64,000 bases of DNA. It comes from Paracyclopina nana (lineage: Eukaryota; Arthropoda; Copepoda; Cyclopoida; Cyclopettidae). The stretch's first letter is position 1, and each line of letters opens with the position of its first letter. The notes under the pieces were generated by a model. It was not told where the DNA came from. It was given only the letters and a program-made list of their open reading frames with translations, and made no database searches. Positions 1 to 64,000 of the stretch are shown here, piece after piece. The stretch spans positions 3,804,501 to 3,868,500 of the forward strand of contig JAGUCH010000007.1 in assembly GCA_019096065.1 (NCBI GenBank), written 5' to 3'. The translations under genes were made by a program, and so were the position numbers.

Positions 1-3000
1 ACAGCACTACGTTGCCCAATTTGGATTTTATGACATAGGGTTTAGTAGGATCTGCCCTAGCGGGCAAGAGCCAGTGAAAGTAGTCAATGCCCAGCAAAAG
101 ATCAATCCGGTTGGGTGATGCAAAATTTGGGAACTCAGTATTGCCTAACTCTGGAAATCTTGCGACTAAGTCATTAATTGGCGAGCATTTGATTGACGCG
201 ATTATTTCAGGCACTGTGGTAACTTTTATGACTTGCCTGAATTCCTCGACAGTAGACTGAATTTCCACTTGCGTAGCCGTGACATCGACCACTTGTTTGT
301 GCGACAGCGTCTTGATTGTTTGCTTCTTGGAAATTCCAGTTAGGTGCAATTTATCGGCCACCGCTTGAGTCAGGAAACAGGACTGAGCTCCTGTATCCAG
401 GAGACAATTGATGGTCATCTCTTCTTTTGTCTGGGGGTTCCTGACAATGACAGGTGCCGTTAGGAAGGATGACAGACTATTTCTTGATAGCCTGGTCGCC
501 AGGATCGATGATTCATTGTCTGCAGGGGCTGGCGAGTCGTCTTGGATCATATTTTCCAGGGCTTTAGCAAGCGTCAGCAAAATTGCCTCCTGAGTGACAT
601 TTAGAGCTTTGCTAGCTGATTGCACTGGGATAGCTCCCTGGTTTTTTCCAGGTGGTGGTTTGCGCTGAAAAGATTGGTTTTTGGCGGGAGTTGTTACCTT
701 TTCGTAGTGCAGTAGAGTATGATGATTTTCATCAGCACAGATTGCGCATTTCCAAGTCGTTTTGTCGCATTTTCGTCGGCTATGTTTGCCACGAATGCAC
801 CGGTAGCAAGCCTTATGTTCTCTTGCTTTGAGTCTTCTTTGCATATTGGAAAGCTGCTTGAAAGTCGGGCATTGCAGCAAGGTATGAGCATTGCTGCATT
901 CGGGGCACGTAGTGAAGATTTGGAGGTCATTATCGGGCTCATTTGTTGCTGCGGCTAGCGCCATTTGTGCGTCGTCTTCGTCAGGCGAATATTCTTCTTC
1001 TTCAGTGAGCTCCGAGGCACTAGATGAGTCTTCGACAAGTAGCGCAGAACGAGAGCTGGGCTTATTTTTCGATTTGAAGTGCTTTTCCACCTTAGCCACT
1101 TTCGTGGACAAGGTCAGGCCTTGGCTTTGGCGATGATGAAGAGTGTTTATTTGAGTGGTACACCATGAATCAAAAGCCTCGAAAGTGAAGCCATCAGCAT
1201 CTTTCGCTGCCAAGTATTGACTGAAGGATTCTTCTGTGTCGGGTGTAAATGGCAGGACTCGCCAGACTTGGCCATAGTGCGTCTCTAGGATTGCATTCGG
1301 AATGGAGAGAATTTGATGCTTGAGCCTGTTGACAGCAGACCTAGCGGTCGTTAAAGTCTCTATATCCTTTTTTGAGATTGGAGCAAGCTTCTGAATGTTG
1401 AGGAATGCATAGGCTAGCACCTTTTGCACAGAGCCAAAAGCGTCATCCAGGTTCCTTTTCGCGGTTTCGTAGCCTTCAAGTGTTGGTGGGCAGTAGCCCA
1501 CGCAGTCGTAGGCGGGATGCTTTTTGGTCTTCTTGTTGTAAGTGAGGGTGCGCAGTCGGATTAGTTTTTCTGGCACAGCAACCTTGCGGTTCTCGTCAAT
1601 CAGGAATCTGAAATTTTCTCTGAATATGAAATATTCTGAAGGATCAGTACCGTCGAAAGGGGCGATTTCCACGTGTTGCAGTTTGATTCCGCGGCGAAAG
1701 TCTTCTTCATCCGATTCATCATCTTCCTCTCGACTGTGTCGATTGTGGCGGCGTGAACCTCGTGAATCTCTGGAATCTCGATGTCTGCCTCCAGATCCAT
1801 TATTTGCACCGTTTCCTCGGCGCGGATCATCATCATCATCCCCCGGGTCTCCCCCGGGTGGGCCTGATCCTCCGGATGCATTCCTGTTAGGATGAGCTGG
1901 CCCAGAATTGGTCGTTGCATGGCCTGGAGGGTTGGTCCCTGTCACTGGGGTAGATGCTCCTCCTGGGTGATTAAACGTGCTCGCAGAATTTTGGCTTCGT
2001 TGCCCTTGGGAGTTTGAGCCAGAGCGTTGCAAGGTGCGTTGAGCCCAAGGCCTAGCGGCATGGGGGTTGGAGGCTGCATGTTGATTGATCACCGCCTCGA
2101 TTCTGTATCTATCAACAGCTTCCACGATTTCCTGAAAATCTCGATCGGCGACAGCATCATAATTGGCAGTAGTAAATTGAGTCTCGAATTCGCAAATTTG
2201 AGGAATTAGCTCCCGGCGACGATGGTTCAATTGGCGTACGACGTCCAAGATTGGTTCGATCGCACTCATTGGCATTCTTGTCCCAATCATACCCTGGATT
2301 CGTTCCATCATGTCATACAACTGATCCCGCAATGTGGCGTAAGAGTGGTTCAGAGCAGTGGCACGCGAACTTACTAAAAGCGGCGAAGCACTGTTTGCAA
2401 AACTGCTAGTTGTTACCGTGGTTTCTTCCGGAATCGAGGGCAGCGATGCCACATTAGGAGCCACTGACGATGAAGATAGTGGCCGGCCTGAGACCGCTGA
2501 CGTGACTGCACTCTGATTATTTGGCGAGACTACCTGGATTTGCCGATTGTTCCCACCCGGAGCAGTTCCACCGCCATAGCTGGCGGAGGTATCTACTGAT
2601 GAAAATGCAGAAGATGAATGAGCTAACGTGGCAGAGGACGGAGCAAGCCTAGCGGCTTCATTTACGTTCGTCCTCATTAACAGCACATTTCGTTGATGGT
2701 TCAAAGCAGAGATCATTTCATTTATTGCGTCATGCATGGGCATAGCGCCCTGTTGAGTTGAAACCAATGCGGACTCATCAATGACCTGTAGCCAGTCGGT
2801 CAGTGTTGTCAGCACTCGTTCTTGATGCAGTTGGCCTTCATCTTCCAGAGAGCGATACGCTGCTGGGTCGGCCGTGGGGTTGTTTAGCCGGCCTTCGGCC
2901 TTCGCCATCCAGGCTTTGGCTTGTTCCACTGCTCGTAGATGCTGGCTTTGCCTTTCTGTAGTCGCTTGGCGCCTCCGGCGATTTTCGTCCATCAGGGCAG

Positions 3001-3676
3001 ATAAAGATGACAAAACAGCATCGCGACCAACATTTGTCGGAGGGGCCGATGAACTAGCGTCCGTCGAAGGCGGTGGTGGGGGCCGTTCCATTGCTGGAGG
3101 CGGCTGATATCTTCTAATTGCTGGGGTTTGATCCACAGGCGTCTGAAAAGCTTCCAGGTCCGCCGAGTCGTCAAATGACAGCCTTGGCGGGGTGCTAGGG
3201 ACCGACGGAGCGGAGCCAATGCCAGAAGTCTGAGTGAGGTTCTGCCCTTGCGAGCTCGGGTTAGAGAATGGCCTCGGTAGATTTGCTTGGCTTAAAGTAG
3301 AAGCATTAGTGAGGTCAAATCGTGAAGGTCTTACAATAGGATTGGTTGTGGGCGGCAAATCTTGTCCAGGATCCTCTAGGACCGTTTGCATGTGAACATC
3401 CCTTTGAATTGTCTCATCCAGTTCTTGCGGCTCATCAATCTCAGTGGCGGCAGTCTCGTCTTGAATGACTACAAGCCACGATTCATTTGACTCCTCATCA
3501 GGTTGCTCTGGAGGGTCAGATGCAGGCATTGACCTAGCGGCCTCAGCCTGGACTTGCTGCTCAATTTCTTCGTCCGTGGGAGGTGGCAGACCCAATCTGC
3601 GTCTGCTTCTCCGAATGTCTCGTTTTGGCGGCGTTGGAGTAGTGGAAGACTTCTTCCGTTTTTTCTTATTTGACAT
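1..3676 (-). CDS. BEL/Pao Gag-Pol polyprotein, N-terminal part (partial)
   Basis: This is a single open frame from the ATG at 3676 to the window edge, with no stop. Residues 1 to about 640 are low complexity, rich in Ser, Pro, Asn and Gln. About residues 660-830 resemble the DUF1759 Gag domain of BEL/Pao elements (a start like FDGTDPSEYFIFRENF). A cysteine-rich nucleocapsid begins at about residue 924 with the order CPEC, then CYRC, RGKHS, C and CAIC. The retropepsin-like aspartic protease (DUF1758/A16 type) follows, with LLDTGAQ at about residues 1092-1098 (near position 395) and GIDYFHWLL further on. The rest of Pol is outside the window. The Gag part packages element RNA and the protease cuts the polyprotein; both roles come from family knowledge. 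Codons in other frames here are shadows. Confidence 0.9.
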   Translation of the reverse strand, partial: MSNKKKRKKSSTTPTPPKRDIRRSRRRLGLPPPTDEEIEQQVQAEAARSMPASDPPEQPDEESNESWLVVIQDETAATEIDEPQELDETIQRDVHMQTVLEDPGQDLPPTTNPIVRPSRFDLTNASTLSQANLPRPFSNPSSQGQNLTQTSGIGSAPSVPSTPPRLSFDDSADLEAFQTPVDQTPAIRRYQPPPAMERPPPPPSTDASSSAPPTNVGRDAVLSSLSALMDENRRRRQATTERQSQHLRAVEQAKAWMAKAEGRLNNPTADPAAYRSLEDEGQLHQERVLTTLTDWLQVIDESALVSTQQGAMPMHDAINEMISALNHQRNVLLMRTNVNEAARLAPSSATLAHSSSAFSSVDTSASYGGGTAPGGNNRQIQVVSPNNQSAVTSAVSGRPLSSSSVAPNVASLPSIPEETTVTTSSFANSASPLLVSSRATALNHSYATLRDQLYDMMERIQGMIGTRMPMSAIEPILDVVRQLNHRRRELIPQICEFETQFTTANYDAVADRDFQEIVEAVDRYRIEAVINQHAASNPHAARPWAQRTLQRSGSNSQGQRSQNSASTFNHPGGASTPVTGTNPPGHATTNSGPAHPNRNASGGSGPPGGDPGDDDDDPRRGNGANNGSGGRHRDSRDSRGSRRHNRHSREEDDESDEEDFRRGIKLQHVEIAPFDGTDPSEYFIFRENFRFLIDENRKVAVPEKLIRLRTLTYNKKTKKHPAYDCVGYCPPTLEGYETAKRNLDDAFGSVQKVLAYAFLNIQKLAPISKKDIETLTTARSAVNRLKHQILSIPNAILETHYGQVWRVLPFTPDTEESFSQYLAAKDADGFTFEAFDSWCTTQINTLHHRQSQGLTLSTKVAKVEKHFKSKNKPSSRSALLVEDSSSASELTEEEEYSPDEDDAQMALAAATNEPDNDLQIFTTCPECSNAHTLLQCPTFKQLSNMQRRLKAREHKACYRCIRGKHSRRKCDKTTWKCAICADENHHTLLHYEKVTTPAKNQSFQRKPPPGKNQGAIPVQSASKALNVTQEAILLTLAKALENMIQDDSPAPADNESSILATRLSRNSLSSFLTAPVIVRNPQTKEEMTINCLLDTGAQSCFLTQAVADKLHLTGISKKQTIKTLSHKQVVDVTATQVEIQSTVEEFRQVIKVTTVPEIIASIKCSPINDLVARFPELGNTEFPNFASPNRIDLLLGIDYFHWLLPARADPTKPYVIKSKLGNVVL

Positions 3677-3740
3677 TTACCTCCCTTGCCAAGTAATTTT
3701 GAGGTCCCAGGCTCGGTCTCTTAGCAGAGATTGGCACCAA

Positions 3741-3758
3741 TCCCGGGTCGCGGCACCA
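3741..3758 (-). other. Primer binding site of the BEL/Pao element
   Basis: On the minus strand, TGGTGCCGCGACCCGGGA follows the LTR end by three bases. TGG pairs with a tRNA CCA tail and the rest looks like the complement of an acceptor stem and T arm. I could not assign the tRNA. Confidence 0.7.
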
Positions 3759-3761
3759 TTT

Positions 3762-4114
3762 TGTTCAAGCAAGAGGTACTTGTCCTTGAAAATGATCAAT
3801 AAACGAGTATCAATAAAGATCTACTTGCCAAGTGTCAACTGTCAAAGTCAATTGCTATAGAATAGCGCGGTAAAATTGGTGGTAGCGTCACAATCGGTAA
3901 AAGCTTGAGCCTTAGCAGGGCTAGACTTGATGAATCAAAGGCCAAAATGAAGGCCCCCCTCGTTGGGGAGCAATGGCGGCCTTCAAGGACGAAAAGAATA
4001 GATCTCTATCGTTCAAAGGTAAAACAGCAAGTGATTTTATTGCGGCAAAAAGGACGCTAGCTCAGCTGCAGCTAGCGCCAGCGCAACAGCGCTACCAGAC
4101 ATGCTGTTGCTACA
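3762..4114 (-). repeat. Presumed 5' LTR of the BEL/Pao element
   Basis: The minus-strand sequence from 4114 to 3762 starts TGTAGCAAC and ends TTGAACA, so it has TG...CA ends. It stands three bases before the primer binding site and contains an AATAAA hexamer near 4035 on the minus strand. The partner LTR is outside the window, so the outer border is inferred from the TG start and could be off by tens of bases. Confidence 0.5.
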
Positions 4115-4147
4115 AGCTTAGTACGAGTCATTATAGCATATAGTGTA

Positions 4148-7100
4148 ATGAAATCGAGCTTTGTCATCCTATTAGCCATTGTGCATCTTGCATACGGGCA
4201 AACATGTGGCTATGATTCGTGTCCAGTGGGCAAATCAGGGAAATTGAACGTCCACATCTTGTGCCATTCTCACGATGATGTAGGGTGGCTCAAAACAGTG
4301 GACCAATACTATTATGGATCATCTCGTAAACGGTGGCCCACCGGAGATTACGAAAACCAACGAGCTGGTGTCCAATACATAATTGATTCAGTCATCAAGG
4401 AGCTCGCTTTTGACGAATCAAAAAGGTAAATGTGCAAACATGGCTTAGCGAAAAATTCAGAAATTCGTTTCGTTTTTGGTAGGTTCATTCAAGTGGAAAC
4501 AGCCTTTTTCTGGAGATGGTGGAACGAGCAGACGGAAATCACTCAGAACCTCGTCAAAGATTTGGTCTCTAGGGGACAACTCGAGTTTATTGGGGGTGGA
4601 TGGTCGATGAACGACGAGGCTGCAGCCCACTACCACTCAATCATAGACCAAATGACCTTAGGTCTCGTCAAGCTGAATAAGACGTTCGAAAATGGCTGCG
4701 GAGTGCCCAGAGTTGGCTGGCAAATCGATCCTTTTGGACACTCGCGAGAACAAGCCAGCATATTTGCTCAGCTGGGGTTTGATGGATTGTTCTTCGGAAG
4801 GCTGGATTGGCGTGACAAGGCCACTCGCATGGCCAACAAGACCATGGAGATGATTTGGCAGGCGGGATACTACGCGGAAGATGATCTCTTCACCGGAGTC
4901 CTGTACAACTACTACTTTCCTCCCCCCAATTTTTGCTGGGACCTCCTCTGCAATGATGAACCCATCATGGATAATCCTATGCTGCACGACTACAATCTGG
5001 ACCGGATCGTGCGAGACTTCATTGACTACGCCAAAAAGGCTGCAGAGCCTTTCCGGACGAACAATGTGGCCATCACGACGGGAATGGACTTTCACTATCA
5101 AGCAGCTCACGCCTGGTTCATCAACCTGGACAAGCTGATTAAGCATGCGAACTCGTTAGAGAACGAAAATGTGCACATCATGTACTCCATGCCTTCGTGT
5201 TATCTGAAGGCTCTGAAAGAAGCCAATGAAGCTTGGCCGGTGAAGACGGATGACTTTTTCCCTTATGCATCAGACCCGCATGCTTACTGGACTGGTTACT
5301 ACACCTCGAGGCCAACCTCCAAAAGGATGATACGAGAGGCTGCGAACATTCTGCAAGCTGCCAAGCAGATCACGACCAAGAAGCACTTCGATCCTAGCTG
5401 CAATGAGTATTGCCTCTCTTACTACTTGAAGACCACCGAAGCCCTTGACAGGGCCGTGGGCGTGGCCCAACATCACGATGCCATCACCGGAACAGAGCAA
5501 GATATAGTGGCTGAGGATTACCATAGGAGGCTGGACATATCAGAGTACCTATGGTCCAACACAGGATTTTACGAGGCGGCTCGTCAAAGCCAGTGCAAGT
5601 ATTTGAACATCAGTGTTTGCGACATTTCCGGAGCCTCGGAGACTCAAGTGCCCGGTGGCAAGGAATTTGATATCCATGCCTACAATCCACTTGGTAGGGG
5701 GAGTGAGCCCATAATTCGGTTTCCAATTACCTCTGGAAATTGGGTGGCAATAGACAAAGAGACTGGATACGAGCTTCCAAGCCAGGTATAGGACTAGTAT
5801 TTAATGTAAAAAAATGTCGAGCTATGGTATGTATAGTACATCAAGGCATTTCTTCGTAGATAGTGAGCATTCCTGGCGCTCTTCTGGGCATTCCAAGCAG
5901 AGAGTCGCAAAGCCATCTAAGCCAAGAGATATTTTTCCAAGCTGGCCAAATTAGAGCACTGAGCCAGGGAAGTTTCACCCTGCGACCCCAAACGCACGAG
6001 GCAGAAAATGAAGGAGGAAAGCCAGTACTCATCCAGGATGATCAGGTGTTCCAAACCAAAGCTGGCTCCTTCTACTACAACGCAGAGAGAAAGCAGCTGG
6101 CGAGCTTCACCGACAACTTCGGGCTGACGTTCAACTTTTCCCAGGAATTCCTCTATTACATCGGCCATCGTGGCAACAACACCGAGTTCGACTTTCGAGC
6201 CTCTGGAGCCTACATTTTCAGGCCAGAGTCCCAGGAGCCCATCAAGCTGACACCAGGCAAGGTGGAGGTGCAAGAAGGTGCCTTATTCTACGAGCTGCAT
6301 GTGGAATTTGCCAGCTACGCGAGCCAAATACTGAGGATCTACAAGGAGGCTGCTGACCTCGCGTTCATCGAGGTTGAATGGCTGGTGGGGCCCATCCCAA
6401 TTGAGGACGGCAATGGCAAAGAGTTCATCCACAAATTATCGCTGGCTGATTGGAACAACAATGGGGAGTTTTACACGGACGCGAACGCGAGGCAAAACGT
6501 GCAGAGAAAGCGAAATTGGAGGCCGGACTACGATTTGGGCAACTCCACCATGGAGGAGCCAGTGGCCTCGAATTACTACCCAATTAACGCGTGGATTTCC
6601 ATGCCAGATCGTGGCACCAATCGGTGGGTGAGTGTCCTCACAGATCGCAGCTCTGGAGCGGCCTCCATTTCAGACGAATCCATTGAGGTCATGGTGCATC
6701 GGAGGCTGCTCGACGATGACGATTTTGGAGTTCAACAGCCCCTCAATGAGACCGAGTTTGGAGGCTCTGGCATCGTGGCGCGGGGAAAGCACTTCATCAT
6801 CTTCACAGAGGGCCAATCAGCCAATATGCGAGCAACACGAGAAATAGCAAACGCAATTTTCTCCTCGTCCATTGTCACTATGAACAATAGGCCTAATTCA
6901 GGCAATTACGTTGTGGTCCAGCCTTCGGGCCTTGTTGAGCTGCCCAAAAATGTCAATCTGCTCACTTTGGCTGTGATACCAGAAACCAAACAAGTAATTA
7001 GCACTCACATCATGAGAAATAACAAATACGCGTGCCTTCCTCACTAATTGGGCAGTGGGATACTAATCAGTGCACTACAAAACGATTTGATTAGCTGCCA

Positions 7101-7441
7101 AGCTTTTGGAAAAAAACATGCGGTTTTTTTTCTAGGTTCTTATCCGATTGGAGCATCTTTTTGCTCCTGAGGAGGATCCAATTTATTCCCTTCCTGCAAC
7201 GGTTTCCTTGTCAGACTTGCTGTCAATTGACGGCTACGGACTGGGAGATGTGACTGCGGTCAAAGAAACTACTTTGGGTGCAAATCAGTGGAAGGATGAG
7301 CTCAATCGATGGCACTGGCAATCAGAAAACGAAGCTAAAGCAGATGATAGAAAGAAGAGCGCTCACCTTGTGCAGCCTCCGAATTTCGAGGTCGTTTTGC
7401 AGCCCTTTGAAATAAGGTCGTTTATAGTGGAATTTTCATGA
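4148..7441 (+). CDS. MAN2B1: Lysosomal alpha-mannosidase (GH38)
   Basis: The enzyme removes terminal alpha-mannose from N-glycan fragments in the lysosome. Exons are 4148-4425, 4483-5785, 5860-6993 and 7136-7441, giving 1,006 residues, close to the usual family length. Residues 1-17 form a signal peptide. The zinc-site motif HSHDD is at 40-44. The nucleophile region QIDPFGHS has Asp at about 175, and HHDAITGT is at about 423. The last exon carries the conserved VLIRLEH segment of the C-terminal beta domains. All introns are 142 bp or shorter with GT-AG borders. The start is the only ATG that gives a signal peptide. The presumed LTR of the neighbouring retroelement ends 34 bp upstream, leaving little room for a native promoter. 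The gene ends 16 bp from the stop of the convergent PITP gene. Confidence 0.95.
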
Positions 7442-7457
7442 GAAAATACACATCGTA

Positions 7458-8280
7458 TCACAAAATGGTGCCGCATTTTTGGGTGGTCACTATCTTTTGC
7501 TCGAGCTCATCTTTGGCCTGCTGCTCCAAGGCTCTCACATCTGGCAGGGATAAGAGAAACCACTCATCAATCCAGCACCAGATCTGCTGATGAAATCCCA
7601 AAAGCATGTCTCTATACTGATTCAATATGAGGCTCTCCATGCGAGACTGAAGGCCGAACACTTTACAGTGCACTCTCACAGTTTTGTAGCAGGTCATGAT
7701 GGGCTGAGTTGATTGCAGCCAATCATGCCCAGCCTTTTCGAAAGGGCCTCGATTGGCCTTTTTCGAAATCAGGCCTGAGATGTCACTCAAGTCAACCAAA
7801 CTGCACTTCTCCCTATTCATGGCTTGATTAGCAGATGTTTCATGAAAAAAAAATTAGTCTATAGTACTTGAATATATCTATCACATCTGCGAAGGAGGAT
7901 TGGTCTGCATCAAATCCAGGCTGATGCATTGATTCGATTTCCACGCGAAAGTTGTCCTTGAGGCAGCCAGGATTGGTGAGGAGTGTTTTGCAGTAGGGAA
8001 ACGCGTTCCAAGCCTCCTCGTGAAACTCGAAACCATCGCCAATGATGGGTCTGAGGAGAGCACGTGCCAAGCTCGGCACTTTGTTCTCGAGATGGTATAT
8101 CTTGTAGGTATATTGGCCTCGTTTTCCAGCCTCGCCGCAGAAGGGCTCGTCGGTGAGCACGCGAACTCCTTCTCCGCCTCCGGTTTCGCGTTTGCTGAGC
8201 TCCACAAAAGCCCAAGCTTGAGCCACCTCGTATTCCTCCAAGGAGAGGGGCATCGGAATGCTGAATTGTATTGTTTTCAT
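7458..8280 (-). CDS. Class I phosphatidylinositol transfer protein
   Basis: Class I PITPs carry phosphatidylinositol and phosphatidylcholine between membranes. Minus-strand exons are 8280-7868 and 7812-7458, joined across a 55 bp intron, giving 255 residues against about 270 in the family. Family hallmarks: ETGGGEGV near residue 33, GQYTYKIYHLENKVP near 55, AWNAFPYC near 90, then RGPF and the C-terminal helix segment FHQQIWCWIDEW. The splice uses the TAG just before GGAGAAG; this joins IDIFK to EKCSL in frame, while the nearer AG gives a stop. The Trp-Trp pair that inserts into membranes in mammalian PITPs is Val-Phe here (CKVFGLQ where KWWGLQ is usual). The gene converges on the mannosidase with a 16 bp gap. 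Confidence 0.9.
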
Positions 8281-9362
8281 GTCACTCTACTGCCGAAACT
8301 CGTGCGTTGCACATAATCTTGGTAACCCATGGGCGCATTCATCTAAATAATGCGCGCGCGCGCGCGTCACATTCCAATGAATTTGCTCATAATAGCGTTC
8401 ATTAGCCAGTAGCAATGCCTCTCTATGCATCACAGCATTTATTGCTTATAGGCTAAGAAAAAGAAGCCAGCTGATAAGCCCAGTTTCCGAATTGTGCATT
8501 ATTGTGGCGTTTTCGGTGCACGTGCACTCGTTATAATTAAAAACCGCAAAAAGGTACATATCATTGCGGCATATGATATAGTTATATATCTGGCTCGCTG
8601 AAAACGCGAGTTGACCTTGCCAAGATATGCTGTTAGGGATGAGCACGTACGCGCGTGCTCGCGAGCCTCAATTTCCAGTTGGCGTTTTGGGTGAGGTAGC
8701 CAGCCCATGGGCTGCAACCTGGTGAGTTGCACCTTGATGGCTCGAGCAGAGCTAGCTTTCCCTTTCGCTGCTCTACCATCCGGATTTTCAGCTAAGGGAA
8801 AGTGGGGAGCTAAGTAGGGAGAGTAAGAGCTGCTGCAACTGCTTTCGAGGCCGCCGGTCCTGCGTGTCGGCGGTTGTGTCCTCGCTTTTGAGGTAATAGT
8901 AGTAGTAGCTTGTAGTCGCTACAGCAAGCAGTATTTCGTGCGTTATAGAGCTGCAGCAGTTCAACAGCAGCAGCAGCAGCTTCTCGACAAGCAACAGACT
9001 TGTTGGCCAATTCGAACATATCAAGATTGAGAGCATATCATAAATAGAAGTCGCGCACTTCCTACAACTCCAAACATTGTGACACACCTCATCACTCACT
9101 GCACACAACATTAACATCTCTCTCTGTATGCGTCTATAATGCTGTAGCAGTCAACAGATATTCATTGGCTTTCGAAGCTGCTCTCCCGTCTCACTGAAGA
9201 TTCCAGTTCCATCATCAGAAGATAAACAATCTGACCTAGCCCCTCCTCAACATCATCATCAAGTGCAGCTGAGGCCAAGTCTTCGTGGGCCTCGGTGGTG
9301 GTCATGACTTTCTCCTGAGCAGCAATATCACATCAAGCCGCCAACTCGTCATCCGGATCAGC
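8281..9362. other. Intergenic region between divergent PITP and SDR starts
   Basis: About 1.1 kb separates the PITP start (minus) from the SDR start (plus), so it probably holds both promoters. It contains a (CG)n run at 8351-8367, a short inverted repeat GAGCACG...CGTGCTC at about 8640-8660, and a CAG-rich stretch near 8940-8980. I see no convincing extra gene. Confidence 0.5.
8351..8367. repeat. (CG)n simple repeat
   Basis: Alternating G and C over about 17 bases in an otherwise AT-leaning spacer. Confidence 0.9.
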
Positions 9363-10648
9363 ATGGACGCGGTCACGTTGTGGACCATCATCATCATCGC
9401 CCTGGTGGCTTTGCTCGTCACCGCCTTCTTTGTCATCCGATGCTTCACGCAGGGAAAAGTGTGCCAAAATCGCTACCGGCTCGACGACAAGACAGTGGTC
9501 ATCACAGGGGCGGATACTGCGGTTGGCATCGAGCTCGTGAGGGAGATGTGCAAACGAGGAGCTTCCAGAGTGATTATGGCCGTTGAGGATGTCGAGCTGG
9601 GACAGGTAAATCAAATGAAAGGAAGTGAAAAATATAGCATGGAAAATATCGGATTTCAGGACGTTGCTGTGGAAATTCGAGGAGAGACCAATGGAGATAT
9701 CGTCGTCGAGCATTGCGACATGTCAAGGTAAAAAAGTACAAAGTGAAAGCGTAGGCAAATCTTGACCTTTTCTACTATTAACAGCTTGCGTAGCGTACGC
9801 GAGTTCACGACCAAAATACTCGAATCGGAGCAACGCGTGCATATCCTCATCAATAACGCGAGCGTGATGTGGGTCCCGCTCAAGAGGACAAACGAAGGCC
9901 ACGAATACCACTGGGGATTCAACCATTTGGCCCATTTTGCCATGACTCAATTACTCATGCCCCTCCTTCTGAGGTATATGAAATATTATTCGTGATAGTA
10001 CATACTCGAATTTGGCCTTTTTTAACTTAGGGGCGCCCCTGATGCCCGCGTCATCACGCTGACTTCAAGCTGGCACAAAAGAGGCTCGATACACTGGGAC
10101 GATCCCGACTACGCTCAGCCCCAGCATAGGAAATACCGAGCGAGCGAGGCCTTCAATCAATCCAAGCTTGCCAATATCCTCTTCACCAGAGAGCTTGCCA
10201 GAAGGCTCGATGGAACTGGAGTCAATGCGTAAGATATACTGATACACTGAGTGCATATGTGTGATTTCTGTATTTTTGCGCAGCTACGCTGTCAACCCTG
10301 GCCTCGTACCCACCGGCCTCGGAGTCCATATCATTCCTGGCCTCGGATGCTTCGGCACAATTGCCGCTGGCCTCTTTTGGCTTCCATGGCTAACGTGAGC
10401 AAACACTTGAGCTTATCATCAGGTTATTAGCAGTATAAAGCCTTTTTATCTGCGTTGATGTTTTCAGGTCGGCTGAAAACGGCATCCAAACTATCGTTCA
10501 TTGCGCCACAGAGGCCTCGCTGACCGAGCAGAGCGGCCTCTATTACTCGGACTGCGCGGTCCAGTTGACTAGCGAAAAAGGATCCAACATGGATGACGCT
10601 TATCGGTTGTGGGAAATGAGCGAGAGAATGGCCGGCCTCACCTCCTAG
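9363..10648 (+). CDS. Short-chain dehydrogenase, retinol-dehydrogenase type, altered active site
   Basis: Exons are 9363-9605, 9660-9727, 9785-9973, 10031-10228, 10284-10394 and 10468-10648, giving 329 residues. Residues 4-27 form an N-terminal membrane anchor (WTIIIIALVALLVTAFFVI), as in RDH11-14 proteins of the endoplasmic reticulum or mitochondria. The Rossmann fold follows. Key motifs deviate: TGxxxGxG reads TGADTAVG, NNAG reads NNAS, and the catalytic YxxxK reads FNQSK. The catalytic Ser region (TLTSSWHKRG) and Lys are kept. Loss of the Tyr suggests that the usual hydride-transfer chemistry is lost or strongly reduced. An in-frame ATG-like start 26 codons upstream is less likely because the anchor begins at 9363. 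Confidence 0.88.
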
Positions 10649-10910
10649 TCGTGATTGAGGCGGGAATGCACCAGAAATTATCGAGATCTCAAAAACAGCC
10701 ACAACATGTACCTCGCTAAATCACATATAGCTTAGCTGTGTTCGTTCGATGTATACGTACCATAATCATCAATGCCCAACGAAGAAGAAGAAGAAAACTT
10801 TTGATACAATAATATATAGCAGCATTTATATATGTATGTTGAGAAATACAGTGCCCTAGAATGGAAAACATATTGGAGATAATCTATAACTGATAAAATG
10901 CTAGAGCAAT

Positions 10911-11285
10911 TATAAGCCATTAGAGGGACAAACTTTTTCGCTAGATGGCGCTTTTAGGTCAAGTACATTTGTCGCGCGCGAAACTTGTCACGGGCGGCAA
11001 TTTGATTGGCTGATCAGCGGAGCCAGGTAAGAAAAAATTGGTTTCAGCAATGAAAAGCTTGAAAATTTGCGTGAGTTGCATATGGTTTTATGGCTTGAAA
11101 GGGTGCCATTTTAACCGTAGATTATGTCATATTAATGAAGTTTTTAGAATTAGTGCACCAAAAGCCGAAAAATAGACCATTAGTGATCGCCTATGTAGTG
11201 CAGTGTAGCCATGTCAAATGTACTTGGCAAAGTTGCCGGGCTAGATGGCGCTGCGAATCTAGCGACTTTACGCTTTTGGCTTATA
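10911..11285 (+). mobile_element. MITE-like element, copy 1
   Basis: A 375 bp stretch bounded by TATAAGCC and its inverse GGCTTATA. A second, inverted copy lies at 22655-23041 and the two align along their whole length. Both carry GCTAGATGGCG near each end in the same direction. There is no coding capacity. A TA target duplication is possible. Confidence 0.8.
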
Positions 11286-12179
11286 GCTAGGTTTAAGAAA
11301 TACCTGGAATTTGCTTGAGCATTTTATGTAATCATAATTTTTGCACCATATTGCCTGGTGATGTTGCATGATTTGTGCATAATTACATTCTCCCTGATTT
11401 CATGCAATTTTAATTAGGCCTTTCAAACTTTGAGGAACCCTACTTTATTTTATAATATGCTTTCAAAATATTGCGCTGAAATGTAGCAGAAAACTTTTTC
11501 AAACAATTGCTAAGAGTCAACAAATATTTAAGATGCTTTCCATCACCTACTAAATCGGGGCTTTCATCTGGTGTGCTTAGTTTTCCTCTGAGTAAAAGAT
11601 GGAACATGAAAGTGTCAAACCAAAAAAATATCACTCGAACCGCAAGCGGCTAGCAATAAGCCACGCGATGTGGTTAAAAAATTACGTATTCAAGAGCCGA
11701 ATAGTAATTGCTGCTAATGAAGGGGCCATTACTTAAGTTCTCTCTGGATGTACGAAGATTGCAGAGATTAACAGCAAATATTGGCTGCTTTCTTATTCAA
11801 AAGCTGCTCTCCCAACTTTCTCTCGATAAAAAAAACACTTTCAAAAATACAAGCTATATTATAGAGTTTCTCAATTGCTTATTTCACAGCAATGAAACAC
11901 GAAAGTTGCCAAAACTCGACATGCATATCGAGAAATTTCAAGCTGTCACAAGTGGCATTAGTGAAAGGAAGCTGGCATTTCCATGTAAGTATGACAGCTT
12001 GAACATACAGAATGTTTCTCTCGTTTTGATGGTATATCGATCTGAGCCTCTCTTAACATCGAGAATAATGAAGACAAAAGCTTATTATTTGAGCTGCATT
12101 ATTATTTCTCTGGAGAAGATTGCTAGCTAAGAAAGTGCAATATTGTGCATTTTGTGACCTTTAAAAGTCATCATTTGCT
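11286..12179. other. Intergenic, no gene seen
   Basis: AT-rich spacer before the LIM gene. One open frame (11708-12130) has no family features and no codon character, so I do not call it. Confidence 0.5.
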
Positions 12180-12878
12180 ATGAGGTGCTCAGACTGCCAA
12201 CAGCACATCACGAGCTGTTCGACAGAGGCCGTGGTCAAAGTTGGTGAGCAGTTTTGGCATGCTCACCATTTCACTTGTCACTCATGTGGAGTTGGACTGC
12301 AAAAAAGGACAACTTTCAGGTGGCAAGGTCAGTTCTACTGCGAGGCAGACTTCAAAAGGAAATTCGCACCTCGATGCGAAGAATGCTCAGACTTCATCAC
12401 AGGGGTGAGTGCTAATGCTTCAAAATATCCTTCTAATGCATTTCTAAAATGGACATTTTAGAAATGCTTCAGGTTGAACGGGTGCTCTTGGCATCCTGAC
12501 CACCTTTTGTGCTCCATTTGCGGGGATTCGCTCGAGACCGGCCAATCGCTGTTTCTACACGATGATCACAGCCTTTTATGCCAAGTTTGCTATGGGAGGA
12601 TCCACAGTAGAAAGTGCTTTTCGTGTGGCACTAGCATACTGGAAAGCAATAAAGGCCTGCAAGCCTTAGGCAAAGATTGGCACATCGCTTGCTTCGTTTG
12701 CTCGGTAACGCTACACTGTGCTACTTGTTTACAATATTCATGGCAAAGCTGTAGAGCACGATCCATTTTAATAGTATTATTCCCATTGCAGAAATGCTCG
12801 TCCACGTTTGAAGACCAGGCTGCTTTTCTCTGCGTGAATTCAGATCCAGTCTGCTTGAGCTGCATGGGAGCTAATTAA
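12180..12878 (+). CDS. Three-LIM-domain protein
   Basis: LIM domains are double zinc fingers that bind protein partners, often at actin structures or in the nucleus. Exons are 12180-12404, 12462-12704 and 12792-12878, giving 184 residues that are almost entirely LIM. LIM1 starts CSDC...WHAHHFTCHSC and ends YCEADF. LIM2 is CEEC...WHPDHLLCSIC...CQVCY. LIM3 is CFSC...WHIACFVCSKC...CLSC. Both introns are phase 0, each cutting just before a Lys-Cys pair inside a LIM domain. There is no catalytic or DNA-binding domain. It resembles LMO or FHL/PINCH-like adaptor proteins, but I cannot assign an orthologue. Confidence 0.85.
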
Positions 12879-13326
12879 TAAAAAGTACGAGAAAAAGCAT
12901 CTTCCCTGGCTGCCTCCAAAGCAAGCAAGAATCTTAGAAGAAGAAAGCCATATTATGCATACAGACTAGAGACATATTTCTCTCTTTGAATAAGTTTCTT
13001 TCTTTTGTAAGCTACACCATATTGTACTTTGTTTTCGTACGCAATATACACCAAGTTAAGGCGTCAATTATGCGTTTGAGAGAATAATGCTTGTAACATG
13101 ATTCGGACCGTAGAAGGTATAAGGGACATCATTAATGATGGAATTGGCCGCGTTGTTGCCCACGTAGTGGAGCCGGCTAGCACCTTTTTGCTTCTACCTG
13201 GCCGGGCTTGTACGTTGCAAGCTTCGGATTGGTGCAATACCTGGCATAATCCGAGAAATGACTCCTCGCAGCTAGCAGCAGCCGCTGAAAGCAAGCTGAA
13301 AACATGAGGAGCTGAAAAACCACATT
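12879..13326. other. Intergenic, probable promoter/5' UTR of the Methuselah-like gene
   Basis: The LIM stop is followed by AATAAAAAG at once, a likely poly(A) signal. The rest contains no gene I can support; a short open frame at 13098-13307 has no recognisable feature. Confidence 0.4.
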
Positions 13327-15578
13327 ATGAGGAGCAAAGACCTCGCGTTTTTCGCCACCATTTTGGCCCTCACGGCCTTTGAGGCCATTCTAGGCCAGGA
13401 GCAGAGCAACGAGACCGAAAGTGTGACAGTCTCGAAATGCTGCCAAGTGGACGAGATTTTGGTGGAGACGAGCATCACTACGAGAGTGTGCCGAAAACGC
13501 ACCGAGCTCCTGCACATTGACCTCCGCATGGCGAGGTCGAAATGGGAGCCGGCCTTTTACGAGGACGGCCGGGAGGTGATCGGGCCTCGCACCACGATTG
13601 TGGTGCAAGTGGGCATTCCCTCGTGCGATTACAAGGGCGGAGACATCATTTTCTCAGCAACTTCCAGCCGCAAATCTGACAACGAGCTCATGCTCCAGTC
13701 CAACGGGTCGATGAGCCACAGGCTGGTGCACAGTGACACCCTGGCCTCGGAAAAGAGGCTGTACACACCGGACAAGTATTGCATGGACGACCTCATCATC
13801 ACCCATAATTACACGTTATATGGAGACGAGGAGGAGAGCCACGATGACCTCGTCCTGGATTTTGCCTACTTGTGCATCAACACTGACACGGATGTGCAAG
13901 CTCTCATGGATCACTACATCTACCCCATCAGCTTGGCAGTCTCCATGATGTGCTTCATTGTCACCTTCCTCCTCTACTCGTTCTTGCCCCAACTCCGAGA
14001 TCTCACTGGCAAGTTCATCCTGGGCATTTGCTCCTTCCTCACCATCGCCTTCGCGGCCCTGCTGGTGCAAATTTTCGGCTGGAAGGATCCCAACGTGGAG
14101 GAGCTCACCACTGAGCTGGTCCTTCACACCAGCATTGTAGGTGTGTGGTTTTGCCTCAACGCCATGGGGCATCACGTGTGGAAGATCATCAAGTCCAAAT
14201 CAGTGTTTACGCGAGTGACAGACGGGCAAAGGCTGAGATATTACTCGATCTACATATTTCTCGCCACGGGATTCGTCCTCACGTTGGCACTGAGCGTGCA
14301 CTTCTTCATCGAGGAGGGCCAAGGCGTGGGCGAATATGAACTAGGTAAAATATTTGAGCGGAGCGAGCTAGGAGAGCCGCCGCGCAGGCGGCAAAACCCA
14401 GTGTATCCATACAACAAGAACGATTAAACATTATAGTATGGTACAGCTGAGCGCGCGAGCTGGTACGGACCATACTATACTTTTAAGTATAAGTAAGGTG
14501 TCCATACTATACTTAAGTTTAAGTAAGGTGTCCACACTATACTGATTTTCATTGTTGGAACCGGGCTTATGTTATGACAGGTTGAAGTACATTTAAAGGA
14601 GCTTGTCAACTATTTTCCCCACTCGTTCTTGAAAAATGCCAAAAATCATATAAAGCGAGCGAAACCATTTCTGTTATAATCTAAATGCATTGGGTGGAGA
14701 AAAAGCGCCTAAACTAAATCTCTTGATGTAGACATAACAGCTGCCGCTCAAGTAATCTGAGACGATATTGCACAACTCCCTACCTCGGACACCTATCTAA
14801 CAGAAAACTAAAAGATTGACGAAGTTTTTATATCCACGTTTTTCCCTAATTACAGGCTGGAGTGTATTAGCGGCCTTCTATACGCCCGTGGCCTTTGTCA
14901 TCACGTCCAACATGTACTTTTACTGGACATCTCAGCGAAGAATCTCACGACAACTTGTTTACAATCGAAGCATGCAACATTTCCAAGTGAAGTAAGCCCT
15001 CCTCTATCACATTTCCTAGCACGCATAATGAGATGGAAAATTATTATTTCAGCTTCGACTTGTTCACAAAGTTCCTCATCGTCGTTGGAATATGGTGGCT
15101 GTTTCAAACTTTGTCCCTGCTGCAAATCAAGGCACTCAAGTATATAGCCATGGTGTTCAACTTGCTCCAGGGACCTCTCATATTTTGCGTAGCCATGTGC
15201 AGAACTCGCGTGGCTTTCCTCTTCAAAAAGTACTTTTGCGAGGACTGGTGCTGCTTTGGCTGCTTCAGGTCAGAAGAGTTCATCAATGAGGAATGCGAAG
15301 AGCTGGCAACGATTGATTTGCTGAAAAATCGCGACAACAGCGAGTCGCAACGCCGCGACTTTCTCGAACCATTTTTAAATGGACGCCATAATTCCTCCAA
15401 GGACGACAGGGAAATCAGCAAGTCTCTGTTCAACGTGGGAAAACGCGAGCCCGGAGAAATTCCCCCACCGCCAAATCCGGAAATGCCAGTGGGCAAAATT
15501 AAGAGGCTCATCAAGTCCAATTCTTTGACAGCACTCACCAATATTAACATTGGCTGGCGAAAAGAGACTTCTGTCTAG
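13327..15578 (+). CDS. Methuselah-like class B GPCR
   Basis: Exons are 13327-14344, 14856-14991 and 15053-15578, giving 559 residues. Residues 1-23 are a signal peptide. The ectodomain (about 24-195) starts with a CC pair (KCCQVDEILV) and has several Cys and NxT/S sites, as in Methuselah ectodomains. Seven membrane segments follow at about 197-220, 228-250, 262-285, 300-322, 340-362, 385-405 and 412-435. The long Ser/Asn-rich cytoplasmic tail includes a palmitoylation-prone Cys cluster (FCEDWCCFGCF). Introns fall between TM4 and TM5 (phase 1) and between TM5 and TM6 (phase 2). In flies, family members affect stress resistance, lifespan and development; the ligand here cannot be inferred. Confidence 0.9.
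14432..14545. repeat. Short tandem repeat in receptor intron 1
   Basis: Two and a half units of about 38 bp, each with CCATACTATACTT then AAGTAAGGTGT, preceded by an inverted block (TATAGTATGG...CCATACTATA) that can fold into a hairpin. Confidence 0.75.
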
Positions 15579-16919
15579 ATGTGAAAAAAACCTCACAAGA
15601 ACATTCATTGCGGCCATTTAGAGCTTTCATATACAAACATGATCTGATTTGGTAGAATAAAACATAACCATAGTTTCCTAATTCATTCATTAGAAGGTAA
15701 ACAGAGGATATTAGATCTACAATAGTCCATCCCTCCCTAAAAGAAAAGAGGAGAAAAGCTTACACGTAATTACAACTACGGCGCTTTTTCAGGCATCTCA
15801 TTTGAATGGGAAAGGGGGACGAACTATTTGTATCAACAGCAATAAAAAAGTAAGTTTTTTACTATGGCCCAAGAGTATAAAGGAGCTTTGTTTGCTCGCT
15901 CAAAAATATGCATGCACACATTAGGATCGAATCACGAGGCCCGGCCAAAAATGTGAACTGTCAGAGCAATTTCGAGCGTGTCTACCTTAAGCAAAGTTCC
16001 TCTAATGACCGATGCTTTTGAGCGCCGGAACTTGAAGCTAGCAGCTCAGCTCACTAGCTAAGAAGACGTGAAATCTCGAGTAAAGACACAGTGCATAGCA
16101 TAAGCTAGCGGCTTTTTCAAAAGCCTCGAAAGCAAACATACCCAGAGCTAAAAATATACCACTACATTTGCTGCATGAAAACTGAAGAAATACCAAGTGT
16201 CGTGTCACCCTAATTGAACTATTTTGACAATGAGCTGAGGGAAGAAGGTGTTGACATAAGGTAAGATGATTTACCCATCAACTCTTGGCTAGCCTAAGGT
16301 AGTTTTAAGGTAAAAAGCGTGCGAAAAATATCCTGCAATCAAAATAAGCCGAATTTTTGGGGACAATGCAGTCATGAAGCTAAGTGAGAATTTCAAGTAG
16401 AAAGCTTTTAAAAATTTGCTTGTCGCGTCGCGTTCGGCCTTGCTTTGGCGGTCAAATGCTGCTATTTTGTGCGAGCTTGAGGACACTGCTTTCTTGAGCT
16501 TCAAAGGTCTCTTGATCAGGTGAAAAAGCCGGCATCGCTGTCCTTTACACAGCAACTCCGTCCTCAAAATTGAGCAAAGTAAGCTATGCCGCTACAGTAG
16601 GCCAGACTTTTTATCTCTCGCTCATATCAACACCTCCCATTCAAATGCCATTTGAAGAGAGTCGTTAAAGCAATCCTTTCTCCAATGTCATCACTTTTAA
16701 ATACTGAAAAGGGCCAGCTTGAAAAAAAAGCAGAAGCAAAAATGGACCGAGAGAGATAGTCAATCAAAATTGAGGATGGAAAGTTGTTTCTTGGGGGAAA
16801 AAGAAGCTGATTTATCAGCTTCTAGTCACCTAGGGCACATACATCCTTGGGGACATAGCAACTAGTGAACTAGTGCACTGCTATGCGCGACTACCTATGC
16901 ATAGTGGCACTTGACTCGA
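15579..16919. other. Intergenic, upstream region of the 14-repeat gene
   Basis: 1.3 kb with no supported gene. It probably holds the 3' UTR of the receptor (AATAAAA near 15656) and the promoter and 5' UTR of the next gene; a non-coding first exon is possible. An antisense open frame at 16289-16567 shows nothing recognisable. Confidence 0.45.
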
Positions 16920-19900
16920 ATGGATCGGTTTCCAACATCAAAAGCAGAAGTTCCCTTTCTAAGTGAGCTTCAATTCTGCTCTAAAGTTCAAGTCGCTCCG
17001 GATTCGAATCGACTCAAAAGAAAGACACCTTCAAAGAGGTCAGAGATCTCTCCGGGACGATTCGCATCCTCACGATCAAGGTATGAAGTAATTAATAGGG
17101 AAAAAGGGTGAAAGCATAAGCAGTAGATTGCATTGTCAAGGATACTTTTTTTGCTGTTCAACATGACGGTCCAGCAGACCTGCTTGCGCTTACTTAGCCT
17201 GGCTGACATTGGAGGGCAACTTGGCACTTGTCCACTTTAGGCCTGACCTACAGTAGCTACATTTACTTCTTTTGACATTGCTCAGGGAGGAGATCAGTGC
17301 TAGTCCAGAATCGGAGATTTTCTTCAATCAAGACCAGCCAGAAGACCTGGAAAGGAAGCCCAGGATGGCATCCTCATCCAGAGCCAGCAACCGGAGTCCG
17401 GATGACTTTGCAGCCTTCACTCAAGGCTACAATAATGGACACCAAAATGGTGACTACTACGAGTACGAGGATGATGATGTGGAAATCGACTACGACCCAC
17501 ACAATGGCTACTCTGACGATATGCCCGGATTGGCTCCATATGCTGCTGAGCCCAAGAAGCAGAAGGTCAAGGCTATGAAAAGTGCCGAAAGGTGAGCCAA
17601 TTTTCGTCAGGATCATTTTCCGATATGGTCATAGCATTTTGTAGCAGGGGCAGAGATCCGATCAAGATTCCAAGGGTGGATCTGAGGAGTAAATTTGCCT
17701 CAATGAACGAGAAAGTTAAGCGAGCAAGGATGCCGTCTCCAGGTGAAATGGTGGACAGCTATCTCAACTCTGGATTTCATAAGCAGTTCAAGCAGCCTTT
17801 GGCAGTCCGGACTCGAGTTGAGGACGTGGATGTGCAACGAGCCCGCCAATTGCTCACTCAAAAAATGACGCCGAGTGAATTGGGCAATTTGAGGCATCCA
17901 TTGGATATCCCCTTGCCCAAGCTTAAGGGCAAAGCCAATCCGGAAACGAGCGAAGCAAAGGCCAAAGCTGAAAGGTGCGCACTTAATTTTTACTCAGCTC
18001 TTTTTAGCATTATACATTTTTAAAAATAGGGAAGTTGAAGAAGTCAAGTTTGATCCTCGAGTTCAAGAGGGCTCTAGGATGTATAATACCCTTCCTCGGT
18101 CCTGGAGGACTCAAAATCTCGTAACGAGTGTTCGTGAAATCTCTGATCTGGAGGAATTGGCTCGAAGAAAGCAACTGATTGAGACGAAGAAACCCGGAGA
18201 GTTGGGAAACATTAATTCCATTTCTGACTTTCCTGTGCCGGCTAAGATCAAAACGTTCATGTCACCCTCTGAAAAGGTGATTGCTGCCCAAAAGAGACAC
18301 AGGTGACCCGAATATAAGCATATTTACTTAGGTTTTGCTTAAAGGAAATGATTTTTAAATAGGTCTCCTGAGAACAAAGAGGAGGGGGAAAATACTCTGA
18401 AAAGATCTTGGACAACCACAAAGCTCCTGACGAATACCAGGGAGATAGATGATCCTCTTGAACTTGCACGAAGGCAAGAGTTGATCCGATCGAAGAGCCC
18501 AGCTGAGCTGGCAGAGATCCGGAGCTTCAATGAAATTCCTGTGCCAACTAAGATTCAAGGATTATTCAGGAGCAATTCAAAGACAGGATCCATTACCAGG
18601 AGTGAAAGCATGCCGAGGAACTTTTCCATGTATGGAACCTTGCCCAAGTCTTGGAAGGAGCAGAATCTTGTGACGCAAGTAAAAGTGGATCAAGATCCGG
18701 ATCTCGTGGCCAAAAGACGAGCCTTGACCCAGGAGAAGACTCCAGCCGAGCTGTCTCAAATCTACTCAATTGCAGATTTGCCCATTCCAACCACACTGGA
18801 GAATTTCTTGAAGTCTCAACGAAACGCTTTGACAACTGATGAAATCGAGCTACCCAGCAAGCCTATTTACAAGTAACACATGCAAAGGTTAATTTTGAAT
18901 CTAGATAATTCACTGGCAACTTTATCAGGATGAACATGGAGGACGTGTACAACACCTTGCCCAAGTCATTGAAGGCTGAAGTCTTGGTCACATCCAAGGT
19001 GATTGAAGATCCTGAGCTCCTTAAAACAAGACAGGAGCTCACTAAGACCAAAACTCCAAGGGAGCTTAGTGCAATCAATGGTTTGGAGGATTTTCCTCTT
19101 CCCACTCGCATAGAGGCCGTGGTTCGTGGGAGTAAAAGAATCCTGAAAAATACGGAAAGTAAAGACCAGCTAGGAAAAAGAAGGTAAACATCGTATTTTG
19201 ACATGACATTAAAATTTCCAATCAAAATTCATCTTTAGCAAAAGTTGGTCGGAGTTGGCCAACATTGATACCTGGAAGAATAGTCTTCCAGAAACGATGA
19301 AAGCTGAGGTTCTGGTACGAACCAGAATTGAAGATCCGGAATTGCAAAAGAGGAGAGCTGAACTGACTAAAAGCTGCACTGTGCAACAATTGTCTCAAAT
19401 CAATTCCTTTGCAGAGTTTCCCATTCCCACTCCAATTGAGAAGATCATTAATAATGCTGCTGAACGAAAGGCAGCCCAGAAGCAGGAAAAAACGTAATTT
19501 GATTAATATGTACTCAATTGGAAATGTTCTTATGAATCTAATTTTCCATAGAGCTGAAGACAGAAATAAGCCTATTGGGGAAAAATTGTACGACACATTA
19601 CCAAGGTCAATGAAATCTGAAGTTTTGGTTCGAGTGCGAGATGAGGATCCGGAATTGCAAAGGCAAAGACAAGAGCTCACCAGGTCCAAGTCACCCGTGG
19701 AATTGAGCAGAATCAGTTCTCTCTCTGAATTTCCTGTTCCAAAGAACATTGAGAATCTCATCAACAAGACCAAAAGTGATGCCACTGATCACGCTAATGA
19801 GCCAACTCCCCCACCAAGAAGATTTCGAAGGGAAGACATCTATGCGACTTTGCCAGCTAGCTTGAAAACCGAGGTTCTCGTCAAAAGCAAAATAGAAACG

Positions 19901-22900
19901 GACGAGGAACTGCTCAAGCAAAGACAGGAGCTCACCAGGTCCAAATCACCAGCTCAATTGAGTGAGATGAGAGGATTTGAGGATTTTCCTATTCCAACTT
20001 TTGTGGAGAATTTGGCAAAGAAGAAAATTACGAGCACCATTGAGGCTCCAAGGTAGATTATCACCAATTAAGTTATTATCCTTGATTAGCCGTAATGATT
20101 GCAGCGAGGATTTGGCAACAATGAAGGGTTGGTATAATACTCTTCCAAGCTCGCTGAAATCCGAGGTTCTGGTGCGAGCTCGTCAAGAAGATCCGGAAAT
20201 CCAAAAGGCTCGCGCTGAAGTCATCAAGACCAAGAGTGTCAACGAGCTCAGCCAAATTGCCACCATCGATGATTTTCCCTTACCAAAATCCATAGACCAA
20301 TTGATAGGTCGCACTCCAAGGCCTGTAGAGCGTAGGAAAAAGTTCAGGCAAATGTAAGTATTGGCATCCTTTGAATGAAAAAAACTCACTGACTTACCAA
20401 TCTTTTTTTTTTTTGAAAGGCAAAGAAGTGAATCTGCCAAGAGCATGCAGGACCGAGTGAGAAATGTCGTGCCCGAGTCCCTCAAAGCTCAAGTGCTTGT
20501 CAAGTCCAGAATTGAAGATGCCCAAGTTCGGGAGCAGCGCAGGCAAATTGTCCAGAGCAAGAGCGTTTCAGAGTTATCTCAAGTGTCTTCATTCTCCGAT
20601 TTTCCCATTCCATCCACAATTGAGCGACTCGTGTCCAAGTCCAAGAGTGAACTCTCTTCTTCCCAGGCTGTGACTGCTCCTCCATTCGATATGTAAAATC
20701 TCATCATGAATTGATTTCAGCCATCAACTGAATGCTTTTTTCACAGCCATAACATCTACGGAACGCTACCAGCCTCACTCAAATCAGAGGTGTTGGTTCG
20801 ATCCAGAATCGAGTCTCCAGACCTGCTTGAGCAGAGGAGACAAGTGACCCAATCCAAGAGTGTCTCTGAGCTGTCTCAAATCCAGAGCTTGGCAGACTTT
20901 CCAATCCCCACCACCATTGAAAAGTTCATCCAGGCGAGAAAGCAGCAGGGCGAAGCTGCTCAAGTTGAACAGGACGAGAACAGGCCACCAATGACTCCGG
21001 CTCGACTCCAAGAAAACATTTATGCCACCTTGCCCAAATCACTGAAATCTGAAGTTCTAGTCCGCACCCGAGTGGAAAGTCCTGACCTGCTCAGGGACAG
21101 ACAAGAGCTCGTGCAGTCCAAGAGCGTGAGTGAACTTTCTCAAATGAAAAGTTTCGCCGACTTTCCTCTGCCCACGTCCATTGAGCACCTGATCCAAAAG
21201 ACTCCAAGCTTGAAAGTACCCAAAATTGGAGGCAATTCAGGAGAGAGTGAAATCTACGAGTCGTAAGTCTCGCCAATTTTTATCAATTGAGCAACTGAAT
21301 CAAATGGCATTTTCAGGCCTTCATCTGCTTCTGCGAGTGGATACAACATCTATGCTTCACTGCCAAGGTCCCTCAAAAAGGAAGTTCTGGTGAGGTCGAA
21401 AGTTGAAGAAAACGAGCAAGTCCTGCGAGAAAGACAGATCATCGTCAATTCAAAGTCCCCTGGTGAACTCAGCCAGATTCACTCATTTGCTGAAGTTCCC
21501 TTGCCACGGAAAATTGAGGATTGGCTGCATCAGAATGAAGCTGGTGAATCAAGGTAATTTTGGGGGAAAATACCCAAAATGAGCTCATTTATGTAATATT
21601 TTCCAACAAGTTGATTGCTAGGGAATAATACTAACCTTTGAAAAATTGTAATGAAACCAATTTCGGGCATGGCATTTAATTAATGATCAACCTATCAAAC
21701 TCACCAGAAAAAATTGAGATTTTTACCAAGAACGCAATGAAATCAGCCAAATCCTACCGACAGTCTCTGATTTACAATTAATGCCCATCTGCCCGAAAGC
21801 AATGAGCGACGCAAGCCCCCAAAAAACCAAAAAAACGATGAGAAAAAGCTTTTAGCAAAATTGAGCCTACCTTAGTAAAGCGTCCGTAGAATGATGAATT
21901 ATGCTCATGCACTTTCGCAACAATTTCACTTGATAGGCGATGACTAGAGAAAATTCACTAAATCACATTTGCCGTGAATGTCTGTGTGACGCACACAGCA
22001 CAGTTTCAGCTTTCAACTGATTTTTTCGGCTCAACTACAACTCGTTGAAGAAGTAGCTGCTGAGAAAAGTGAGAGCTGAGATCAGATCAGAATTGGTGAT
22101 GGAACGAGCCGGAAATTTTCAGCTTGATCAAGCTTCAAGCTTTTTGAAAAGTGTTCGAGCGATCCCAAGATTTTGAAAATTATTTTCAAGCTTTTCAAGC
22201 TCAAAATTTCACATTTCAAGCTTTTTTCAAGCTTTTCACTTTTTTAGAATTCTAACATAAAAAATGGCGATTAGTCACCAGATTTGACAAAATTACCCAA
22301 AAAGCGCAAATAATGACAGATATAGCTTTAACTTAGATTTAAATTCTCCCTCAAGTATTAGTTAATTTTAAAATCAGCCCTTTTTGTTTTCATTAAAAAT
22401 GGATTAAGTTTTTTTTGGGTGTCAAGCTTTTTCAAGCTTTGCATTTTTGGGTTTCAAGCTTTTTCAAGCTTTTCAAAATTTGGTTCGAGCGATCCCAAGC
22501 TTTTTGCTTATGTAGCTCAAGCTGGGTTTCAGCTTCAAGCTTTCAAGCCAAGCTGAAACTCGTTCCATCACTAGATCAGATTTTCCCCCAAAATGGCCAC
22601 GTTTAGCTATCTCAGAAAAATGACTCAAAATAGCAACAAATTGACGAAAAATAGTATAAGCCAAAGGCGTGAAGTCACATGATTCGCAACGCCATCTAGC
22701 CCGGCATTTTTGCCCAGTACACATTTGACATGGCTGCACTACATAGGTGATCACAAATGGGCTATTTTTCGGCTTTTGGTGCACCAATGCAAAAACTTCA
22801 TTAATATGACATTATCTACAGATAAAATGGCACCTTTTCAAGCTATAAAACCATATGCAACTCACGCAAATTTCCAAGCTTTTCATTGTTGAAACCCAAT

Positions 22901-23174
22901 TTTTCTGGCCTGGCTCCGCCGATTAGCCAATCAAATTGCCGCTCGTCGTCACGTGACAAGTTTCGCGTGCGACAGTATTTCGAATTTACTTGCTCAAAAA
23001 GCGCCATCTAGCGAAAAAGTTTCTCCCTCCAATGGCTTATTGTATAGTAAAAATTGTATGTTTAGGACAATAATATCTATTTATATATGTAAAGAATTTA
23101 TATAACAAGCTAATAAAATAGCTGAGCAAATTTTGTTACTTTTCAAAATGAGCTCTGATATTTTGTAAGCATGT

Positions 23175-23267
<93 letters not shown>

Positions 23268-26200
23268 GATGGAAAGTAATTTTCAAATGTTAATGAAGTT
23301 ACCAGACCAGGCAATCTCGACTTAGCATCTGATCCATTACTTTGAAGGCTAGGGTTGAGAGACCCTCAGTAGGGCAAGAGTAGTTGAAAGTGTTAATTAA
23401 TCAATTTTATATACTGTAATACGATTTCCTCGTGTTATAATTCAGTTTACCGATCCGACTCAGCTCTTTTATGTCACATTTCTTTCTAAGCAATTTGGGG
23501 GATATTATAGTTATTTATTTCGAGCTGGGGCACGTAAAGTAGGGTCATTAAATAGCTGAGCGAGGATTTTAAAATGGGAAAACTCGAGTACAGCTTTACT
23601 AGCCCGAGCCTGCGAGGGCTGTAATTGTACGAGTGTTTTTCCATTTTTAAATCCGAGGTCAGCTATTTAATGACCCAATTTTACGTGCCCCAGCTCGGAA
23701 TATACAATTTTATATTCTGTAATACGATTTTTGAGTGTTTTAATGAAGTTACCGGGCTGCCCCGTGCCCTAGAAAATACTGCTCGGTTTTTAGTTGCTAT
23801 GTGAATATCACTGGCTCTCATTAGCTAGCATCCAGTGGGTTGGGAGCAATTAAATAGACTTTCAAAATCCATTTCTTCAGATGTGTTCCTATGGCACAAT
23901 GGTTAGAGCGCTAGGCTCTTGATTCAGGAGTCTAGGGTTCAAACCCCAGTCATTCCTCAACTAACTTTTTTTCTTTATCTGGCTAAAATTATGGTTAAAG
24001 TCCTATACATAGCATGCAATTATCATGATGTTTCCATAGCTCAGTGGTTAGAGCATTGGAATGCTGATCCAACTGTCTGAGGTTCGAATCTGGATGACCC
24101 TCTCTTTTTTCTAACTTCTTTGGAATTTGGATTAGTTCCATGGAATATGAGGGGCATTATTAGTTATTTATTTCGAGCTGGGGCACGTAAAGTAGGGTCA
24201 TTAAATAGCTGAGCGAGGATTTTAAAATGGGAAAACTCGAGTACAGCTTTACTAGCCCGAGCCTGCGAGGGCTGTAATTGTACGAGTGTTTTTCCATTTT
24301 AAAATCCGAGGTCAGCTATTTAATGACCCTACTTTACGTGCCCCAGCTCAAAATATACAATTTTATATTCTGTAATACGATTTTTGAGTGTTTTAATGAA
24401 GTTACCGGGCTGCCCTGTGCCCTAGAAAATACTGCTCGGTTTTTAGTTGCTATGTGAATGTCACTGGCTCTCATGAGCTAGCATCTCGTGGTTTGGGAGC
24501 AATAAAATAGACTTTTAAGATTCATTTTTGCAGAGGTGCTCCTATGGCACAATGGTTAGAGCGCTTGGCTCTTGATTCAGCAGTCTAGGGTTCAAAACCC
24601 CTGTCATTCCTTCTTAACATTTTCATTTCTTTATCTGGCTTAAGTTATGGTTAAAGTCCTGTACATAGCATCCATTCTTCATGATGTTTCCATAGCTCAG
24701 TGGTTAGAGCATTGGATTGCTAATCCAACTGCCTAAGGTTCAAACCTTGGATGATCCTCTCTTTTTCCAACTTCTTTGGAATTTGAATTAGTTCCATGGA
24801 ATATGAGGGGCATTAAATTGCTTAAAATCCCTCAAATTTGATTCCAGGGCCGTTAAGTATTTAATATCCCCCAAATTGCTTAGAAAGAACTGTGATATAA
24901 AAGAGCTGAGTCGGATCGGTAAACTGAATTATAACACGAGGAAATCGTATTACAGTATATAAAATTACTTAAAATACCTCAAATTTTATTCCAGGGCTGT
25001 TAAGTATTTAATATCCCCCAAATTGCTTAGAAAGAACTGTGATATAAAAGAGCTGAGTCGGATCGGTAAACTGAATTGTAACACAAGGAAATTGTATTAC
25101 AGTATATAAAATACTTAACAGCCCTGGAATCAAATTTGAGGGATTTTAAGCAATTTAATGCCCCTCATATTGCATGGAACTAATCCAAATTCCGAAGAAG
25201 TTGGAAAAAAGAGAGGATCATCCATGGTTTGAACCTTAGACAGTCGGATTAGCAATCCAATGCTCTAACCACTGAGCTATGGAAACATCATGAAGATTGG
25301 ATGCTATGTACAGGACTTTAACCATAACTTAAGCCAGATAAAGAAATAAAAAAAGTTAAGAAGGAATGACTGTGGTTTGAACCCTAGACTGCTGAATCAA
25401 GAGCCAAGCGCTCTAACCGTTGTGCCATAGGAGCACCTCTGCAAAAATGAATCTTAAAAGTCTATTTTATTGCTCCCAAACCACGAGATGCTAGCTCATG
25501 AGAGCCAGTGACATTCACATAGCAACTAAAAACCGAGCAGTATTTTCTAGGGCACGGGGCAGCCCGGTAACTTCATTAAAACACTCAAAAATCGTATTAC
25601 AGAATATAAAATTGTATATTTTGAGCTAGGGCACGTAAAGTAGGGTCATTAAATAGCTGACCTCGGATTTTAAAATGGAAAAACACTCGTACAACTACAG
25701 CCCTTGCAGGCTCGGGCTAGTAAAGCTGTACTCGAGTTTTTCCATTTTAAAATCCTCGCTCAGCTATTTAATGACCCTACTTTACGTGCCCCAGCTCGAA
25801 ATAAATAACTAAAAAATTGTGCATTTTGAATTTGGCACTTTTTGGAGCTAAAAGATGTTATGAAAATTAAGTTTTGTCTGGTATCTCTAGACTCTACACT
25901 TCTACTAAGCTTAGCTCAGCTAGAAGAAGAATAAAAAGGAATTCTAACAACAACTTTTCTAACTGCATTAGTAGCTCAGTCAATAGAGCGCTTGATTCCT
26001 AATCTTAATGTTCAGGGTTTGATCCCCATTCAAGGCATTTTTTCTCCTTTTTTCTGCAATGGGATTTACTTCTTGGACAATATCATGGTCTCTGGTCAAA
26101 AAGAGGAGCAACACACCTTATGAAATACTTTATAATGTGTGTCACTTTAAAAAGTAAAACGTCAAAGCTTTTATACGTATATGTGTAGTTATATGAACTG

Positions 26201-29200
26201 AAACGAATTGGTAAACTGAATTATACATGCGAAAATTGCTTTCCATCATATAATAATTATATATAATCAAAATTTGAAATACTTTTTGTTATCGTTGTGG
26301 ATTAAATCAAGGATTCCCATCTTTTTTTGGTGGCAAAAGATAAAGAAAGTCAGCCATTTTGATGATTTTTGAGCGTTTATTGAGTAAAAGTATCAAATTT
26401 TCGGGCTTTTCAAAAATAGCCGCAATACTTCCGTAGCCTCACACATGTCAAAAATAGCCACTTTGGCTATAAATACCCACATCTGGTTACACTTTCACGC
26501 GATTTTATGCACCTTGTCTTGATGCTTTACGGTTTAAAACCCTCAATTAAAGCAAATCAAGACCACGAATTTGGCTGGCTATGGCTGCATATTTTAACAC
26601 TTTCATCACGAATTTCACTAGGAAAAATCCGCATTTACGTCAGAAAAAGCAATTTAAAATCAAATATGGGTTATTTCCCTATAAGTTTATAAAAATAACT
26701 CCTGACAAGATTTTCATTTTGCAATTGCCATAATTATGATGTGGTTTTTTTCCCCAGGTCTTTGAGTGGACGCAGCTCCTCCATACCAAGAAACAAGCAG
26801 GAGCTGAAGGAAATTGTGTACAACAAGTTCCTGCCAGAGTCCCTGACCAGGCCTGTGGTTGTAAGATGCAAAACCGAGGATCCAGACCTGCTCAAAGAAA
26901 GGCAGAATGTTCAGCAGAGCAAATCCATTCACGAGCTGTCCAAAATCCGAAACTTGAACGAATTCCCCTTGCCAGGAAATGTCAAGCTTCCCGATGTGCC
27001 ATTGCCCAGCATGAAAGCCATGATTGGAGTGATTGCAAGAACTCCGAACAAAAACAAAAAAAAAGCCGAAATTCCACCTCTTGAGACGGAAGAAATGCTG
27101 ATTGGCTACTCTCCAGCCTCTACACCGAAAACATTGGATAAAACCTATACTGATGACGAAATGCTGAGGTAACTTTGAAGTTTTTGGTTGAGTTATTTAC
27201 AATAGGCATTCAACAACCGCTAGATGGCATTGTTTTCGTGTAGAAAAATGCCAGACTCTGCACTTTGTAATGAGTCGATTATTGCCCAAAAAAGCCTTAG
27301 AACTGGGATGTCAAGAATTGTTGTGTGCTCATCTGGAAACCACTTTTTTATTCTAATGGCTCACCAATAACTAAAGCGCGGCATGCCCAGAGTTCCTCAA
27401 CACCTCATTGTAACTCTACCTTCATTATACTATATGATATCTTTTTCCTTGTTAATTTTTTTAATGATGGCCACATCTCAAGAGGAATTCCAGCGTAAAT
27501 GTTAACCAGGAAGGAAATACTATTTTTACTCGGTATACTATATTTATTTCTTATTTTAAATCTTCCATATCAAATAACTTTATAGAAAGATTGAACAGGA
27601 GTCCTGAATCCCTAGCTTCTTGTGATGGCTGTTGTTAGAAAGAATGCTACAATCTTACTATTTCAGATATGAAATGAGTTCGCCTGAATCCATGGCCCAT
27701 AGGGATCAAGATTTCGATTATGAAGTCATAGAGGCTGGCAGTACTTCCAACCAATTTGGATTCATGCAGACTCAATTGCCCGTGGAGGAGACCGAAGAAA
27801 GCTCCATCTCTGTGGCAGATCATTACAAAGGAACGCCTCCATTGCGATCAAAAAAGAAGAAGAATCGTTATAGCAACGAAATGTCATCGGAATATCAGGT
27901 ACTAAAAATGACCAACCCACGTTGTGCCTCATGACCTTAACATTATAATTGTTATGTTTGCAAAACCTTAAAAAAGGTAAAATCAGGAGACGAATTACCA
28001 CCACCCATCCCAACCAAAAAAGGCGGCAATAAGCGAAATGTAAGATTTTTCTTCTCCTGAGCATGAATTTTTCGTTTCAATTTTGTCCTTTTTCTGATTT
28101 TCGTTGTGAACTGTCTAGCCTCTGCATGGATTTGATACCAGACAAGAACCACGAGAACTCACAGATCAGGTATAATTTACGAAAGCACGCTTGTAAAGAT
28201 GACACATCACTTTTAAATTGATAAAATACACCAGGACCTTTTGGACTCATCTAACGACGAAATGCTTTTTATGCCTGATTTGGAAAGGCGTGAACATTAC
28301 CCTCCTGGGCCCAAAATTGCGTATTCATACCAGCATGATCCCAAAGTGACACCAATGCGAAAAACCTCCTCAACAATGGTATATACTACTTTGCACTTGC
28401 AGATTGCCCCACCACAAGAATATCTATTTATATATGTAAACAATTTATAAAACAAGCTAATAAAGTAGCTGAGCAAATTTTGTAAAGGAAAAATCGAGTG
28501 GCATTTTTGCGGGCTCGAGCTTGCGAGAGCCAAGTAATGCTACGAGATTTTTACTTTGCAAAATGAGCTCAGATATTTTGTAAGCCTGTTTTATAATTAG
28601 TTTACATATATATACGATTTTATATGATGGAAAGTAATTTTCAAATGTTAATGAAGTTACCAGACCATGCAATCTTGACTTAGCATCTGATCCATTACTT
28701 TGAAGGCTTGGGTTGAGAGGCCCTCAGTAGGGCAAGAGTAGTTGAAAGCGTTAATCAATCAATAAAAAATTGTGCATTTTGAATTTGGCACTTTTTGGAG
28801 CTTAAAGATCTGTTAGATGAAGTTCTGTCTGGTATATCTGATAGAGACTCTACTCATCTACTTATCTTAGCTCTCCTAATAAGCAGAATAAAAAGGCATT
28901 CTAACAGCAATATTTATAACTGTAAAGTAAGCACAGTCAGTATAGCGCCGTATTCCTAATCCTGGGGTACAGGTTTCGATCCCCATGAACGGCATTTTTT
29001 CTCGTTTTTTCTGCAATGGTATTTAATACTTAGAAAATAACATTGTAATTGGAGTGCAACACACCTTATAAAATACTTTATATAGTGTGTCACTTGATAA
29101 AGTTAAACGTCAGAGCTTTTATATATGTGTAGTAATATGAACTGAGACGAATTGGTAAACTGAATTATACATGCGAAAATTGCTTTCCATCATATAAAAT

Positions 29201-29994
29201 ATTGAGAAATTAGATGAATTGAGTCTGCAGAAAAAATCGAGCAATTATTTCATGGCATTAAAAGCTTCCCGAAACAAATCCGCAAGATGGAGCTGATATT
29301 TCTTTTATCAGTAATTTCGTAATAGACGAAACTTTAGTGGCCATTGATTCGTCAAAAATGCCAAAAAGCATAAATAGCCAAGGAATCCACTTCTGGTATT
29401 TTTCACCATTCTGCATTCACAGCCGCCGCGAATAACGCCTGAACTAAATAATTCAGGATATTTTTTAGCCGAGAAAATTGTGGGACAATAAGCATTATTT
29501 AAAAGATTCTGCAGACTCCACTTGTCATCTTGTTGAATTCTGCTACGTTGCAACATGTGGTACATTTACAAGCTTTTTTGGATTGATATGATTTTGGAAG
29601 ATAACTTGACTAATACTTGCTCATACATTAGGTGCCTGATGAGACAAGGCCCCCTGCTGATCACGAAAGGCCGCCATCAAGGCCAAACAGGAGTAGAAGG
29701 AACAGCCAGGATCCTGGAGCAGATCCTGTGGCACCAGGAAGATCTAGCTCAGCTTCTGGAAGAAGACTCTCTGGTAGACTGGCTAAATCCTCTAGTAATA
29801 ATACGATGACTTCCATGGCCACTGATCAATGGCATTCAGTGAGATCCACCAAAAGCACTGCTGATGATGACACTCTGGTCGGATCAGATGATCTTCACTC
29901 TTGCGCAGACACTCTCAATGATCAGCTCAGTGATGAGGAATTTAGCCTTGAGATGCTGCCAAAAGACAGAAATAGCCGATCAAATGTTCATTAG
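16920..29994 (+). CDS. Large protein with 14 copies of an unrecognised ~83-residue repeat
   Basis: Eighteen exons: 16920-17080, 17286-17591, 17648-17974, 18030-18302, 18363-18872, 18929-19183, 19239-19493, 19552-20052, 20105-20353, 20420-20692, 20747-21262, 21317-21553, 26758-27168, 27667-27898, 27977-28039, 28119-28169, 28235-28378, 29632-29994; 1,708 residues. Residues 1-190 are charged, with an Asp/Glu/Tyr-rich stretch. Fourteen repeats lie at about 190-1365. A typical unit reads IYxTLPxSLKSEVLV, then RTRxExPxLLxxR, SKSxxELSQI and SFADFPxPTxIExLI. Exons 5, 8 and 11 hold two repeats each. The C-terminal 340 residues are polar and carry PPPIP and Arg/Ser-rich segments. There is no signal peptide, membrane segment or catalytic motif. 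Each repeat looks like a short linear motif plus an amphipathic helix, which would suit a multivalent scaffold; that is inference. I do not recognise the family. Confidence 0.85.
22120..22560. repeat. AAGCTTTT(C)-rich degenerate repeat tract
   Basis: CAAGCTTTTT and TCAAGCTTTTCAAGC recur many times at irregular spacing. The phrase GTTCGAGCGATCCCAAG occurs twice, near 22153 and 22483, so the tract may have grown by local duplication. Confidence 0.75.
22655..23041 (-). mobile_element. MITE-like element, copy 2 (inverted)
   Basis: Reverse-complement copy of 10911-11285. It starts TATAAGCC and ends GGCTTAT, with the same internal order, including ATTTGATTGGCT and TTGCATATGGTTTTAT on the minus strand. 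Many scattered substitutions and small indels separate the copies, so neither is very recent. Confidence 0.82.
23083..23403 (+). repeat. Foldback module X plus left half of TIR element Y, copy A
   Basis: Module X opens with TATATATGTAAA and closes with its near inverse before an (AT)n run (about 23190-23262). Element Y starts TTATATGATGGAAAG at 23262 and is cut at about 23403, where the palindrome block begins; it resumes near 25808. Copies B and C of the same X+Y arrangement lie at 28419-29199 and 33608-34412. Confidence 0.8.
23190..23262. repeat. (AT)n microsatellite
   Basis: About 70 bases of uninterrupted AT dinucleotides at the point where copies B and C have only a short ATATATATA. Confidence 0.95.
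23515..23705 (+). repeat. Foldback (hairpin) element, copy 1
   Basis: Left end GAGCTGGGGCACGTAAAGT; the right end is its inverse, ACGTGCCCCAGCTC. The arms continue inward (GGGTCATTAAATAGCTGA), leaving a core with GCCCGAGCCTGCGAGGGCT. Copies 2 and 3 are at 24170-24355 and 25617-25803. Confidence 0.88.
23885..24100 (+). repeat. Pair of tRNA-like sequences, copy 1
   Basis: Two tRNA-sized blocks about 70 bp apart (23885-23958 and 24030-24100). Both have an A-box-like stretch (GGCACAATGGTTAGAGC; TAGCTCAGTGGTTAGAGC) and a B-box-like one (GGGTTCAAACCCC; GGTTCGAATCTGG). The acceptor stems do not pair and the first block has no clean 7-base anticodon loop, so I treat them as tRNA-derived repeats and not as working tRNA genes. 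Confidence 0.6.
24170..24355 (+). repeat. Foldback element, copy 2
   Basis: Same ends and core as copy 1 at 23515-23705, with near-perfect arms (CATTTTAAAATCC...GGATTTTAAAATG type pairing inside). It forms the outer part of the left palindrome arm. Confidence 0.88.
24538..24757 (+). repeat. Pair of tRNA-like sequences, copy 2
   Basis: Blocks at 24538-24609 and 24686-24757. In the second, the anticodon arm pairs well (TTGGA...TCCAA) around a TTGCTAA loop, which would read GCT. The short variable loop and unpaired acceptor ends argue against a functional tRNA-Ser. Confidence 0.6.
25213..25434 (-). repeat. Pair of tRNA-like sequences, copy 3 (inverted)
   Basis: Minus-strand counterparts of copy 2, at 25434-25361 and 25286-25213, in the right palindrome arm. 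There are few differences, for example CCGTTGTGCC in place of CCATTGTGCC on the plus strand. Confidence 0.6.
25617..25803 (-). repeat. Foldback element, copy 3 (inverted)
   Basis: Same ends as copies 1 and 2, with the core GCCCTTGCAGGCTCGGGC, in the right palindrome arm. Confidence 0.88.
25808..26253 (+). repeat. Right half of TIR element Y, copy A
   Basis: Matches copies B and C from AAAAATTGTGCATTTTGAA to the terminal CTTTCCATCATATAA, the inverse of the left end TTATATGATGGAAAG. Includes a tRNA-like block at 25969-26036 (GTAGCTCAGTCAATAGAGC and GGGTTTGATCCCC) with a loop resembling an Arg anticodon. Confidence 0.8.
28419..29199 (+). repeat. Foldback module X plus TIR element Y, copy B
   Basis: Lies in intron 17 of the repeat-protein gene. 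X is at about 28430-28613 and Y at 28618-29199, with ends TTTTATATGATGGAAAG and CTTTCCATCATATAAAA. The tRNA-like block near 28922-28995 has decayed further than in copy A. There is no coding capacity. Confidence 0.85.
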
Positions 29995-30581
29995 AGGCAA
30001 TCCAGGTGGGTGAGGAAGTAGAATTAGACCTTTTGCTAGTTGAGATATACTTAATTGGTTCGTACAAGTGCAATTTTAGCAAAGCTAATCGTAGTCTTTT
30101 CCCTTTTCAGATGTTGTGAATTACCAGCAACGAAAATAGATGATGATGATAGATACGTTGATCATAAAATCAAATTTGTTCATATGAGTAATAAAGCATA
30201 AATTAATATACCTTCGCTAACCAAAAATCCATTCGTACGTCGTTCCACATGTATTTGATAACTTTGAAAGTGCGCATTAATTTTTATTGGACCAGAAATA
30301 TCTTCTTTTAAAAGCAGAAACAACGTAAAATATTTTGTAGGGATTGAGGCAACAAAATTATGCACTAAATTCCAGCTTTTCGGCGTTTCCCATAATATTT
30401 TAAGTGTACACAGCAGAATTTGAAATGGCTATTTTTGACGAGAAATCTGGCTACTTTGTGCGTCTCAAAAAAGCTTTTCTAGTAGCGCTGCTTTCGCGGA
30501 ACAAAATCGAATCAGAATTCAAAATGTAAACAAAAAATATAGCAATCAGAGTTTTGAATAAGGAATTCTTTTGAATGAAGA
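29995..30581. other. Intergenic, no gene seen
   Basis: 3' flank of the repeat-protein gene and promoter region of the HDHD2-like gene. AT-rich; nothing supportable. Confidence 0.45.
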
Positions 30582-31802
30582 ATGGCGACCTTTCGAAAGC
30601 CATTAGGACTGTTAATTGACCTCAGTGGAACTATCCACGTCGAAGATAAGGCCATATCGAGGTCAGTGGAGGCTGTCAGCCTTTTAAGACGGAAAAATAT
30701 CCCTTTCCTCTTTGTAACTAATACAACCAAGGTATTTCTGTAATTCTTGTCCTCATCCATTCGACCCTAAAATCATACTTTTTTTAAATAGGAATCCGTT
30801 AATGATCTTTGTCGTAGGCTCAATTTAATTGGATTTGATATCAAATGTCACGAAATTTTCTCTTCTCTTTCGGCTGCCCACGACCTCGTGAAGGCCAGGA
30901 ATTTGAGGCCCTTGTTACTTCTTAGTGATTCAGCCATGGAGGTAAAAACACATTTAATGGATTTTCCTTTTTAGTGGCCTTTAACATCAAAGGCGTGTAA
31001 TCATGTAGGACTTCATTGACATAAACCAGGAAGATCCAAATGCTGTAGTTGTGGGCTTGGCACCTGAGAAATTCAATTACGGCGCATTGACACAAGCCTT
31101 TAGGCTGATTAAAGCCCAAAATGCTCCCCTAATTGCAATACATAAAGCAAGGTACTTTGCTGCTAAGGATGGCCTTTCTTTGGGACCTGGTAAGAATGCT
31201 GACATATTCATCCTAATTTGATGGATACTCAAGGCACTTTTTGTTGCTTCTAAAAGGCTGCTTTGTCACTGGGCTGGAATATTCTGCTGATGTGACAGCC
31301 GAGGTTGTTGGTAAACCTGCACCAACATTCTTTCACCAGGCTCTTCAAAAGCTAAATTCTGCCAATCCAGGGTCAAATCTTAGGGCCGAAGGTATCATTT
31401 CCTTTAATCATATTTACTGTATTTAATGAAAAGCTTTTTTTGCAGACGTATGTATGATCGGTGATGACGTAAGGGACGATGTTATGGGTGCTCAAAAAGC
31501 TGGTTTTCAGGTACATATTTTTCACGGATGTATGCTTTTTTTATGAGTAGCCCACATTTCAAACGCAAAGTATTTCAGTAACCATGGTAAAGCAGGTGTT
31601 GCTGAATTTATGCTTTTCAAGAAGTTCTCATGTAAACATAATCTGCTGTGATTCAATGTGCTACGTAATTTTTCCGCAGGGATGCCTTGTCAAGTCTGGA
31701 AAATATCGAGAAGGTGATGAGAAAATGGCAGACCAACTGACCTATTTAAAGTCCTCTTTTGCCGAAACAATCGAGGAATGGTACAACAGCAACACCAACT
31801 AA
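30582..31802 (+). CDS. HDHD2: HDHD2-like HAD-family phosphatase
   Basis: Exons are 30582-30731, 30792-30941, 31009-31189, 31257-31391, 31446-31510 and 31680-31802, giving 267 residues (human HDHD2 has 259). The HAD motif I region is DLSGTIH with Asp at 13; the usual second Asp is Ser, as in HDHD2 and unlike most HAD phosphatases. VTNTTK (motif II), IAIHKARYF and VVGKPAP (motif III Lys), and GDDVRDD (motif IV) follow in order. The cap is the type II kind of the NagD/HDHD2 group. The substrate of HDHD2 is not well established. The gene ends 25 bp from the stop of the convergent PH-domain gene. Confidence 0.95.
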
Positions 31803-31827
31803 CTTAGCAAGCCTGGGGGTGAGTTTA

Positions 31828-34800
31828 TTATTTTTTGGCATCACTAAATTTAGGCTTGATTTTGGACACAAGGTTGATACTTTTCAAAATCTCCTGCTCT
31901 TCAAGGATGTAAGGAACACTAGAACTCTTCACTGGGGCCTCTCTTGATAATCCTATGGGCTTATCTTTGATGGGCTTGACACTGTCAGGAGGAGGAGGAG
32001 CAACATCAGTTTTTGTATCGTCTTTGACTTGAAAAGTGCTGGTTACAGTTTGCTTGGCAGTTGCAATTTTATAGCTGATTTTTACTGAGGGGTTGGCCTC
32101 AAATAGGGATTTTCTCTGGCTCAAGGGCAGCAATGGGTACTCTTTGCCATTTTCTACCACATAGAGACCAATAGCATTGGAGTCGATGCTTGAGTCGTTA
32201 TTCTGATCTGCAGAAGCTGCCAATTCCTCCAGTGGTCTGTCAGTGTAGATTTCTCCATTGCTCTCATCATCCCACTTGTAAACGGGCAATTTCGTAGTTG
32301 ACGCAGAAGGCTTTGGCATCTGCTCAAGAATGGAACTTCCTAAGGAGCTTGATGAGCTTAAGGATGTGGACCTCTTCCTTGTTTGAGAAATCGCGATTGG
32401 ACTTTGGTGGGACTTTTCCTCTTCCTTTGGCTTTTCAAAGGTTGCCATCATTTTCTTGACAGGTTGATCAAATGTGATCTCCTCTTTTCTTGTGGGATAA
32501 CCTGATCCCACAAGTGGCAAAGGTTGAACTTTTGTGACTACAGTAGCTGGCTTGTTCAAGCTGGGCATCGATTTCCAGGCCAATTTGGATGGACTCAATG
32601 AGTTATGCACCAAAAAGGCTTTTTTGCGCTCCTCAATGGGCACCAAAACATTGCTCGATGATTTAGCCTCCTTGGTTTCTGCCTCGCTCTCACTGTCTTC
32701 TTCATCCTCCTCCTCAGAGGACTCATAAGCTGTACTCGTTTGGGTGGCCATGTCTTTGGCCAAGTTGGGCATGCTTTTCCAGGATGATTCCGGAGAAGCT
32801 ATAGGTGACATCTTCACTGGAGATGTGGCTATTTCCCAGAACTTTTTCATATCTTTGACATTGAATTCAAAGTCTTCTCCATTATGTGAGATACTGCTAT
32901 GCTCCAAATCCACCAAATGGGCCTCACCATCGATATTGGGCTCGTTAATGCGATTATTGCCTAAAGTGGAATTTACAGCAGTAACTTCAGGCTCTTCATC
33001 TGATGTTTCAGGGATCTCTGGAATCGTTTGTGTCCAAGGCTTGACACTCTCTTCCAAATTTGTGGAGGGTTTGCATCGTTTGATGACCAGAACTTCACCC
33101 TTGTCCTTCCAATCCTCTGGAATCATCTCCTCCTCCTCTTCTCCTTGGTCCTTTTCCTCGCTTGTAATGGAGTCATCGTTGATCACCAATTCTGGTGGCA
33201 TTGTTCTCGGAGTTGGAACTGGCATTCTCTTTTCCTCGATTTCCTGGGGCTCAGAGCTATTGACAGTGATTGTTATCTTATCTGCAAAGAGAGAAAAGAT
33301 ATCGTAGCCAATTATATCATCCCTTTAACGGAGCCACGTACGTGCATTCGAAGTATAACACGTTGAAATAGTGAAAAAGAGCTTCGGCAAAGATAATCTA
33401 AGCTATAGTTCATTCTGGCCTCTTATATTTGTGCTAGAATGATGGTGCCGCGATTTTGATCAAACTTTATTTGATCTACGATGACAATGACGGGGACGTA
33501 AACTTAATTAATGAAAAAACAGGCCATGTTCTCTCTACTTTTTCCATCAATGTACTCCATCTAGATGAAGCTCAATTTTTTTTCGTTACATTAGTTTGAA
33601 GGAGTACCTATGTATATATGTAAACAATTTATAAAACAAGCTAATAAAATAGCTAAGCAAATTTTGTTAAGTAAAATTGAGTGGCAACTTTGCGGGCTCG
33701 AGTTTGCGAGAGCCAAGTGATGCTACAAGATTTTTACTTTAAAAATGAGCTCTGATATTTTGTAAGCATGTTTTATAATTTGTTGACATATATATACGAT
33801 TTTATATGATGGAAAGTAATTTTCAAATGTCAATGAAGTTACCAGACCAGGCAATCTCAACTTAGCATCTGATCCAATACTTCGAAGGCTAGGGTTGAGA
33901 GGCGCCCTCAGTAGTGCAAGAGTAGTTGAAAGTGTTAATCAATCAATCAATTAAAAATTGTGCATTTTGAATTTGGCACTTTTGGGAGCTAAACGATGTG
34001 TTAGATCAAGTTTTGTCTGATATCTCTGATAGAGACTCTACTATTCTACTAAGCTTAGCTCAGCTTAGCACAGCTTAGTAGAAGAATAAAAAGGAATTCT
34101 AACAACTATTTTTTAGCTGTATTGGTAGCATAGTCAATAGAGTGCCGGACTTCTAATCTTGATGCTCAGGGTTCGATCCTCATACGAGAACAAGGCATTT
34201 TTTCTCCTTTTTTTCTGCAATGGGATTCGCTACTTAGACAATATCATGGTCTCTGGTCAAACAGAGGAGCAACACACCTTATAAAATACTTTATAATGTG
34301 AGTCACTTGATAAAGTAAAACGTCAGAGCTTTTATATATGTGTAGTTATGAACTGAGACAAATTAGTAAACTGAATTATACATGCGAAAATTGCTTTACA
34401 TCATATAAAATATGTTAGCATAGCATCATAAGAGAATTTACATTTTCGAATTTCATACGTACTCAAGTACGTACAAGTACAAAAAGGTTGTATTGTGCTT
34501 TATTCTACAATAATTGAGATTGCCTTCAACTTACCCTCCTCAATTGGATTTTCATAGACTGGCTCAGAAGAATGAATAGGTTGGCTCCAAAATGAATTGT
34601 TATTGTCGTGTTCCACTTCAAAAGTGGTATTGCTATTGTTTATGAAAACTTGCTGTTGTTGGCTGTCATCCTGATTGCATTCTACGACCATTTGGAGGGT
34701 TTTGATCCACTCTCTAAAATCACTTTCATTGTCCGCCTGCAAAGATCAAGAAGCCACTAATTATACCCTAATTATGATGGTTTCTCAACATCTTCTCTGA

Positions 34801-37800
34801 AAATTGCCAAATTATTATTACTTTCAATGATGATTTTGCCGTATTATTTCCCTGCTTTGCTCTCTGTCAAATTGCAAACTGAATAGTTTGGCATTTTCCC
34901 CTACATGGACTTGGAGTCATTGGTCCGTGGTGTCCCATTTCAGTTGTCCCTTATTACTTGGCTGCATGCACGCAATCAACTTCAATGACCATGAATTGCT
35001 GTGCACGATTATCTAAACAAAGCGCATTTTCTCCCGTTTTTGTGCCATTTTCTCTAGCACAGCAATGAATAAAGGCTGCTGCTGCTGCAGTCAATAATTG
35101 AAACGGGAGCAAATAATTTCTCCCTTCCTCTTCTTTGTTGCATTTTGCAATAAACTCATTTGCTCGAGAATTGTTCAATTTGCGAGGAAATCAAATCATC
35201 AAACAAGTTCATTACAATTTTTAAAAGTACTCAAAAACTACACCTTAATTTAAGTTTTCGAATTTTGGACTAAGGCTTCTTTTGCTTGCTATTGTGTTTC
35301 GTCATGCAAGCACTTGCGAAGCAAAAAAAGTGCCTTGAGATAATGCTAACTTTGGCTTGAAAACTATGTCTTTGGCTTCTTTGAGTTCCCTTTGAGAAAT
35401 GATGTTTATGCAGTGAAGTAGTCCTCGGATGTTGCTTCACATGCCTTTTAAAGATTGATGGCATCTGTTAATTCTGCGGTTGAAATTGGCTTCAGTTTTG
35501 GTTTTCGCATTATAGCGACAATTAAATATATATTCGTTCAGCTTTAAGGGCAGATTTGCCATTTTGGATTTTTGCCTGAATTATCTTTAGTTTAAAATTC
35601 ACTTTGCCTTCCTCATTTTGCAACACCTACCAAATACTTTTTTAATTTAAAAGAGCGTTCATTTCCTGTTCATTCGAAAGCCTCGGGAAACTGGGCGAGA
35701 AATTTATTATGAAATAAAGTAAAGGAAATGTTGACAATTTCTATTCAGAGTTTTTCGCTCATAAAAAAGTTAAAATCCATTGTCAACAGATGTATATAGA
35801 TAGCAGACTAGTTTTCAGCAGATTCACTTTACCCAAAGATCAGTTGAGTACGAAGCAAAAAATGATGATGATGAAACATCTGGGTACATTCTTTATCTTA
35901 CATAATTTTGAAAGTACTTTGATCCCATGCAAAATTATTCCTAATGTTTTTAGATTGCCAACTTTTGCACGAAGCTCTATTAATTATGTCTTGCCAATTT
36001 TCTTTGCATTCATTCCGTCATGCTGGATTGTCCAAGCGCGCATGCAAATAGTAATTGTTTGCTGTAGACATTCACCATATGTTGCTACTTCTTGATTGAC
36101 TATTAAATGACATGTGATCAAAACACTGCGGTGAATGTAGGTCATCTCTGCGCTAAACTCTGCGTATCAACTACGAACGGCTGAAAAACTGGAAAAAAAA
36201 CACATCCGTTTTCATTCCCACGATTATGTATGTACTCGAGCATTTTTGGAAAAAGTTTTATTTTCTGCGATTTTGCAAAACGCCACAACGGCTTTTGATG
36301 TTTATTAATTCTTAAGCTAGTGATTTTTGAAGCTGTTCCTTAGTAGAAAATAGTGGTGTTTTTTGTGTGCGTCTAGCGATGATGACTTTAGTCTTTATGA
36401 AATGCTAACCACATTTTCTATCCTTTATAAAATTAAAGGTCTCTGATCTGCCCACGAGCTCTACGCTGCTATAAGAAGTGAAATAATGGCAGCAATATCG
36501 TTAGATAACCAAATATCCTGAGCAAAAAAAAAATCCAGATTATCGTAGCCATTTTTTGAAAAGATAAAACATCTAATTTATTTCATGTTTCATTTTTTAG
36601 CAGGCATTTGAGTTCTTTTGCAGCAGAGAAAGAAAGGGAACGAAGCACGTTCTTACCTTTAAGTATAGCGTAACCTTTTTCCGCTTTACTAGACTTAAGG
36701 TCAAGTCTTGTGGTTGATTTTCAACTCGATGCTTGGCCAATTTCACGCGAGCTGTAGCGTAGTCTGACGTGAGGCGTGGCAGCACGTACAAAATCTGAAA
36801 AAGCCATATTTTTCAATGTCATTTTAGCAGTTCTCGTTGCAATAGTGGGAAAAATCGATGATTCATTACTTTAGGGTGTAGCTTGACAAATCTGCGTCGC
36901 CACTTGCATGTCAGTGAGGTTGTCAGTTCCAAATAGCCTGAAAATATAGCACCACGCCTATTAGCAGTTTAAGCATCAAATGCGGCCTTCATTTCACTAA
37001 AAGATTTTTAGGTTTACTAGCGTAATTTCCACTGAATTAATCTGTTAAAAAGCAGTGGCCCACGTTTTCCCCGAGCATCTCCATTTCTCGGTGAAAGTCA
37101 ACCAGCGAAAATACAAAGATATTGCTGAAACGTCATCACTAGACCATTTCAAATAGTATCTCTTTCCATGGAATTGTTATGTACCTTGGATCATGGCTGG
37201 CTCTTGGGGTAAAGCTATTTTGCCACTGCTGTTACTTTGCTTAGCCACTTCAGAGGACGAGCTCGGTAACTTGACTCTGTACTCCTCTTTTGGCAGCACA
37301 GATGCTGTGGCACTCGGATGCATTTCTGAGTATTGCGGAGACATCATTGGCATAGGCCCTTTGAAGATTGGCGCATGTCTTCGTTGGAAAACATGAGTCA
37401 CTTCTTCCTCGTCTTCAATTACCTCCTCGCCAACTTGTATTGGCTTTGGGCTATTTTCCCTGAAACTGGAAGTAAGCTCATTAGTGGGGCCCAATATGAC
37501 GAGGAATTTGCTACCTTGTGGAAGGCTCGAGTTTGGCTCCAATTATTGGCTCTTCTTGCAGCATATCTTCTTCCTCGTGCATAATTTCCTTGGTCATTTC
37601 ACCCTCGAAGTAAATGGGATTAACGCTAATTTTGGGCAGGTCAACGTACACTGCGGTTGAGTCAAATTCAGGTGAGTGAGGCAATTCATAGTCCTTTGAA
37701 GTAGCGCGAAAAAGCTGCTTCAGTTTCTTCATTGGGGACCTTTTGGAAGGTGGCGACATCTTGACAGCTTCCTCGTGGAGTTTGTCAATCGATTCCGGAG

Positions 37801-40800
37801 TTGGGTCCTCTTCCTCGATATCCAATGACAGGCCAAACTTGACCACCTTGTCAGTGGATTCTGGATCACTTGCCACGCTGTAGAAAGTTGTGTCACTGCT
37901 CTCACTATCCGGCTCGTGGTTTGTCTTAGCAAAACGGCTCAAATCCTCGAGGCTGGATTCAGGGTCGAAAAATTCGTCGTTGTTGATACTGCTTTGATCC
38001 TCCTGTTGCTGTTGCTCCTCATGGTCTTGCACAAGTGTCAGATTTTCCGATTCGTCATCCTCAGCGTCGAATCTGTCATCCTTGGCCTCATTCTCATCTA
38101 GGGACCCTTCGTCTTCCTCGTTTACCTCTGGGGTAGCGTCATGAAAAAAAGATGAATTTCCCACATGGAATTCTGGCTCGTCAATGTCTGTCACAACATG
38201 AGCGCTTGGAATGGAAGTGTTCGCCCTCTTTTGACTTTTGAAACTTTTGGTGAGATCCGCAGACTTGATCCTTTTAATGGATTTGTGTACAGCTCTTGAT
38301 AAAAGGGGCTTTTTCTTCACCTTCTCTTCCTGGGAAGGCTGTCTCCTTAATGACAGGAATGCTGTCTGTACAGGAACCCTGGAGAGTGGCTCGAAAACTT
38401 GTTCTTCTTCTTCTCCTTCTTGTGGCTTTTTCTTATTGCGTCTTGCTGGAGCTTCAGGAGTTGAAGCTTGACGATCAGTGCCCAGAACTGATGACGAATA
38501 AGCTTTGTTATCAGATACACAAATATCCGACTTCTCGATATAATGGTCGAGTGTAAAGGTTGGAGGGGCATAGGTCGAATTGACAAGCTCACTAGAAGAA
38601 GTATTACTATTATGAGTGGGCTTTCTTTTCAAATCTGGCAGGGAGTCAGTCTTGCTTGATCCTAGTCTTAAGCTGTTTGCTCCAGCTTGGCTGATGTCAG
38701 ACAGTGACAAGCTCTTGCTATTTTTCGATCCAACCAGTGGCTTTTTGACTTTGCTTAAGAATTTCAGCTTAATTCCGTCTGTCTTCTTCTTCAGCTTCGT
38801 TGCTGGGTCTTGCTTAGGAGGAGGACATGCAAATTCCACGGGAGCTAGGGCATTGTCACCTGGGAAAACCCTCCGTGATCTGTTCTTTTTCGGCAGAAAG
38901 ATACCCTGCTTGGGTGCGTACAATATTCCAGCCTCAAAGGTTTCTTCCCTACTTGGCTCTGATTGAAACCTAATTTCATCTACAGCCTCGAGTTTTTTCT
39001 CTGAATCTGGAACATGGCTATTAATACTACTTCCATGGCTCTCCGAATCTTCAGAAGATGATGATATTTTACGTGGATCATTTTGAGCAACGTCACGATC
39101 CGAAATGTCGTTGGAAACTTCTTTTGCGTCTCTTTCGAGAGTTTTCCACTTGTTCAATCCGTCTTCTTCGGCTTGTTCATGTGGAGCTCCCAGGTCTTCC
39201 AAAGACTCTTGTTTGGTGCTCTCAATGGAAGTCTCGTTTTGAGAAGGAAACACAAAGTCGTCATCAAATGAGTTGTTCACTCCATCAATTTCATCCGGAG
39301 GAAATCCAAATGGATCGTGGTCGATGAACGGATCGAATATTTGGCAAGCTGGTTCCTCACCACTTTTCTCAAAACTTGCTTGGCACGGAAGAAATTCAAT
39401 TGAATCTAGCTTGACATCAGCTTCTTCCTTGAAAGGATCACTTTGCACCTCGCCACAACAGGAATTCGGATCACTATCCTCAATACACGTTATTTTCTCC
39501 TCGTCTCCAATTACTTCCTTGACGTCATCTGCAAATGGTGGTTGGACCTCGTCGTTTTTTCCTTCAATTACTTCAATTTTCCTTTCAGTGTCGAATGTTG
39601 ACCCTATGAATTTATCGTAAATCAACTCTTCATTTGCAGTCGCTGCAGATTCTTGGGGCTTCACTTCAATGTCATAAACAGCTTTCTCTTTGGAGGCAAA
39701 AAGTGTTTTGAGCCTTTTTAATGAGCCCCCCTTTTGCTGTTGCTCAAATGCTGATGCAGAGCTACTCAGCTGAGGCTGCTCTGAAAAGGATTTAGTGAAA
39801 ATTGAGGAGATTTTCGTGGTTGCTCCAATGGCAACTTTATGTGGTTCAATCAAGTCTGAAGTAGGGTCTTCTTCTTCTTCTTGGTTGGCGTCACTCTTGG
39901 ATGAAGCCTCTGAAGTAAAATTACCAGAAACTTCCACTTCTTCTTCTGGAGGAGCCTCCAAGTGCTGCCATTGCTCAAAAGTTTGCTCCAGGAATTTTTC
40001 TTGCTCGATTCCGGGCTCGAAAGCTAATCTGGAGACTGGCACTGACCCTTCTGTGTGATATTCAAAATTGGCCCTTTTGAAGGTCTCCTGCCCGCTAAAT
40101 TCTTCAGCCTCACTTTCAGACTGTTCAACGCTGAATCGGACTTTTTTCTTCTGCGATTCACTCCTTGCTTGGTCTGATGACCGGCTGAATTTGCGACTCA
40201 GTCGTGTGCCAATGTCTGGGATTTTCGGTGCAATGAGCTCAATGCCCAGAGTCCCACTCGCTGACTTGATTGGATTCTTCTTCTTGCTTTTCCCTGTTTC
40301 CAACGGCTTAATTGGGATTCCGTGCGATTTCAGACTCTGCAACAGATATTATTATGCAACAGAAACTGAATATCCCTAATATATGCATTACATAGCAAAT
40401 TTGCAATTGATGCACTATAGCAAAGGTTTTGGAAATCTGAGTCACTGCAATGGCAATAAAAAACTGTCTACATTGCATAACACAAAGGTTTGCACTGTGT
40501 TTAACCCAATGTGTGTCGGTGAACTTCCTGTCACATCATTATAATAGTTGTAGCATATCTGATGATGCTGCAAACGAGGGGTCGAATCGTATACCTGTTG
40601 CTACCTGCAGGAAGTTATCTCTAGGGTAAATGGTAATGTGAAAAAAATTATCAAAAAACTGAATCTACACAATCATTGAACAACGTTGCCTAGATATACG
40701 TATTTGAAATGTTAATGTAGTTTTCATCATAGGTTACTCCAACATTTTCAGCCTTTAATGAAAGCAATTACAATCTGCATTTCTTATGAATGAGGTAAGA

Positions 40801-41255
40801 CTTTGCAAGAAAGCTATCTTATGCCTACGGAGGTCAAATTCGCGAGAATCTTCATTATTCTTAGCAAATCTTACGTCTGCAACATGTTGGAAGTCTTTCA
40901 TATTTTTCCATGAAAATTCCGCAAGGAAAGGCTCATTTTTCGTGATGATCACCAAGTGGCTTGCGTCTTCATAATGTTGCGTGAAAAGCTCAACAGATTG
41001 CAGGTTAAACACATAAGTTGGCTCATCGTCGTCAATCTTGAATGAAAATATCTTTTAACTGCTTGTCACCATGTTACTTTTGAGGCTGCTCACCTCTGAA
41101 GAAAAGCACTTAATGGATGCTCGATTAATCTTGATGAAAGCTTCTTCCCAAAAGGCTGCATTTTTAGTTTTGCTGCTTACTTTTCCAGACCAGATGTGAA
41201 AGCTGGACGCAGCCACTGGATGGACTTTTTTGCTGGACGAAATTGTTACCATCAT
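31828..41255 (-). CDS. Large acidic protein with two PH-like domains
   Basis: Minus-strand exons: 41255-41094, 41036-40875, 40336-37515, 37459-37185, 36937-36870, 36794-36657, 34736-34535 and 33281-31828; 1,760 residues as modelled. The first two exons give a PH-like fold (about residues 15-110) ending in a Trp-containing helix (FSWKNMKDFQHVADSLKSH). A 940-residue disordered, Glu/Ser-rich segment follows. Four exons then build a clear PH domain at about 1141-1235, from GYLELTTSLTCKWRRRFVKL to FREWIKTLQ. The C-terminal 480 residues are acidic and contain two WKSMPxL motifs. PH domains bind phosphoinositides or proteins, so this is probably a membrane-linked scaffold. The start is uncertain: an acceptor site 15 bases before the ATG suggests an upstream exon. 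I cannot assign an orthologue. Confidence 0.82.
33608..34412 (+). repeat. Foldback module X plus TIR element Y, copy C
   Basis: Lies in the intron between the last two exons of the PH gene, antisense to it. X is near 33612-33797 and Y at about 33801-34412. The tRNA-like block at 34117-34196 keeps GGGTTCGATCC and a CTTCTAA loop, the best-preserved box of the three copies. Confidence 0.85.
34737..36656 (-). other. 1.9 kb intron of the PH-domain gene
   Basis: Separates the exon ending VTLYLK from the one starting ADNESDF inside the PH domain. AT-rich, with short homopolymer runs. The open frame at 35790-36095 has no family features. I see no mobile element. Confidence 0.55.
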
Positions 41256-44200
41256 TTTGTGTTGGACAACGAGCTGAAGAAGACCCTCGAGGAACTAAAG
41301 CAATTTTCTCCTTACTTTTCTTTGATCGAAGCCTTGCAACTGTCTTGGAGGCCATGCGAGACCATTACAATATTCATTTTGTGTGATAAACTCGAAACTC
41401 CCATTATGATAAAAAGTGACAATTACTTTTTTATCATCGATTTGTGGTCAATCTTTTTTTTCAAGTCTCAACGTTCCAATTGCATATATGACTTTATTAA
41501 CTGTGCATGTCAACGCTGAACTGAACTAAATTGGATGAAAAATTGCCTTTGGTGCTTCTTCATTATTCTGCTTCAATACGAAATGTACATGATTATCTTC
41601 ATGAAAAAAGATGATGAATTAGTCTTTTTACGTTGACAGAGCTTTCTCTCTCCACAGAAATCGATTCTCTTTCTATGCTGCACTTTGACAAGATTCTGAG
41701 AATGCTCAGCAATTCAGTAAACCTGTAAAGTGCTGAGTTGTCTGAGAGCGGAATTTTTGTTGTTTCTTTCTGCAGCGTTTTTTGCGAGGCGTTCAGCTTG
41801 ACAGCAATTTTACCAAAGTAATCAGTCCATTTTATTTCGTACATATTTTTGTTGCCAAAGTCTATCTACATTGATGAAAGCCTCTTAATCGTAAGCTTTT
41901 ATAATTTTTCAAGTTATGCGTCATAGCATCTATCAGTTTATCTATGTTGTAGATAATCTTGACTTTTGTAAGAAACTTCAATTGTGGCCTATGCTTAAAC
42001 CCACAACCGCTTATTGAGCTAGGTCGTTTTTTATGCTCTGCTCTTTTTTCCCAATTTTGTAAACAACGCGAAAGAGGAAATGTTTGATAATTAAAAATAG
42101 GTATCAGATGTCTGCCTGTGAATCTCTTGTTTTTTTAAGCTGATGCACAGAAGGGTCACTCCTAACAAAAAAGTCGCATCGTTTTCACTGAAACTTAAGC
42201 GAAAAAGTCCATCACTAAATCGGCTCTAGATTGATGCTAACACTTCAAAATTGACTTCCATGATGTTTTTGGGCTACTAAAATGTTATATTTGGAGATTT
42301 TATTTTATCAAACTCAGATTTTGTCTATGAAAATCTGTCTCAAAAGGCTGCACAAAAATCAGAAAAAAATTATATGTGCCTAGATCCCTTGGACCTCAGC
42401 ATTCCTCAAAGATGCTTTCCAAAAAACTTCAGAAGGACACCTTGGAATAATTTAGTACCCATGTTGTGTTCATATATCCACATTCTTATGAGATATGGCG
42501 GAGTTTTTGCAAACCAAACTTGTGGCTATTTTTATTAAAATTGGTATGTTTTTGATCAATTTAGGCAATTGGCTGCCTAAAAACCTAATTTATTTAAATT
42601 TTTCTGGCTTTAAAATGACTTTCATATGATTTAGAAGGGGATTTATCAAGAAAATGCCAATTTTTGGCATTCTTAAAGTTATGGTGCATTTTTACGTACT
42701 TTTCAATGATGCGACTTTTTTATTAGGAGTGACCCTACTGTGTGATGGTGGAATTGGAGTTTTTCCTCCTCTGGAAGTAGACAAAAATGTTGCAGTTATT
42801 GGATGTATTTTAAGGGACGAGTGCGCTTTATCAATCATGCCTTTTCAGCGTGAATTGCATTTATTCAATATGTATATATCAATATTTATTGGTGCATTTG
42901 GCTATGGATTATGACGTTGTTATCCAAATATGCTTGACTAGCTAACGTTTGCGTCCTTTTTGCCCCTCGCCATTCGCCACTCTTTCTTGTTATGCCTTTT
43001 TGGACATTTGCTATTTTGGACGTTTGCTTTGCCCTTCATGAATTATGTCACTTATGAATCTGTTGCTGACTACATGTCAACTAGTTCAGCTTGGAGATCG
43101 AGCAGCATTTTTATGGGCAAAGTTGTTTATTTGATAAGCTCTTTTTCAACATTGTTCTTGCCAAAAAATAGCTTTTTAAGGTCCTTTGTTGAAATTTAAA
43201 ATCGAGCATTTGATTTTCGATGAAAAAATATGTGATAACCTTCATAAAAACTTAATTATTTACACTCAAGGTGGAATAAATTCGAACTGTTTTTTTCGCA
43301 TCAGCTGGTGATTGCCTTAAGCCAATATTTTCTCATTTTCTGTAGGTGCTTTGCGTGCATTTGCATTAGAGGTCCGGGGCGTACATGAACACAGCATTAG
43401 GGCGTTTATGATGCCCCGTAAGTCCTCTAATTCAATTCTACGTGACATAAGCTTTGAAAATCAAGATTTCTTTGGCAGTTCCTACCATTTTTGCGCAGAA
43501 ATCAAAGCTCGAACATGACATGTCCTTTTTTAAAGAAATGTAGCTCAAATTTTAGTATATGCACTTTTTTAAAAGCTTGCTACAATGTCTGCATTACTTA
43601 ACTCGCTTTTGTTACGCACAAAGGGAGGCAAAAGAGCTTTTAAATTGTTGCCTTGTGGCACATTTGTCAGGCATGCATGAAACCCTTTACAAAAGATACA
43701 AGCTAGGTATAAGTAATCTTTTTGTGTTTTAGGAGGAAGATTGTGATCTCGAACCAAACATATCCAAGGCCCGGTTCACCTACAAATTACGGCCGAAGTT
43801 ATAGCATAATGTTTTACTGAACAGAGCAAACTCCAGGAGTTTTTGTCTAATAGTTTGAATTATCTTTAGTGTTAAAAGTACAATTTCAAAGAAAAAATGT
43901 CAAAATGTTTTGTCTTCCCTCCTGAAATTGGCAAATATCATCGTAATTTCGCTTAAAATTTGGCCGTAATTTTGTAGGTGAACCCAAAATGATCTAGGTG
44001 AACCGAGCCTTACTCTTCTATTAATACATACATAGCAAGTAGTAAGCATTGAGGAAAACGGCGATGCTCGCAACGGTGGAGATACTAATTTTCAATTTCT
44101 CCGAATTCTTTTGTAGAGGAAAATGCTTCGACTCTAAAAAAGCACGAGTTTTGGCATTGACGAAATCGAACTCATTCCTCTCTATTTTTAAGCGTGTCTC

Positions 44201-44766
44201 GTTGCCGCAATTCTAGTTTAAATGTGCCAAGAAAATGATGTGTTTTCTCTCACATAAGTAAAGGTGAAACTAATTCGCTTGAAGTAATATATTAAAGTAA
44301 TAGTACATCTTAGCAGCGTGGGTGCAGGTGAAAAATGCCTGCTTAATCCTATCAGAGCCCTAATTCTACTGAAACGAAAAGTGTATGGAAAATCGTAAGC
44401 AAGTCCTTATCTATCCACCGAGGAATCGATTGACATTTTGGTGGTCCGAACTCATGAGACCTCCAATGTATAATTCTTACTCTCGTGATTTTTTTTATTG
44501 TTGGCAAACTGACTGCTTTTTAAAAAAGGTGTTTCCAAATTTTAATTTTTTTAAAATTTTAATTTTACTTTTTTATTTTTTAGCTTCCCCATGAGCATTT
44601 AGCATAAGAGCTTAGATTCTACCACAAAGAGCCGCTTAAATAAATACGCGCGCTTGGAAAGGGGCCTTCTCTGGTTCAGGTTAGAGAGACTTATAGCAAG
44701 CAGCCTCCACAGAGGCCTTCCTCATCTCACTCGATCTCCATAGCTCGACCTGATCAGTTCATTAGT
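41256..44766. other. Intergenic or 5' region of the PH gene
   Basis: 3.5 kb containing one MITE (42153-42735). A minus-strand frame at 41844-41620, starting MYEIKWTDYFGK and ending at a GTAAAA donor in phase 0, could be an extra first exon of the PH gene; low confidence. No other gene seen. Confidence 0.4.
42153..42735. mobile_element. MITE with ~28 bp terminal inverted repeats
   Basis: Left end GGGTCACTCCTAACAAAAAA then GTCGCATC; the right end is the inverse, GATGCGAC then TTTTTTATTAGGAGTGACCC, with one mismatch. The interior is 583 bp, AT-rich and non-coding, so movement would need a transposase supplied elsewhere. I could not identify a target duplication. Confidence 0.85.
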
Positions 44767-46529
44767 ATGAAAAGTAGCCTCTTTGTCATGCTGAAAGATA
44801 GCATGTTTAACTTGAGCGAGAATATCACGCAATGGCAGGATTTGCCTGCGGACTTCAGGGAAGAATACATCAGCTATCACATGGGTGAGATTGGGACGAC
44901 CCAAAACACAGCTGTCTTCATGTCCGTATTTTACGGGGGCCTCTTGCTTTTGGGCATCCCTGGCAACGTGATGACAGTGCTGATCATCTACTTTAACAAG
45001 AACATGCGAACTCCCACCAATTTCTTCCTGCTGAATTTGGCTGTCACCGACTTCATCACGCTCACTACAGGTAAATATTAATGGAAGAAAACCTACTTCG
45101 TTTCTGGGTGTAACATCAGTGATTTATTTTGCAGTTCTGCCCCTGGAAGTGATGCTGCTGTGGAAACCAGTCCCATGGGCCCTTGGAGTGGCTGGCTGCC
45201 ACATCATGACAGTTTTGTCTGAAGTGGTGGCTTATGTGTCGGTCCTCACCATGCTGGCTTTCACTTATGAAAGGTAAGAGCCCACTTCCTAATAAATTGA
45301 TAGCCCTTAACTTATTTGTCTGGGATATAGGAGCAGTTTGGCTTAAAGGGATAATTTGTTAATCGGATTGGCTCATTTTAGGTACACAGCCATATGCTAT
45401 CCACTTCGACCCTCTCTTCACTCCGATGGGAAACGCACGAGGATAATCATCGTTGGAATATGGATCATCAGCCTAATTCCAGCTTTGGCTTGGACCAACT
45501 TCACCAAGGTAATTAAAAAATGATATATTTATTATTATAGTATATGTCTGAAAATAGATGGCGGCGCTCAATAGAATTAATTAATGTTGCTCCGTCTATA
45601 TACGGGATAATGTAATTACGATGACACGGTTTCTCCATCTTGCAGCTCCACTTCTTGGCTTTCGGAGACCACAAAATCACTGAAACGGCTGTCTGCACGA
45701 TTGGCATCCATGACGTGGGATTTGGCATAGCTGGCTTGTCTTCCATGATCTTTGTCCTCATGTTTGTCGTACCTGTCATCATCTTTCCCATCACGTATTA
45801 CAAGTAAGTTGTTGATCTCATCAAGGTGTGCGGAAATGTTGTCATTTACCCCCTCTTTTTGCCTTTTAGAATTGTGAAAGCCATGCACGCGAGCGTGATT
45901 CTGCAGCCAGTGACGCGAGCCTCGCAAATGCACAAGAACTACCGCTACATTGTGATCCGGATGCAAAGTAATTCTCATCTTTCTAATTTCTTAAATTATT
46001 TTTTTAATTTATATATCTCCTCATTTTTCCAGTTGCCGTCGTGGCTTGCTTCCTTATCTGCTGGTTTCCCTATCACGTGCAGAGGCTCTCCTTTGTTTAC
46101 TTGTCTCTCACCAACAGCTGGACTGTCAATCTGCACTCGTTGTACAAGAACGCTCATGTCATCACAGGTAACGCAGCAGCCCATTTTTCTCGATTTTAGC
46201 CTATATGCTCATATCCTACTTTTTCCCCAGGCTGCTTCTACTATGTGAATTGCGTCTGCAACCCGTTTCTATACAGCCTGTTTAGCCACCGTTTTCGACA
46301 GGGCTTTCATAAATTACTCAAGCGGGTGACAGCGTGCACATCCACGGAGACTTCCATCACGGATTTGGCCAAAACAACGTCTCCAATAAGGCGTCATGTC
46401 GTCTCCACGACCAAAGAGGAAAAGTCATGCAACAACGCTTCGATGGTCACTTTTCACAATGGCGACCAAACCGTGTCCATCATCACGAGGTCGATGAAGG
46501 CTCTCGCCAAAAAGTCGTCAGACTTGTAA
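44767..46529 (+). CDS. Peptide GPCR, CAPA/pyrokinin/neuromedin-U receptor type
   Basis: Exons are 44767-45070, 45135-45273, 45382-45508, 45646-45803, 45870-45967, 46033-46167 and 46231-46529, giving 419 residues. It is a rhodopsin-family receptor. N-glycosylation sites (NLS, NIT) precede TM1. TM1 has the GN pair (GIPGNVMTVL), TM2 is NLAVTDF, and TM3 ends ERYTAICYPL, so DRY reads ERY. The disulfide Cys pair is in GVAGCH and TAVCTIG. TM6 reads CFLICWFPYHVQRL and TM7 reads NPFLYSLFSHRFR. The YHVQRL end of TM6 resembles the FHAQRL of insect CAPA and pyrokinin receptors, hence the subfamily call; ETH and TRH receptors are alternatives. The Ser/Thr-rich tail suits arrestin regulation. Confidence 0.88.
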
Positions 46530-47307
46530 ACCAAATACCACAATTACATGCATATCATTTACCACACAAGTATCTTTTTAATGCATATATATAGTAAATT
46601 ACCGATACTATTTTTGGAGCATATCATACGTATATCATTTATTTGCTTATTGCTACATTGTACCTTTTCACATTGGAAAGTTTGATCAATATAGTACTAT
46701 ATTCTGCTATGTGAAAATGTATGGATTCTTCGCTGAAATTCTTCAAAGCCCTTTGTGAAAGGAAATGAAAGCGTGCTGTAAGCTCAATGAATCTCCTGCT
46801 TTCCCAAGCGAACCAAATTAAGGATTCTGTATACAATAAAAAATAGTACTATATAGCGGATTACTTTTTAAGATTACTCTTTAAGATAAGGCACGGCTCG
46901 TTAGATTCTCTTGTGTTCGTGAGAAATCCTGAGCAAGAAATAGACTAGATAGAAAACTACCATGACAATGTTGGAGTAAACATTTGTGGCAAAATGCGGA
47001 ATAAATGCTCATAGAAAAGTAAAGGCTGTCAAAATACGCTTGGGCAATATTTACCTATTTTCACAACAATCTCTGAAGTGTCTGCAGACATTTTGTGGAA
47101 AAATGCAATGGTTGCAGAATTATTGCAAGACTGTATACTATGTACGTTCTTCTGGCGTTGTTGCATGTTGGAAAAAGGTGTGCTCGTCCTGCAAGCTCTC
47201 TCAGTTTGGCCTACTTTTCAAAAAGCAGCCAGCCGTAGTGGTCTTCTAAGAAAAAGCCACCAAGCAAATGACAGTATAGCTTGCTATTCCTTGGTGAGTG
47301 CTAAAAA
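46530..47307. other. Intergenic, no gene seen
   Basis: Spacer between the peptide receptor and ARMC9. It contains likely 3' UTR and promoter sequence and no supportable feature. Confidence 0.45.
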
Positions 47308-50300
47308 ATGTCTTCTGGGGTGCAACATTTCGATCTTCTGGCAGTGATTCACCAATACATCGCGGACGTAAGTCTAAACTACGAGCACGATCTTACTAAT
47401 ACTACTACCTAAGCTAAAACATTATAGCAAAGCTTAACAAGCTTGTATGGAAGTTTAGAAATTAGGTTTTTCACCGTATGAGGCTTTCAAATGCCAACGC
47501 TGCATTTATTTAAGGCTATCTGTTTTTTTAATGTTATGCTATGTAAACATGTAGCAATATTAGGTTTTTCAAGAGCAGCCAAATCCAATGATTGCATCCA
47601 ATTTGAGCATTTTGCAAATGTGTACAAGTATTTTATAGCATTTGGAAGAAGCTCAGCTACTTGGCACCAGAGGAGCTTTCATTCATGAGTGCAACGAATT
47701 TGGCCTGCCATCGGTGAAGAAGACACCAAAAACCACAACCAGGCAAACCAGAACCGCAGAACGCACCAAAAGCAAGCTATACGAGGCATTTGACAGCCTG
47801 GATTACCACACTTTCTTCAAGGTAAAAACCATACCATATTGTATTTCAATGGGGGCGTGCTATACTCTTGAAGGTAAATGATCTAATTTTCAGCTATGGA
47901 ATAGCGCAGATTTGCTGCCACACGCCTACGGCTCAAAGGCGTTTGCAAAGCTCAATTTTCGCTTGCATGTACAGTTCAATTGTCGCCTGATGGCAGAGAG
48001 GAAAATCACAATGACAGAGTGCATGAAAAACGTGCGTGATTTTTTCGATCATGAAGGGGCCATTTTAGCGTCCGAGCAGGAATACATCCACTTCTTTGCG
48101 CTTCCTTTTGTCATTGAGCCTCAAGCTCACCCAACCTTCAAAATTCTCTTTGAGGTGAGTAAAATGTAGAAAGTTGCCATTCAAAATTCAACGAAGGGAA
48201 AATAAAATAAAAGTTGGCATTCAAAATTCAACAAAAGGAAAACTAGTTTGCAAATGGCACAATTGAACATGGATTTCAGAGAATTCAGGAAAAGCTTTTA
48301 AAACGCATTTCAGGCCTCTAATTGGATGAGGCTACGAAGTGATTTGGGCTCGTACGTCGAAGAACTGAGGGAGAAGGGAGCACATGAATCTGATTTGGCC
48401 AAAATTATCAAGGCTCATTTGCTCACGAAAAGCGACCTCAAATTAGAAAGCAGCCATAATAATGACACCACAGAAAAGGACAAGGATTTGGAGCGCATGA
48501 GGCAACTGCACGCTCAATTGCTAGCTAATCATCAAAAACTCAAGGGCGACCATCAAAAATTAATAGGTAGCAAGTTGCACAATCATGAATGGAGAAGTAA
48601 GCAAATGTTGCATAATTTTTTCTTCGTCGCAGCTGTGGCCAAGGAGCTGACCACAGCTCTGGAATTGGCAGCAAAGTCTGGTGGATCCAAGAAACATGCC
48701 AGCTTCACTTGGAGCAGTGTTGTGTTGAAATGCAGCCAGATTTATCCAGAACTATTTTCGAGTCTGGGAGATAATGGCAAGCCCACAATAATTGTGTCTG
48801 ACAGGGCTTCCACTGCCATAGGGAATCACCATTGTCACCAGAAAGAATTGGAGCATTCCACAGCTCAACCAGCTTTCATTGAGGTAAATGAAAAAAAAAC
48901 TATAGATGCAATGTTAGGCAACTTTTAGCTAATCTTCTCAATTACATGCCTATTTTAGCTTGCAAGTGAACAAGTTCAAGAGGGATCAACAGAGCTTGCA
49001 ACCACCATAAATCGACCAAAATCAAGCCCTAGTGAATCTAAAGAGCCTAATAATAAATATGCCATTGTTCTGTACCACCAACCACCACCAGTGAATATGC
49101 TCAACTTTGACCTCATCAAGGAGAGATTAACAAAGGAGAGCCACAAAAGACAAAGCCTGCTGCTAATTCAGTCTCTTCGATGGGTAATTAAACAATTGGC
49201 TAGGGGTACGTACAAATTTCAAGACTTTGCTTTTTCCACATTAATTGCAGTTGCTGACGAGGTCTACCAATGGCGAGAGAAAATCTTACTTAACATCTTA
49301 TCTAACCTGGGATATTTTGGGCTTAAAGGCTAAAAAGGAGTCGAGTGGTCGTGATTCCAACCAAATTATGGAGATCTTGTCTCGATCTGGCAGGGCAGAA
49401 GATACACAGCAGCAATCCCCGAATGATGTGCACAATTTGAGTTTTCAACAGTCCCTCGTAAGGCTTATGAATGCTATGGCGTCCATCAAGAGTGGAAGAG
49501 ATTACTTGGGTAAGAACCACTTGAGAGCCAAATTACTTATTTACTTTGTATTACTGAAGAACAAGGAAAACCTTTACTGGGAATAATTGTTTCAGGCAAC
49601 TACAGCAACATTGTGGGGATGCTGATTAAAAGTCTAACTCAACTGAGCAGTGGCCTGGATTACTTCACTGTGGACATGATTGTTGCCACCCTGCAAAAAC
49701 TGAGCCTCAAGTAAGATTAATTTCTGTGCGGAACAGCTGAGTGAAAGTTTCAAAACTAAGCTAACAGTCACCAGATGTCAAATTAGGCTTTTGTCCAATT
49801 GTGTACGAGAAGCGCCAAAATAGCCCTGTGCGTCTCTAGGGGATAAATCTGGAAACGATTAATTTTGCTAGTCGATTGCAGCGCCTTTGTTTATAGGGGC
49901 GGTCATCTCTCAAACTAATTCCGTAATTCGAGTTTGGACTAGAACTGTTGGTAATTGCAATCTTGTAGGTACTTGGTAAGGAGGCAAATGATTGAAAGTG
50001 GAATGGTTGAGTGGCTTATTACACATTTAAGGCAGTTTGTCAAGCAAGATGATGACAACCTATCTGCGTATGGGCTAGAATATTCCACGGCTCTCTTCAT
50101 GAACTTGTGCCTGCATAAAAGTGGGAAATTAAGGTGCCTTCCCATGGCCCAAGATGTGCTGGGAACTTTTGTGGATCTACTCTCATTGTCAAACATAAGA
50201 CAAGTAAGCAATGTTCTGTAATTACATTAGCCTTATATTGCGGTTATGGCTTTTTTTATGACAAAGAACATTCCACTGAATATGGTACTGTACCTATGAA

Positions 50301-53300
50301 ATGGCATGCTGAAGATACTAGCTATTTATGGCAATTTCAAATTTCAGAATTCCATAAAAGTTAGTACGTCAACTGCATTTTGACATGAATGCTGGAGTTA
50401 GATTTGATTGCGTTCACAAATGCTCAGACCAATTCATTCACTAACACTTTTATTCAATTTATGAATGGCGCAAAACCTACCATAATAACAGAATTCTCCA
50501 CTCGATTTAGTAGCTAACTCGATTCAAGCAGAGCCAAGCATTTTTTGTGCCATAATTAGATAATTGCACTTATTGCACGTCCAACTCAAAACTTTGAGTT
50601 CTTTCTAATTCAATATTAATGCACTTCATTATTCATGCCAGGTTAATGTGTTGAGCTGATGAAAACCTTAAAACTTTTAAAGGTGTCATTTTTAGCCTTC
50701 TTGACATTAGATATTGAAAAAATGATTTTTAGAAACTGAAATAGAGTTGGCTCAAATGATAGATTATTGAAATCTCGCGTAACTCGAGAACCTTTGTGAA
50801 CATTTCATAAGATCAAATTGCTTTCAAGTCCTCATGAAAAAGTTGGTATTTTCAAAATCTAGATTCTGCCATACGTCAATGGAACTTTGTACAGTTTGTT
50901 GACAAACCCCAAAATTGCTGCGTCAGCCAAAGACCTCAATATTTCTGAGAAGCTCAAGTTGGCCATCACTGCGACTGCCAATGATGCAATTGATGAGGAG
51001 GCCAAACAGCAAATTTCCTTCGTACTTCAGCAATACGAAGAGTCTTCTTCCCCGTCTTCTTCAGACAGCTCTTCACTCTCGTCAGTAATTTCTTCATTGA
51101 GCGACGATGGCTACGAAGATGACGAAGAAAGCAATGTAACTAAAAATTAATTTCCATTTTGCTCAAAATTCAACCTTTTCGAAATTCTATGCAGTACGTA
51201 CGTAATGTTGTTAATTTTAAGAAGCTTACTTTTTTAATGGTGGATCAGGATGAAGATGTTGACATAGAAGATGAAGTTGACTTGCATGATCCTGTAGAAG
51301 CAGCTCAACATGAGATTTGCGGAAACGCTCTACTCAACAAAGAGTTTGTCATCACGGATGAAGTTGTGAACGATGGCAGGTTAATGGAGGCAGCGGCATC
51401 TTCTTCGAGTAAGCAACCAAGCAAGAAAAACAGAGCTATAAATAGGCTTCATTTTTACCCGAAATTAGGCGTGGAAGAGTTAATCGAGAGTAATGAGGAT
51501 AAGGCAGAAATGGTAAAGGAAAAAATCATCGAGGAGGAATTTTCATCAGGCTCAAGTAGAAGGAAAGTCAAAAAAGGTGGAGGCTCAGAGCTGTCATCAC
51601 CCAGGAAGCAGCCATGCAGCTTTTTTATTAGCACGAGTCCGCCATTGCCAAGCATGATAAATGCTTGCCTACCCAGTGAAGTGAGCAGCACCAGGTAAAG
51701 TTATATCGACCGTACGTGGGCAAAGTTTCAAGGACTATACAAATCCATCAATTGATTTCAGTGGGGAATCCAAGCTGGTTTCCCCTACAAAGAGCAGCAA
51801 AAGTAGTTCTGACACTGACGAGGGAGTCGTTTTGGTTATGGACAAAGAAGCTCCAGCCTCTGAAGTCACACGAGCATCTCCGTTCAAGTCCAAACGTTCA
51901 TCCAGACACCCAAATGGAGGTGTACCTGGTATCAAGAGACGCAGCGGGAGCTATGCCAGCTCATCGAGGAGATCAAGTACAACCTCTTCCAATGGCAGTG
52001 CCAAGGGAACGAGAGCCACTTTGGTAGTACACGAGCTATTTGTGACCTCATTCATTGTATTATGGCAAGTGTTCATTACAGTCCGGAAGGAGTCGACCAA
52101 TTGAGCCCCTTCCCAAAATTGGGGCCACCGCGGTTATGACAACAACAGCTACAACCACAAATGCAACTTCTTCTTCACCTACCAGAGCATTAAGCAGTCC
52201 TGGCAAAAAAGAAAGCCTTTTGAGTAAAGTGGCGGTGGCTTTACCATTATTACCTCCATTACCAACCCCAGAGCCTATTGATCAAGCCAAACAGGCTGGA
52301 GGTAATCAAACATAACCTTCTTATACCAAGCTGACTGAAATGCCATTTCATTATTAGTTTTATATCAATAGCCATAACCTTTCTTGGCTCCGACTAAAAC
52401 ATTAAATATAGACAGACAAAGAAGGCATTTAATATTAATCGGCTTTCATAAATTCACAAATCTTTTAAAAAATATCATTGTTTCTCAGTAAGTACCTTGG
52501 TGGTCTTTCGTCATTGCGGCTTCTTTTGAAGTCAGTTGCTTTCGCATCTTTTCGTAAGCCCTTTCAGTCTACATTTAATTGTAAACTACTTCTTTATTTT
52601 AGCAATTTGAGTGCTAATTGTAAATGCTCGAACTCGATCAAACGCAACTTTGACCGTAATCACCAAGAAAATGTTAAGAAAGCAGAGCAGTTTTAAAGAT
52701 AATTCAAGCATAAGCAAAAATTAGAAAGCCCGTAAAATAAATTATTTTCAAGTGTTATTAAAAAGTCATGTCTAGGTATGGCTCAGTTTACGGTTGCTGG
52801 AGCAGATGCGTTCAGCTGTGATGTTCAGGGATTTCCAGACGAATCTTCGACCACTGTGTGGAAGCTGCCAAATGGCCAAGAAAGAATCACCATGTCTCTG
52901 AGCGAGGAAAAGTACGTTGACTTATGCATTTTTTGCTCCCGTGCATGTATTACATCTAAAATGTAGGGCCAAGCAGAAAAAAAAGACTATTTATGGAATA
53001 ATTACCCCTGGACTAACATCATTAGCTTAATTAGCACCGTGTATTGTGATATCGACTTACAAAATAAGGATAGTTAAAAATTGAAGTAGGGCAAAGCTGA
53101 CACTCTTCGTTGAAAATTATTAGTAAGTTGACAACGTGGAAATTTCCACGATATAGTGGAGAACTAAATATAATTTGAAAATTAAATCGATTTTTTTCTT
53201 CATTCTTGCTAAACATGCCTATTTTTGTGTTTCTTGTTCTTTGTTACAACTGGAGCAATGTCATTTTGTTAAATTTAGCAGTTCTATGTTTGTCAGCATG

Positions 53301-53550
53301 AAAATGTAACTTGACACTGCACTGGATACTTTTATAAGATTTTCCTAAGGTGTAAATTATTTATATTTGCGATACTAGATTTAGGAAATCATGAAATGGG
53401 GGAGCATTGTTGTCAAGGAGAAAACATGCTAATAATTAATTTCGCGCTAATTTCAGGCTGGAATGCAGTTTATACATGACTCCGCCGTCTCCGAGGAAAA
53501 GGTGGAAAAAGCTCAACCCCATTAACCCAAATTTGAAGTCAGTCCACTAA
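47308..53550 (+). CDS. ARMC9: LisH and armadillo protein ARMC9
   Basis: ARMC9 acts at the ciliary basal body and cilium, and its loss causes Joubert syndrome in humans. Exons: 47308-47367, 47639-47821, 47894-48154, 48314-48566, 48633-48883, 48959-49183, 49251-49509, 49596-49710, 49969-50203, 50863-51135, 51249-51694, 51762-52023, 52082-52301, 52776-52911 and 53457-53550; 1,090 residues. The N-terminal LisH motif reads LAVIHQYIAD then LLGTRGAFIHEC. Next are the conserved FFALPFVIEPQAHPTFK block, a coiled coil, and the armadillo part with LEYSTALFMNLCLHKSGK and ILPYVNGTLYSLL. An acidic stretch and a Ser-rich tail follow. The last two exons have no counterpart I recognise; without splicing at 52301 the protein ends at 52315. 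The 66 bp intron 4 is open in frame, so it could be retained. Confidence 0.9.
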
Positions 53551-53778
53551 GACTATTAGTACATAAAGAAAAAATGGAAAAAACCCTATTGCTGCCTACA
53601 AATATGATGAGATTTAATCTGAAATGACCTTATGAATTCTGTATTTAGTAATAAAAAGGAAAAAAACATCTGCCCCAATTCTTGGGCTACGAAAAACAAA
53701 GACTTTATTGCTTGCTGTATTCCATACAATGTCCTCAATTATAAGAATACACTGCTGTAGTACACAACAAATATTATC

Positions 53779-54253
53779 ATGTCTTGTTTTCAGATTTGGT
53801 TCTGCTTGTTTGCCTGTGCTGCAGCAGTGAGCAGCAATCACCAATATTATGCTTCTATGTGGAATGGAACAGCTCTAGACGAATACGTGGTTTGCTCCAG
53901 AGAAATGTCCTTTTATAGGTCAGCCAAGTCAATCAATTCTGTGCCTATTGCGTTTCGTAAGAATCCAATATGTCATATGCCTGAAATTGCGTTTTAGCTG
54001 GGCTTTTTCGAGTTGGGAGTACTTCAAGTGTCCAAAAGAGTCTAGTTGCTGCGGAGATGCTTGGAACCGACATTGCTGCAAAATTCCAGACTATCATCTC
54101 GATCCAGATTATGCTGCAATGATTGCCAGCTTGGTTATAGTAGCCTCACTGGTCACCATGGCGATCATGCTATTCATCTTCAACCGAAAAAAGAGGACCA
54201 ATTATGAAAAGAAGAGGCCTGAAGCTACTGGGTCTTCAGGTTATCTGCCTTAA
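53779..54253 (+). CDS. Small Shisa/VOPP1-like membrane protein, C-terminus replaced by an LTR
   Basis: Exons are 53779-53918 and 53998-54253, giving 131 residues. It has a signal peptide (IWFCLFACAAAVSS), a short Cys-rich ectodomain (SSCCGDAWNRHCC), one membrane segment (IASLVIVASLVTMAIMLFIF) and a basic stop-transfer RKKR. This layout matches Shisa, VOPP1 and WBP1-type adaptors, which act in endosomal or ER trafficking. The reading frame enters an antisense LTR at 54205, so the last 16 codons before the stop, starting with the split Tyr codon, come from the retrotransposon. Across the target duplication the frame would have continued into 62882 onward. The allele shown therefore encodes an altered tail, if it is expressed at all. 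Confidence 0.75.
54200..54204. repeat. Target site duplication, left copy (AATTA)
   Basis: AATTA directly before the TG of LTR 1; the same five bases follow LTR 3 at 62877-62881. Confidence 0.9.
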
Positions 54254-54483
54254 CCGCGGATATAGCCAAAGTCTTGAATAAGAACTTTGTACGAAAGTGT
54301 CGAATAAACGAAGCAACTTGTCGGTGTGGAAAAATAACATGAACTGACTATATTTTCAGTGGTAAGCTGACAAATAGTAAAGCTGACTTGACTGAGTAAA
54401 CTGCAGAAGATACAGTTGAGTGTTGAGAGGCCTCCAGGTTGCGTGGTTGGAGCGCTAACGTAGCGATAGGACTTTTCCGATCA
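54205..54483 (-). repeat. LTR 1 (3' LTR of the array)
   Basis: 279 bp, TG...CA on the minus strand. It overlaps the 3' end of the Shisa-like coding exon and supplies its stop codon. Confidence 0.93.
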
Positions 54484-55623
54484 TTCCCCGCATTCAAGGA
54501 ATCTTGAATCTTGTCCGAAAAGTCCAAAGTAAGCTCCCGAGTCTTGTGCCAAAGTCTTTGATGTAATTGTCAACCAGCATTGACGTGTTGGTCTCCATAG
54601 GCTTCATTTTGAACATGGGGTTGAGTGTGGTGCTCCTTTGAAAGTAATGGGACCATTGGATGATGATGGTTTTTAGGAGTGGAAGCCTTGGAATATTTGC
54701 TGGTGCGATTGACTGAGACTCTTCTTGGCAGTGCTCTCGGTGCTGATGGAGGCGTAGTTGCAGCCTTTGGTGGAGGCCTGCTTCTCTGGATTGGTTTGCC
54801 GTTTCTCGCTCACATCTGAGCTTAAATAGGTTGGGGATGGGAGCAATTTGTTATGCTTCCCCGCAATTACAAGTTCATTGTAATTCCTTGTTACACAATT
54901 GCGACTACATTTCCTTTTCAAATTTCATTTAATAAGCCTGTTGCATGGGTTTCATTCCCCGCATACAGTGCATACATCTTTCTACTTTGGTCGGTCGCTC
55001 ACGTCTGAGCTTAAGGGGTTGTGGTGCCCGGACATCTCCGGATTTGCACCTTTTATCATCACTGGGTCCAGTGCATTTTAGTTGAAAATCTCAACTTGGG
55101 AAACCCTGTTTAAATTCTTACTTCAGTTGAGAATCCATGTTTGAAAAAACTTCCGACTGAGCATCTTTTTACCAAAAGAGAGAGCATTTTTCAAATTTCG
55201 AACTTTTGACGACTTTTGCTTCAGCTGAAAGTCGGGTAGGATGTTTTTTCAGTCTCCATGTCAATGCCCTTTTTCATTTGTAAGTAGGTGCATGCTTTCC
55301 AATTGGGATTCCCCGCGTATGAGGCCATTTATGTAAACATTGGCATTAAAAGCATGAAATTCTTACTTTAGTTGAGGATTCACGTCTGAAAAAGCTTCTG
55401 ATTTGGCCTCTTTTATGACAAAAGTGAGCGCATTTTTTAAGCTTCGAACTTTTGTAGTCTTTTGCTTTAGCTGAAAGACTGGTAAGATGTTTTTTCCATC
55501 TTTGGGATCATGCTTTTCAATGCTTTTTAATCCAAGGTAGTCATTACCATAAAGCACTTTCTTGCTTAGTTTGGTCTCTCTTTGGGCCATTCACCATTCA
55601 GCTTAATTAGGCCTCTAATTTTG

Positions 55624-57153
55624 TCAAAGACATTGACCGAAAAAAAACCTTTTAATTTTAACTTTAGGTTTTGCCCCAAAATCCTGAATCTTGAGCCTTC
55701 TTTGGGGGCATAGGCTTTCTAACTGATCCAGCAAGTGCTCACCATCTTGAGACCAGTCTTGAGGCTGTTCTTTGTCTGCTAAAATTGATCTGCAGATCTC
55801 CGTTTCTTGATGTGAGATTTTTATGTTGCCCTCCAGGAGAGGCTCGACTTTTGTGATGCCTTTTTGGCTTATTTCATGGGTTCCAAAGTCTTGGATCATC
55901 AGCCTTATTTGACCACCCATGCCCTTCAGGCTGTCCAAGTGCATGTCAATCATGCCTGCCTTCTCTTTGTCTTGACCTTGTTCTGTTGTGATAGGTCTCT
56001 CTGCTTGGCTTGTTTGCTCAGCGTTTGGCACTGCCAAGTCTTGCTCCAAGTCTGGAGCTAGCAGGGGCTCTTTTTTCATCACCAGATTCCCTTTCTCAGA
56101 GAGATTCTTGGCTGTGACATTGCAGTCTTCTGTCAAAGTCTTGACCATGTAACTGGACTTTGTGGGCAAGATGGCCTCTAAGTCCGGACTCTCTTTCAAC
56201 TTAGAGTTGTAAATTCTCAAGAATTCTCTGTACCAGAAACGCTTTCGGAGTTTCAGTCTTGAAACTCTTTCCTTGAGGCACATAGCAGCCATTCTTTTTT
56301 CATCATCTTCCTTGATGAGTTCATCTGAGGAGTCTATTGCCTCTAGATCAGGCATGTCAAAGACCTTGCCTACTAACTCGTCAAGTCGGTAGACATCTTC
56401 CCTTGCCTGCTTTGCAAGCGGCATCAGTTCAAGGATCCTTTTCTTCCATTGGGATTGGCCTAGCTTACGCCATCTGACGTACATTTGTTCTAGGCTTTCA
56501 CATTCAGCATTCATGCTGGCTACCACAGCTCTCCAGCTGTCTCCAGAGTCTTTTGGAGTGCTTGTTACCAAAGCTTGACTAGATCTGGCCTTCGACGTTG
56601 TTGCTTCTGGACTGCAAAGAGTCTCATCTGCTTCAACTAGCGAGTCCACACAGTTTGTAGACTTGTCCAATCTTTTTAAGGCATTTGATATGGGATTACC
56701 TAGGATCATTGTCATCGAGTCCTGACCAGTGATCTCTGATTCATCCTGGTTCTCTTTTTCATACTTGCTTAAGGTCCTGCTGAAATACTTGGACCAGAAT
56801 TTTCTCCTTAGTTGGTGAATCTGTCCACCAAGTCTTATTCCTTCAGATTTTGGGTCATTTGGATTGACCTCCTCAGCACTCCCATCTGAGATCATGGAAT
56901 CTATGCTGATATTCAAGTGGAACATTGCACTGATCTCTCCTGCGAGTTTGTCAATGTCCTCTCTTGCCCGTGTCACTTCTAGGACAAGTACTTCAATGTT
57001 CTCCTCCCAATATCTTGGGGGCTTTTTCATCCACTTTAAATACAACCATTTAAGAGCTTGTATTTTAGCATCAGCTCTTTTGACAAAATCTTGCCAATCT
57101 TCAGGGCTAGAGCCCATGAGTGTGCTTGAAGCTTTTGCTGCCATAATAATCAT
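55624..57153 (-). CDS. Gag-like protein of the LTR element, copy 1
   Basis: 509 residues, no introns, highly charged. It contains an internal duplication of about 110 residues: residues about 20-135 and 225-340 share the order W-x-VKRADAKIQALKWLYLKW / SLEQMYVRW, then REDIDKLAGEISAMF / REDVYRLDELVGKVF, then RRKFWSKYFSRTL / RKRFWYREFLRIY. There is no zinc knuckle, protease or polymerase motif. Its position, first after the leader, and the lack of other long frames suggest a structural gag. Two short minus-strand frames downstream (55590-55363 and 54921-54673) may be remnants of a longer region. Confidence 0.75.
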   Translation of the reverse strand: MIIMAAKASSTLMGSSPEDWQDFVKRADAKIQALKWLYLKWMKKPPRYWEENIEVLVLEVTRAREDIDKLAGEISAMFHLNISIDSMISDGSAEEVNPNDPKSEGIRLGGQIHQLRRKFWSKYFSRTLSKYEKENQDESEITGQDSMTMILGNPISNALKRLDKSTNCVDSLVEADETLCSPEATTSKARSSQALVTSTPKDSGDSWRAVVASMNAECESLEQMYVRWRKLGQSQWKKRILELMPLAKQAREDVYRLDELVGKVFDMPDLEAIDSSDELIKEDDEKRMAAMCLKERVSRLKLRKRFWYREFLRIYNSKLKESPDLEAILPTKSSYMVKTLTEDCNVTAKNLSEKGNLVMKKEPLLAPDLEQDLAVPNAEQTSQAERPITTEQGQDKEKAGMIDMHLDSLKGMGGQIRLMIQDFGTHEISQKGITKVEPLLEGNIKISHQETEICRSILADKEQPQDWSQDGEHLLDQLESLCPQRRLKIQDFGAKPKVKIKRFFFGQCL

Positions 57154-58028
57154 GGAATAGCTTTCAAAAGTACCAAAGCTTTATTTACTCAAGCTGACAA
57201 TGTTTTATAATTTGAATAATACAATGAGATCAGGTCTTCGGAATTCACTATATCCCTCTGTATCTCTTCTTTTCCGGGTTAATATGACCTTGTCTGTGAC
57301 CAGTACTTGTTCAAGCCTGGCCAAAATCCAATTCGGTGAATTCGGAAGGTGGGTATTTGCCCTTTGCCTAACTCGACAATTTCGGTTATTTCGGCGGGTC
57401 GCCATTAGCACCTTGCCGACGTCTATCACTATTGCCGCCGTTTCCGCCGTTTTTCGGAAAATACTCGATCGGCTTGGATGCAGTGGTGGCAATGTCTTGC
57501 CACTCGTCTTTGCATTGGCTAGATGTTCTGCCTGTAATTACAGAAAATACTTAGCGGGAATATTTGGGATTCAGTTTCCTTTCTTACCCGCCTTGTTGGC
57601 CTCTCTGCTCGATGCCCAAATGAGTGTTGGCCTCTCTGCTCGATGCCCAAACGGGTGGCCACTTCGTCAATTCCGGTGTTGTGGAACTGCCTGTAAACGC
57701 AGAGAATTGAAGTATTAGCGAGGTAATTTTCGGGTTTGATGGTATTTCCCTACGTCTGTACTCCTCGCGTGGCCTCGTGGCACTACTTGCCGGAAGCGGG
57801 TTTATCGCAGCTGACTACTCAGCCTTAGAATTCTCGTCTCGGTGCCAAACGGCTTTCGAGATTCAAAAAGTGGCGGGACTTTTTTGATGGCGTCACCTGA
57901 CGCGTAGCTTTGATCCAGCTTTCGAGAAGCCGGAGCCCGTCAAAAAAGTCCCAAGGGATGCAGCGATTCTAGAAGGTGTCACCTGACACGCAGCCTTATA
58001 TGCAGCTTTTATAATAAGCTACGGCTCA

Positions 58029-58307
58029 TGAAAAGAAGAGGCCTGAAGCTACTGGGTCTTCAGGTTATCTGCCTTAACCGCGGATATAGCCAAAGTCTTG
58101 AATAAGAACTTTGTACGAAAGTGTCGAATAAACGAAGCAACTTGTCGGTGTGGAAAAATAACATGAACTGACTATATTTTCAGTGGTAAGCTGACAAATA
58201 GTAAAGCTGACTTGACTGAGTAAACTGCAGAAGATACAGTTGAGTGTTGAGAGGCCTCCAGGTTGCGTGGTTGGAGCGCTAACGTAGCGATAGGACTTTT
58301 CCGATCA
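58029..58307 (-). repeat. LTR 2 (shared middle LTR)
   Basis: Same 279 bp as LTR 1 at an offset of 3,824 bp. On the minus strand it is followed directly by TGAGCCGTAGC; a TGGCGCC primer binding site is absent. Confidence 0.93.
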
Positions 58308-59447
58308 TTCCCCGCATTCAAGGAATCTTGAATCTTGTCCGAAAAGTCCAAAGTAAGCTCCCGAGTCTTGTGCCAAAGTCTTTGATGTAATTGTCAACCA
58401 GCATTGACGTGTTGGTCTCCATAGGCTTCATTTTGAACATGGGGTTGAGTGTGGTGCTCCTTTGAAAGTAATGGGACCATTGGATGATGATGGTTTTTAG
58501 GAGTGGAAGCCTTGGAATATTTGCTGGTGCGATTGACTGAGACTCTTCTTGGCAGTGCTCTCGGTGCTGATGGAGGCGTAGTTGCAGCCTTTGGTGGAGG
58601 CCTGCTTCTCTGGATTGGTTTGCCGTTTCTCGCTCACATCTGAGCTTAAATAGGTTGGGGATGGGAGCAATTTGTTATGCTTCCCCGCAATTACAAGTTC
58701 ATTGTAATTCCTTGTTACACAATTGCGACTACATTTCCTTTTCAAATTTCATTTAATAAGCCTGTTGCATGGGTTTCATTCCCCGCATACAGTGCATACA
58801 TCTTTCTACTTTGGTCGGTCGCTCACGTCTGAGCTTAAGGGGTTGTGGTGCCCGGACATCTCCGGATTTGCACCTTTTATCATCACTGGGTCCAGTGCAT
58901 TTTAGTTGAAAATCTCAACTTGGGAAACCCTGTTTAAATTCTTACTTCAGTTGAGAATCCATGTTTGAAAAAACTTCCGACTGAGCATCTTTTTACCAAA
59001 AGAGAGAGCATTTTTCAAATTTCGAACTTTTGACGACTTTTGCTTCAGCTGAAAGTCGGGTAGGATGTTTTTTCAGTCTCCATGTCAATGCCCTTTTTCA
59101 TTTGTAAGTAGGTGCATGCTTTCCAATTGGGATTCCCCGCGTATGAGGCCATTTATGTAAACATTGGCATTAAAAGCATGAAATTCTTACTTTAGTTGAG
59201 GATTCACGTCTGAAAAAGCTTCTGATTTGGCCTCTTTTATGACAAAAGTGAGCGCATTTTTTAAGCTTCGAACTTTTGTAGTCTTTTGCTTTAGCTGAAA
59301 GACTGGTAAGATGTTTTTTCCATCTTTGGGATCATGCTTTTCAATGCTTTTTAATCCAAGGTAGTCATTACCATAAAGCACTTTCTTGCTTAGTTTGGTC
59401 TCTCTTTGGGCCATTCACCATTCAGCTTAATTAGGCCTCTAATTTTG

Positions 59448-60977
59448 TCAAAGACATTGACCGAAAAAAAACCTTTTAATTTTAACTTTAGGTTTTGCCC
59501 CAAAATCCTGAATCTTGAGCCTTCTTTGGGGGCATAGGCTTTCTAACTGATCCAGCAAGTGCTCACCATCTTGAGACCAGTCTTGAGGCTGTTCTTTGTC
59601 TGCTAAAATTGATCTGCAGATCTCCGTTTCTTGATGTGAGATTTTTATGTTGCCCTCCAGGAGAGGCTCGACTTTTGTGATGCCTTTTTGGCTTATTTCA
59701 TGGGTTCCAAAGTCTTGGATCATCAGCCTTATTTGACCACCCATGCCCTTCAGGCTGTCCAAGTGCTTGTCAATCATGCCTGCCTTCTCTTTGTCTTGAC
59801 CTTGTTCTGTTGTGATAGGTCTCTCTGCTTGGCTTGTTTGCTCAGCGTTTGGCACTGCCAAGTCTTGCTCCAAGTCTGGAGCTAGCAGGGGCTCTTTTTT
59901 CATCACCAGATTCCCTTTCTCAGAGAGATTCTTGGCTGTGACATTGCAGTCTTCTGTCAAAGTCTTGACCATGTAACTGGACTTTGTGGGCAAGATGGCC
60001 TCTAAGTCCGGACTCTCTTTCAACTTAGAGTTGTAAATTCTCAAGAATTCTCTGTACCAGAAACGCTTTCGGAGTTTCAGTCTTGAAACTCTTTCCTTGA
60101 GGCACATAGCAGCCATTCTTTTTTCATCATCTTCCTTGATGAGTTCATCTGAGGAGTCTATTGCCTCTAGATCAGGCATGTCAAAGACCTTGCCTACTAA
60201 CTCGTCAAGTCGGTAGACATCTTCCCTTGCCTGCTTTGCAAGCGGCATCAGTTCAAGGATCCTTTTCTTCCATTGGGATTGGCCTAGCTTACGCCATCTG
60301 ACGTACATTTGTTCTAGGCTTTCACATTCAGCATTCATGCTGGCTACCACAGCTCTCCAGCTGTCTCCAGAGTCTTTTGGAGTGCTTGTTACCAAAGCTT
60401 GACTAGATCTGGCCTTCGACGTTGTTGCTTCTGGACTGCAAAGAGTCTCATCTGCTTCAACTAGCGAGTCCACACAGTTTGTAGACTTGTCCAATCTTTT
60501 TAAGGCATTTGATATGGGATCACCTAGGATCATTGTCATCGAGTCCTGACCAGTGATCTCTGATTCATCCTGGTTCTCTTTTTCATACTTGCTTAAGGTC
60601 CTGCTGAAATACTTGGACCAGAATTTTCTCCTTAGTTGGTGAATTTGTCCATCAAGTCTTATTCCTTCAGATTTTGGGTCATTTGGATTGACCTCATCAG
60701 CATTCCCATCTGAGATCATGGAATCTATGCTGATATTCAAGTGGAACATTGCACTGATCTCTCCTGCGAGTTTGTCAATGTCCTCTCTTGCCCGTGTCAC
60801 TTCGAGGACAAGTACTTCAATGTTCTCAACCCAATATTTTGGGCGCTTTTTCATCCACTTTAAGAACAACCCTTTAAGAGCTTGCATTTTAGCATCAGCT
60901 CTTTTGACAAAATCTTGCCAATTTTCAGGGCTAGAGCCCATGAGTGTGCTTGAAGCTTTTGCTGCCATAATAATCAT
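59448..60977 (-). CDS. Gag-like protein of the LTR element, copy 2
   Basis: 509 residues, the same frame as 55624-57153. I count 12 amino-acid differences between the copies, 10 of them in the first 110 residues (for example ALKWLYLKW against ALKGLFLKW, and ISDGSAEEV against ISDGNADEV). The remaining 400 residues differ at only two. Both frames are intact. Confidence 0.75.
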   Translation of the reverse strand: MIIMAAKASSTLMGSSPENWQDFVKRADAKMQALKGLFLKWMKKRPKYWVENIEVLVLEVTRAREDIDKLAGEISAMFHLNISIDSMISDGNADEVNPNDPKSEGIRLDGQIHQLRRKFWSKYFSRTLSKYEKENQDESEITGQDSMTMILGDPISNALKRLDKSTNCVDSLVEADETLCSPEATTSKARSSQALVTSTPKDSGDSWRAVVASMNAECESLEQMYVRWRKLGQSQWKKRILELMPLAKQAREDVYRLDELVGKVFDMPDLEAIDSSDELIKEDDEKRMAAMCLKERVSRLKLRKRFWYREFLRIYNSKLKESPDLEAILPTKSSYMVKTLTEDCNVTAKNLSEKGNLVMKKEPLLAPDLEQDLAVPNAEQTSQAERPITTEQGQDKEKAGMIDKHLDSLKGMGGQIRLMIQDFGTHEISQKGITKVEPLLEGNIKISHQETEICRSILADKEQPQDWSQDGEHLLDQLESLCPQRRLKIQDFGAKPKVKIKRFFFGQCL

Positions 60978-61637
60978 GGAATAGCTTTCAAAAGTACCAA
61001 AGCTTTATTTACTCAAGCTTACAATGTTTTATAATTTGAATAATACAATGAGATCAGGTCTTCGGAATTCACTATATCCCTCTGTATCTCTTCTTTTCCG
61101 GGTTAATATGACCTTGTCTGTGACCAGTACTTGTTCAAGCCTGGCCAAAATCCAATTCGGTGAATTCGGAAGGTGGGTATTTGCCCTTTGCCTAACTCGA
61201 CAATTTCGGTTATTTCGGCGGGTCGCCATTAGCACCTTGCCGACGTCTATCACTATTGCCGCCGTTTCCGCCGTTTTTCGGAAAATACTCGATCGGCTTG
61301 GATGCAGTGGTGGCAATGTCTTGCCACTCGTCTTTGCATTGGCTAGATGTTCTGCCTGTAATTACAGAAAATACTTAGCGGGAATATTTGGGATTCAGTT
61401 TCCTTTCTTACCCGCCTTGTTGGCCTCTCTGCTCGATGCCCAAATGAGTGTTGGCCTCTCTGCTCGATGCCCAAACGGGTGGCCACTTCGTCAATTCCGG
61501 TGTTGTGGAACTGCCTGTAAACGCAGAGAATTGAAGTATTAGCGAGGTAATTTTCGGGTTTGATGGTATTTCCCTACGTCTGTACTCCTCGCGTGGCCTC
61601 GTGGCACTACTTGCCGGAAGCGGGTTTATCGCAGCTG

Positions 61638-62500
61638 ACTACTCAGCCTTAGAATTCTCGTCTCGGTGCCAAACGGCTTTCGAGATTCAAAAAGTGGCGG
61701 GACTTTTTTGATGGCGTCACCTGACGCGTAGCTTTGATCCAGCTTTCGAGAAGCCGGAGCCCGTCAAAAAAGTCCCAAGGGATGCAGCGATTCTAGAAGG
61801 TGTCACCTGACACGCAGCCTTATATGCAGCTTTTATAATAAGCTACGGCTCATACAAGAATCGCCAAACGGCGTTCTTTTGACGCAAAACAGACGCTCAG
61901 AAGACTACGACTTAGTCTCTAAGCGTGGATGGCTCGCCCAGCGTCTCTCCTCGTAAACACGGGGGACAGCTTTTTAGGCGAAATATCGCGTCTGGCGGGC
62001 TTATTCACCAGCCAATCAGGCAGGACTTTTCCTGCCAAAAGCGTGAAAAATGTAACTCACTGTAACATTGCTGACTTCTCAGCCTTAGATTTTTCGCCTC
62101 GGTGCATAGCTGCTACCGGAAAATTCAAACGTTGGCGGGACTTTATTGATGGCGTCACCTGACGCGTAGCTTTGACCCAGCTTTCAAGAAGCCGGAGCTC
62201 GTCAAAAAAGTCCTCAGTAGCGATTCCAGAAGGTGTCACCTGACACGCAGCCTTATTGCAGCTTTTAAAATAAGCTACGGCTCATACAAGAATCGCAAAT
62301 GACAAAATGGCGTCCTTCTGACGCAAACAAGTGCTTGGAAGACTATGACTTAGTCTCCAAGCTTGGCTCGCCCAGCGTCTTTTCCCCGTAATCACGGGGG
62401 ACTGCTTTTAGGGCGAAAATCGCGTCTGGCGGGTTTAATACCGGCCAAAAGCGGAACGAACGCGTCGGGCAGGTCTGATTACCTGCCAAAAGCGTGATAA
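61638..62500 (-). repeat. Leader tandem repeat, two ~433 bp units
   Basis: The block from CAGCCTTAGAATTCTCG (61643) recurs as CAGCCTTAGATTTTTCG (62080). Both units share GATGGCGTCACCTGACGCG, GTGTCACCTGACACGCAGCC, AATAAGCTACGGCTCATAC and ACGGGGGAC, with about 85-90% identity by eye. Copy 1 of the internal region stops within the first unit at its LTR. Confidence 0.85.
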
Positions 62501-62577
62501 TAATGAGCTCAAATTTCCAACTATACCTCTGATCCAAGTATCAGGTGGGCCGAAACTCAAGGTCGCGGTTCTCCGGT

Positions 62578-62597
62578 CCTGAACACGTTGGGCGCCA
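62578..62597 (-). other. Primer binding site of the tandem LTR element
   Basis: On the minus strand, TGGCGCCCAACGTGTTCAGG directly follows the CA end of LTR 3. The TGGCGCC core is common in retroelement primer binding sites. This fixes the orientation. Confidence 0.88.
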
Positions 62598-62876
62598 TGA
62601 AAAGAAGAGGCCTGAAGCTACTGGGTCTTCAGGTTATCTGCCTTAACCGCGGATATAGCCAAAGTCTTGAATAAGAACTTTGTACGAAAGTGTCGAATAA
62701 ACGAAGCAACTTGTCGGTGTGGAAAAATAACATGAACTGACTATATTTTCAGTGGTAAGCTGACAAATAGTAAAGCTGACTTGACTGAGTAAACTGCAGA
62801 AGATACAGTTGAGTGTTGAGAGGCCTCCAGGTTGCGTGGTTGGAGCGCTAACGTAGCGATAGGACTTTTCCGATCA
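62598..62876 (-). repeat. LTR 3 (5' LTR of the array)
   Basis: 279 bp, matching LTRs 1 and 2 by eye. It is bordered by the primer binding site on one side and by the AATTA duplication on the other. Confidence 0.93.
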
Positions 62877-62881
62877 AATTA
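62877..62881. repeat. Target site duplication, right copy (AATTA)
   Basis: AATTA directly after LTR 3, matching 54200-54204. Confidence 0.9.
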
Positions 62882-63058
62882 TTACATTAAGCTCGAAGAT
62901 TGGTGGAAAAAAGGACTGATGGCCAATACGGTATATATTTACAAAGAAGGCAACTTCTCGATATCTTTTATAGTCTTTGAAATCAAACCCGTAGAATCCA
63001 GTTCCACAACGTGGATTAAATGTCAATAGAAGCCGTATTATCAAAACAAACCAATTAC
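62882..63058 (+). pseudogene. Stranded 3' coding segment of the Shisa-like gene
   Basis: Read in the frame set by 54200-54204, the flank continues without a stop for about 50 codons. It starts TTACATTAAGCTCGAAG (YIKLEDWWKKG) and has a possible GTATAT donor after 62933. An acceptor before 63030 (AATAG) would add a short Tyr/Gln/Pro tail ending near 63066. This segment probably encoded the original cytoplasmic tail before the insertion. The splice model is a guess. Confidence 0.45.
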
Positions 63059-63066
63059 CCAATTGT

Positions 63067-63503
63067 GAAAATGGCATTGAGCCAGCAGTTTATTACATTC
63101 CTGGACAGCAAGACGATGAAATGGCGAAAATGGTGGCAAAAATTCATAAGCCACCATCATTCTACATCTAGGCTACCGTTATTAGACGACCACTCAGATT
63201 ATATGTGTGAAGCGTTGACTCACATTTCACCTTAAATAAATGAGGCCTCAATTAAGCTTGCGATTCTCCACTTGAATTAAAAATTATTATCATTCTTCCT
63301 TATTTTGGGGATGAATTAGGATGAATGCTACTTGTTTGTTTTTCAAAGCAGAATCATCTAGAATGACCAAGCGGACTTGAATTGCGTTTGACGTCATTTA
63401 GGACAATTATCCACAAAATAGATAACGCTTCTCGCTTTGCTAAAAGTGAGATCCCATGTTTTGAAGGAATTATGATGGATCAAATCTAATCTTATCTAGC
63501 TAA
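63067..63503. other. Intergenic before the granulin-like gene
   Basis: AT-rich, with an open frame at 63020-63235 that I cannot relate to any family. AATAAATGA near 63235 may be the original poly(A) signal of the Shisa-like gene. Confidence 0.4.
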
Positions 63504-63510
63504 TATAAAA
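63504..63510 (+). promoter_or_regulatory. TATA box of the granulin-like gene
   Basis: TATAAAA about 35 bases upstream of an initiator-like TTCAGTG (63539-63545), which lies 20-odd bases before the ATG. The spacing is slightly long but reasonable for an arthropod core promoter. Confidence 0.6.
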
Positions 63511-63565
63511 TAGGCAGCACTGCCAAAGCCGCACCCAGTTCAGTGAAAAAATATTGCTGATCATC

Positions 63566-64000
63566 ATGACACTCTCCAGGATTGCAGCTACTCTAGTAGT
63601 ATCCTTTTTCATTGCTGCCTCAGCTTCTCCAAGCAAAAAGCTGTCTCCAACCTCATTACTATCAAGGGACTGTGATGGCCCAATATGCAATGGACAGTGC
63701 TGCCCTGAGGTGGATTTTGTTTGCTGCCCTGGAATCAACTTTTGTGCCTCATCAGTTGAAGAATGCCCCAGCTTCTATCAAAAAGCTGCCTTCCTCAAAT
63801 TGGTCAAAGGTGTAAAAGATGATTGCGAGGGTGGTACAAGTTGTCCTACTGGATGTTGCCCCTACCCTAACTATTACTGCTGTCCTGATGGTATATTCTG
63901 TGCCAGCACAGCTTTGACTTGCCCAGGTGGGAAAAAATCAAGCCACCTCAAACTAGAGGCAAAACGAAGCACAACCTCCTGTCCTGGCATGATTTGCAAT
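63566..64000 (+). CDS. Secreted granulin-like cysteine-rich protein (partial)
   Basis: The frame is open from the ATG at 63566 to the window end, 145 codons without a stop. Residues 1-20 are a signal peptide (LSRIAATLVVSFFIAASAS). Two complete Cys modules follow, CDGPICNGQCCPEVDFVCC and CEGGTSCPTGCCPYPNYYCC, each continuing PDG/PG-x-x-FCAS and C-P, and a third begins at the edge (SCPGMICN). The CC...CC spacing matches half-granulin units. Linkers between modules contain Lys/Arg (LEAKR), which could be processing sites. Granulins act as secreted growth or immune factors; here the function is open, and other Cys-rich secreted families are possible. Confidence 0.78.
   Translation, partial: MTLSRIAATLVVSFFIAASASPSKKLSPTSLLSRDCDGPICNGQCCPEVDFVCCPGINFCASSVEECPSFYQKAAFLKLVKGVKDDCEGGTSCPTGCCPYPNYYCCPDGIFCASTALTCPGGKKSSHLKLEAKRSTTSCPGMICN

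Follow-up and report, generated by a model that had tools for sequence, protein, structure and literature searches.

A Paracyclopina nana gene with 14 tandem repeat units as a candidate multivalent scaffold

A gene built from many copies of a small repeat was noticed in the copepod Paracyclopina nana within a window of 64,000 nucleotides (the whole stretch of DNA that was analysed, from contig JAGUCH010000007.1). This locus raises the question of what kind of protein is encoded by such an array and how the array reached its present size.

Repeat units and gene model

A profile search of the window placed 14 repeat units on 11 exons. The limits proposed in the initial annotation (17648 and 27168) are exactly the start of the first repeat exon and the end of the last, and its count of 14 copies was recovered in full by leave-one-out HMM searches, in which each unit was found by the profile of the other 13. 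The E-values (database size set to 1000) ranged from 5.5e-11 for unit 1, which is the most divergent, to 3.4e-32 for unit 12. The repeat is periodic as described, but the length of about 83 residues given for it needs revision: successive units start 79-94 residues apart (about 86 on average), and each unit contains a conserved core of about 60 residues, separated from the next by a variable linker of about 15-30 residues. Each unit opens with IY-x-TLP-x-SLK-x-EVLV, followed by a helix in which one Arg never varies and by a short helix, capped by Ser/Thr, in which the same holds for a Leu; an acidic-phi-P-phi-P turn, also invariant, then leads to the closing amphipathic helix. Three exons had been noted to hold two repeats; these are exons 3, 6 and 9.

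Table 1. Features of the repeat gene in the window (positions of the window; exon 0 is the first coding exon found, exons 1-11 are the repeat exons and exon 12 is the next)
Feature	Position	Strand	Content	Evidence or remark
Exon 0	17365..17591	+	Acidic, Tyr-rich N-terminus	Phase-2 GT donor
Exon 1	17648..17974	+	Unit 1 (17742-17933)	Profile, leave-one-out HMM
Exon 2	18030..18302	+	Unit 2 (18079-18270)	Profile, leave-one-out HMM
Exon 3	18363..18872	+	Unit 3 (18391-18579), unit 4 (18628-18822)	Profile, leave-one-out HMM
Exon 4	18929..19183	+	Unit 5 (18945-19136)	Profile, leave-one-out HMM
Exon 5	19239..19493	+	Unit 6 (19273-19461)	Profile, leave-one-out HMM
Exon 6	19552..20052	+	Unit 7 (19586-19774), unit 8 (19838-20029)	Profile, leave-one-out HMM
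Exon 7	20105..20353	+	Unit 9 (20130-20318)	Profile, leave-one-out HMM
Exon 8	20420..20692	+	Unit 10 (20457-20645)	Profile, leave-one-out HMM
Exon 9	20747..21262	+	Unit 11 (20754-20942), unit 12 (21018-21206)	Profile, leave-one-out HMM; pair modelled with AlphaFold
Exon 10	21317..21553	+	Unit 13 (21348-21539)	Profile, leave-one-out HMM
Intron 10	21554..26757	+	High-copy foldback element with tRNA-like stretches	5204 bp, phase 2
Exon 11	26758..27168	+	Unit 14 (26816-27007), start of C-terminal tail	Profile, leave-one-out HMM
Exons 12-16	27667..29994	+	C-terminal tail (27667-27898, 27977-28039, 28119-28169, 28235-28378, 29632-29994)	Phase-0 introns, stop codon

Splicing was deduced from the reading frame, the splice sites and the conservation with a paralog described below. 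All 12 introns from exon 0 to exon 12 are of the GT..AG type and of phase 2, which agrees with the earlier description of the introns bordering its exons 1-13; if those exons are equated with exons 0-12 of the present model, the last 3' border falls outside the rule, as it belongs to the first of the four later introns, all of phase 0. The statement that the split codon is mostly AG/G was too strong (AG/G in 4 of 12 introns, AG followed by any base in 7 of 12). The lengths of the 11 repeat exons are all multiples of 3, and duplication or skipping of any of them would by simple arithmetic leave the frame unchanged, as had been proposed. None of the 14 unit cores in the window is cut by an intron, and the junctions are located in the linkers. 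In its tandem units and symmetric exons the gene fits a tandem-repeat scaffold, a term for an architecture and not for a homologous family, in which the repeats would bind partners and organise them.

The gene extends beyond the array to a stop codon at 29994, and its 5' end is provisional, the frame being open upstream of exon 0 to 17257. The predicted protein of about 1,628 residues contains three Cys residues, two of them in the 1,214 residues of the array, and its highest 19-residue hydropathy is 1.0, with no membrane-like segment. A neighbouring open reading frame (13300-14424) was considered as a methuselah-like GPCR from its likeness by eye and was set aside, as Pfam returned nothing for it.

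The paralog and the history of the array

The same genome (92 Mb) contains a paralog with 11 units on a different contig. Searches of the genome (22, 17 and 24 matches, of which the best candidates were scored) returned only the window locus and the paralog locus, and no third locus was found using the C-terminal tail and the N-terminal exons of the paralog. The two genes share the C-terminal tail blocks SSPES..YEVI, SVADHYKGTPPL and PPPIP. Across their 25 units, four positions (Arg, Leu, Pro and Pro) are invariant, (D/E)-phi-P-phi-P is present in 25/25, and the ends of the helix cap are Ser/Thr in 24/25 and Glu/Gln in 25/25.

The units of the paralog are collinear with those of the window gene, a relation newly found in this analysis; none of 2000 shuffled orders scored as high. 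Eight of the 11 paralog units pair with a window unit as reciprocal best matches, the exceptions being C05, C06 and C08, and window units are closer to their positional partners than to their own neighbours. A tree of the units gives strong support to three positional pairs only (those of units 1, 3 and 14; 3 of 22 inner branches) and middling support to the pairs of units 9 and 12, whereas unit 13 is paired with C10 on the basis of reciprocal BLAST matches. A count of the Ka/Ks type in eight unit pairs, C08 included, gave a pS of 0.77, which is saturated, against a pN of 0.31, a difference that argues for purifying selection. With saturation at synonymous sites and conservation at amino-acid sites, the array is older than the gene duplication, and the old second copy suggests that the order of the modules has been maintained by natural selection.

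These data bear on the possibility that the gene is decaying or mis-assembled, with open frames and an expression other than that modelled. The large, foldback-rich intron between units 13 and 14 and the provisional 5' end could be taken in its favour, but the model of 4,887 nt has neither a stop nor a frameshift inside, its introns all have GT..AG borders, and the order of units and the C-terminal blocks are kept in the paralog despite the saturation of synonymous sites. Decay or mis-assembly is the least probable of the alternatives.

The initial annotation attributed the array to growth by exon duplication followed by fusion of some exons. The paralog, with its first six units on one exon, supports fusion (intron loss); the size differences between the two genes consist of whole periods in register, lost or gained at units 5, 8 and 10/11, plus intron loss. 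The original expansion may plausibly have proceeded by exon duplication, but it is not directly visible, since it predates the gene duplication and synonymous sites are saturated. A recent growth through exon duplication alone is very improbable. The array introns are of phase 2 in both genes (5/5 in the paralog, as read by eye), as such growth would have it, but the greater resemblance of units to positional partners than to neighbours, the saturated mean pS among the window units (also 0.77) and the composition of C08 all speak against it. The front of C08 scores 64 against unit 10, 17 against unit 11 and 24 against unit 12, whereas its back scores 130 against unit 11, 111 against unit 10 and 104 against unit 12, a modest margin with segment borders set by hand. 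C08 appears to combine a unit 10 front with a unit 11 back, and at least one later change in size looks like recombination inside two units and not at introns. In the paralog, a phase-0 intron interrupts one unit.

Predicted structure and searches for known families

AlphaFold models of moderate confidence were obtained from alignments of 14 rows (one unit) and 12 rows (the tandem pair of units 11 and 12). In the single unit, three short core helices (26-38, 41-45 and 57-65) are predicted around the invariant (D/E)-phi-P-phi-P turn, with block pLDDT values of up to 88, a pLDDT of 72.7 for the whole model and a pTM of 0.41. The same helices are predicted in both units of the pair, with much of the linker below 50. 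The pTM of the pair (0.26), which would fit a beads-on-a-string form, comes from a poor alignment, the row of exon 3 being out of step. Given this moderate confidence, a unit on its own may be disordered, or the units may pack together in ways that the model misses.

No credible relative was found among Pfam models, PDB sequences or PDB folds. No Pfam model credibly covers a unit in the 14 window units, four paralog units or the consensus, and the unit profile has no strong match to a described repeat family in Pfam or the PDB, within which the earlier statement that no named domain fits is upheld. DUF668 reached 25.3 bits for the whole protein (cut-off 24), a sum over short stretches, the best of which (residues 625-663) covers profile positions 33-69 of 89; only 2 of 14 single units matched it at E<=1 (best 0.046), and this marginal match is discounted here as probably due to chance. 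Foldseek returned nothing better than E 7.8. Searches with one unit gave 252 pattern stretches in prokaryote genomes and 19 in viral contigs, none of them confirmed.

Descent of the unit, in degenerate form, from a known small helical or linear-motif class (the SOCS/Cul5 box, the SAP/LEM helix-extended-loop-helix, an EVH1 ligand of the FPxPhiP type, RPEL or a PA28-like helix end) is unlikely. In the Cul5-box half of the SOCS box, as in the unit, an amphipathic helix comes after a phi-P-phi-P turn; one of the 14 units matched SOCS_box at E<=1. This match (16.7 bits) is below the cut-off of 23.5 and covers only the C-terminal half of the profile (positions 22-39 of 39). A BC-box cysteine is a feature of the SOCS box, and it is absent here, the array having so few Cys. 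PA28 alpha shares a local L-x-x-L...DIPVP string at the end of its helix 1 (E 0.11 over about 33 residues in a PDB profile search, non-significant), and PA28_N gave an E-value of 4.9 for the whole protein and 0.048 for one unit. No significant profile match extends across the PA28 N-terminal domain, the rest of PA28 is absent from the repeat protein, and PA28 is not among the fold-search results.

The core of the RPEL actin-binding repeat is RPxxxEL, which has no match in a stretch of 1,344 residues; RPEL is also missing from the Pfam lists, and PxIxIT has no match in that stretch either. EVH1 ligands of the ActA/zyxin type have the core F/L/W/Y-P-x-phi-P, of which the 1,344 residues contain one example (LPDVP, within the unit 14 tail) and none at the repeat's own acidic-phi-P-phi-P motif. 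SAP, LEM and HeH are missing from the Pfam lists at E<=10, with HMMER filters that drop most weak or short matches, and gave no fold match. A likeness of the unit to SAP/LEM was seen by eye only. Every match to these classes is sub-threshold and partial.

A more serious alternative, to which somewhat less than an even chance is given, is that the repeat is a lineage version of a known animal family, either an orthogroup of "uncharacterized proteins" or a protein of the cytoskeleton or of cell junctions that has a name and a non-Pfam repeat. The age of the paralog pair makes orthologs in other animals likely, and the search for animal proteins covered Pfam and the PDB. Against it stand the failure of Pfam to cover any of the units credibly and the absence of six repeat motif strings from the papers searched, the latter being weak evidence because motifs are seldom printed as text.

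A proposed soluble docking scaffold

The reading preferred here, with a probability of about 55%, is that the product of the gene is a soluble scaffold for multivalent docking, probably in the cytoplasm. Its solubility and intracellular location are suggested by the low number of Cys and the lack of a membrane-like segment. In such a protein, 14 small helical modules would be strung along variable linkers, and each module would most likely dock one partner molecule, of the same or a related kind. The protein would then line up many partners along one chain, as nebulin, titin and Xin do with muscle proteins, with further docking sites of an ordinary kind in the proline-rich tail. Multivalent docking is argued from this architecture, and a location at the cytoskeleton or the cell cortex is guessed by analogy. 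Modules on symmetric phase-2 exons could be added, lost or spliced out with the frame intact, and regulation of the modules by splicing may be envisaged. The new scaffold repeat suggested in the initial annotation remains, by inference, the best reading of the array. A bolder version, in which an undescribed repeat domain forms a two-gene family, the units are distinct docking sites selected by position and the phase-2 exons yield isoforms that act as a tunable molecular ruler or comb, is tentative and rather doubtful.

Nebulin, titin and Xin resemble the window gene in the manifold repetition of a small module along an extended intracellular chain, a multi-exon array, frame-preserving exon changes and divergence by position. 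They differ in that no sequence relation was found, these families being missing from the Pfam lists. Ig and EGF arrays, which are associated with exon shuffling, are extracellular, typically of phase 1-1 and rich in disulphides, whereas the window gene is of phase 2-2 and poor in Cys. According to PMC1553488, exon junctions are enriched in the linkers of Ig and EGF repeats, which is the arrangement of the window gene, whereas nebulin has exon borders within domains and duplication in blocks of seven.

Four positions fixed in 25 of 25 copies in two old paralogs point to a binding or folding unit that is absent from the catalogues searched. The gene pair is an unusually readable record of how an array changes, with the order kept, whole periods lost or gained in register and introns lost. 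If the gene is expressed, its symmetric exons would allow splicing to adjust how many docking sites the protein carries.

Gene model and repeat unit

The model of the window gene has 17 coding exons, begins at 17365 and ends with a stop codon at 29994; it comprises 1,628 codons and 16 introns, each bounded by GT..AG. Position 17365 is the first in-frame ATG tried, and the open frame extends further upstream. The 14 repeat units are all held by exons 1 to 11, and the count made in the initial annotation was borne out when each unit was tested with a profile built from the remaining 13 units, with E values between 5.5e-11 and 3.4e-32. The unit starts are spaced 79-94 residues apart. The claimed repetition stands, with the proposed length of about 83 residues giving way to a measured mean spacing of about 86 and a core of about 60.

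All 12 introns from exon 0 (the first coding exon found) to exon 12 are in phase 2, as had been claimed for the introns bordering the repeat exons, and all four introns 3' of exon 12 are in phase 0. Ten of these 12 introns measure 52-66 bp, and the remaining two are 5,204 and 498 bp long. The split codon, described as mostly AG|G, has this form at only 4 of the 12 phase-2 introns and the form AG|any at 7, so that part of the description is overstated. The encoded protein contains three Cys residues, and none of its 19-residue stretches is strongly hydrophobic (the highest value is 1.0).

Across the 25 units of this gene and its paralog, core positions Arg 28, Leu 40, Pro 50 and Pro 52 are invariant, and the motif [DE]-phi-P-phi-P, in which phi is a hydrophobic residue, is present in every unit. 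At core position 36, 24 of the 25 units have Ser or Thr, and at position 39 all 25 have Glu or Gln; we take this pattern to be that of a helix N-cap. The view that the repeat corresponds to no named domain, understood as relative to Pfam and the PDB, agrees with the searches: Pfam DUF668 was barely over its cut-off on short stretches of the window protein, every other Pfam match of the repeat was under cut-off, and the best match among PDB sequences had an E of 0.11. No relatives of the repeat were found in prokaryote and viral contigs.

The paralog and the history of the array

The assembly that contains the window (92 Mb, 10 contigs) was searched three times for units and the best candidates were scored; among these, matches were found at two places only, the window locus and a locus on another contig (C2). 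The paralog at C2 contains 11 units, with six in one open frame of 542 residues followed by one, two and one in three further exons and then by a last unit that is itself split by an intron. The five introns before, between and after the unit groups are in phase 2 (read by eye). The intron cutting the last unit, also read by eye (end of L010 rc/L009, sequence pieces of the locus), is in phase 0, is absent from the window gene and is apparently a recent gain. Three C-terminal tail blocks (SSPES..YEVI, SVADHYKGTPPL and PPPIP) are common to both genes. The N-terminal exons of the paralog, which include an extended stretch rich in Lys and Glu, are not matched by anything in the window. The 690-residue N-terminal exon carries two DGGYEPVG tyrosine motifs that are missing from the window gene.

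An order-preserving match of the 11 paralog units to the 14 window units scored 1678, a value reached by none of 2000 shuffled orders (mean 1156, maximum 1506), and 8 of the 11 paralog units are reciprocal best hits with window units. Differences in eight partner pairs amount to 0.77 at synonymous sites (pS) and 0.31 at amino-acid sites (pN). Synonymous sites are saturated between partner units, whereas amino-acid sites are not. Given the conserved order and this saturation, the array already had 11 or more units before the gene was duplicated.

When the two genes were aligned globally, unit 5 and unit 8 had no partner, nor did one period that starts within unit 10 and ends within unit 11. The front of paralog unit C08 scores 64 for unit 10 versus 17 for unit 11, and its back scores 130 for unit 11 versus 111 for unit 10. 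C08 thus seems to combine the front part of unit 10 with the back part of unit 11, although the margin for the back half is modest. Such a join would also account for the missing unit 10/11 intron of the paralog, and it is most simply read as an in-register deletion there. Four window introns are without counterpart across the first six paralog units, and the exon 11/12 intron is also missing from the paralog. Intron loss in the paralog explains this difference more simply than would several independent gains of phase-2 introns at corresponding linkers. Exon duplication probably built the array at first, and the C08 join and the intron absences point to later change via recombination between units and intron loss. 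Of the earlier proposal of growth by exon duplication followed by exon fusion, the fusion is retained in the form of intron loss, duplication is kept as probable for the first build, and recombination is assigned to the later changes.

Other features of the window

A nested foldback element occupies part of intron 10 (21554-26757, between units 13 and 14). Three tRNA-like stretches in this element exceed the Rfam tRNA cut-off. The best 40 of 623 first-look candidates for a 300-bp foldback piece were all near-full-length copies with 98-100% identity; the element therefore belongs to a young, high-copy family. The two 518-codon open frames have near-identical starts and their neighbouring frames also match, so the pair is a local tandem duplication. 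The first copy has no Pfam match, and the 945-codon frame has none at E<=0.001. The 1,225-codon frame is retroelement-like.

Coordinates of features at the window and C2 loci
Feature	Position	Strand	Remarks
Paralog locus	C2:10131.5-10136.6 kb	minus	unit matches
Paralog N-terminal exon, 690 residues	L010 rc 1874-3943, C2 locus		very Lys- and Glu-rich
Nested foldback element	window 23502-25817		inside intron 10; 440-bp arms, 98% complementary
Two 518-codon open frames	window 55627-57180 and 59451-61004	minus	3,824 bp apart
1,225-codon frame	window 2-3676	minus	DUF1758 and aspartyl-protease matches
945-codon open frame	window 37514-40348	minus	

Proposed working of the protein

The window gene carries conserved modules in tandem on frame-neutral exons, and their order has been kept in two old paralogs. 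The protein is most likely of the same general kind as the nebulin-like and titin-like scaffolds, although the repeat itself differs from the repeats of nebulin and titin. How exons and repeats evolved in nebulin, Ig and EGF is among the subjects treated in PMC1553488. Every module probably represents a docking site, and flexible linkers would allow the protein to act as a comb gathering many partner molecules, with the number of docking sites being adjustable via exon choice.
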